IMG/VR virus record: IMGVR_UViG_3300042563_002292
Coordinates: 1-29,910 of that record
Reading direction: 5' to 3' (one strand)
DNA: 29,910 bases
Source of the DNA: a virus
Part shown: positions 1-29,910 of the stretch, piece by piece
Layout of the letters: every line of letters begins with the position of its first letter
Position numbering within the stretch: the stretch's first letter is position 1
Notes under the pieces: generated by a model
The model's database searches: none
What the model was told of the DNA's origin: nothing
Seen by the model: only the letters and a program-made list of their open reading frames with translations
Made by a program: the position numbers and the translations under genes

Positions 1-15
1 TCCGTGTCGATGTGA
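1..15 (+). CDS. 3' end of an upstream gene (partial)
   Basis: The first five codons read S-V-S-M-stop and overlap the next start codon in a GTGA arrangement. The same 4-base stop/start overlap recurs at 209, 753, 1714 and 5920, so this is probably the tail end of a gene of the same operon that begins outside the window. Nothing can be said about its product. Confidence 0.35.
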   Translation, partial: SVSM

Positions 16-212
16 GTGAACTACACGCACAGTTCAACCGAGCATTGTTCGATGATACTATTGCCGAGAACGCCCGCCTCAAGGCCGAGGTCGAGCGGCT
101 GACCAAGGCCGGGGATGCGATGGTTGATATGGTTGACTGGGAAGTGCCTTACGAACGCCGCAAGAAGCTAGAAGCCGACTGGAACGCCGCCAAGGAGGGC
201 AAGCAGTCGTGA
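12..212 (+). CDS. Small coiled-coil protein of unknown function
   Basis: A 66-residue acidic and basic protein with a GTG start inside a GTGA overlap with the preceding stop codon. Residues about 18-35 (IAENARLKAEVERLTKAG) form a heptad-like, leucine-containing helix, so a short coiled coil is likely. Proteins of this type are common in phage early operons, often in tandem; the next gene has a similar ENERLK helix and could be a distant duplicate. Its stop overlaps the next GTG start by 4 bases, which supports translational coupling. No catalytic motif is visible and I assign no function. Confidence 0.6.
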   Translation: MSELHAQFNRALFDDTIAENARLKAEVERLTKAGDAMVDMVDWEVPYERRKKLEADWNAAKEGKQS

Positions 213-502
213 GCGATATGTACCAAGACCTCTTTGAGAAGATCCTTGTCCTGGAGTCCGAGAACGAGCGCCTCAAGACCGAACTCAAGTTCGCCGAGCA
301 TCGGATGATCTCCCTAGCCGAGGCGCTGGCTGACACCCGGCTAGGCTTCCAGAAGGAGATTGAAGTCCTAAAGGAAGGTCGTACCAATCCTAAGCGTGAC
401 CAAGCCACGATTCAAAAGGATAACAAAGGAAAACCTTCCCGACCTGGAAGAGAGGGCAAGATCACTAGGGATAAGCCTAAAAAAAGCGGAGGAGCTTATT
501 AA
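209..502 (+). CDS. Coiled-coil protein of unknown function, possible frameshifted C-terminus
   Basis: GTG start in a GTGA overlap. The first about 62 residues are a continuous predicted helix with leucine heptads (ILVLESENERLKTELK), resembling the helix in the gene before it. From about residue 63 the sequence turns into a low-complexity basic tail rich in K, G, P and R. That tail is read from DNA that also encodes the much more natural-looking product starting at 396. One frame over there is a TAA at 391-393, two bases before the 396 start. A one-base slip or sequence error near 380 may therefore have removed the original stop. Function unknown. Confidence 0.5.
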   Translation: MSDMYQDLFEKILVLESENERLKTELKFAEHRMISLAEALADTRLGFQKEIEVLKEGRTNPKRDQATIQKDNKGKPSRPGREGKITRDKPKKSGGAY

Positions 503-641
503 TGTCCCAACCTTCATCTGCCCAGAACCCAAGCCGGGAGAGCGCCGTATCCAACCGAAAGACCGACGGATTACCGGCCTTAGGGAGGGCGATAATGGCA
601 GCAAAAAAGGGCAATCACTCATTCGTGATGATGAGCCTTGA
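396..641 (+). CDS. Small protein of unknown function
   Basis: An 81-residue frame with a GTG start and a weak purine-rich AAGGAAGG about 16 bases upstream. It overlaps the end of the preceding frame by 107 bases. The composition looks like a real protein: an amphipathic helix (LEERARSLGISLKKAEELI) followed by a charged segment (PGERRIQPKDRRITG). By contrast the overlapping tail of the 209 frame is low complexity. It also overlaps the next small gene by 47 bases. I do not recognise the family. The helix could be a small DNA-binding or partner-binding element, but that is inference. Confidence 0.5.
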   Translation: MTKPRFKRITKENLPDLEERARSLGISLKKAEELINVPTFICPEPKPGERRIQPKDRRITGLREGDNGSKKGQSLIRDDEP

Positions 642-756
642 GGCCGCCTTGGCTATTCACGCTATCACCAAAGTTATCCACAAGAACGCCTACCAGCGCG
701 CCTACCAGAAGCGATACCGGGCATTTAAGAAGACTAGACTCAAGGCTAGGGTATGA
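595..756 (+). CDS. Very small basic protein of unknown function
   Basis: A 53-residue frame chosen at the ATG at 595 rather than the longer in-frame start at 502, because AGGGAGG lies at 582-588, an excellent ribosome-binding site at correct spacing. The N-terminal half (residues about 9-26) is hydrophobic and helical (FVMMSLEAALAIHAI), and the C-terminal half is strongly basic with Tyr-Gln-Arg repeats (AYQRAYQKRYRAFKKTR). It could be a small membrane-associated or nucleic-acid-binding peptide. Its stop overlaps the ATG of the metallophosphoesterase in ATGA, so the two are likely coupled. Confidence 0.55.
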   Translation: MAAKKGNHSFVMMSLEAALAIHAITKVIHKNAYQRAYQKRYRAFKKTRLKARV

Positions 757-1502
757 AACAAGTTTCCCAAGGCTCTGGTCTACGGCGGTTTATGGTCGTA
801 GGCTGTTCTCACGGGATCTACGCTGACCCAAAGGCGGTCAAGGCGGTCTTGGACTTTAAGAAGTGGTTCAAGCCCCACACGGTCGGGCATCTAGGCGACT
901 TCACCGATATGTCCGCCCATATGGGTGGATCATCCGGGGAAGGTGACGCCATCAAGCCAGACCTGGACGGTGGCTTGGACTTCCTGAAGGAGCTGGGCGT
1001 AAATTTCGTGATGGAAGGTAACCACGAAGTGCGCCTCCGTCGTGATCTACGCTCTAGCAACCAACTTCGCGTTCGGGCAGCCGAGACTTCCCTTGAGGCG
1101 ATTGAGGCTACCTGCCTTAAGCTCCACGCCCTATATGTCCCATACACCGGGGTATGGCAGGTATACAAGATTGCCAATTACACATTTACGCACGGAACCA
1201 TTTATAACGAGAATTCCGCAAGAGATATGGCCGAGATGTACGGTAACGTAATCTTCGCCCATACCCACAAGCCGATGCAACAGATAGGCCGGCGCATCGA
1301 TTCCCCGGTAGGTATGTCCGTCGGTACGCTGACCCGCCGGGGGGCTATGGATTATGCCAACACCAGGCGTTCTACGCTTGGCTGGGGGCAAGGATTCGTC
1401 TACGGTGAATATAACGACAACGCCCTATACCCATCTCTGCACATCCACGACAACGGCGAACAATGGCATCTCCCAAAAAATCTGAAGCACAGAAGCTCCT
1501 AG
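753..1502 (+). CDS. Calcineurin-type metallophosphoesterase
   Basis: A 249-residue member of the metallophosphoesterase superfamily, which uses two metal ions to cleave phosphomono- or phosphodiesters. The ordered metal-binding motifs are visible: GCSHG at residues 17-21, GDFTD at 48-52, GNHE at 89-92, a His in THGT at about 147 and AHTH at 169-172. The first motif normally reads D-x-H; here the Asp is replaced by Cys, while the other ligands are kept. Phage-encoded enzymes of this class are often placed with DNA metabolism genes and may act on nucleic acid ends or signalling nucleotides, but the substrate is not readable. The start overlaps the previous stop in ATGA. Confidence 0.85.
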   Translation: MKQVSQGSGLRRFMVVGCSHGIYADPKAVKAVLDFKKWFKPHTVGHLGDFTDMSAHMGGSSGEGDAIKPDLDGGLDFLKELGVNFVMEGNHEVRLRRDLRSSNQLRVRAAETSLEAIEATCLKLHALYVPYTGVWQVYKIANYTFTHGTIYNENSARDMAEMYGNVIFAHTHKPMQQIGRRIDSPVGMSVGTLTRRGAMDYANTRRSTLGWGQGFVYGEYNDNALYPSLHIHDNGEQWHLPKNLKHRSS

Positions 1503-1717
1503 ACAAGATTCACGAACAGTATCTTTCTGAGAAGCAGGAGATTCCTGAGGGATTTTATACAATAGCACAATGGAAGAAGATTTGGGGCGTTGCTCGATCT
1601 TCCGTTGAGCGCTACATAGATTTTGCCTTGAAGAATAAATTGATGGAAATGCGTCGTTTTAAGATTGTCACGAAAGGCAGATATTGCACGGTGGCTCACT
1701 ACAAAGCCACCAGATGA
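1463..1717 (+). CDS. Small helix-turn-helix or winged-helix protein
   Basis: An 84-residue protein whose start lies inside the 3' end of the metallophosphoesterase gene (40-base overlap). Residues about 31-60 (FYTIAQWKKIWGVARSSVER) look like a helix-turn-helix with the conserved pattern of a recognition helix after GVARSSV. It is followed by a short basic segment that could be a wing (KIVTKGRYCTV). It probably binds DNA as a small regulator or replication accessory; no specific family is recognised. Its TGA stop overlaps the chosen ATG of the methyltransferase. Confidence 0.6.
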   Translation: MASPKKSEAQKLLDKIHEQYLSEKQEIPEGFYTIAQWKKIWGVARSSVERYIDFALKNKLMEMRRFKIVTKGRYCTVAHYKATR

Positions 1718-3672
1718 ATCCTATTTGTTTTAAAATCCGTGGGGGCGTAGAGCGTGAAGACGGCTCGCGAGGCTCAACCAACATCGGCAAGATGGCCGGT
1801 AAGGGATACCTTGGCAGCGAGAATAAATCCTTCACCGTACTAGCCACGCAAGATCAATACCTTTTTGCTGGACAAGGAAATAACAAGTCCACATACAACT
1901 CAACGACGCCACCAATGACCACGAAGAAAATGAAGTACCTATCGCTATTCAGCGGTATCGAAGCAGCCAGCGCCGCCTGGCATCCCCTCGGCTGGGAGCC
2001 TGTTGGTTTCGCCGAGATTGAACCTTTTCCTTCAGCCGTGCTGAAGCACCGTTTTCCCAACACACCCAACTATGGCGACATCACAAAATGGAAAGAATGG
2101 AATCTCACCCCCGGATCAGTTGACATTGTTTGCGCAGGAAGCCCCTGCCAGGCCTTCAGCGTCGCAGGTCTGCGGAAAGGATTGGACGATCCTCGTGGCA
2201 ACTTGGCACTCGTCACCCTCGGACTTGTTGAACACCTTCAACCCAAATGGTTCCTTTGGGAAAATGTCCCCGGAGTGCTTACAAGTAACGGAGGAAGAGA
2301 TTTTGCTGCCCTCATCACGGCATTGGGGAACATCGGGTATGGGTGGGCATACCGAGTCCTGGACGCTCAACACTTCGGAGTACCTCAACGGAGGCGACGA
2401 GTGTGGCTCGTCGCTACGCGAGGTGCTGCAAACTGGCCCCTTGCCGCAGCAGTACTATTTGACTCCGAAAGCTTGCGCTGGAATCCTCAAAAGGGCATCA
2501 AGGCGAGGAAAAGAGTTGCCGGATCTCCTGCGTCGAGCGCTGGAGGAGTCGGCAGCGAAGTTACCGCCTACGGAAGCAAGTCTCAGCCCGGAGTAGCCAA
2601 CACCCTTGAGACCACCTGCCACGACTACAGCCGTGCGGATGGTTTTAATATGGTCACCGAGCCTGTCGCCTTCCGCAAGTCAACCCGCGCCCAGTCTTCG
2701 GAACACCCGGAGACTTGGGTGGATGACGGCAAGGCTAACACGCTGAATGTCCACGACCAAGGGGATGTTCACACGACACACGCCGTGGTTGAACCTGTGA
2801 ACCCACAAGGCGTTGATCTTTACAATCAGACCATCACAGGCGACATTCACGTCCCGCTTCGGCCGGCCGGCGGTCACGGCGCACCAGCAGCCCTTGTCCA
2901 ACCCCAGGCATTCACGGTAAGGGAGGACAGTAAGAATGATACCTTTCACGCCAAACCTGTGGATGTCGCTTTGTGCGTCAACGCCCTGCAGCCTAGCCCG
3001 CAGTCCCAACACGCACAGAATTTTGTCGTACATTGTGCTGAAACGGCTCCGACGGTTACCCAGTCTGGCCCTCCGTTCTCCCGAACCGGGAACTCTCGCG
3101 TCGAGTCCGAGGCTATGGTAGTAACCGGGGAAGACCCTGTCACCTTTCAGCCTGGTAACCTTCGTCGCCACGCTGGCGCTGAACCCAACACGGAGGCTAC
3201 CACCACCCTCAAGGCTTCGTCCGGCGATCAGATGCCACACGTAGCCTATTCTTTCCGACCGAACGGCATTAGGATTGGCGATGGCATCAAGCTGGGAGAG
3301 GTTGCCGGAACCGTTATGGCTAACAGCAAGTCCGGCGATGCCGAGACCCATATACTGGCTCTTGATACTTATAATCAAAGCGTATCGATTACAAATCAAG
3401 CTCTTTCATCTTCGGCTTCAGATGTTAATCATTACGGAGCTGTATTTAATTCAACTATGATGGCGGTGCGTAGGCTCACACCTACCGAGTGTTTACGTTT
3501 GCAGGGCTTCCCTGACGGCTGGACGCAGATTCCTTGGAAGGGTAAGCCGGCCTCCGACTGCCCCGATGGCCCACAGTACAAGGCTATCGGAAACTCCTGG
3601 GCCGTGCCGTGCGCTCGGTGGATTGGTGAACGCATTGCAGAGGTCGAGCAAATCACCAATGGCGAAGCGTAA
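1714..3672 (+). CDS. C5 cytosine DNA methyltransferase, phage type with long variable insert
   Basis: Transfers a methyl group from SAM to C5 of cytosine in DNA. Counting from the ATG at 1714 (652 residues, chosen for the ATGA overlap) the motifs are: motif I LSLFSGIEA at about 76-84, catalytic SPCQ with Cys145, ENV at 183-185, QRRRRV at 225-230, motif IX near RRLTPTECLRLQGFPDGW and motif X YKAIGNSW close to the end. Between motifs VIII and IX lies an insert of about 300 residues of Gly/Ser/Thr-rich loosely repeated text (repeated A-x-T-L and V-A-Y/F units), which replaces the usual target recognition domain and is typical of phage members. Odd points are about 70 residues ahead of the usual MKYLSLFSGIEA start, and a second frame overprinted at 2072-2596. 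It could start instead at 1915 or 1930. Probable role: protection of phage DNA. Confidence 0.9.
   Translation: MNPICFKIRGGVEREDGSRGSTNIGKMAGKGYLGSENKSFTVLATQDQYLFAGQGNNKSTYNSTTPPMTTKKMKYLSLFSGIEAASAAWHPLGWEPVGFAEIEPFPSAVLKHRFPNTPNYGDITKWKEWNLTPGSVDIVCAGSPCQAFSVAGLRKGLDDPRGNLALVTLGLVEHLQPKWFLWENVPGVLTSNGGRDFAALITALGNIGYGWAYRVLDAQHFGVPQRRRRVWLVATRGAANWPLAAAVLFDSESLRWNPQKGIKARKRVAGSPASSAGGVGSEVTAYGSKSQPGVANTLETTCHDYSRADGFNMVTEPVAFRKSTRAQSSEHPETWVDDGKANTLNVHDQGDVHTTHAVVEPVNPQGVDLYNQTITGDIHVPLRPAGGHGAPAALVQPQAFTVREDSKNDTFHAKPVDVALCVNALQPSPQSQHAQNFVVHCAETAPTVTQSGPPFSRTGNSRVESEAMVVTGEDPVTFQPGNLRRHAGAEPNTEATTTLKASSGDQMPHVAYSFRPNGIRIGDGIKLGEVAGTVMANSKSGDAETHILALDTYNQSVSITNQALSSSASDVNHYGAVFNSTMMAVRRLTPTECLRLQGFPDGWTQIPWKGKPASDCPDGPQYKAIGNSWAVPCARWIGERIAEVEQITNGEA
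2072..2596 (+). CDS. Overprinted frame inside the methyltransferase gene
   Basis: A 174-residue open frame, +1 relative to the methyltransferase, covering the part of that gene from just after motif III to the end of motif VIII. Its C-terminal part reads like a real conserved domain, not shadow text: LPQQYYLTPKACAGILKRA followed by SRRGKELPDLLRRALE (residues about 124-159). From memory, phage proteins with a YYLSxxACxGILRRAxxRGKxLP signature are annotated as separate hypothetical proteins beside or within C5 methyltransferase genes, so the frame looks selected in both readings. An ATG at 2072 starts it without a clear Shine-Dalgarno. Function unknown. If not translated, the alternative is that the signature is forced by methyltransferase codons, which is hard to square with its conservation. 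Confidence 0.5.
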   Translation: MATSQNGKNGISPPDQLTLFAQEAPARPSASQVCGKDWTILVATWHSSPSDLLNTFNPNGSFGKMSPECLQVTEEEILLPSSRHWGTSGMGGHTESWTLNTSEYLNGGDECGSSLREVLQTGPLPQQYYLTPKACAGILKRASRRGKELPDLLRRALEESAAKLPPTEASLSPE

Positions 3673-3913
3673 GGTACAACTAGAGCCAAAAGAGATATTC
3701 AAGACGGCCATCGTCGGAAAGACTGACGATGGTCATCTGCTTTATTCTTATTACAGACTTATCTACTGCGTGATTGAGATCAATGATTTTAGTCCATTTG
3801 ATGCAAAGCAATGGGTTGACTATAATATTATGCCGATGTGTGAAGAGAGATGGTTCGGCGTAACATTCAATAAAAGATACGCTCGTAAAGGCTTGAACTT
3901 CTTCGAGGAGTAA
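3659..3913 (+). CDS. Small protein of unknown function
   Basis: An 84-residue protein; the ATG at 3659 overlaps the last codons of the methyltransferase (GGCGAAGCG region) and is preferred over the longer in-frame start at 3566, whose extra residues only mirror the methyltransferase C-terminus. The product begins with a basic segment (MAKRKVQLEPKEIF), has a hydrophobic and aromatic core (LLYSYYRLIYCVIEI) and ends with a basic stretch. No domain is recognised. Its position between the methyltransferase and the primase-helicase suggests a DNA metabolism accessory role, which is inference only. Confidence 0.6.
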   Translation: MAKRKVQLEPKEIFKTAIVGKTDDGHLLYSYYRLIYCVIEINDFSPFDAKQWVDYNIMPMCEERWFGVTFNKRYARKGLNFFEE

Positions 3914-3934
3914 TCAGATAAGCAAACCACAACA

Positions 3935-5923
3935 ATGACCGCCTCTGACAGAATCAAAGGTGCGAGGAACTATCTCGCCAAACTTCCACCAGCGGTATCC
4001 GGGCAAGGCGGACACCCAGCGACCTATCGGGCAGCCAGCATTCTGGCGCACGGATTTGAACTGGGATGGGACGACGCCTGGGCATTGCTTCAGGAATGGA
4101 ATATGTCCCATTGCTCACCTCCTTGGGGCGAGAAGGATCTTCGTCACAAGCTGAACGATGCCTACGTCAAGCCCCACGAACGCCCGAAGGGTTGGCTGTC
4201 CGGGCGTGAGCGAGCGGTAGGCTCTAATGGAAGGATGATGTTCGACCCGAAGAGAATTGCCGAGGTTGCATTTGGCTCCGTGTCGATGACGACCGCCGAC
4301 CTTCTGCTGGCTGCCTTCAAGGACGACGAGGTGGTCTGCATCACGAACGAGGCCGGTCAGAATGAAGACGGCAAGTACTTCCCGGCGTCAAAGGGTAACT
4401 TTCTCACGCGCGCCGAGTGGATCAAGCGGTTCTTCGGCCCTGACGCCAAGGGTAAGTCCTATTACGAAAGCGAAGATCAGGGAGCCTGGCTCCGCATCAA
4501 TCCGTTCAAGCCGGACGACTTCACCGGGACGGACACATCGGTGTCTTCATATCGCCACGTCTTGGTCGAGTTCGACAAGAAGAACAGGGAGGAGCAGATT
4601 GCTATCTTCCACCAGTCCAATCTTCCCATCACGGCGCTCATCGACTCCGGCGGTAAGTCCGTCCACGCTTGGGTTCGGGTGGATGCCGAGACCAAGGAGC
4701 AATGGGAGGAACGCCGTAATACGGTGTATGACTTCCTTGGAGATCACGAACCAGACCCCCAGAATAAAAACCCATCCCGCTGGTCTCGCCTAGGCGGGGT
4801 GATGCGTGGAGAGAAAGAGCAGAAGGTTCTGGCGCTCAAGGTCGGTGCGGAGGACTGGGACGCTTGGGTAATCTGGCGTGACGGTCACGACCTGCCCGAC
4901 GAGCTGCGAACGGACTTCCTTGAGACCTACGACACCCAGCACGACCCGAACCACGTCATCGGTCACGGACGCTGGCTGTGCCGTGGGGGTAGCCTTCTTA
5001 TCACCGGCCAGTCTGGTATCGGTAAGTCTTCCTTCACGATGCAGACCGCCTGTTCTTGGGCGCTAGGTCGTGAACTATTCGGCATCCCGGTGAAGCGCGC
5101 CCTCAAGGTCGGCGTCATCCAGGCTGAGTGCGATGTCGGCGACCTTGCCGAGTCCTATCAAGGGGTGACCTCTGCTATGAACTTGTCCAAGGATGACAAG
5201 GCGCTCCTGCGTGAGAACCTCCGCTTCTTCACCGAGACCACCAAGACCGGGAAGGACTTCGCAGACCTCGTCCGCAAGATTGTGGTTCGGATGCAACTTG
5301 ATGTCATCTTCTGCGATCCGCTGCTCTCCTATGTCGGCGGTGACCTATCCAAGCAGGAGGTGGCTTCCCATTTCCTCCGCAACCTTATCCAGCCCATCCT
5401 CAAGGACACCGGGTGCATCATCGTTTTCACCCACCACGAAGGTAAGCCGAAGCCCAAGGAGGTCACGGAGGGGCAGACTATCAGCGATATGGCATATTCC
5501 GGGCTTGGGAGTTCCGAACTCGTAAACTGGGCCAGAGCGATTATCAACGTCCGCCGGGAGTCCAAGGACTATCCCATCTTCTCGTTCAACCTTACCAAGC
5601 GTGGCAAGTTGGCGGGGATGCGGATGCCGGACGGCAAGCCTACCCTGTCCATCAAGTTGCGCCACGCCGAGGGCAAGGTGCTGTGGGAGGTCGCACCCCT
5701 GTCCTCCAAGTTTGAACTCCTCAAGGTCGGGGAGCAGTACGCCCACTTCGCCTCCAAGCCGTCCACCAGCCGGGGGGCGCTGATCAAGGAGCTGGAGACC
5801 GACTATGGTCTGAACCAAGACCAGGCACAGGCGGTCATCAAGGCTATGGTCACCAATGGCATCCTTACGCCTAAAAAGGTGGGAGCGACCCTGTTTTACT
5901 CTGGAACGACCCCCTCAGAATGA
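3935..5923 (+). CDS. Primase-polymerase/RepA-type helicase fusion
   Basis: A 662-residue multidomain replication protein. Residues 1-80 form a small helical domain (AVSGQGGHPATYRAA and PPWGEKDLRHKL) often found at the front of phage and mobile-element primases. Residues about 205-295 resemble the archaeo-eukaryotic primase fold: VEFD at 211-214, SGGKSVHAWVRVD at 238-250 with the S-x-H motif, and PSRWSRLGGVMRG at 280-292. Residues about 345-600 are a RecA-like ATPase of the RepA/DnaB-related class: Walker A GQSGIGKSS at 358-366, Walker B LDVIFCDP at 455-462 and THHEGK at 499-504. The last 60 residues look like a winged helix. It likely primes and unwinds phage DNA. The usual first acidic residue of the primase motif is Glu here instead of Asp. 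Confidence 0.85.
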   Translation: MTASDRIKGARNYLAKLPPAVSGQGGHPATYRAASILAHGFELGWDDAWALLQEWNMSHCSPPWGEKDLRHKLNDAYVKPHERPKGWLSGRERAVGSNGRMMFDPKRIAEVAFGSVSMTTADLLLAAFKDDEVVCITNEAGQNEDGKYFPASKGNFLTRAEWIKRFFGPDAKGKSYYESEDQGAWLRINPFKPDDFTGTDTSVSSYRHVLVEFDKKNREEQIAIFHQSNLPITALIDSGGKSVHAWVRVDAETKEQWEERRNTVYDFLGDHEPDPQNKNPSRWSRLGGVMRGEKEQKVLALKVGAEDWDAWVIWRDGHDLPDELRTDFLETYDTQHDPNHVIGHGRWLCRGGSLLITGQSGIGKSSFTMQTACSWALGRELFGIPVKRALKVGVIQAECDVGDLAESYQGVTSAMNLSKDDKALLRENLRFFTETTKTGKDFADLVRKIVVRMQLDVIFCDPLLSYVGGDLSKQEVASHFLRNLIQPILKDTGCIIVFTHHEGKPKPKEVTEGQTISDMAYSGLGSSELVNWARAIINVRRESKDYPIFSFNLTKRGKLAGMRMPDGKPTLSIKLRHAEGKVLWEVAPLSSKFELLKVGEQYAHFASKPSTSRGALIKELETDYGLNQDQAQAVIKAMVTNGILTPKKVGATLFYSGTTPSE

Positions 5924-5965
5924 CAAAAACCGACCGCCAAGGCGTTTTGGTAGACTGGTTGGTAT

Positions 5966-6292
5966 CTACCTATTCCCCTTTTGCCCCCAAAGTCGCCAAG
6001 CCAGCGCTGACCCCATCATCAGCGAAGCCACGACGAGGGCAACGGCGATGTCGCGCGAAGTCTGGAGGGCAAGCGTCGCCTCCGAGAGCTGACGCTCGGT
6101 CTTGAGGTCGTCAGACTTGATACCGCTATCGGTGATTAGCATAACCATCGCCTCTGTCGATGCGAAGGCGTTGAGAACCCCATTGACCACCCAAGCGGTG
6201 TAAAGGGCGCAGACCGAAGCCAGAACTAGGATAGCCCCAACGGCGAACAGAAGATTGTTATCTCCGTTTGGATTTGGTTTTTCGTTTCCCAT
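5966..6292 (-). CDS. Small membrane protein with two transmembrane helices
   Basis: A 108-residue protein starting at MGNEKPNPNGDN; a longer upstream extension is possible but overlaps the holin-like gene fully. Two hydrophobic stretches are clear: residues about 13-40 (LLFAVGAILVLASVCALYTA) and about 83-102 (IAVALVVASLMMGSALAW), separated by a charged helical loop (KSDDLKTERQLSEA). It overlaps the holin-like gene by 35 bases and is the last gene of the leftward block, facing the replication operon. It may be a second holin, antiholin or other lysis accessory, from its position. No family is recognised. Confidence 0.6.
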   Translation of the reverse strand: MGNEKPNPNGDNNLLFAVGAILVLASVCALYTAWVVNGVLNAFASTEAMVMLITDSGIKSDDLKTERQLSEATLALQTSRDIAVALVVASLMMGSALAWRLWGQKGNR

Positions 6293-6626
6293 TAGTCTTT
6301 GTGACCGAGGCGATTTCCTTTTCGCCTCTGGCTTTGATGTAACGCAGTAAGTAGTCCAAGACTTCCGGGGCCGCGTAGCCGGAAGCACCGACGGCAGCAA
6401 AGCGGAGCGGGACAGATTGGATATGCTCGGTGACAGCCCAGCCCACAAAGGCAGCGGTGATGGCTGCCGCGAAGATGCGACGGATCACCCAGCCCGGACT
6501 GACTGGCTCGGTTGAGAGGAGAAGCCTGGCGACCATAGCTCCAGAGCCAAGCGCCGAAGCGATGACTCCGTCTTTGACCACCTGCTGGTAGTCGTCTGGA
6601 TTACTCGCCGGAGGAGGGGGGGACAT
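6258..6626 (-). CDS. Holin-like membrane protein
   Basis: A 122-residue protein (ATG at 6626; a longer start at 6656 is possible). The layout is short N-terminal linker, helix with GVIASALGSGAMVARLL, a transmembrane segment about residues 48-65 (IFAAAITAAFVGWAV), a second weakly hydrophobic helix (FAAVGASGYAAPEVL) and a strongly basic tail (KTNGKRKTKSKRR). Small, multi-helix and positively charged at the end, it matches the general build of LydA-like or HP1-like holins. It lies between a lipoprotein gene and another small membrane protein gene, as expected in a lysis cassette. Holins form membrane lesions that release the endolysin. Confidence 0.5.
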   Translation of the reverse strand: MSPPPPASNPDDYQQVVKDGVIASALGSGAMVARLLLSTEPVSPGWVIRRIFAAAITAAFVGWAVTEHIQSVPLRFAAVGASGYAAPEVLDYLLRYIKARGEKEIASVTKTNGKRKTKSKRR

Positions 6627-7311
6627 CTCGGTTGACCGAATCCCGCACCTTATCAAACAGCCAGTAGATTCCTAGCCCGGAGACGGCAACTAGGGTAGAT
6701 CCAGCGATGTATTCAAAGTAGGGGGAATCGATGATAAATGGTACGGAGCCACAAAATGCCCCGGCGAGCAGGATAGGGATGCCGATGCGGAGCGAGGCAA
6801 ACGCACAGGCAAGACCGCCGACGACGGCGAGACCGGCCCCGGTGAGAGTCCAGATGTTATTGGAGGCTTCTTGCTTCACGCGAGCGACCTCGGCTGTTAG
6901 TTCCTTGATCTTGGAGTCCTTGAGTTCTGAAACCCGCTTGGCTTCGGCTTGGTCTTTCTCCATCTTAGCCCAGTCGGTGTTGATCTTCGCCAGGAGCTTC
7001 TTGCCGTACTCCTCTGCGTCCTTGTAGTCCTTCTGGTCAGCCTTGCTGGCGCGCTGGCGCGCGAAGGCTAGGTCACCGTCGGTCGGGGCCGGCAGGTAGG
7101 ATGATGCGACGCCCAGCTCTGCGCGGACGACGGCTGGCTTGTCGGAGTTCTCCTTGGCTACCGCTACGGCAGCAGATACCCGGTTGTCTGCCTTGTCTTG
7201 CACCTTGCCGACCTCCTGGACTATGGGCGTGACCGGGGCGTCGGGTTGCTTAGGTAGGTCACCCTTGGTGGCGCACCCAACCAGCAGGACGACTGGGAGA
7301 GTGCGCCACAT
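6601..7311 (-). CDS. Lipoprotein with coiled coil and C-terminal membrane helices, spanin-like candidate
   Basis: A 236-residue protein with a very short signal ending in a lipobox (LLVGCA, Cys13). It then has a Pro-rich linker, a long charged helix at about 85-150 (AKMEKDQAEAKRVSELKDSK) and three hydrophobic segments at about 153-172, 175-193 and 200-219. AAGGAG stands just before the ATG, one of the clearest ribosome-binding sites here. A lipid-anchored N-terminus joined by a coiled coil to a C-terminal inner-membrane anchor is the architecture of unimolecular spanins such as phage T1 gp11, which fuse outer and inner membranes in lysis. Those have a single C-terminal helix, so three helices is unusual. 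The neighbouring holin-like gene supports the role; it remains inference. Confidence 0.5.
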   Translation of the reverse strand: MWRTLPVVLLVGCATKGDLPKQPDAPVTPIVQEVGKVQDKADNRVSAAVAVAKENSDKPAVVRAELGVASSYLPAPTDGDLAFARQRASKADQKDYKDAEEYGKKLLAKINTDWAKMEKDQAEAKRVSELKDSKIKELTAEVARVKQEASNNIWTLTGAGLAVVGGLACAFASLRIGIPILLAGAFCGSVPFIIDSPYFEYIAGSTLVAVSGLGIYWLFDKVRDSVNRDVPPSSGE

Positions 7312-7315
7312 TGGA

Positions 7316-7444
7316 TTACTCCTTGGACTTGAGAGCGTTCAGCAGTTCCTTGCCCTTGGCGAGCTTGGAGCTGTTGGCGTTCTTGACGCCAGCGTAGAAA
7401 CCGCCAGCGAAGCCGATGATGAGGGAGATGATAGCGATGATCAT
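7316..7444 (-). CDS. 42-residue single-pass membrane peptide
   Basis: A short frame between the tail fibre and the lipoprotein genes: it begins MIIAIISLIIGFAGGFYAGV and ends in a basic helix (KLAKGKELLNALKSKE). The first 20 residues form one membrane helix; the rest is cytoplasmic by the positive-inside rule. Five bases separate it from the tail fibre stop codon, and its own stop is within the ribosome-binding region of the lipoprotein gene, so it fills the gap exactly. Likely part of the lysis group (small holin or regulator), by position only. Confidence 0.6.
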   Translation of the reverse strand: MIIAIISLIIGFAGGFYAGVKNANSSKLAKGKELLNALKSKE

Positions 7445-7448
7445 AGGA

Positions 7449-9830
7449 TTAAGCGGGACGAAGGCCGAGGCGGTAGTTCACGCCGTTGATGGTGACCAGG
7501 AGGTCTAGGGTGTCCGAGCCTCCAGTATGGGAGGCCGTTCCAGTAGGATTAAAGGACAGGCCATTGAACGAGATGCCGTTGCCGTCCACCCTAATGGCCG
7601 CAGTAGCGTCCGGGGCAGTACCTACGCCAACCTTGCCGAACTGATCTACGACGAAGCGGGTGGCATCGGGGGTGGTGCTGTCCTCAACCTCGATGGCATT
7701 ACCAGAGCCACGCTGGGTGACACGGAGGGCCGCAGTTGTGCTACTGCTTGTGTCGATCACCATCTGCCCGGTAAAGGTGTTGAACTGATTTAGGACGGCT
7801 AAGTTGTAATTAATCCCGCTAGTCCGATAGGTCAGTTTAGGCGAGGCCGCATTTGAAATCCACAGGTCTCCGTTAGTTGCCGAAGCCGGAGCAGAGTCGC
7901 ATTGACCTCCAAGGTTAATGCTTGGAGAACTTGAACTAATCGTGGCAAAATTGACCTTACCAGTAAAGGCCGCACCAGAGAGGTTGGCTTTGGTGTCAAG
8001 TACGGCATAAGGAGCATACACCTCGACAGGGCCATCTCCTTGGTTGTTATCAACGAAGAACTTTCCTTCCTTGATGATAGTGCTTCGTCCCTGGATGGGG
8101 GCCGCAGGGCCGTATTCCCAAAGGTATAATTGAGGATTAGCACCACCAGTATTATTGGTAGAAAGACGAGCGAGTCCAGTAGCGTCACCACCAACGCCAA
8201 CCTCAGTTGCAGTCATATACGCATTTGCGTTCTGGTAATTGAGGAATCCAACACGGAGTATGCTACTGGTTAGGCTACTAGTGTATGCATTAACACCGCT
8301 TGTTACTACGCTAAGGCCGCCCGAACCCGGAGTGTTTGTGATCGTGGCAGTCCCGGTCAAAGCGGGAGAAGCATTCGTGGCGTAAGGCGTAAGCGCAGAG
8401 GATGTGATGAAACCTTGCGGATTGCTAGAAAGATAATAGTTCTGGTCAACTACCCATTGCTGGGTGGCAAATCCAGCAACATCGGCCTGGGTAATGAATC
8501 CAGCAGGGTTGCTGGCATCATACTTGGTCGTATTTAGGAAGGACAACTCGGATGCCAAGTCTGTCTGGTTATTAATGTCCCCGGTGATCTGTCCCCAGAC
8601 GGCAGAGGTGACAGTCGGGATGTCGCTGATCGTGGCAAAGGGGTTTGCTGCCGAAGGGGAGTCAGCTCCGTTGATAGCGCCGGCCACATCCGAGCCGAGG
8701 GTTTCGACTCCAAGGTTCTGCCAGATGACATCCTGCGTGGAAGCGTCCGGGTTCTGGTCGATGTCTCGACGTACGAATCGTGCGTTGGCAACCTGTTCGG
8801 ATAGGGCTACTCCCAATGGAAGAGGCTGAAGTACGCCATCCGAAACGACGTCTGCAAAGACATTGCAAGGCGTCTGGATGAGGGTGTAGCGCTTGTCGTC
8901 TACGCTCATTGAGACCTCAAGAGTCGTAGACTTGCGTTCAGCTCCGGCAAGGAACTGGTGGCACTCGGCGGTGGCAAAGTTGATAGATCCGGAGTAGCCG
9001 TTGTAGCCTACAAGGCTGCCGGAAGCCGTAAGGACGCTGTCCTCGACGATGGCGATGTCCCATTGGTACTGCCCGGTAGCAAACGCTTGAGCCGGGGATA
9101 GCGCGGAAGTAATAGAGGCCGGCGAAGCATTGTAAGCCAGCGTGGCGGTCTTCGTGCCGTAGGCGATGGTAATCGTACCAGCCTTCGGCTGTGGTGAAAT
9201 GGTCACCCTGTAAATCTTGTTAGTTCCGTTCCAAGCCTGGACTTCGCTGACGGTAACCGTAGGCGAAGGAAGTGGAGTCCAATCTACGCCTAGAGCAATC
9301 GGATTCTGGCGCAACTCAACAAAAACAATCTGGCGATGTTCGGGATTGCCGGCCTGTACGAGGCTGATGGACTGGTAGGAGGAAGGGGTAAGGGTGTCTG
9401 AGCCGATGCCGATGGTGGGCTTGAGGCCATAGGTGTTCCAGGTGATGGTGTAACCATCCCCGGTCTTGTAGACGCCTACACCCCCAGCATTGGAGACGGA
9501 TGGAAGGGCGTTGAGAGCCGATGCCACTTGCGCCGTCGTAGCGTTATAGGGCATAGGCGCTGTCTCGACTTCATCGACGGACAACTCCCAAGAACCGCCA
9601 GTAGGGTAGGTATTGGTATCGCCTACGGCTACGCTGATCTCCGCGCCAGCCGGGAAGGGCAGTTCGACCGGGGAGGTTCCGACGCCGGAAGAAGCCACGA
9701 TGTGGAGTTCAAGCTGGGCGACATTGCCTTGGTAGAAGGCGGGAGCTGCGGCTTGGATGAATGCATTCTGGTTCGCAAGCAGACGGTTGGCGTCCGTCGC
9801 CATCCAAAAGCGGTAGGTGTTGATAGCCAT
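7449..9830 (-). CDS. Tail fibre or receptor-binding protein
   Basis: A 793-residue protein. The N-terminal about 350 residues form beta-rich domains (repeated TITW, KIYRVTISP and TATLAYNASP type segments) and probably attach to the tail tip. Residues about 390-510 hold loosely repeated fibre text (GFITQADVAGFATQQWV, QGFITSSALTPYATNASP). The C-terminal 250 residues are Gly, Ser, Thr and Asn rich with GKVGVGTAPDATAAIRVDG, a phrase common in trimeric phage fibres. No C-terminal S74-type chaperone is seen. It would bind the host surface. A copy of the TTTGAC-N4-GGCWA word lies 11 bases before its start. Followed directly by the lysis-like group. Confidence 0.75.
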   Translation of the reverse strand: MAINTYRFWMATDANRLLANQNAFIQAAAPAFYQGNVAQLELHIVASSGVGTSPVELPFPAGAEISVAVGDTNTYPTGGSWELSVDEVETAPMPYNATTAQVASALNALPSVSNAGGVGVYKTGDGYTITWNTYGLKPTIGIGSDTLTPSSYQSISLVQAGNPEHRQIVFVELRQNPIALGVDWTPLPSPTVTVSEVQAWNGTNKIYRVTISPQPKAGTITIAYGTKTATLAYNASPASITSALSPAQAFATGQYQWDIAIVEDSVLTASGSLVGYNGYSGSINFATAECHQFLAGAERKSTTLEVSMSVDDKRYTLIQTPCNVFADVVSDGVLQPLPLGVALSEQVANARFVRRDIDQNPDASTQDVIWQNLGVETLGSDVAGAINGADSPSAANPFATISDIPTVTSAVWGQITGDINNQTDLASELSFLNTTKYDASNPAGFITQADVAGFATQQWVVDQNYYLSSNPQGFITSSALTPYATNASPALTGTATITNTPGSGGLSVVTSGVNAYTSSLTSSILRVGFLNYQNANAYMTATEVGVGGDATGLARLSTNNTGGANPQLYLWEYGPAAPIQGRSTIIKEGKFFVDNNQGDGPVEVYAPYAVLDTKANLSGAAFTGKVNFATISSSSPSINLGGQCDSAPASATNGDLWISNAASPKLTYRTSGINYNLAVLNQFNTFTGQMVIDTSSSTTAALRVTQRGSGNAIEVEDSTTPDATRFVVDQFGKVGVGTAPDATAAIRVDGNGISFNGLSFNPTGTASHTGGSDTLDLLVTINGVNYRLGLRPA

Positions 9831-9841
9831 AGTCCTATACC

Positions 9842-9856
9842 TAGCCCCTAGTCAAA
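9842..9856 (-). promoter_or_regulatory. TTTGAC-N4-GGCWA element, copy A (upstream of tail fibre gene)
   Basis: Minus strand reads TTTGACTAGGGGCTA. It ends 11 bases before the fibre start codon, in a 37-base gap. A GGTATAGG follows. One of five exact matches to the word, all in minus-strand intergenic gaps. Function is inferred: promoter-like, activator box or leader RNA signal. Confidence 0.6.
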
Positions 9857-9867
9857 GGGGTCAACCT

Positions 9868-10341
9868 TTAAGTTAAGACCTTCAACTTCTGGATGGTCTG
9901 GATACCGAAACCCCAGTTGTATTGAGCCACATACTGTCCAGGGCCATTCGTGTCATAAGCGGACTCTTCTAGGGCCGCCGAGCCTGGTGGGGCTACCATT
10001 ATTGAACCGACCATCTCATCGAAGTCCTTCGTATCCATACCAAGCCAATACATATTACCTTCCCAATAACTTGGATTTGAAGGGTCTGTGAACTGCGGGT
10101 ATTGGATATACCACCCTCCGTAAAGGTGAATCTTCCTAAGCATAGTTCCGCTTTCGCTTATAAAGAAGCAAGGCGGGTAAATATCAAATGAACCAACAGG
10201 GTAATATTTATTATGTGCTAAATATATTAAAGGGTCATCTGGGGGCCACCCCACAACATCATTAGTTCCAGGGTTCCATAGGCATCCACGAAGGGATGCC
10301 CAAGTGCTGTAACCTCCGTCTGTGCCGATCACAAAGCCCAT
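9868..10341 (-). CDS. Unknown virion-associated protein
   Basis: A 157-residue protein, unusually rich in Trp, Tyr, Gly and Pro (for example GGWYIQYPQFTDPSNPSYW). Its ATG shares one base with the stop of the preceding large structural gene (TAATG). Such aromatic, loop-rich composition fits a beta-structured tail tip or receptor-contact protein, and it sits between a large tail protein and the fibre gene. No domain is recognised. It could be a fibre adaptor or host-range protein; that is inference from position. Confidence 0.6.
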   Translation of the reverse strand: MGFVIGTDGGYSTWASLRGCLWNPGTNDVVGWPPDDPLIYLAHNKYYPVGSFDIYPPCFFISESGTMLRKIHLYGGWYIQYPQFTDPSNPSYWEGNMYWLGMDTKDFDEMVGSIMVAPPGSAALEESAYDTNGPGQYVAQYNWGFGIQTIQKLKVLT

Positions 10342-12704
10342 TAGATACGAGCGTAGTAATAGGTGGCAGTAAGCGTTCCAAGTTTGATGCGGTCAGACCA
10401 CAGAGACCCGGTGATGAACTGCTGGATCTCACCTCCAACCAATGTAGCCACCTTGACATAGCCGAAGTCATCCGTGTCAGACGGCATCGTAGTTCCAGAC
10501 TCGACCATAATCTGATATGGGTATTCGTTGTCAGAACTATTAACATCGCAACGAAGCCAGACAGAGTCACCATTAACAAGAATGAAGGTATCGCTGATGT
10601 TCTGGGGGATGATGTTATTAACAGTTCCTGTGCAGATTTCATAGACAACATCATCTCCAACCACTCCGTTGCGCTTGACCTTGAACGGAGCGCACTCGGA
10701 CTCGTCTTGGCAACCGCCAGCCTTGAAGTAGAACTCCTGCGAGAAGTTTCTGAATGTCCAGGAGTTGGGAACCTGTCCGTCAACAACCGGGAACATACCA
10801 GTAAAGTTGTTATCTCCTTCAAGGTTATCACAAGCCAGCATATCATCCCGGTTGACAACCTTGTTGAACGCAGGGCTTGCGTTTGACTGGATGGTGTACG
10901 GATCGTCGTCGCTGGTAACCCCTTCCTTGTTCATAATCTGAGTTCCGTTGAACTTAGGCTCGGTGTCTAGGGTTAGGCTACCAGTATGATACTGGTCGAT
11001 GATGTACTCGTAGGGCCAAGACTCGATGCCAGCGTTATTCGCAACCAGAAGAGGGATGTCCGTGGCTTCTAGGTCATTAATGAAGGTGACATAGAAGTTC
11101 TGTTCACTCGTCTTGGTTACAGAGATGTTGCCCTGTAGCGCGGGAATAGCCTGTAGGGCATTGAACAGGTTGATGGCGTTGTTGTAGCCAGCCCAGGGAG
11201 AAGGATAAAACGGATTAGAAGGAATGCCGTCCAATGTAAACACAACGAACCCATCCTTGGGTAAGGCCGGGAAGTATATGTTCTGAATCATATTTCTGCT
11301 ATCGCTGGACAACTGGGATACGGAAACCTGTGCATTAGCCGAAGGCGCTGGCCTGGACTCGATACGAGCGATCATCTTAATGTCGTATCCGTACTTCATC
11401 GGATTGAACCAAGTGGAGTGACAATGCATCCAGTCGGCAAACTCCTCTGTGCTTTCCGAATCATACCCAGTCATCTTCTGGACATTCATAGTCTGGGTGT
11501 ATAGGCCAGCCCCGGTCTGTCTGAATAGTTTGCCTACATTGCTTCCGTAGGCGTCGATCAGCGAGAGGAAGGGCTTTCTTCCTTGGAGCGGAGTGGGGAG
11601 TGAGAGACTAGGGCCAGTCCAGACATCCCAGTAAGAGGCGCAGAGATACCATTGGCCTTCACCGCTAATCTTATAGCCGCCACCGAGTTCCATCCATCCG
11701 TCTGATCCATCACTTGCTTCCTTTCTCCAGCCAGTTGGAACAACTTGAACCTTTGTATACTGGTACTGGAACTTCTCGGAGTATGCCCCAATCTGAATCC
11801 AGGGCATATTGCTCTGGGTGTACGAGATGGTTCCGTTGCCAATCTTGAGAAGCATATCCCCGCTGGAGTCCACATCGATTCGGCACTCAAACGGAGCGGG
11901 TCGAGCCTTCTGGAAGGCTACCGACGGAAGTTGCGGAGGCAAAAATGGAGTGTTTGCCTCACCACCACCACCACCACCGGGGAAGACCATAGACCCGATG
12001 AAGTTCTGGGTGACGATCCATTGAGGCGGAGTATCTTCTTCCGAACCTTCTGGGACTTCATACTTGGCGCTGCCGACCTTGATGGCTTGCCAAACGGCGA
12101 GGGGGAATGGAGGCGTTCCGGGAAATGTTACTGGGCAGGTAAGTTCGTATCCTGTGTTAGGAACTGCGATGATGATAGGATCGTGGTCAATCGGTAGCAT
12201 CGTGGACTTGAAGACGTAGATGGCTACGTCAATGCCTTCGATGTTAGGAACACGGATACCTCCGTCACCGATGAACGTAGAGTTCTCGTCGTCGATGATT
12301 GGGAACGTCGGGAGTGCGAACCAGTTTTTAATGGTCGTCTGCGTAACGCACTTATCAGTAGGAATCGGAACAGGAATAGGAATTTCGTCCTGCGGTAGTA
12401 CAGGGATCCATACGACCTCACCCTTAACAACACGGATGATGGAAAGACCCAGCTCTTCGCCGGCCACTTGGTACGGCTCGACCACAATCTCAAACTGTTG
12501 GAGAAGGGGCGCTTTACCTTCCTGCGTCTGCTGTGGGATATACATCCCAACTCCACCGTTCGTTGCGGTAAAGATTACGCCGTCAGACGGCCCAATCTGC
12601 GCCTTGTCGGCGGAAGTAGCCAGCTTGTTGAATGTCTTGGCATACAGGTGGTCACCCGGCGACATACCGCCGGAGTGATTGTTAGAAAAGCCTTCTAGTC
12701 CCAT
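10341..12704 (-). CDS. Large structural protein, probable tail tip or baseplate component
   Basis: A 787-residue protein rich in beta-forming residues, Pro and Gly, with several Cys (for example CQDESEC near 690). The N-terminus (GGMSPGDHLYAKTFNKLA) is followed by mixed beta text, a glycine run (FPGGGGGG) at about 245 and many Asn/Asp-rich turns. No enzymatic motif is visible. Size and position between a mid-sized tail protein and the fibre fit a central tip or baseplate-hub protein, or an upper fibre. Both junctions are one-base TAATG overlaps, suggesting translation by reinitiation from the preceding gene. Family unknown to me. Confidence 0.65.
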   Translation of the reverse strand: MGLEGFSNNHSGGMSPGDHLYAKTFNKLATSADKAQIGPSDGVIFTATNGGVGMYIPQQTQEGKAPLLQQFEIVVEPYQVAGEELGLSIIRVVKGEVVWIPVLPQDEIPIPVPIPTDKCVTQTTIKNWFALPTFPIIDDENSTFIGDGGIRVPNIEGIDVAIYVFKSTMLPIDHDPIIIAVPNTGYELTCPVTFPGTPPFPLAVWQAIKVGSAKYEVPEGSEEDTPPQWIVTQNFIGSMVFPGGGGGGEANTPFLPPQLPSVAFQKARPAPFECRIDVDSSGDMLLKIGNGTISYTQSNMPWIQIGAYSEKFQYQYTKVQVVPTGWRKEASDGSDGWMELGGGYKISGEGQWYLCASYWDVWTGPSLSLPTPLQGRKPFLSLIDAYGSNVGKLFRQTGAGLYTQTMNVQKMTGYDSESTEEFADWMHCHSTWFNPMKYGYDIKMIARIESRPAPSANAQVSVSQLSSDSRNMIQNIYFPALPKDGFVVFTLDGIPSNPFYPSPWAGYNNAINLFNALQAIPALQGNISVTKTSEQNFYVTFINDLEATDIPLLVANNAGIESWPYEYIIDQYHTGSLTLDTEPKFNGTQIMNKEGVTSDDDPYTIQSNASPAFNKVVNRDDMLACDNLEGDNNFTGMFPVVDGQVPNSWTFRNFSQEFYFKAGGCQDESECAPFKVKRNGVVGDDVVYEICTGTVNNIIPQNISDTFILVNGDSVWLRCDVNSSDNEYPYQIMVESGTTMPSDTDDFGYVKVATLVGGEIQQFITGSLWSDRIKLGTLTATYYYARI

Positions 12705-13627
12705 TAGTCGTTAGGGCTGGTTTCGTCGAGGGGGTAGATATCTGGATCCCAACCAATGATGCCAGACATCATAAGGTCAGCCTGGACTTTATAGAGGCCA
12801 CCGTAGACTTCGACAGAGGCGTTCGTGCAAAGGTAGTTTCTGTTGCGCTGTATGCCGTCGGGAAGGGTGAGTGGCAGGTCGGAATCAAACTCGTCCAGGA
12901 GGGTGTTGTAGGGAGGGGGCAGCACGATTGCTCCGATGTTGCCGTAGTTAGCCCAACCGACGCGACGAATAGTCAAAGATGCCGTTTCAGAACTATTAGT
13001 GTAGGCAAGGCAACGCAGGGTGATGCCAGGCTTGAAGTAGGATCTAACACCGGCCTTTAGGTTCACAGGATCTTCTGGCTTTGTGGATGGAAGAAAGCCT
13101 ACGAACTGGTACTGGGTCTGCTGTCCAGAAGCCGTAGTCACTACGGCGAAATGAGCCTTGTTAGGATTGATGGCAGCATCACTCTCGTTGTCGAAAATGT
13201 ACTTCGCAGGGCCGGCTAGGACTTTCCCAATCTTGGCGCATTGAACTTTGCTGAAATTAGGGTGAGTCTCAATGGCTTCCTGCCCGGTGGCGCTTGAGAC
13301 CTGCACCTGCGTGATCGTAGAATCCGAGGCTCCGTCAATACCACAGTAATCGGCAATGACCGTGCAAACGCCGTTGTTGGTCGTTGCGACGGCCTTATGA
13401 AGGGTCATATTCTCCATATTCTCGATGGGGGGAGAACTACCGCGAGGGAAGTCGGTCGCTATGTCATAAGACTTGTCGGAGTCGGCGACGAACTTGAGCT
13501 GCATCGTGACAAGGCCAAAGCCGTCGTGGGAGACCGTCCAGGTCTTGTCCATCACCCAGTCAGCCTGGAGCTTCTGACCGAATTCTTTGAACGTGATGCC
13601 GTTAGGCTGGTAGATAGGGATGGTCAT
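12704..13627 (-). CDS. Probable distal tail protein
   Basis: A 307-residue protein directly downstream of the tape measure, where siphoviruses usually keep the distal tail protein and tip genes. Text is beta-rich with no catalytic signature (GLVTMQLKFVADSDKSYDIA, LTIRRVGWANYG, VEVYGGLYKVQADLMMSG). The C-terminus (GIIGWDPDIYPLDETSPND) is acidic. Its start follows the tape-measure stop by one base and its stop overlaps the next start. A distal tail or tip role is inferred from gene order only. Confidence 0.55.
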   Translation of the reverse strand: MTIPIYQPNGITFKEFGQKLQADWVMDKTWTVSHDGFGLVTMQLKFVADSDKSYDIATDFPRGSSPPIENMENMTLHKAVATTNNGVCTVIADYCGIDGASDSTITQVQVSSATGQEAIETHPNFSKVQCAKIGKVLAGPAKYIFDNESDAAINPNKAHFAVVTTASGQQTQYQFVGFLPSTKPEDPVNLKAGVRSYFKPGITLRCLAYTNSSETASLTIRRVGWANYGNIGAIVLPPPYNTLLDEFDSDLPLTLPDGIQRNRNYLCTNASVEVYGGLYKVQADLMMSGIIGWDPDIYPLDETSPND

Positions 13628-13628
13628 T

Positions 13629-15044
13629 TTATTTTGCTACTGGGCCGTTGGTATCCACAGGGGCGGGGGTATTGTCGGTTCCTCCAGCGCCGTTTGCAAG
13701 CCTTTCGACGGCTTCGGCGGTACGCCGGGTGTTATCCGAGGTCTGCTGGGCGAAGTCAACGCGAGAGATAGCGGATAGGACGTCACCGCCACCGACCTGT
13801 TGCATCGTGGAGGCAGCCTGGAAGATCCCGGACTGGAGGTTGGGCTTGTTCTTGAGTTCCTCTTCGCGAACCTTGAGGAGTTCTTCATACACAGCCCTAG
13901 GCTTTTCTCCCATCTTTTCCTTGTCCTTGCCGTAGACTTGCTCGTACTTAGAGATGACATCGCTGGTAGTTTCACCTACGCCCCTAGTTCCGTAAGCCTC
14001 CAATTTAGTACTCTTAAAACCACCAATGGCGTTGAGAAGGAACCTGGAAATACTTTCGTCCTTTTTACCAAGAAGTGCATCAGCCCTTTGCTTTGCGGTA
14101 AGTCCAGAATGACCACCGTGAGGGTTGGCCATATCTTGAATAGAGGCTATGTCATTTTTGCCAAAACCCACCACAGACTCTACAAAGTTAGACCAGAAGG
14201 TCTTTCCGGTATTAGTAGCCATACGGCCGGCAGCCGATACGCCGGAGACGGTCGTTGTCTTTAGAACAGGGGCATTGTTAGCAATCTTCTCGATTTCAGC
14301 GCGACCCTGCCGGAGCATTGGGATCATCTGCTTAAAGGAGTCGCCGTAAAGTTCGTTACCGAGTCGAGCCATATCGGCTGTCTCAGCGTGTTTCTGGTAA
14401 GCATCGGCCATCTTTAGGATGACGTCCAGGGAGGAGATGCTATGGTCTCGGACGCCTTCGATGCTGATCCCAAGGCGTCGCATTGCGACGATGCCATTGC
14501 CACCCTCAAGAGCCATCTTACCCATCGCCTTGTTGCCATTTGCGATGGCGCTGACGAAGGTGTCAAACTCGACGCCGGACATCTTGGCAGCGTATCCGTA
14601 CTTCTGTACTTGCTCGACGGAAAGGTCGGTGATGCGAGCTGCTGCTTGGATTTTCTGGGCATACTCGATTCCCTCTTTGGTTCCTCTTACGCCGATGTTG
14701 ATGACCTGTTGAAGCAGATTAATTCCGCTCAACATATTCTCGGCTTCGTTACCTAGGTCTTTCTTAAACTGATCTCCCCAGCCTTTAGACCAAGGGTAGA
14801 TGTTTCCGCCCCCACCCCCACCACCCCCACCGCCCCCACCGCCGGAGCCTCCACCGCCAAATCCACCGCCGGAGCCTCCAGAACCCCCACCGCCCCCCCC
14901 GCCGGAAGGGCGAGGAGCGGTAGCGGTAGCAGTACCCCCAGAACCACCAGCGCCACCCCCGCCGACAGGGATCTGCGCCGGAACGGTAGCACCTTGTAGG
15001 CCGGTGGTATCGGCGACGAATTTAACTTTTACTTCGTCGCTCAT
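13629..15044 (-). CDS. Tail tape measure protein, short, with long glycine linker
   Basis: A 471-residue protein that would set tail length and act in DNA injection. The N-terminus MSDEVKVKFVADTTGLQGA is typical of tape-measure openings. Residues 28-80 are almost pure glycine with some Ser. Residues about 100-300 are helical with IQAAARITDLSVEQVQKYG and VEFDTFVSAIANGNKAMGK, phrases characteristic of tape-measure domains. The C-terminus (QQTSDNTRRTAEAVERLANG) is also typical. At roughly 1.5 angstrom per residue the length predicts a tail of about 70 nm, short for a siphovirus. It follows the chaperone-position gene with ATGA overlap. The glycine tract is unusual and explains the long open proline-rich frame on the opposite strand. 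Confidence 0.8.
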   Translation of the reverse strand: MSDEVKVKFVADTTGLQGATVPAQIPVGGGGAGGSGGTATATAPRPSGGGGGGGSGGSGGGFGGGGSGGGGGGGGGGGGGNIYPWSKGWGDQFKKDLGNEAENMLSGINLLQQVINIGVRGTKEGIEYAQKIQAAARITDLSVEQVQKYGYAAKMSGVEFDTFVSAIANGNKAMGKMALEGGNGIVAMRRLGISIEGVRDHSISSLDVILKMADAYQKHAETADMARLGNELYGDSFKQMIPMLRQGRAEIEKIANNAPVLKTTTVSGVSAAGRMATNTGKTFWSNFVESVVGFGKNDIASIQDMANPHGGHSGLTAKQRADALLGKKDESISRFLLNAIGGFKSTKLEAYGTRGVGETTSDVISKYEQVYGKDKEKMGEKPRAVYEELLKVREEELKNKPNLQSGIFQAASTMQQVGGGDVLSAISRVDFAQQTSDNTRRTAEAVERLANGAGGTDNTPAPVDTNGPVAK

Positions 15045-15610
15045 TTTTTCTTGGGGATATTCATTTTGTTTAGCATCTCCATCGCGGCCTTGTCACGGTC
15101 ATCGACGACATTGATGTCGGCTCCGGCAGCGATGGTGTTTGCGACGTAAAACCATACGGCTTCGGATTCCGGCATCGTCCAGGCTTTCTCATATTCGATG
15201 CCATTACGGATAAGGTTAGACACGCAGGACAGGACGGTTCCTACACCCCTGCCGTTGCCATTAGACTTCTTCTCCCAAAGGATAGGAGCGTTGTCTTGAA
15301 ATTTCAGATATTCGCAGAACTTCTTAAGCTCCTCGTTGTATTTTGCGGAATCCGTTAAGAGTAGCAAGAACGCCTGGGAGTCGATGTCGTTAGCCTTGAT
15401 CGAAAGCATTTCGCGCAGGTCATAGGTCGAAAGGATTCGACAGGCCAGGACTAGGTCTTGTGGCGACATCACTTTGTTGGTGAAAATCGCCGGAGACTCA
15501 ATCTCCGTTAGGATCAGCGTATGCCTAAGGCAGATAGGTTTAAGCTTACGACCACAGACCTCCATCTCCAAGATGGAAGTCTTGATAGCCTGTGTAAAGC
15601 GGTCGTCCAA
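15041..15610 (-). CDS. Probable tail assembly chaperone
   Basis: A 189-residue protein immediately before the tape measure, the gpG position. It starts with TTG at 15610; no ATG is available earlier in frame, and the first ATG would drop 15 residues. The text is helical and has the mixed-charge style of chaperones, ending YVANTIAAGADINVVDDRDKAAMEMLNK. Tail chaperones hold the tape measure during tail assembly and often use a programmed frameshift to make a longer form. I see no slippery heptamer or overlapping extension frame, so the frameshift product may be absent here. Role inferred from order and size. Confidence 0.55.
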   Translation of the reverse strand: MDDRFTQAIKTSILEMEVCGRKLKPICLRHTLILTEIESPAIFTNKVMSPQDLVLACRILSTYDLREMLSIKANDIDSQAFLLLLTDSAKYNEELKKFCEYLKFQDNAPILWEKKSNGNGRGVGTVLSCVSNLIRNGIEYEKAWTMPESEAVWFYVANTIAAGADINVVDDRDKAAMEMLNKMNIPKKK

Positions 15611-15625
15611 CGGCCGCTATTGCCG

Positions 15626-15958
15626 TTAGGCAATCTCCTGGTACTTGATTCCTCGGATGGACAACTTACGGTACTCTTGGTTAGAGCCTCGGTCGGTCAC
15701 TTCCTTGATAATAAAGACAAAACCGCCGTAATTGAGAGTCTGACCGGGTTCAACGGAGTCAAGAACCCTAATGACACCTTCGATGGTAATCTCGTTGCGC
15801 TCGTCGTCCAGGCGGTTCGTGATGACACGACCCTGCTCGTCCATCACTTCGACATCGAGGCCAAAGCGGACAGTCCAAGAATCGGATTGCACAACAACCC
15901 CGGTGACTTCGTCAAGGGGGCCGAAAACAAGGGCTTCGCCAAATTCAAAAAGAGCCAT
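15626..15958 (-). CDS. Small beta-rich tail protein, tail tube position
   Basis: A 110-residue protein with alternating hydrophobic and polar residues (GVVVQSDSWTVRFGLDVEVM, NEITIEGVIRVLDSVEPGQ, FVFIIKEVTDRGSN), a pattern of beta sandwich or barrel. It stands in the lambda gpV place between the tail terminator and the chaperone gene. It is shorter than most tube proteins, so it could be a compact tube subunit or another minor tail protein. A copy of the conserved intergenic word and a hairpin touching the start codon lie before it, consistent with special control of an abundant protein. Confidence 0.5.
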   Translation of the reverse strand: MALFEFGEALVFGPLDEVTGVVVQSDSWTVRFGLDVEVMDEQGRVITNRLDDERNEITIEGVIRVLDSVEPGQTLNYGGFVFIIKEVTDRGSNQEYRKLSIRGIKYQEIA

Positions 15959-15978
15959 AGTGGTAGATTATACCACTA
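15958..15978 (-). promoter_or_regulatory. 8-bp hairpin abutting the start codon of the tail-tube-position gene
   Basis: TAGTGGTA and TACCACTA are perfect 8-base arms around a 5-base loop (GATTA on the plus strand). On the minus strand the hairpin contains TATAAT and ends with the A of the ATG, so it could restrict ribosome access, or be an operator or -10 region. It overlaps the last two bases of the copy B element. Confidence 0.45.
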
Positions 15979-15991
15979 GCCGACTGTCAAA
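15977..15991 (-). promoter_or_regulatory. TTTGAC-N4-GGCWA element, copy B
   Basis: Minus strand reads TTTGACAGTCGGCTA, followed after four bases by GTATAAT. Its TGA is also the stop codon of the upstream tail-terminator gene. It ends 18 bases before the next start codon. Confidence 0.6.
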
Positions 15992-16424
15992 CCGGGGAGG
16001 GTGGGAGTACGGCAACCATCGTATAATTGATAAGGTTACCGTAATTTCTGCTCTTCATACCCTCTTCGTCGGACTCGATCCAGCAAGCGTACATCTTACC
16101 CTCGGAGCCATTTGGGTTCCAAAGAGCCTTCAAGGCATTAACATCAGCCATTAGTCCGTGGACATTGCTCACGCGCTGTCGGTGGGTAGCCAAAGTGTCG
16201 TCGTCGGCGCTGGAATAGACGAACACATTGATCTTACAGCGGTAGTTTCCCAGCGGGGTAGCCCCTAGGGCAGGGTCGGGCATAGCGGCCTCGCAATAGG
16301 CGATTACGAGGGGTACAACGCGAAGCTCCTCGGTGATGCCCTTGTGGACGGTTACCCCGGACAGGTTGGCAGCGAGGTACGCTGAAAGCTTGTCTTCGAT
16401 GATGGAACGGATGATGGCGCTCAT
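15987..16424 (-). CDS. Probable tail terminator protein
   Basis: A 145-residue protein starting MSAIIRSIIEDKLSAYLAA, a helix followed by a mixed alpha/beta core (LGNYRCKINVFVYSSADDDT, NLINYTMVAVLPP). Length and layout resemble gpU-type tail terminators, which cap the tail tube and join it to the head. It occupies that position in the lambda order. It overlaps the gene before it with ATGA, and its stop codon is built into the copy B element. Family assignment rests mainly on order and size. Confidence 0.55.
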   Translation of the reverse strand: MSAIIRSIIEDKLSAYLAANLSGVTVHKGITEELRVVPLVIAYCEAAMPDPALGATPLGNYRCKINVFVYSSADDDTLATHRQRVSNVHGLMADVNALKALWNPNGSEGKMYACWIESDEEGMKSRNYGNLINYTMVAVLPPSPV

Positions 16425-17401
16425 TGGATTTCAAAGCCTCTGCCGACATTGTAGTGGCTGGCAATATGATAAAGTAGGTTGGCGTTGTTTGAGGCAACAA
16501 GTTTATTATAAATCTCGACCCGCATAGAGTATGCTCGGTGGTTAAGGGCATACCTGTATCCGTCCTTGGTAGCCCTATGGAGACCCTGCACCTTGTTTCC
16601 TACGGTAACGGAAGGAAGCGTGGAATTGCCTAGCCTATTGTCCAGGACACCAGTACCCCATTGGTTTCCGATGATCCATTGACCAACCCCCTTCATCGAC
16701 CCCAGTTGGCTACCAGCCGTGTACCAGCCGGCCTTGAGGCGACCGACGTGGGCTTCTACCCTCTTGGAGTAGGCGCTGACCATCTTGCCGTCATCATCCA
16801 CGACGTAGCGCTGACCATAAGTAATGGCAGCCTCCATATTATCGAAGTATCCGGCTGTATGGTCTCCGCCACGAACACGCTTATGGACATCGGCCACCCT
16901 GCCTCCGTAGTAGGTGGAAAGGTCTACCAGACTACCACTCAAGACAGCCCCCTGCTGGGCAAACTCCCATTCTTGGAACCTTCTCCAAAGCGTAGTGCCT
17001 TCGGAGCTGTAAGGGTGGACGAGTAGCCAGTCCGGCAACTTAGGGTCAGAAAGGGTCTTTCTAGCCCTCAACCAGGCGTGGAACACACCTTCATTGCCAA
17101 ACTGTAGGATCTCCCCGGCGCTGACATAACGGAGGGGCAGGAATAGAGAAGTAATCTGGGACTTTACGCGACGCTGACCAGACTGCTTGGCAGCATTGGA
17201 TTTTCCGTCCATACCCATTCCTCCAGACCACGGCATAGTGTAGTCCAGCATATCCCAGCAGAATAGCCTTGCTTGCTTCTTGAGGAGCTTGGCAGCGTTT
17301 CCACCCATAGCAGTAATGTACGCGCCAAGGTGCTGGCGGAACTCCTGCATATTGACGACGACACCCTTTTTGACCCGGATGAATCCTTTGGGGGTGTTCA
17401 T
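16421..17401 (-). CDS. Probable neck or tail completion protein
   Basis: A 326-residue protein in the lambda gpZ / HK97 gp10 position. The N-terminus has a basic helix with an alanine-rich segment (LGAYITAMGGNAAKLLKKQA), then a Trp-rich core (WRRFQEWEFAQQGAV). It is longer than the roughly 120-200 residues usual for this group, with an extra C-terminal half rich in Gly, Tyr and Asn (GWYTAGSQLGSMKGVGQWI). Joins heads to tails if the assignment holds. Overlaps both neighbours by 4 bases. Confidence 0.5.
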   Translation of the reverse strand: MNTPKGFIRVKKGVVVNMQEFRQHLGAYITAMGGNAAKLLKKQARLFCWDMLDYTMPWSGGMGMDGKSNAAKQSGQRRVKSQITSLFLPLRYVSAGEILQFGNEGVFHAWLRARKTLSDPKLPDWLLVHPYSSEGTTLWRRFQEWEFAQQGAVLSGSLVDLSTYYGGRVADVHKRVRGGDHTAGYFDNMEAAITYGQRYVVDDDGKMVSAYSKRVEAHVGRLKAGWYTAGSQLGSMKGVGQWIIGNQWGTGVLDNRLGNSTLPSVTVGNKVQGLHRATKDGYRYALNHRAYSMRVEIYNKLVASNNANLLYHIASHYNVGRGFEIQ

Positions 17402-17733
17402 TGCACCTTGGTCTGAACCCTAGCGACAAGCCACGCCGAAGGAGGCCTGTTGGCTAGAGCGACGATTCGGTATTCTTGACCGTCGTAGATCACGATGTTC
17501 CCGAAGGCGAACAGACCCGGCTGGGCTGCGGCGTGGGTTCGTAGGATCTTTACCTCAAAGGTGGTCTGGTTGAGGAAGCCACCAGTCTCCATATCCTGGA
17601 GAACCATAGGAGTCGTCACTTGAGCCTTAAAGGTAACAGGAGTGCCTCCGGGGACGGCTTTAATCTGAATATCCTTACCAATCTCGTTGAGAACGGATAG
17701 GGCATCAGCCGTGAATTCATCCCAGATGGACAT
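17398..17733 (-). CDS. Probable head-tail joining (head closure) protein
   Basis: A 111-residue protein with an N-terminal helix (MSIWDEFTADALSVLNEIGK) and a beta-rich remainder ending IVIYDGQEYRIVALANRPPS, a phrase typical of phage head-tail attachment proteins of the lambda gpFII type. Its place right after the major capsid gene supports this. The gap before it holds two hairpins and the copy D element, whose end is only 5 bases from the ATG, so its expression appears to be set apart from that of the capsid gene. Confidence 0.6.
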   Translation of the reverse strand: MSIWDEFTADALSVLNEIGKDIQIKAVPGGTPVTFKAQVTTPMVLQDMETGGFLNQTTFEVKILRTHAAAQPGLFAFGNIVIYDGQEYRIVALANRPPSAWLVARVQTKVQ

Positions 17734-17738
17734 ACCTA

Positions 17739-17753
17739 TTGCCTATGGTCAAA
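17739..17753 (-). promoter_or_regulatory. TTTGAC-N4-GGCWA element, copy D
   Basis: Minus strand reads TTTGACCATAGGCAA, directly after the T-run of the hairpin at 17757-17786 and 5 bases before the next ATG. Confidence 0.6.
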
Positions 17754-17756
17754 AGA

Positions 17757-17786
17757 AGAGGCCCACCACTTGTGTGGTGAGCCTCT
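17757..17786 (-). terminator. Rho-independent terminator after the major capsid gene
   Basis: Arms AGAGGC-x-CACCAC and GTGGTG-x-GCCTCT form 12 base pairs with one mismatch and a 4-base loop. On the minus strand it is followed by TCTTTTG. This would end or attenuate transcription coming from the capsid gene. Confidence 0.75.
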
Positions 17787-17801
17787 CTGCATTGGCGCGT
17801 C

Positions 17802-17822
17802 GAGGGGTGGACTTCACCCCTC
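17802..17822. terminator. Second hairpin directly after the capsid stop codon
   Basis: GAGGGGTG and CACCCCTC are perfect 8-base arms around GACTT. No T-run follows on either strand, so it may protect the 3' end of the capsid mRNA, or reinforce the neighbouring terminator, instead of terminating alone. Confidence 0.55.
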
Positions 17823-17828
17823 TGAAAA

Positions 17829-18725
17829 TTACGCGAAGGTGATCTTCTGGAGCGCGTCCGGGTTGCCCTTGCCAGAACCGATGAGCCAGTTGGCGGAGAG
17901 CTTGTGGAGACCAGCCGACCAGTCGTACCAGTAGCGGAGAGCGTAGGAGAACTGGCTGTCCGGGTCGGTCACGATGGTCTGTTCGCCACCACCAGTCGTG
18001 GGGGCAGCAGGAACGCGGGTCACGACGACGAGACCTTCCTTGCAGGAGACCACGCCGTTGAGGCCGGCTTCAAGACCAGCAGCGTCGAAGCCGTTGTACT
18101 CGTAGAAGTCGATGCCGTGGATCATACCGAGGCGGTTGCCACGGATGACGTCGGAAGTACCGATGGAGAACGCCTGGGCGATCACCGGGTCGGAGATGAG
18201 CTGCTGGTAGGCGTCGGGGGAGACGAGGGCAGCGCGACCTTCCTGCGGGAGGTTGGCGAGCGTAAGGCTCTTGGCGATGTTGGAGACGGCGATACGGTTG
18301 AAGCCGGACTGAGCGCCATCGTAACCGGCCTCGAAATCGCCATCGACCTTGGTGAGAACCTGGTCGAAGAGGGACTTGACGACGGCGTTAGCCATCGGAG
18401 CCATAAAGAGGCGACGGAGGCGTTCGAGCGACAGGGTAGCCACTTCGTAGTCGGTGAAAGCGACGGTGACGTGCTTCTGGTCGACGAGGGTCACCGGGAC
18501 ATCCGTCGAGACGGCGTCGGATTCGACGAAGCCAGTCGCGCGGTTGTAGTTCTGGGCGGTGAACTTCCCGGCGTAGCGGGTGTGAACGGTCGTACCGCGC
18601 TCGGCGACATAAGCGCCGAAGTCGGTAACCGCGATTTTGGTCAGAGGAGCGAGCTGCGGAACGAGCGTCCGCAGGGACTCTTCAGCCACGAGCTGGAGGG
18701 TCAAGCCTCCGATAGCGTTAGACAT
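17829..18725 (-). CDS. Major capsid protein
   Basis: A 298-residue protein that would form the icosahedral shell, with an HK97-type fold. The text VPVTLVDQKHVTVAFTDYEV, then LSLERLRRLFMAPMANAVVK, resembles the E-loop and spine-helix region of P22-like and related coat proteins; the P-domain/A-domain text (GRAALVSPDAYQQLISDP) is also typical. It follows the scaffold gene and precedes head-tail genes. Few rare features: 298 residues is standard. The 30-base leader has no Shine-Dalgarno, which is striking for the most abundant virion protein; it may be translated by coupling with the scaffold gene. Transcription likely ends at the two hairpins after it. Confidence 0.85.
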   Translation of the reverse strand: MSNAIGGLTLQLVAEESLRTLVPQLAPLTKIAVTDFGAYVAERGTTVHTRYAGKFTAQNYNRATGFVESDAVSTDVPVTLVDQKHVTVAFTDYEVATLSLERLRRLFMAPMANAVVKSLFDQVLTKVDGDFEAGYDGAQSGFNRIAVSNIAKSLTLANLPQEGRAALVSPDAYQQLISDPVIAQAFSIGTSDVIRGNRLGMIHGIDFYEYNGFDAAGLEAGLNGVVSCKEGLVVVTRVPAAPTTGGGEQTIVTDPDSQFSYALRYWYDWSAGLHKLSANWLIGSGKGNPDALQKITFA

Positions 18726-18755
18726 AGTAGTGTTTTAGGGTTTGAGGTGGAAAGA

Positions 18756-19217
18756 TTAGCGAAGACCAGCGAGGCGCATCAGAGCGCTCTTGTTGAGGTC
18801 GTAGAACTTCTGGGCGGCCTTGGCATCGGACTTCTTGAGGACAGCCCACTCTTGGGCGATTTCTTCGTCCGTCTTGCTGGAGGCAGACGCTTCGATGGGG
18901 GCGACTTCGACAGGATCAACGCCGACAGAGGCAGCAATCTTGGCGGCCTTTTTGCCAGCCGTTTCAAACGAAGCTTCCAGGGCGAGGTACTTCTTGCCGG
19001 CCTCGGCAAGGGCGGTTTCGAGTTCGGTGACCTTGGCAGCCATCTTCTCGATAGCCGAAACGGAGTCGGCGAGCTTGGAGGCAAACTCGGTCAGTTCGGC
19101 TTCCTTCGACTCAAGGGCTTCCTTGGTCTTGGTAAGTTCGACGGACGAGGCTTCAGCTTCAGCGGCCTTCCCGGTGAAGGCTTCCTTGAGCGAATTAAGG
19201 CGTTCTTCGATGGTCAT
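18756..19217 (-). CDS. Scaffold-like coiled-coil protein
   Basis: A 153-residue protein that is almost entirely helical, with Glu, Lys and Ala heptads (KTKEALESKEAELTEFASKL, VTELETALAEAGKKYLALEA). The C-terminus is compact and basic (AAQKFYDLNKSALMRLAGLR), the part that in scaffolds contacts the coat protein. It lies between the S49 protease and the major capsid gene, the standard place for a scaffold that the protease later removes. Copy C of the intergenic element precedes it by 15 bases. No domain beyond coiled coil is claimed. Confidence 0.75.
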   Translation of the reverse strand: MTIEERLNSLKEAFTGKAAEAEASSVELTKTKEALESKEAELTEFASKLADSVSAIEKMAAKVTELETALAEAGKKYLALEASFETAGKKAAKIAASVGVDPVEVAPIEASASSKTDEEIAQEWAVLKKSDAKAAQKFYDLNKSALMRLAGLR

Positions 19218-19232
19218 AGCGGTTATTGCAGT

Positions 19233-19247
19233 TAGCCGGGTGTCAAA
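19233..19247 (-). promoter_or_regulatory. TTTGAC-N4-GGCWA element, copy C
   Basis: Minus strand reads TTTGACACCCGGCTA. Its TGA is also the stop codon of the protease gene. It ends 15 bases before the scaffold start. Confidence 0.6.
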
Positions 19248-20061
19248 CGACGTACTCTGACAAGATGTCTTCCATACCGCTCACAACCCCGGTAACGAAG
19301 CCCTTTTCAGCGGCCTTTTTCCCCACGAAGGACTGACCTTCCATATCCTCGTCCTTGACGTACTTTCGGACGGATTTAACGGTCTCCTTGAAGGTCTTGT
19401 GGGTTTCATCGACATCATCCTGGAGGTACTTGCGCTGATCGTCCGAGAGGCTAGTGCCTTCCATCCCGATAGCCTTGTACTTGCCGGACTTAATAACCTC
19501 CATCTTGACGCCGTCCATCGCGTAGGCTTCGGACACATCGGGGAAGGCCATATAGACTCCGACCGAACCGATTTCTGCGGATTTGGTGATATTGAAGCGC
19601 TTGGCTTGCGAGCCAAGGTAATAGGCAGCGGAAAGACAGGCTTTCTCGCAGTATGATTCACAGTACTTCGGCATCGTGCGGATCTTCTCAGCCAGCTCGT
19701 CGAGACCGTCGGTGCTACCGCCGGGGGAATCGAAGTCCAAGACCACTTTCTCGACCGTGTGGTTGGCAAGCGCCTCGTCGATATTGGCGGAGATGTCTTC
19801 GACGTCCACGCCATTGCACATCTTCTCGATGTCCGATAGTCCGCGTCCAATGACACCCTTGACCGGGATGACGGCGGTCTTGCCGACAATCTCCATCTTG
19901 GGCTGTTCGCCAAACATCATCTTTAGGATTTCGGAGACCTCGGAGGCCTTGGTGTCCGTGGTGACCTCAAGCGCCTGGAAGCGGTCGATGTGGGACTTGG
20001 CAATAGATGGGTGGATCATCAGAGGCCGCCCGGTCTTCATCGCTTTGATAAGGTGTCGCAT
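19243..20061 (-). CDS. Phage prohead protease, S49 (SppA/ClpP-fold) family
   Basis: A 272-residue protein equivalent to lambda gpC, which cleaves scaffold and portal during capsid maturation. The family core is visible: VVLDFDSPGGSTDGL at 106-120, the catalytic Ser region ACLSAAYYLGSQ with Ser144, IGSVGVYMAFPD at 164-175 and SGKYKAIGM at 192-200 with the catalytic Lys most likely Lys196. A fused C-terminal scaffold, as in lambda gpC/Nu3, is absent; scaffold is a separate gene downstream. The leader is a nearly pure A/T tract (TTTTATTTTTTATTTTTTAT on the minus strand) with no Shine-Dalgarno. Confidence 0.9.
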   Translation of the reverse strand: MRHLIKAMKTGRPLMIHPSIAKSHIDRFQALEVTTDTKASEVSEILKMMFGEQPKMEIVGKTAVIPVKGVIGRGLSDIEKMCNGVDVEDISANIDEALANHTVEKVVLDFDSPGGSTDGLDELAEKIRTMPKYCESYCEKACLSAAYYLGSQAKRFNITKSAEIGSVGVYMAFPDVSEAYAMDGVKMEVIKSGKYKAIGMEGTSLSDDQRKYLQDDVDETHKTFKETVKSVRKYVKDEDMEGQSFVGKKAAEKGFVTGVVSGMEDILSEYVV

Positions 20062-20090
20062 ATGGTATAAAAAATAAAAAATAAAACTGG

Positions 20091-21698
20091 TTACCCCTGC
20101 GGGTCTTCCAGTTCGTCGGATTCGGCGTCGTCCTTCTCGGTCTGGGTCTCTGCGGACACGTCTGCGCTGGACTTCTCGTCCAGGTCTTCGTCCACATCGA
20201 CTTCATCGACTTCCGCTTCCTTGGGTTCTTCCCCGGTGATATCCTGTAGCGCCACATTCGTGGGCTTGATAATCATCCAGAGCGGAACATCGTATTCCTC
20301 CGCCATATCCTTCATCAGTTTGGCTTCAATGGCTCGACGGCGAACCATCGTGGAGAAGTGTTCACCCTCTTCCAGGCAGTTGTCGCCAATGGTCTTGAGA
20401 CCAAACTCGATGTCGGCACGGTTCTGGGCAGCATCACGGCCGGCATCAACGGTGACGGACTTCGGAGTCGTCCAAAGAACCTTGTGCCAATGTTCGCAGG
20501 AACGAGCGTTGGTGCAGTTGATGGCGTCGCCGATCACATAACCCCAGACAGGGGTGAGGAGTCGGTTCATCAGCACGGACTGGAAGTGTGCAAATTTGCG
20601 CGCTGCCTTTGCGACGATGAGACGCATCGAAGCACCGCCGGCCTTCGCCGGATCGTGGACGAATTCGTAAGGAAGGATGCCAGCCAAGGAATCTCGGATA
20701 AGATGCTCCATAAATCCGTTGAACGTCGGATTAGGGCGGTTGGACATAAAGGACTCCAGTTTCTCGCCGGGGGCGAGCGCTAGAATCTTACCGCCAATAA
20801 AGGTCGAAGCCTCGTCCGGGTTGGTAACGCCATCATTCCACGACTGTGGCTTCATACCAAAAGCCTCAAAGTCAGACTGTGCGCCGTCGAACTGGGCAGT
20901 CTCTCTCGTAAGGGTGCGAACGATGTCGCTATTCATCTTTACGGCAAACTTCTCCAGGCTGATGATTTCCAGCATATCAACGATGTTGTTGATCGAGTGC
21001 TGGAGGGGGCTGTAAGCGCGAGCGCCGGAAGCGACTTCCGGCTCAAAGATATGCAGGACTGCCCCGGCAGGAACACGACGGCTAGAGCCGTCAGAACGAA
21101 GGATATTGTACCATTCCGGCTTTCCGTACTTTCCAAACTTAATGCCGTCGGTCTCGTCGGGAGGAGGAGCGCCACTCTGCGCGCTGGACACTCGGTGGGC
21201 TTCGATGATTTGGAGCTTGGGAGATCCAGCCTGGTCTCGCGTCTTGATGATGAAGCATTCGCCGTCACGGTAGACGAGGCGGGTTACGATATGTTGAAGT
21301 TCGTAGAAATTGAAACGCCCGGTGATGTCACAGGGGTTAGTAGCCCACTCGTCAAAGTAATCTTCGTATTCCTTGTCTAGATGGGACGAGCCTGTACGAG
21401 CCGTAGCCTTGATGCCACCTCCGACGCTGTAGAGCGCCATATCGGACAGAACCTGCCGGATGATGCCGGAGTTCAGCTCCATCCAGCGCATCTTGCGCGT
21501 GGTTTCCAGACGGTCGAAGACCGTCATCGTCTTCTTGAAGTCGGTCGGCCACGATGACCAAATCCAAGAACGCTTGTTGCTGAACTTGGCGGACTCGAAA
21601 TTAGAGAAGATGCCAGGGCCGCCAGTAGCCTGTTTCTTCAGAGGAGTGGAACCGCCAGTCTTGCCGGGGTTCTTTCGGGTAGTCTTTTTGCGCGCCAT
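20091..21698 (-). CDS. Portal protein, lambda gpB family
   Basis: A 535-residue protein forming the dodecameric ring through which DNA enters the head. Family text includes KMRWMELNSGIIRQVLSDMA, VTRLVYRDGECFI, PAGAVLHIFEPEVASGARAY and SLAGILPYEFVHDPAKAGGA, the last covering the typical G-x-x-Y/F region before the crown. The last 60 residues are highly acidic (VDEVDVDEDLDEKSSADVSA) and may be disordered. Start preceded by a weak GAGG 13 bases away. Lies between the gpW-position gene and the protease, the lambda order. Confidence 0.9.
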   Translation of the reverse strand: MARKKTTRKNPGKTGGSTPLKKQATGGPGIFSNFESAKFSNKRSWIWSSWPTDFKKTMTVFDRLETTRKMRWMELNSGIIRQVLSDMALYSVGGGIKATARTGSSHLDKEYEDYFDEWATNPCDITGRFNFYELQHIVTRLVYRDGECFIIKTRDQAGSPKLQIIEAHRVSSAQSGAPPPDETDGIKFGKYGKPEWYNILRSDGSSRRVPAGAVLHIFEPEVASGARAYSPLQHSINNIVDMLEIISLEKFAVKMNSDIVRTLTRETAQFDGAQSDFEAFGMKPQSWNDGVTNPDEASTFIGGKILALAPGEKLESFMSNRPNPTFNGFMEHLIRDSLAGILPYEFVHDPAKAGGASMRLIVAKAARKFAHFQSVLMNRLLTPVWGYVIGDAINCTNARSCEHWHKVLWTTPKSVTVDAGRDAAQNRADIEFGLKTIGDNCLEEGEHFSTMVRRRAIEAKLMKDMAEEYDVPLWMIIKPTNVALQDITGEEPKEAEVDEVDVDEDLDEKSSADVSAETQTEKDDAESDELEDPQG

Positions 21699-21703
21699 AG
21701 GTG

Positions 21704-21994
21704 TCAGAGTCCTCGGAAGTTATTCAATAGATTGCCCACTCGGCAACGGTCAATTGAACCATAAACTTCGGGCAACTTGATCTGCAGCGCATATCGGCAT
21801 TCCAGTAGGATGGTCGGGGGGTCAATCGGCCAGTCCTTGCGGATGTCCGTACCAGAATCCCGGTACTCCATAATGGTCTTCCCCTCTTTGACGAGTGCGA
21901 CGGCTTTAGCCTTGATCTCTTCGATATCGACTACGTCCAAGGTCATAAAGATGCCCTTGGGGGAGGTAGACCCACGATAATGCACGAATGCCAT
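21704..21994 (-). CDS. Probable head-tail connector of gpW type
   Basis: A 96-residue protein between terminase and portal, where lambda has gpW, a head completion protein that binds the portal. Text IEEIKAKAVALVKEGKTIME then YRDSGTDIRKDWPIDPPTIL fits the helix-beta-hairpin-helix plan of gpW-like proteins. The C-terminal 25 residues are an extension. Copy E of the intergenic element ends 6 bases before its ATG and a large inverted repeat lies further upstream. Family call is inference from size, order and pattern. Confidence 0.5.
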   Translation of the reverse strand: MAFVHYRGSTSPKGIFMTLDVVDIEEIKAKAVALVKEGKTIMEYRDSGTDIRKDWPIDPPTILLECRYALQIKLPEVYGSIDRCRVGNLLNNFRGL

Positions 21995-22000
21995 ATGTCT

Positions 22001-22015
22001 TTGCCATCGGTCAAA
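22001..22015 (-). promoter_or_regulatory. TTTGAC-N4-GGCWA element, copy E
   Basis: Minus strand reads TTTGACCGATGGCAA, directly after a hairpin and a short TCCTTT tract, 6 bases before the next ATG. Same hairpin-then-element arrangement as copy D. Confidence 0.6.
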
Positions 22016-22019
22016 AGGA

Positions 22020-22086
22020 TAGCCTGTCCGCTACCAACAACGACACCGCTTGAGAGCCACCCAGGCGAATTATAGCGGACAGGCTA
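22020..22086 (-). repeat. 14-bp perfect inverted repeat after the large terminase gene
   Basis: TAGCCTGTCCGCTA at 22020-22033 and its exact complement at 22073-22086 enclose 39 bases. The distal arm includes the terminase stop codon. On the minus strand the structure is followed by TCCTTTTG, so it may work as a terminator with a large loop, or as an RNA structure or protein-binding site controlling the portal-capsid genes. Confidence 0.7.
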
Positions 22087-23946
22087 CTCCTTCACCTTTG
22101 GCTTATCTTCGGCATTGTCAACAGTCTTCTCGTCGGTCGCGTTCTTGTTCTTACCCCTACCGACCAGTTTAGCCATCAAGGCCGGCAGGATTCCCATAGT
22201 TTCACAGTCCCAGATATGGTTAGGCCGCTCGCCGATTTGAACCCAGACTGGCTTCCCGGCATCCGTTGTCGTGCGGTGTTCGGACTGCATCTGCTTGCGG
22301 TACTCGTCCCCGGCATCTTGGGCGTAGGTGTGGTGTCCCAATCGGCGTAGCCGGGTAAGGGTATCCTTTAGCACCAGATTGGAGTACATAAACATTCGGC
22401 AGGACTGCTTGCCGACTTGGATAATCTTCGCTGGGGCGTAGGGGCGGTAGGCCACCTTCAACCCATAGGGGGTCTGGACTCGCCAAGGGAACTCATTGTT
22501 GCCGGAGCCTTTCGTAGCGTTCCAGCCGTTGGTAGCGCAATTACGATAGACTTCGTCCATATTTGGGCCGTCGCCGGAGTCCACAAAAACGAAGTTGGGG
22601 CTTACCTTGTGCTTGATCTGTTCAGCTCGCACCTGCTCCCAAGTGTCCACATACCCCCACCAGATTAGCCTGGACTTGCCTTCTACGCTCCAGGAGCGGA
22701 CAAGGCAGAAGAACCCCTTTCGCTGTACGTCCACCGTGAGGAAGCGGAGCTTGATGAAGTTGGATGTGGTCAGCATCTCCTCCGTGTAAGGCGGAGGGGT
22801 AAGGCGACCTTGGTAGTTCGCCCCCTCATCCAGCCAGTCTTCCAACATCATATACCCGCTGGGTAGTACTTCTCCCCCGCCGTCATCCGGATCGTCGCTC
22901 CAGGGCAACGCTAGGCGCTTCTGCTTGAAGTCCCGGCGCTTGGTCTCGTCACCCCCTCCGTCAAAGGCTTGAGCTGCCTCGATGCACTCAACGGCTAAGT
23001 CCCCCCAAGAAAGCCCCCAGAGCATAGACAGGGCATTGAAGTGAAAACCCCGGCGACCTTTTGGTGCGGAAGGATTGAGGGGTACATACTCGGCGGTGGC
23101 AGCCATCTCTGCTCGGACGCTGTTGCGGTCGAGATAGGAGTGTTTGCAATGCTTGCACTCGTAGGTCGTGCCGGCCTTGACCTTGTCTAGATCCCAACCG
23201 TTGGCTGTCTTGGCTTCCTCCGGGTACTTAATCTGCACCCATTCAAAAGGCTGGCGGGTGTTGCACGACACGCAGGTGAACGACCATTCGCCCCGGTCTG
23301 TGGAATAAAATAAATCTGTGAACTCATCCCCATCCACGCCCCCCTGCGAAACGAACACGGACTTGCCCTGCCAAGTAAACGCCGTGCGTCGTGCAAGCGC
23401 TTGCTTGAGGTGACCTTTAGGCCATTGCCAGCACTCGTCACCACCCAAGAAACGAATGGATCGGCGTTGGAGATTGCGCTCATTGTTCGCACCTAGCACC
23501 CACGTCACATTGCGTTCAAACTGGGTGGTGTGCCACTTGCTACGATCAATCTGGGAAATGCGAGCCTTGGTGGACGGCGTGTTATCCCAAAGCGGACGGA
23601 GTCTTGTCTGCTGCCAGTCCTGTGCGTTCAAGTCCACGTCCTGGAGCAGGAGCATCGGGCCGGGTGTGCGCGACGGCACGAAGGCAGACCACAGCTCCAG
23701 CACCATAGACTTGCCGGACTGAACGTTGCCCATCACGACGATGGTCTCGACCTCTGGGTCTTGGAGCGCGCGGAGGATAGGCGCAAGATATGGAGTTGAC
23801 TCTATGCGGAACGGCCCCGGTTGTGGGGAGTAAGGCACATTCTTGATGTTCTTCTCCAACCAGTCGATGATGTCACCGTCCGGGTCTGGCGCAAGCAGAC
23901 TCCGAAGGGTGTTCTCAAACAGGGTCTCCGTCGGATTGGATTTCAT
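22084..23946 (-). CDS. Terminase large subunit, lambda gpA family
   Basis: The DNA packaging motor and nuclease, 620 residues from the ATG at 23946 (a start at 24021 would add 25 basic residues but overlap the small subunit by over 100 bases). ATPase: Walker A GNVQSGKS at 73-80, acidic GGDE at 168-171. A zinc ribbon with Cys225, Cys228, Cys264 and Cys267 separates the domains, as in gpA members. The nuclease begins at LRFLTVDVQRKG and includes VFVDSGDGPN. The C-terminus is basic (KLVGRGKNKN) then acidic. It cuts concatemers and pumps DNA into the prohead through the portal; a lambda-type enzyme suggests cos packaging, though no cos site was identified. Overlaps the small subunit gene by 32 bases. 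Confidence 0.95.
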   Translation of the reverse strand: MKSNPTETLFENTLRSLLAPDPDGDIIDWLEKNIKNVPYSPQPGPFRIESTPYLAPILRALQDPEVETIVVMGNVQSGKSMVLELWSAFVPSRTPGPMLLLQDVDLNAQDWQQTRLRPLWDNTPSTKARISQIDRSKWHTTQFERNVTWVLGANNERNLQRRSIRFLGGDECWQWPKGHLKQALARRTAFTWQGKSVFVSQGGVDGDEFTDLFYSTDRGEWSFTCVSCNTRQPFEWVQIKYPEEAKTANGWDLDKVKAGTTYECKHCKHSYLDRNSVRAEMAATAEYVPLNPSAPKGRRGFHFNALSMLWGLSWGDLAVECIEAAQAFDGGGDETKRRDFKQKRLALPWSDDPDDGGGEVLPSGYMMLEDWLDEGANYQGRLTPPPYTEEMLTTSNFIKLRFLTVDVQRKGFFCLVRSWSVEGKSRLIWWGYVDTWEQVRAEQIKHKVSPNFVFVDSGDGPNMDEVYRNCATNGWNATKGSGNNEFPWRVQTPYGLKVAYRPYAPAKIIQVGKQSCRMFMYSNLVLKDTLTRLRRLGHHTYAQDAGDEYRKQMQSEHRTTTDAGKPVWVQIGERPNHIWDCETMGILPALMAKLVGRGKNKNATDEKTVDNAEDKPKVKE

Positions 23947-24568
23947 CTGGTTTGTCTGTTGCGACCTCTTCCTTCGGAGTTTCCAGTACCACGATTTCCT
24001 GTACGGCCTCCTTGGCATCATCGGACTGACCCGCCAATCGGTTTAGGATATTGGTGATCTCCGTATCGATGGCTTTCATCGCCGTGCCTGGAGAATCCGG
24101 GTTAGCCTTGACGGCAATCTTCGTGGACAACTGGGTGAGTTCGTTGCGGATGGATAGGATGACCTTGCCAAATCGCTCGATGGCGGTCTGCGTCTTGATG
24201 TACTCTCTGGCAGCGATGTTGCGCGCGTGAAGTTCGCGTTCCAGGGCGACGAGGGTCTTGACCAGCTTGTCGTAGGTGGCGTAGCTCTTGGACTGGTTAG
24301 GGTCTTCGTTGCGAAGATCACGGCGGTACTGCTCGTAGGCTTCTGCCTTCAGTTGGCGGTGCTTCTCGACGATGGCTGCGAAGTCCTTGTCGGAGTCGTC
24401 CACCTGCTGGTCTGGCGTGAGGTTCTGATCCCGGCGAGCGGATCGTTCGTTGTACCAAGCCTCTGCTTCCTCGATACTGTTGGTGGGCATCCCCGAACGG
24501 ATGAAGCCGTTGATGGTCTGGCGCGCGAGTCCTAGTCGCTCGGCGATGTCTACAGGTCTGACACTCAT
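23915..24568 (-). CDS. Terminase small subunit-like DNA-binding protein
   Basis: A 217-residue protein directly upstream of the large subunit. Residues 1-40 are a clear helix-turn-helix (MSVRPVDIAERLGLARQTIN, then GFIRSGMPTN), the MerR/Nu1-like winged-helix pattern that selects the packaging site. A long charged helical region at about 65-170 would mediate oligomerisation. The tail is acidic. Gene order and fold make the small subunit the best call. Start overlaps the previous stop by 4 bases (ATGA). Confidence 0.8.
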   Translation of the reverse strand: MSVRPVDIAERLGLARQTINGFIRSGMPTNSIEEAEAWYNERSARRDQNLTPDQQVDDSDKDFAAIVEKHRQLKAEAYEQYRRDLRNEDPNQSKSYATYDKLVKTLVALERELHARNIAAREYIKTQTAIERFGKVILSIRNELTQLSTKIAVKANPDSPGTAMKAIDTEITNILNRLAGQSDDAKEAVQEIVVLETPKEEVATDKPDEIQSDGDPV

Positions 24569-25059
24569 TTCTTCTTGGTCATAGCCCTCTGACGAATCTT
24601 GTCACAGGTTGATTCAGTCCGCATATAGATGCTTGGTGCGATGCCTAGGCGCTTCTGGACTTTCTTAACGCGCCAAGAAATGGTCGCTTTGGAAACTCCG
24701 TATTTCTTGGCGACATCAGCCATCGACTTGTAGTTGCGGTATCCAAGGGCGATGCGGACGCAGTCGTTGTTCATCATCACCTTCGGCTCGAAATCGCAGT
24801 CGAAGGCGTCGATGACCTTGGCGATAATGGAGGCGAGTGATCCGTAGACGCCGGCCTTGCCGTCCTCGTCCTTGCGGAAAAACTCCTGCATCGACAGGCG
24901 GTTCTCGTAGGAGTCGCCGTAGATGTAGCGATGGGGCAGAGGAGGCTCGGCGTTGGTCGGGTTGCCTGGATCTACTCCGGCTGCCTTGAGCGCCTCCAGC
25001 TCCGCCGGGTGGAGCCGTGCGATGAACTTCTTCCACTCCGCTGACAGGGCGTCGCTCAC
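24565..25059 (-). CDS. Helix-turn-helix protein resembling sigma region 4, candidate regulator
   Basis: A 164-residue protein from the GTG at 25059, chosen because GTGA overlaps the previous stop; the longer frame from 25125 only adds shadow residues. Residues about 109-138 (YKSMADVAKKYGVSKATISW) form a strong helix-turn-helix followed by a basic helix (RVKKVQKRLGI), like the -35-binding part of sigma factors or phage late regulators. The middle (ENRLSMQEFFRKDEDGKAGV) is not recognised. Lying just upstream of the terminase, it may activate the late genes or assist packaging. Its link to the TTTGAC elements is a hypothesis. Confidence 0.6.
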   Translation of the reverse strand: MSDALSAEWKKFIARLHPAELEALKAAGVDPGNPTNAEPPLPHRYIYGDSYENRLSMQEFFRKDEDGKAGVYGSLASIIAKVIDAFDCDFEPKVMMNNDCVRIALGYRNYKSMADVAKKYGVSKATISWRVKKVQKRLGIAPSIYMRTESTCDKIRQRAMTKKK

Positions 25060-25265
25060 GGATTCTTGAACTTCTCTAATTGGTGGAGTACGAGCGTGAG
25101 TTCGGCAGCATCCTCGACCAGCCACTTTGCCCTATCCTTAGCCTTCTTGGTCAGTTTGTCGCTGGCTTGGGCGGCCATATATGCCTCGATGAGGTGCTGC
25201 GCGACATTGGATACGACCTCTTTCGAGGCGTCGAGCTGCTCCATTTCGGAAGTCGTGAATCTCAA
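25056..25265 (-). CDS. Small helical protein of unknown function
   Basis: A 69-residue protein with a TTG start; no better ATG lies in frame nearby other than one that removes seven residues. Highly helical with alternating charge (VVSNVAQHLIEAYMAAQASD, LVEDAAELTLVLHQLEKF). Stop overlaps the next GTG. Upstream of it on the minus strand is GGTATAATACC, a palindromic match to a -10 box, preceded by TTGACC. No family recognised. Confidence 0.55.
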   Translation of the reverse strand: MRFTTSEMEQLDASKEVVSNVAQHLIEAYMAAQASDKLTKKAKDRAKWLVEDAAELTLVLHQLEKFKNP

Positions 25266-25269
25266 GGCG

Positions 25270-25299
25270 AGGTCAACTTGAAGGTATTATACCAGGCGG
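25270..25299 (-). promoter_or_regulatory. Possible promoter or operator with palindromic TATAAT
   Basis: Minus strand reads TTGACC, six bases, then TATAAT, embedded in the palindrome GGTAT-A-ATACC; a second TTGACC follows downstream. The spacing is too short for a classical sigma-70 pair. It resembles a diverged copy of the TTTGAC elements (TTGAC-N4-TGGTA). Confidence 0.35.
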
Positions 25300-25650
25300 T
25301 CAATGAATTTCACCGACGGTGTACATCGAGTTCTTGTCCTTGATGAAAAGGCCACGCCCGATGCAGAGCCTGACTAGACACCAGGCGCGGGTGGAGTTCA
25401 AGTCCTCGCCGTAGACGGAGTTCCAGTTCTCGGCGACCTGATCTCTGAGCCGGGTGGCGGTCATCGGTTCGGTCGGGAGCATATGGGTGATCGCCTGTAC
25501 CTGGCGCACCCGCTCGTCGGCCTTCATGATCTTGGCGGTGTTGAGGGCGTCCAGGTGGGAGGACATCGCCTCCCGCTTGTCGCGCCACTTAGCTCGCCAG
25601 TAGTTGGCGTAGTGGGGCCGGCGCTTCTTGTGTTTTGGGTCGTTGTTCAT
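25300..25650 (-). CDS. Small basic protein of unknown function
   Basis: A 116-residue protein with a basic, aromatic N-terminus (KHKKRRPHYANYWRAKWRDK) and a C-terminal half that could be a winged helix (ATRLRDQVAENWNSVYGEDL, then LCIGRGLFIKDKNSMYTVG). It may bind DNA. First gene of the leftward packaging and virion block, after 400 non-coding bases. Its leader is pyrimidine-only for about 25 bases and lacks a Shine-Dalgarno, with a hairpin just before it. One of only two CATG sites in the window lies in this gene. Confidence 0.6.
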   Translation of the reverse strand: MNNDPKHKKRRPHYANYWRAKWRDKREAMSSHLDALNTAKIMKADERVRQVQAITHMLPTEPMTATRLRDQVAENWNSVYGEDLNSTRAWCLVRLCIGRGLFIKDKNSMYTVGEIH

Positions 25651-25678
25651 CGTGAGGGGGGAGGGGGAGGAAGAGAAA

Positions 25679-25698
25679 GGGACTCCTTTCGTAGTCCC
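25679..25698 (-). terminator. Hairpin in the leader of the leftward block
   Basis: GGGACT and AGTCCC arms with an 8-base loop. On the minus strand it is followed by TTTCTCTTCC, giving a weak terminator or attenuator 28 bases ahead of the start codon of the 25300-25650 gene. Confidence 0.45.
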
Positions 25699-25746
25699 CG
25701 AAGGGAGACGTACAGAAAGGGGAAGGGCGATAGCCCGACCTTTCTC

Positions 25747-25783
25747 AATATTACTATATAAGGCGCTAGCCTTATGTAATATT
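25747..25783. repeat. Bulged inverted repeat, AT-rich
   Basis: AATATTAC-TAT-ATAAGGC pairs with GCCTTATGTAATATT around GCTA, 15 pairs with the TAT bulge. No T-run follows on either strand, so an operator or structured RNA is more likely than a terminator. Confidence 0.55.
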
Positions 25784-26005
25784 ATGTTGGGATATATGAA
25801 ATGCTATATGCTTGGATATATGCAAGTCACAGATATACCGACGTATATCAAGAACAAGCATTTTCTGCACAATACCCCCGCCTTTTTTCCGGGGTGCAGC
25901 GTCTTCGACGCCCCCCTCCCCCACCCCCCCCTAAGAGATTCCTTGCGGGGGAGCTTGGGGCAGCCGGAGCCGGGGCCGGCTCGCCGAAGATCCCCGGAAA
26001 CGAAG

Positions 26006-26027
26006 CGACCCCAGTCGCCTGGGGTCG
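26006..26027 (-). terminator. 9-bp GC-rich hairpin after the orphan-gene operon
   Basis: Perfect 9-base arms (CGACCCCAG and its complement) around TCGC, 28 bases downstream of the stop of the 26055-26696 gene. The following minus-strand sequence (CTTCGTTTCC) is only weakly T-rich, so termination is probable but not certain. Confidence 0.5.
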
Positions 26028-26054
26028 TCGTGCGCTGGACTGGTCTCGCGTAGG

Positions 26055-26696
26055 CTAGAGGAGAGCGTCGAGGCCGTCGCAACTGCGGAGGTACTCGGTT
26101 GCCGGATCTTTCAGGTTCGCCTGGAGCCGGTAGTAAGTCATCCGGCGGTCTGCCAGGTCCTGCGTGTAGATGGCTGCAGCCTCATAGAGCGACTCAAGGG
26201 CGGGGGTCTCTTCCAGGTCGGCGACGCTGATGCCGGGAGCGTGTTGACGGAGGAGCCGGGAGCAAGCGACCTTGCCCATTTGGACGGCGTAGAGCCATTG
26301 CCCCCGGTTGCGGTCGAAGCCGTTCATGATCGCCGTGCGCCGGTATGCCTCCAGCCTGGCAAGGGCAAAGGTGTTCCCCTTCGCCTGGTGTGCCTTGCTT
26401 CCCTTCTTCGGCTTGTTGCCTCCGTTCGCTTCGTCGGTCGCTTCGTCGAGAATGTCGTCGTACACCTTCCAGGTCAGGGTCGATGCCAGGCGTTCGTCGG
26501 CAGCCTCCGGCGTGTCGTGGTCGAAGCCGGGGGCGTAGAGTTCGCGCACGGTGATCTTCCAGTATCCCGCCAGGTCGGGACGGCGAGCGAAGAGCTCGGA
26601 GGCCTGGGGGAAGTTGAGGTATGCCTCCGGCAGCGTCGGCAGGTCGTAAGGCCTGGGGATCGTGCGGAGGTGGGCCGGCGTGGGGTGTTTGCTCAT
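26055..26696 (-). CDS. Unknown protein, orphan-gene operon
   Basis: A 213-residue protein. The N-terminus is Pro-rich (TPAHLRTIPRPYDLPTLPEA), then mixed helical text; a lysine-rich segment sits near residues 95-106 (NKPKKGSKAHQAKG) and a helical C-terminal part follows (MGKVACSRLLRQHAPGISVA). No motif I can name. Last of five leftward genes that share a GC-rich, short-ORF style and a common ACCAAAATG-like start context. Overlaps the previous gene by 4 bases. Contains the second of the two CATG sites. Confidence 0.6.
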   Translation of the reverse strand: MSKHPTPAHLRTIPRPYDLPTLPEAYLNFPQASELFARRPDLAGYWKITVRELYAPGFDHDTPEAADERLASTLTWKVYDDILDEATDEANGGNKPKKGSKAHQAKGNTFALARLEAYRRTAIMNGFDRNRGQWLYAVQMGKVACSRLLRQHAPGISVADLEETPALESLYEAAAIYTQDLADRRMTYYRLQANLKDPATEYLRSCDGLDALL

Positions 26697-27025
26697 TTGG
26701 TTGCGTGGGTGGAAAGGTTGCGCCAGTAGAGGGTTTTGATCTCGACCGCCAGGCCGAGCTCGCGTGCGCGTTCCAGGTCGTCGAGGTTCAGGGTCTTCTT
26801 ACCGAGAGCCTGGGCGAGCGTGTAGGCTCGTGGGCTGATGGGGTAGAGCATCAAGGCTCCGTAGACCGGGCGAGGTTCGACGACGACGGCTTCCGTCGTG
26901 GCGAGCGGGCCGAAGTCTCGACGCATTCCGACCGCCAGGTCGGCGAGCGGTCGAGCCGGGTAGGTGTGGCCGAGGTCACACTTCGACAGGTCGAAGCGGG
27001 GGAGCGGGTTGTAGGGTGTGGTCAT
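26693..27025 (-). CDS. Unknown small protein, orphan-gene operon
   Basis: A 110-residue protein rich in Pro, Leu and Arg (PARPLADLAVGMRRDFGPLA, ISPRAYTLAQALGKKTLNLD). Two short helices could be present; no domain recognised. Start context CCTATG without Shine-Dalgarno. Stop overlaps the start of the next gene in ATGA, so the two are likely co-translated. Confidence 0.55.
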   Translation of the reverse strand: MTTPYNPLPRFDLSKCDLGHTYPARPLADLAVGMRRDFGPLATTEAVVVEPRPVYGALMLYPISPRAYTLAQALGKKTLNLDDLERARELGLAVEIKTLYWRNLSTHATK

Positions 27026-27029
27026 AGGA

Positions 27030-27341
27030 TTAAGAGCGAGAGCGAATGCCGGACTGAACGGCTTTGCAGGTTCCTCGGAGCGAGCCGAGACGGATCACCA
27101 GGTCGTTAGCCTGTTTCTCGACGGCTTCCAGCCAGCAGTCGGCGATTCCGGCCTGGTAGTCCGTTGCGCCTAGCAGGTCGTCAACGGCGTGGCCGTTCGG
27201 CTTCTCCAGGTAAATGGAAGCAAGGCGGGCAGCCTCTTCGGCGTGGTCGATGTTGAGACGGATCTCCCGGCTCACTTCGTCGGCCTGGTGGATCATCTTG
27301 CGGAGGGAGCGAAGGCTCGCCTGGATTTGGTCGTTTGTCAT
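27030..27341 (-). CDS. Helical small protein, orphan-gene operon
   Basis: A 103-residue protein, nearly all helix (QIQASLRSLRKMIHQADEVS, HAEEAARLASIYLEK, EAVEKQANDLVIRLGSLRG), with coiled-coil character. Begins after ACCAAA in the leader. No enzyme motif. Five bases separate it from the following gene. Function unknown. Confidence 0.55.
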   Translation of the reverse strand: MTNDQIQASLRSLRKMIHQADEVSREIRLNIDHAEEAARLASIYLEKPNGHAVDDLLGATDYQAGIADCWLEAVEKQANDLVIRLGSLRGTCKAVQSGIRSRS

Positions 27342-27363
27342 TTTGGTATTTTGGGGGAAAGGG

Positions 27364-27612
27364 TTACTCGCTCAGGTCTTCCGGGTTCGGGATCACAATC
27401 TCGTGCCTGGCGAATTCGAGAAGCACCAGCAAATCCCAATGCGTCAGTTCGGCGTGATGCAGGTCGAAGGTCTCTTCGATGACGAAGAGGTCGTGGTCGC
27501 TGACGAAGAGAACGGCGGAGCCGTCGTGCGCTTCGATGCGGTTGAGCGTAGTCCGGCAGCCAGGCTTGAGCCGGATTTGATCAGCGTGAGGAGTGAAGTG
27601 GAGCGTTGCCAT
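27364..27612 (-). CDS. Small acidic protein, orphan-gene operon
   Basis: An 82-residue protein with a beta-like first half (RLKPGCRTTLNRIEAHDGSA, VLFVSDHDLFVIEET) and a helix in the second (LTHWDLLVLLEFARHEI). Acidic and histidine-rich. Starts within ACCAAAATGGC. No family recognised; could be a small anti-host or regulatory protein, which is only suggested by its place among early-type orphan genes. Confidence 0.55.
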   Translation of the reverse strand: MATLHFTPHADQIRLKPGCRTTLNRIEAHDGSAVLFVSDHDLFVIEETFDLHHAELTHWDLLVLLEFARHEIVIPNPEDLSE

Positions 27613-27623
27613 TTTGGTTCGCG

Positions 27624-27860
27624 TTAGATGTTTCCGGCTTCGCTCTCGATCTCCAGCGAAGCGACCAGCAGGTCGATTTGATCGGCTCCGGCTCGCTCCA
27701 TATAGAAGGCCATAAGAGCGTCGGCGAGTTTGTTAGCCTTCGCCTCCAGGCTCTCAGCCTTGGCCGGTCGGTTTGCGAGCTCGGCGTGGAAGGCCTGATT
27801 GAACAGGCGGAGCGAACGCTGTTCCAGCGCTTCGATTTGATCTTCGGTAGGGTTGAACAT
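27624..27860 (-). CDS. Small helical protein, first gene of the orphan operon
   Basis: A 78-residue, fully helical protein with Glu/Ala/Leu-rich text (EDQIEALEQRSLRLFNQAFH, AESLEAKANKLADALMAFYM). Starts with GACTATG and no Shine-Dalgarno. It is the promoter-proximal gene of the leftward set and faces the symmetric region at 27861-28492. Similar in style to the 28493 gene that diverges from the other side. Function unknown. Confidence 0.55.
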   Translation of the reverse strand: MFNPTEDQIEALEQRSLRLFNQAFHAELANRPAKAESLEAKANKLADALMAFYMERAGADQIDLLVASLEIESEAGNI

Positions 27861-27969
27861 AGTCGGCTAGGTGTAGGGAGAAGTGTGGAGCCTGACAGGC
27901 TCCAGGCAAGCGTCTTCCCAATCTTTTTAGCAAAATCTTTTGCCAGGGTTTGGATCAGGCGAACCGGGA

Positions 27970-27986
27970 AGCCGGAGCCGTGCCAA
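27970..27986 (+). repeat. Outer inverted repeat, left arm
   Basis: AGCCGGAGCCGTGCCAA. The exact complement lies at 28410-28426. A shorter 13-base direct copy is at 28227-28239, and CGTGCCAAGT recurs at 28158-28167. Confidence 0.8.
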
Positions 27987-28070
27987 GTGACCGGGCAGCC
28001 GAAAGATTTTTCGCGGAATTTTTCCGGCGCTTCCGGGTCGCTTAAAGGTGTTTTATCAAAATGCCTTGGC

Positions 28071-28087
28071 GAGCCTCCCAGGCCCCT
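28071..28087 (+). repeat. Inner inverted repeat, left arm
   Basis: GAGCCTCCCAGGCCCCT, complement of 28334-28350. Similarity continues outside the core with mismatches (CAAAA-x-G-x-CT on one side, CGCA on the other), so the ancestral repeat was about 45 bases. Confidence 0.8.
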
Positions 28088-28157
28088 AGGATCGCATTTT
28101 TCATTTCCGAAGGGTAAGGTAGCCACGACTTGAGGATTTTGGGGGGTGTACTGAAGT

Positions 28158-28239
28158 CGTGCCAAGTCGTCGCCGGGTCGTCGGAAAGTTTATAATATTT
28201 ATATGATCAATTTCCGGTCATATTCAGGAGCCGTGCCAA
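28158..28239 (+). repeat. Central direct copies of the GTGCCAA word
   Basis: CGTGCCAAGT at 28158-28167 and GGAGCCGTGCCAA at 28227-28239 flank the AT-rich core. They repeat part of the outer inverted repeat, giving four copies of GTGCCAA in 460 bases. Confidence 0.7.
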
Positions 28240-28259
28240 AGTCCCCGGCTGTCAGTAAA

Positions 28260-28284
28260 TTTGACAAAATGTCTCTATGTCAAA
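28260..28284. promoter_or_regulatory. TTTGACA inverted pair, possible operator
   Basis: TTTGACA at 28260-28266 and TGTCAAA at 28278-28284 form a 7-bp dyad with an 11-base spacer. More TTTGACA words occur at 28379-28385 and 28454-28460. They could be repressor sites or -35 boxes; no matching -10 was found at 17 bases. Confidence 0.45.
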
Positions 28285-28333
28285 ATCCTCAAAAGTGAAG
28301 GGTAGTATATGCCTTTTTTGAATTTGCGTTTTA

Positions 28334-28350
28334 AGGGGCCTGGGAGGCTC
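28334..28350 (-). repeat. Inner inverted repeat, right arm
   Basis: AGGGGCCTGGGAGGCTC, exact complement of 28071-28087; both arms face the AT-rich core near 28200. Confidence 0.8.
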
Positions 28351-28409
28351 CTGGAGCCGTTTTGTTTTATTATACATTTTTGACACTTTTTCGGTGATCC
28401 TCCGAGAGT

Positions 28410-28426
28410 TTGGCACGGCTCCGGCT
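28410..28426 (-). repeat. Outer inverted repeat, right arm
   Basis: TTGGCACGGCTCCGGCT, exact complement of 27970-27986. Confidence 0.8.
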
Positions 28427-28492
28427 ACGCGCACGCTCGCCCCCATCAAATAGTTTGACAGGGAGGCCGGCAGCCGAACGCTCTCCTATGCA

Positions 28493-28897
28493 ATGAATAC
28501 ACCCTACCAGTCACCGCTCGCTCAGGCTTTCCGCCTGGCTGAGAAGATCAACCTACGCTCCGGGAACGCTCTCCAGCAGTCCCAGGCTCTCCTGAAGATC
28601 ACAACGCCGGGACGCTTGCTACGCTCCGACCGCATCGCTCTCGACTATGTCGCTCGATCCGCCGACGAAGCCCAGGCTTCGGCTTGTGAGCTAGAGAAGA
28701 TCCTCGCCGACGCTCTCCCCTTGCTCGCCGACTACCAGGCGGCCGTCGAGCGTCAGGTCGCCGAGCTCGAAAGGGCCGCAACCTGTTGCGACACCTACAC
28801 GACGACCAGCGCACGACTTGAGAAGGCAGCCAACGCGAAAGCCGAGGCAGCCGTCGCTCTCGCCGAGTATCTCACTAACATCCGCCCGACGCTCTAA
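28493..28897 (+). CDS. Helical protein of unknown function
   Basis: A 134-residue protein, almost entirely alpha-helical and Ala/Leu/Glu-rich (RSADEAQASACELEKILADA, AAVERQVAELERAATCCDTY). A coiled coil at about 55-125 is likely. The ATG at 28493 has no close Shine-Dalgarno (AGGGAGG is 27 bases upstream). First gene of the rightward set, diverging from the 27860 gene. Stop is one base before the next ATG. Function unknown. Confidence 0.6.
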   Translation: MNTPYQSPLAQAFRLAEKINLRSGNALQQSQALLKITTPGRLLRSDRIALDYVARSADEAQASACELEKILADALPLLADYQAAVERQVAELERAATCCDTYTTTSARLEKAANAKAEAAVALAEYLTNIRPTL

Positions 28898-28898
28898 T

Positions 28899-29027
28899 AT
28901 GATCCTCCCCTTCTTCGAACCGAACCTCGACGGACTGACGAACGACGACCTGGCGGTCGTCGCCGTCGTCGCCTGGTTCGTCGTGGCGCTTCTCGCTCTC
29001 GCTCACTTCACCAGCATCCGCAAATGA
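28899..29027 (+). CDS. 42-residue single-pass membrane protein
   Basis: The ATG at 28899 follows the preceding stop by one base. An acidic N-terminus (PNLDGLTNDD) leads into one strong membrane helix at about 19-37 (AVVAVVAWFVVALLALAHF) and a short basic end (TSIRK). A longer in-frame start at 28818 would only add text from inside the previous gene. The stop overlaps the next gene in ATGA. It may anchor a partner at the membrane; role unknown. Confidence 0.6.
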   Translation: MILPFFEPNLDGLTNDDLAVVAVVAWFVVALLALAHFTSIRK

Positions 29028-29773
29028 TCACGGAAAAATTCCACGTTACCCCTAAGTCTTCCAACGCGAAGACCGGGGATATCGTCGTGACGACTTCGAC
29101 GGCGACGACCTGTCCCCCGGCGTGTCCCCTCAAGAAAGAATGCTACGCTAAGAGCGGCCCGCTCGCTCTCCATTGGGGAGCCGTGACGAAGGGCAGCCGA
29201 GGCTCGACCTGGGAGCCGTTCCTCGACGACCTGGAGCGAGCCGTGCGCAAGGCTCCAGCCGGCCAAGTGTGGAGGCTGAACCAGGCGGGCGACCTACCAG
29301 GCTCCGGCAACACGATTGACGGCTTCCGGCTTCTCGACCTGGTGCGCCTGAACGCTCGCTCCGGCGGTCGTGGCTTCACCTACACGCACAAGCCGATCCT
29401 GGCAGCCGACGCTCTCCCAGGCTCATCCGGCGTTTCCGACCTGAACCTTGCGCTGATCCGTCACGCGAACCGGGCCGGCTTCACCGTCAACCTTTCGGCT
29501 AACAGCCTGGAACACGCCGACCGCATTATCGACACGACCTGGCGAACCGGGGGCCGGCTCCCGGTCGTCGTCTTGCTCCCTTCCGACGCTCCGGCGAGCC
29601 TGGTAACCCCAGGCGGTCGCCGGGTCGTCACCTGTCCTGCCCAGTTACGCGAAGGGGTCACCTGCAAAACCTGTCGGCTCTGTAGCCGATCCGACCGCTC
29701 AGTCGTCGTCGGCTTCCGGGCGCACGGCTCCCAGGCTAAGGGGGCGAGCCGGATAGCCCAGGCGACCGCCTGA
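29024..29773 (+). CDS. Cysteine-cluster protein of unknown function (widespread phage/plasmid family)
   Basis: A 249-residue protein. Two cysteine groups stand out: Cys30, Cys34 and Cys40 (TTCPPACPLKKECYAKSG), and Cys204 with Cys214-x2-Cys217-x2-Cys220. Between them are conserved-looking blocks: RLNQAGDLPGSGN at 84-96, GRGFTYTHKP at 115-124 and FTVNLSANSLEHADRI at 153-168, ending with VVVGFRAHGSQAK. From memory this matches an uncharacterised family found in phages and plasmids. The first cluster is of the kind that can bind an iron-sulphur centre, as in radical-SAM-like proteins and the phage Gp37/Gp68 group, but the spacing is C-x3-C-x5-C, not the canonical C-x3-C-x2-C. Metal binding is inference. 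Coupled to the membrane peptide gene by ATGA. Confidence 0.75.
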   Translation: MITEKFHVTPKSSNAKTGDIVVTTSTATTCPPACPLKKECYAKSGPLALHWGAVTKGSRGSTWEPFLDDLERAVRKAPAGQVWRLNQAGDLPGSGNTIDGFRLLDLVRLNARSGGRGFTYTHKPILAADALPGSSGVSDLNLALIRHANRAGFTVNLSANSLEHADRIIDTTWRTGGRLPVVVLLPSDAPASLVTPGGRRVVTCPAQLREGVTCKTCRLCSRSDRSVVVGFRAHGSQAKGASRIAQATA

Positions 29774-29910
29774 GACCTGGCAGCCGATCCTGACAGCAAC
29801 ACGCGACACGACGCTGATAACAACCTGACACTAACACCTGACGAGCTCACACCGGGCTGTCAAAACTTTTCCAAAAAGCTCATTTGGACAAAATGACGCT
29901 GCCGGATCAT
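29774..29910. other. Non-coding end of window with short direct repeats
   Basis: After the last stop, 137 bases without a gene. CCTGACAGCAACAC (29789-29802) and CCTGACACTAACAC (29824-29837) are imperfect direct repeats 35 bases apart. Near the end are TGTCAAA and TTTGGACAAAATG, words similar to the TTTGACAAAATG at 28260. Probably the start of another control region. Confidence 0.4.

Follow-up and report, generated by a model that had tools for sequence, protein, structure and literature searches.

What switches on the late genes of an uncultured phage whose structural units are headed, one after another, by the same short sequence? This question is raised by the 29,910-nt IMG/VR record IMGVR_UViG_3300042563_002292, analyzed over its whole length and referred to here as the window, in which the gene at 24565-25059 (minus strand; GTG start, 164 amino acids plus stop) encodes a helix-turn-helix (HTH) protein beside the terminase genes. 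The initial annotation had proposed this protein as a possible late regulator acting on TTTGAC-N4-GGCWA elements downstream, and we find that proposal probably right in kind. The reading that we favor, with moderate confidence and on the strength of sequence comparison, is that the HTH protein is a phage late-transcription specificity factor that reads a ~20-bp late promoter at the heads of gene units with near-leaderless starts. To our knowledge, the late regulators described so far come mostly from E. coli and Gram-positive phages; in the present case, dozens of contigs of uncultured phages allow a regulator gene to be followed together with its probable promoter word.

The window contains five exact copies of TTTGAC-N4-GGCWA, all on the minus strand, which is the late-gene strand, compared with a mean of 0.04 and a maximum of 1 in 100 shuffled windows. 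When up to two mismatches are allowed, 22 copies are found against 11.8 ± 3.3 expected, and single inexact copies therefore mean little. Each of the five exact words stands at the start of a late gene unit. On the minus strand, TTTGACCGATGGCAA (22001-22015) lies before a gene that appears gpW-like by eye (start 21994) and is followed by portal and protease genes; TTTGACACCCGGCTA (19233-19247), whose TGA doubles as the stop codon of the protease gene (19243-20061), lies before a gene that appears scaffold-like by eye (start 19217) and then the major capsid gene; TTTGACCATAGGCAA (17739-17753) lies before the gene starting at 17733; TTTGACAGTCGGCTA (15977-15991), whose TGA is likewise the stop of the preceding gene, lies before the unit of the tape measure gene (start 15958); and TTTGACTAGGGGCTA (9842-9856) lies before a fibre-like gene (start 9830). 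Counted from the first base of the word to the A of the start codon, the distances are 21, 30, 20, 33 and 26 nt, respectively. A perfect hairpin, AGTGGTA-TAATC-TACCACT (15958-15978), separates the fourth of these words from the start of its tape-measure unit and is also seen in L002, L004 and L007; a perfect inverted repeat, ATTGCC-N4-GGCAAT (15619-15634), lies just before the 189-aa gene at 15041-15610.

Related loci were collected with a profile of the terminase large subunit, TerL (best 80 of 191), and with HTH-protein profiles (27 and 47, overlapping). Whole-record searches of 14 of the 18 first-scan loci recovered the word in 14/14, in one orientation per record, and a reversed control pattern gave no match in those 14 whole records. 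To count unit heads, we used one relaxed word pattern together with an in-frame start 15-49 nt downstream and covered four units, the fifth, fibre-like unit being left out. The relaxed word was present at 227/232 starts of these units versus 18/619 starts of eleven other genes, with 83/85 for the gpW-like unit, 57/57 for the scaffold-like unit, 46/48 for ‘SIW’ (start 17733 in the window) and 41/42 for ‘ALF’ (start 15958 in the window). Thirteen of the 18 matches away from unit heads fall before the protease gene (13/69 loci, all at 30 nt) and five before TerL (5/86); none was found before the capsid gene (0/53) or before the gene of the terminase small subunit, TerS (0/75 starts). Among the five missed heads, L025 has a word but fails the start rule, L016, L017 and L050 have TTGGAC for TTTGAC, and L093 has CTTGACAGTGAGGCACAA. 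A degenerate form of the word scanned over whole genomes was set aside as too loose, with many control matches.

The words could in principle be operators and the protein a repressor. With its TTGAC-N4-GGCAA, the word forms an imperfect inverted repeat, which by eye comes close to perfect symmetry in one unit of L089, and operators commonly overlap start regions; yet exact words point one way within the record in 15/15 records, a uniformity that an operator does not need, and there is no conserved promoter to block, so that we regard repression as very unlikely.

The word itself differs between clades. In the window's clade it reads TTTGAC-N4-GGCWA, rarely with GGCCA, and its four middle bases vary; it is CTTGAC-N4-GGCMA in L024 and L027-L029, TTTGAC-N4-NGCTA in L041 and L090, mostly NTKACA-N3-GGCTAAAnCCA in L057-L067, NTTKAC-N4-GCGTWAA in L089, and YTTGACTCCCGCGTAG in L095-L099, which were reached by TerL. 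These clade-specific variants are alike at the different units of one clade. Units agree in the word blocks, which some clades extend briefly on the 3′ side as far as position 20 or so; upstream, agreement is limited to scattered single positions. Because the words vary by clade, and do so consistently across that clade's units, these clade-specific words with agreement confined to blocks argue for a phage-encoded reader. A palindromic reading of the word was also considered and rejected, since by eye the half-sites seem to have no one common center between clades.

Co-occurrence of HTH gene and word was among the checks suggested by the initial annotation. An HMM search found an HTH homologue in 84/105 sequences, contig duplicates and the Verrucomicrobia phage P8625 being counted in. 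For the gene neighborhood, we dropped 14 duplicate loci, P8625 and five sub-loci of the window, leaving 90 loci, of which 25 lacked TerS or had less than 650 nt before it. Among the 65 evaluable loci, the HTH gene lies on the same strand within 700 nt before TerS in 60, lies farther upstream of TerS in two (L077, L084), and is missing in three (L093, L096, L099). The fragments L096 and L099 have the word of a sister clade; in longer genomes where this word occurs, the HTH gene is found at another place. L093 is a 7.5-kb contig whose TerL is 48% identical and which has only the atypical word CTTGACAGTGAGGCACAA; no HTH homologue was found in the 3.4 kb before its TerS, and it stays an unexplained exception.

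The sister clade could be approached solely from its word, TTGACTCCCGCGTAG. When viral contigs were scanned with this query, which includes fixed middle bases, 54 stretches were returned, from which 11 records, mostly the longest, were picked. A diverged HTH homologue was found in 6/8 records with several words (G032-G035, G037, G042; E 9e-32 to 5e-27), and the HTH profile found no homologue in the three single-word records. The two multi-word records without a homologue, G036 (31.3 kb) and G038 (22.3 kb), have five words each. In G032 and G033 the HTH gene ends ~4.14 kb before the first word, whereas the sequence available before the first word is 4084 nt in G036 and 265 nt in G038; both of these latter records seem to end before the place of the HTH gene. 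Gene and word thus occur together in a large family that takes in a sister clade found by word alone, and a word-bearing genome without the gene, the observation named beforehand as speaking against the proposal, was not clearly encountered, L096 and L099 being fragments, with only L093 left over.

In the sister clade the HTH gene is not beside TerS and has other genes downstream of it: in G032 it is followed by a gene that appears ParB-like by eye, and in L099 a ParB-like gene lies upstream of another gene and TerS. The company of HTH gene and word in this clade is therefore not explained by the TerS neighborhood. This bears on a further explanation, in which the HTH protein works alongside TerS and TerL in DNA packaging, the words being read by some other factor. 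That the gene adjoins TerS in 60 of the evaluable loci, and overlaps it in the window, would suit a packaging role; but the sister-clade gene accompanies the word away from TerS, and the words stand at unit heads rather than at one packaging site, which makes this explanation highly improbable. TerS also has an HTH-like N-terminus and may itself be the word reader.

Within the window, the HTH gene belongs to an apparent minus-strand operon (25650-22084) composed, in order, of a 116-aa gene (25300-25650; homologue in 71/105 sequences), a 69-aa gene (25056-25265; no family above the cut-off in Pfam or PHROGs), the HTH gene, TerS (23915-24568; PHROG 57, E 7.9e-11) and TerL of the GpA type (22084-23946; PF05876 E 2e-35, PF20454 E 6e-17, both scored on the ORF 22084-24021, with the start at 23946 chosen). 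The 69-aa gene and the HTH gene overlap by GTGA, and the stop of the HTH gene and the start of TerS have ATGA in common. The coupling to TerS described by the initial annotation is thus real, as is the position beside TerS, where late regulators are often encoded; its placement at the head of the structural block applies in part, the HTH gene being third in the apparent operon and not first. In L082 and L091, a gene that appears PAPS-reductase-like by eye lies between TerS and TerL.

Upstream of this operon, the window has a long palindrome, AATATTACATAAGGC-TAGC-GCCTTATATAGTAATATT (25735-25790), and at the matching place L024, L028 and L029 have a palindrome of different sequence by eye. Within it lies a word-like sequence with two mismatches, TATTACATAAGGCTA (25767-25781, minus strand), which overlaps a weak σ70-type match (ATTACA-16-TATAGT) and is possibly an autoregulatory site or a plain promoter. 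Sequences of this type occur 153-177 nt before the operon in the window, L001-L008, L010, L011, L041 and L044 and were not found at that place in the other loci listed. A separate candidate for an early promoter, TGGTATAAT ending at 25286, was rejected because none of the 21 other loci checked retains it; a different TGnTAnnnT occurs in L054.

We next consider whether the product is the kind of protein that could read DNA. An AlphaFold2 model built from 46 sequences has a middling mean pLDDT of 69.7, with 82-89 (ten-residue means) in the HTH part and less than 50 at residues 41-65 in model numbering. Residues are otherwise numbered here on the full-length protein with V/M as 1, the model and alignment numbering being one lower. 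The HTH claimed for this protein is present at about residues 113-138 (24646-24723, minus strand; model helices 112-119 and 123-137 in model numbering), and its recognition helix, residues 124-138 (24646-24690, minus strand), contains SKATISWRVKKVQKR and W129. Profile searches gave only weak HTH matches in PHROGs (best E 5e-4) and NCBIfam, and in Pfam the best hits were HTH domains below their cut-offs, among them HTH_50 (E 3e-5, 24.1 of 27 bits). The sigma region 4 profiles stayed below their curated scores on this protein (PF04545, Sigma70_r4: E 0.22, 11.5 bits against a cut-off of 24.1; TIGR02937: 13.5 of 42.9 bits).

Structural comparison gave a similar picture. Sigma32 and sigmaA chains lead the Foldseek matches of this model, at E 0.096 and up, with no PDB match at E ≤ 0.001, and an earlier, poor model from 14 sequences (mean pLDDT 55.3) matched response-regulator and LuxR/NarL types first, none below E 1. 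In VIA-align, sigma region 4 is matched at Z ~5 over ~66 residues, NarL/LuxR-type domains tie with it, and an unrelated helical protein scores higher, at Z 5.7. In a viral structure library, five proteins of uncultured phages matched at E ≤ 0.001, four of them uncharacterized and one called an HTH protein. The models thus support a protein that is DNA-binding by fold, as anticipated, and not of an unrelated type; its likeness to sigma region 4 in particular is weak, since the Z of ~5 is common to NarL/LuxR-type domains and the best Foldseek E is 0.096.

What kind of transcription or translation signal the words might be can be approached from their surroundings. The distance from the first base of the word to the start codon is 20-38 nt in the 227 unit heads and never below 20. 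Among 74 sister-clade contexts, where the first ATG was taken without a gene check, it lies at exactly 20 in 38, all with TTTGAC, and at 31-37 in 30, all with CTTGAC; the other six look like chance. Because only the lower edge of the distances is sharp, they are more suggestive of transcription beginning near position 20 than of a spacing set by the ribosome.

Alternatively, the word could function at the RNA level, as a translation signal that the ribosome or some other factor recognizes in place of a Shine-Dalgarno sequence, with the HTH gene as a mere companion. None of the five word-headed genes has a Shine-Dalgarno match, the position of the word ahead of the start codon is tightly constrained, and in some clades the word can be drawn by eye as a weak hairpin. 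Such a match is missing at 20/24 window starts checked, though, with or without a word; the distances have the one-sided edge described above, and the words vary by clade and accompany the HTH gene even away from TerS. We therefore judge an RNA signal improbable.

Around the words, no −35 or −10 is conserved between units, and the seven consensus promoters of the window (8.6 expected) overlap none of the five. An ordinary σ70 promoter at the words was rejected, since there is no agreeing −35/−10 and, with TTGAC as the −35, transcription would begin within the gene. Sigma region 2 (PF04542), sought in the HTH protein and elsewhere in the phage, was found in 0/14 records, some of them incomplete, with controls matching in 10/14 genomes; a T7-type polymerase (PF00940) was found in 0/18 records, some incomplete, with the T7 control at E 1e-109. 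With a start near position 20, TTGAC would span roughly −19 to −15 and the second block roughly −10 to −6. This placement fits no σ70 promoter that we know of, nor is sigma region 4 known to bind ~15-19 bp before a start codon. The second block of the sister clade, GCGTAG, has a high GC content and does not resemble a −10. As promoters, the words would be unusual.

Could the protein instead be an antiterminator of the Q/AlpA type, loaded at words in late promoters and riding the polymerase past terminators? It is small, and the AlpA complex (7xyb; VIA-align Z 5.3 over 54 residues) is among the best structural rows; AlpA and 21Q, as presented in PMC9371919, likewise have a C-terminal HTH and a site in the promoter region, the AlpA binding element lying within the AlpA promoter. 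That element is placed between −35 and −10 in the same source (PMC9371919), but the words here are without a conserved σ70 promoter or overlap with a consensus one. Antiterminators of this type also form an N-terminal ring in the RNA exit channel; in the HTH protein, model residues 41-65 are of low confidence. Moreover, the terminator-like hairpin stands before the word and not after it: after the major capsid gene, a hairpin (17756-17787, minus strand; −26.2 kcal/mol), terminator-like by eye and not listed by a consensus terminator scan of the window, is followed by CTTTT running directly into TTTGACCATAGGCAA, and several relatives have similar hairpins by eye, with longer T-runs, after the capsid gene. 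Four or five sites per genome are also unlike the single antiterminated late promoter of lambda. Antitermination is accordingly an unlikely role.

We return to the HTH protein as late-transcription specificity factor, probably the late-gene switch and, judged from its sequence context, the best candidate for a late regulator. What we infer comprises word reading by this protein, activation, the start site and the identity of the polymerase. The factor, encoded with the terminase genes, would bind the TTGAC half of a ~20-bp late promoter through its C-terminal, sigma-region-4-like HTH; this promoter would be TTTGAC-N4-GGCWA or a clade variant, one at each late unit head. The factor would direct RNA polymerase, probably that of the host, to start transcription ~20 bp downstream of the first base of the word, at or just before the start codon, and late mRNAs would be leaderless or nearly so. 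A more specific version is doubtful, and we offer it tentatively: a stand-alone region-4-like protein alone might set the specificity of a non-canonical initiation complex, with TTGAC 15-19 bp and not 35 bp before the start, a second block around −10 that in some clades is not AT-rich, transcription beginning at the A of the AUG, and leaderless late mRNAs in hosts that manage without Shine-Dalgarno sequences. If this start-site geometry is true, initiation would follow a mode that fits neither a σ70 promoter nor a T7-type polymerase, with a bearing on virion gene expression in phages without Shine-Dalgarno sequences.

Because several natural versions of the HTH gene and the word exist, specificity can be tested by swapping, and we asked which residue might read which base. 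In an ungapped alignment on sigma region 4.2, W129 falls on what we take to be Q589 of E. coli σ70. Position 0 of the word is T in 50/52 deduplicated unit sequences with W or Y at residue 129, compared with 8/47 with L, A or R; L003 and L049 have one C0 word each despite W129. Position 3 is G in 52/52 with W/Y129 and otherwise G in 35 and T in 12. The sister clade, outside these counts, has L or Q at the place of residue 129, and its words have T or C at position 0. Both traits are scored in 64 of the 87 rows of a TerL tree: 31 combine an aromatic residue with T0, 27 have neither and 6 are mixed. Along this tree, the residue trait changes three times and the word trait six. In three independent pairs that differ at residue 129 the word follows in 2.4 on average and never goes in the opposite direction; conversely, among five pairs with different words, the residue changes accordingly in 2.4. 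With only three residue changes on the tree, the correlation is not significant and cannot reach 0.05, so residue 129 reading position 0 is a lead only, and recognition of the word by the HTH protein, as first proposed, is hinted at by this covariation over three changes.

The nested clade with CTTGAC words offers a second comparison. Among eight proteins, the HTH protein has the highest share of substitutions diagnostic of this clade (18/146 columns), against 17/205 in TerS, 18/597 in TerL and 0/297 in the capsid protein. We rejected a concentration of these substitutions in the recognition helix, which has 3/15 residues affected against 15/131 other columns.

Among known systems, the HTH protein would work like RinA/Ltr of staphylococcal phages, with membership of that group unproven and promoters that look different. 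The regulator gene of RinA/Ltr/ArpU phages lies directly upstream of terS, as it does here in 60/65 loci and not in the sister clade; their regulated promoter lies directly downstream of the regulator, whereas here the word is rare at TerL starts and lacking at TerS, and four or five dispersed words head separate units instead. In NCBIfam, which we take to include RinA/Ltr/ArpU models, no such family is among the matches of the HTH protein up to E 5. In the Ltr promoter of phi13, a TATA box is accompanied by four direct repeats (PMC13123087); neither is seen at the words. In T4, as outlined in PMC7403470, AsiA/MotA offers a likeness, a phage DNA-binding factor giving the host polymerase a new upstream element that replaces the −35. 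The words here are without a −10 at the usual distance. MotA promoters, in contrast, retain theirs.

Topic searches of the literature, mostly in non-subscription papers and without the word as query text, returned nothing on the HTH protein or the word. Relatives of the HTH protein come from IMG/VR contigs only: INPHARED has none at E 0.01, and pattern-based scans of GTDB cellular genomes with HTH and TerL profiles confirmed none. The best named record by TerL is phage P8625 (NC_029047; L034), at 24.8% identity, in which no HTH homologue was found; with the nearest named record lacking the gene and relatives in IMG/VR only, the host is only a guess. P8625 also has, by eye, repeated promoter-like elements closely before several late starts, but these are TTGACA-N17-TATTGG-like, with ordinary σ70 spacing, and by eye look like ordinary σ70 promoters giving leaderless or near-leaderless mRNAs. 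They stand before 5448, 10772, 15594 and 17541, some with an inverted repeat GTATCCA..TGGATAC by eye; the term ‘promoter’ is absent from the main text of the P8625 paper (PMC4642752).

Elsewhere in the window, the gene at 1684-3672 encodes a DNA methyltransferase whose Pfam C5 methylase match falls in two stretches, as if it held a long insert. Genes at 28493-29773 and 12-5923 run on the plus strand and those at 27860-6258 on the minus strand, directions that would fit a circular map with a rightward block across the contig ends and a leftward block, so that the record may be nearly complete.

Follow-up and report, generated by a model that had tools for sequence, protein, structure and literature searches.

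The non-coding gap between the two diverging gene sets of this phage is, on balance, probably a divergent control region made of sigma-54-type promoters, driven by the RpoN of the host and probably by a host activator. The window, i.e. the whole stretch of DNA analysed, is a 29,910-base IMG/VR virus record and a genome fragment; judged from its relative G016, in which about 8.6 kb separate the DUF7227 gene from the homologue of window position 12, it is without about 8.6 kb of its genome. A codon-usage gene finder delimits a divergent gap of 632 bp (27861-28492) between leftward genes (to 27860) and rightward genes (from 28493) and makes no gene call within it, in agreement with the first-pass annotation, which had described a gap that codes for nothing and splits leftward from rightward gene sets. 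This control region is placed between leftward small genes, followed by a putative cos site and by packaging and structural genes, and a rightward operon. Homologues of terminase, portal, protease, capsid and tail genes are found among the leftward genes. A cytosine methyltransferase and a primase-helicase are encoded rightward, to which G016 adds a Holliday junction resolvase, a RecT-like protein, an exonuclease VIII, a DEAD helicase and a weak match to a single-strand binding protein. The first leftward gene (27624..27860, minus strand, 78 aa) has no PHROG match and the first rightward gene (28493..28897, plus strand, 134 aa) has no Pfam or PHROG match, while the DUF7227 protein (29024..29773, plus strand) has a homologue right of the gap in both G002 and G016.

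The gap is dominated by nested repeats. The two perfect 17-bp inverted repeats reported earlier are exact (27970-27986/28410-28426 and 28071-28087/28334-28350), have nearly common centres (about 28198 and 28210), as had been claimed; no other exact inverted repeat reaches 17 bp anywhere in the 29,910 bases of the window. In the 632-bp gap, inverted-repeat words number 16, 9 and 2 at lengths of 12, 14 and 17 bases, compared to means of 0.03, 0 and 0 in first-order Markov sequences of this gap. A third nested pair, of 12 bp, had been overlooked: it is composed of TTGAGGATTTTG (28130..28141, plus strand) and CAAAATCCTCAA (28281..28292, plus strand), the latter located within an 82-bp block that the window shares with G002 at 89% identity. 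The AT-rich string described at the centre of the repeats, TTTATAATATTTATATG, is found at 28189-28205, between two inner copies of the 8-bp block TTGGCACG, and the further GTGCCAA copies said to flank this core are present at 27980, 28159 and 28233, with TTGGCAC at 28410. The extended form TTGGCACGN6G, with a G seven bases downstream, has exactly four exact matches in the window, all four in the gap. The left and right halves of the gap have two upstream elements in common, in equal order, whose distances to the promoter differ by 25-26 bp between the halves. The gap can therefore be described as two back-to-back copies of one promoter unit, which explains why the inner repeats are nested. The strong single-strand DNA fold of the region (z -6.3) is a trivial consequence of the inverted repeats, and neither structured RNA nor tRNA was found in the window. 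A perfect palindrome, GGAGCCTGACAGGCTCC, is also present at 27887-27903, where the leader of the leftward transcript is predicted.

Sigma-54 (RpoN) is an alternative bacterial transcription factor, whose promoters remain shut until an activator is triggered. Both outer arms, TTGGCACGGCTCCGGCT, have the GG-N10-GC form of sigma-54-type -24/-12 elements and face outward into the flanking operons, leftward at 27970..27986 (minus strand) and rightward at 28410..28426 (plus strand). The corresponding transcription starts are predicted at about 27959 and about 28437, respectively. The published sigma-54 consensus is TGGCAC-N5-7-TTGCT (PMC12316311), with conserved GG and TGC elements (PMC3844500). When scored against TGGCACG-N4-TTGCW, the outer arms reach 10/12 and are the best two such sites in the window. 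As random sequence contains about 1.5 sites of score 10 per 29.9 kb, this score alone is not significant, and the weight rests on position, orientation, offset specificity and recurrence or conservation. At the equivalent position on its left side, G016 carries a 12/12 consensus site, TGGCACGACCCTTGCT, of a kind found 0 times in 80 random 29.9-kb sequences. Only weak sigma-70 matches were returned by the promoter scan (3 found vs 0.9 expected). TTGGCA as a sigma-70 -35 element was ruled out, no consensus-like -10 being present 17 bp downstream of the outer arms.

Many relatives of the phage were retrieved by terminase searches, among which only three, G002, G016 and G008, were found to have the motif as well as sequence across the whole gap. 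Their gaps, of 481 bp (G002, L021/L075), 614 bp (G016, L040/L076) and 735 bp (G008, L030), each contain outward-facing copies of TTGGCACG; the comparison with relatives proposed in the first-pass annotation thus shows that the repeats recur in three of them, and the elements, their orientation and their spacing are conserved in four phages. The arms are identical within one genome and different between genomes. In more distant phage relatives the motif is missing, some of them having a long divergent gap, as in L170, where about 200 bp of alternating CA/CG repeats are observed (reverse complement 18347-19171). Pattern scans of viral contigs for further motif-bearing relatives returned the known relatives and unrelated single matches only, and annotated phage records gave no DNA match to the gap.

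The alignment of the TTGGCACG copies of the four phages reveals an offset specificity. A G is present at offset 14, i.e. position -13 in the -12 box, in all 12 copies, which are not fully independent, the four phages being related and the two arms of the window identical. This G is followed by a C, giving GC at -12, in 7 of the 12 copies, all outermost and outward-facing; GC at -12 is absent from the five others (the inner copies and both rightward G016 copies), and GC at any other offset occurs in at most 4 of the 12. The GG and GC of sigma-54 promoters are accordingly found in both outer arms and in 7 of the 8 outermost copies of the four phages, and not in the inner copies. Since neither rightward copy of G016 has GC at -12, only the left side of that phage fits sigma-54. 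The two inner copies of the window (28151..28165 and 28225..28239, both on the minus strand) have the G at -13 and no C at -12. Inner copies thus keep the 8-bp block without the GC, as the site of a non-sigma protein might.

Candidate activator sites are found between the promoters. The inner 17-bp arms could be upstream activator elements. Relative to the start predicted on its own side, the left arm (28071..28087, minus strand, AGGGGCCTGGGAGGCTC read leftward) lies about 112-128 bp upstream and the right arm (28334..28350, plus strand) about 87-103 bp upstream. Sites of sigma-54 activators are often located about 70-150 bp upstream (PMC3844500). In G002, the block overlapping 28071..28087 is found at an unchanged distance from the promoter. 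As an independent argument for a constraint between promoter and enhancer, this constant spacer length is weakened, the spacer itself being 45% identical vs 25-28% in the null. A second class of element is the palindrome GTCAA-N5-TTGAC, which has, with at most one mismatch, 11 matches in the 2,585 bp of the four phage gaps; GTCAA/TTGAC at the other spacings from 0 to 12 has 0-2 matches each in the same gaps. In the window, this class comprises an operator candidate, GTCAGTAAATTTGAC (28251..28265), and a second dyad, ATCAAATAGTTTGAC (28445..28459), which falls in the leader predicted for the right transcript. The N5 dyads occur on either side of the presumed promoters, and those downstream of the predicted starts suit a repressor better than an enhancer.

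These elements suggest the following mechanism. The outer arms would act as opposed -24/-12 promoters that serve the leftward small-gene operon and the rightward replication and recombination operon, respectively, and the RpoN RNA polymerase of the host would bind each of them as a closed complex. An enhancer-binding activator would bind the interior, at the inner inverted repeats and/or at the GTCAA-N5-TTGAC palindromes, and would open both promoters simultaneously by looping. Neither a sigma-54 activator gene (PF00158) nor an RpoN gene was found in the phage records searched. The activator is therefore probably a host protein, a conclusion tempered by the missing phage sequence.

The main alternative is that the TTGGCACG copies and the palindromes form an array of operators for a phage repressor or activator, superimposed on divergent promoters of the usual type, which the housekeeping sigma factor of the host would recognise; the sigma-54 likeness would then be coincidental. 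We regard it as unlikely, though as a serious competitor. It would account for the presence of TTGGCACG copies at several positions, the inner ones without GC at -12, for the dyads on both sides of the presumed promoters, and for arms that are alike within a genome and differ between genomes, as if they tracked the specificity of a regulator. However, sigma-70 promoter-like sites are few, the G is invariant at the exact position of the -12 box with GC enriched only there, and no gene confined to the motif-bearing phages emerged as a candidate regulator. The bidirectional operator, one of the two functions suggested for the gap in the first-pass annotation, is well supported by the repeats in three relatives and by outer arms that look like divergent promoters toward both gene sets.

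The sigma-54 reading implies a host with RpoN. A distant-profile terminase search of 84,980 cellular genomes gave 63 loci, 61 of which are titled Verrucomicrobiota, one Bacteroidales and one Planctomycetaceae; an earlier, narrower terminase scan of cellular genomes had given no relative, these being found by the broader profile. From these terminase relatives, which are 24-42% identical, we infer that the host belongs to the Verrucomicrobiota. RpoN is encoded in 22 of the 23 searched Verrucomicrobiota genomes with related terminases, that is, in relatives of the presumed actual host. Sites of the same form are native to the phylum: TTGGCACG-N5-YGCT has 230 matches in 115 Verrucomicrobiota genomes, compared to 62 when one extra base is inserted (3.7 times). 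Among 420 7-mers of the same composition, GGTCAAA is the top one upstream of 71 native sites, with 13 occurrences there and 0 downstream. A native divergent identical pair, TTGGCACGGTTTTTGCT, is located at a type III glutamine synthetase gene (L301, G136:C41, 2825-2966).

Three Verrucomicrobiota islands, L302 (G136:C86), L304 (G139:C5) and L361 (G077:C11), were also observed to hold an RtcR/PspF-like activator (PF00158), 62% identical between L302 and L361, together with several TTGGCACG-N5-YGCT promoters and GTCAA-N3-TTGAC palindromes. In L302 and L304, GmrSD nucleases and other defence-like genes are found near the activator. These islands are candidates for a sigma-54-controlled defence regulon. 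They share with the phage gaps the promoter form and the GTCAA/TTGAC half-site, but the half-sites are 5 bases apart in the phages and 3 in the islands, where 11 matches are found at N3 and 0 at N5. The idea that phage and island palindromes are one identical site was rejected on this difference, which indicates that the binding proteins are probably related rather than identical. It is a rather doubtful extension of the sigma-54 reading that, in a lineage of Verrucomicrobiota phages, both divergent operons, including the replication genes, could be under the control of host sigma-54 and of a host activator related to the one of the defence-like islands. If so, a host circuit that senses infection or stress would turn the phage on.

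Compared to known systems, the gap resembles sigma-54 promoters, such as those of glutamine synthetase, by its TGGCACG block, its GG-N10-GC spacing, the absence of -35/-10 elements in place, and the palindromic or repeated elements found upstream of the phage promoters at a typical distance. Divergent identical pairs also occur among the native Verrucomicrobiota sites of sigma-54 form. Unlike typical sigma-54 promoters, those predicted in the phage have a central divergent location, and the -12 box of the window arms is CGGC instead of the consensus TTGC, which counts against sigma-54. The lambda-type pL/pR region comprises two divergent operons with shared operators. The phage gap is alike in having two divergent operons with the same sites inverted. 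It differs from lambda in its promoter elements, which are not of the sigma-70 type, and in the lack of any repressor gene found between the two promoters. Phages usually use the housekeeping sigma factor first, and we know of no case in which sigma-54 is the main phage switch. In the open-access literature, with subscription journals largely outside, no paper on phage operons under sigma-54 promoters was found; as these journals are largely missing, this is weak evidence of novelty. Central promoters of the sigma-54 class would make the phage dependent on the signalling state of its host. If this is true, infection that depends on the host state would become open to testing, and a phage promoter would be tied to the control of defence-like islands in a phylum that has received little study.

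The gap had also been proposed to be a replication origin with initiator sites, a claim that is unsupported by our results and that we consider improbable. The TTGGCACG copies would then be iterons around an AT-rich unwinding element, an arrangement that could coexist with promoters. The window does have repeats on both sides of an AT-rich core, and so does G016, where a comparable core lies between two direct TTGGCACG copies, but G002 has no such core. The core is found in both orientations relative to the genes, which would be tolerable for an origin. The GC-skew check suggested earlier does give a change of sign here in three phages; nevertheless, this flip is explained by gene direction, since the third codon position is C-rich in nearly all genes on both strands, and the cumulative skew at the gap is a maximum, not a minimum. 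Furthermore, no DnaA box (TTATNCACA, at most one mismatch) is present in 27861-28492, which leaves room for a phage-specific initiator, and the primase-helicase gene is far off (3935-5923).

Finally, the core of the G016 gap (L076 2673-3286) has the opposite orientation to that of the window and of G002, the flanking genes keeping theirs (match of 78 bp, 83%, opposite strands, E 5e-20). It is very improbable that a segment switches orientation by recombination at the outer repeats, even though the arms are homogenised within genomes: the inversion is seen between phages only, one old inversion by homologous recombination accounts for the data, and no match to a serine resolvase/invertase (PF00239) or a tyrosine integrase (PF00589) was found in ten phage records, of which several are incomplete.

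Beside the gap, a contig end shared by many relatives was observed at window 25913/25914, about 1.9 kb upstream of the terminase gene. It could alternatively be due to an assembly break at a G-run, but looks like a natural cos-type genome end. The contigs with this common end (L015-L018, L020, L023, L029, L032 and L034) start with GGGCG, GGCGG or GGGTG and adjoin a G-rich run.
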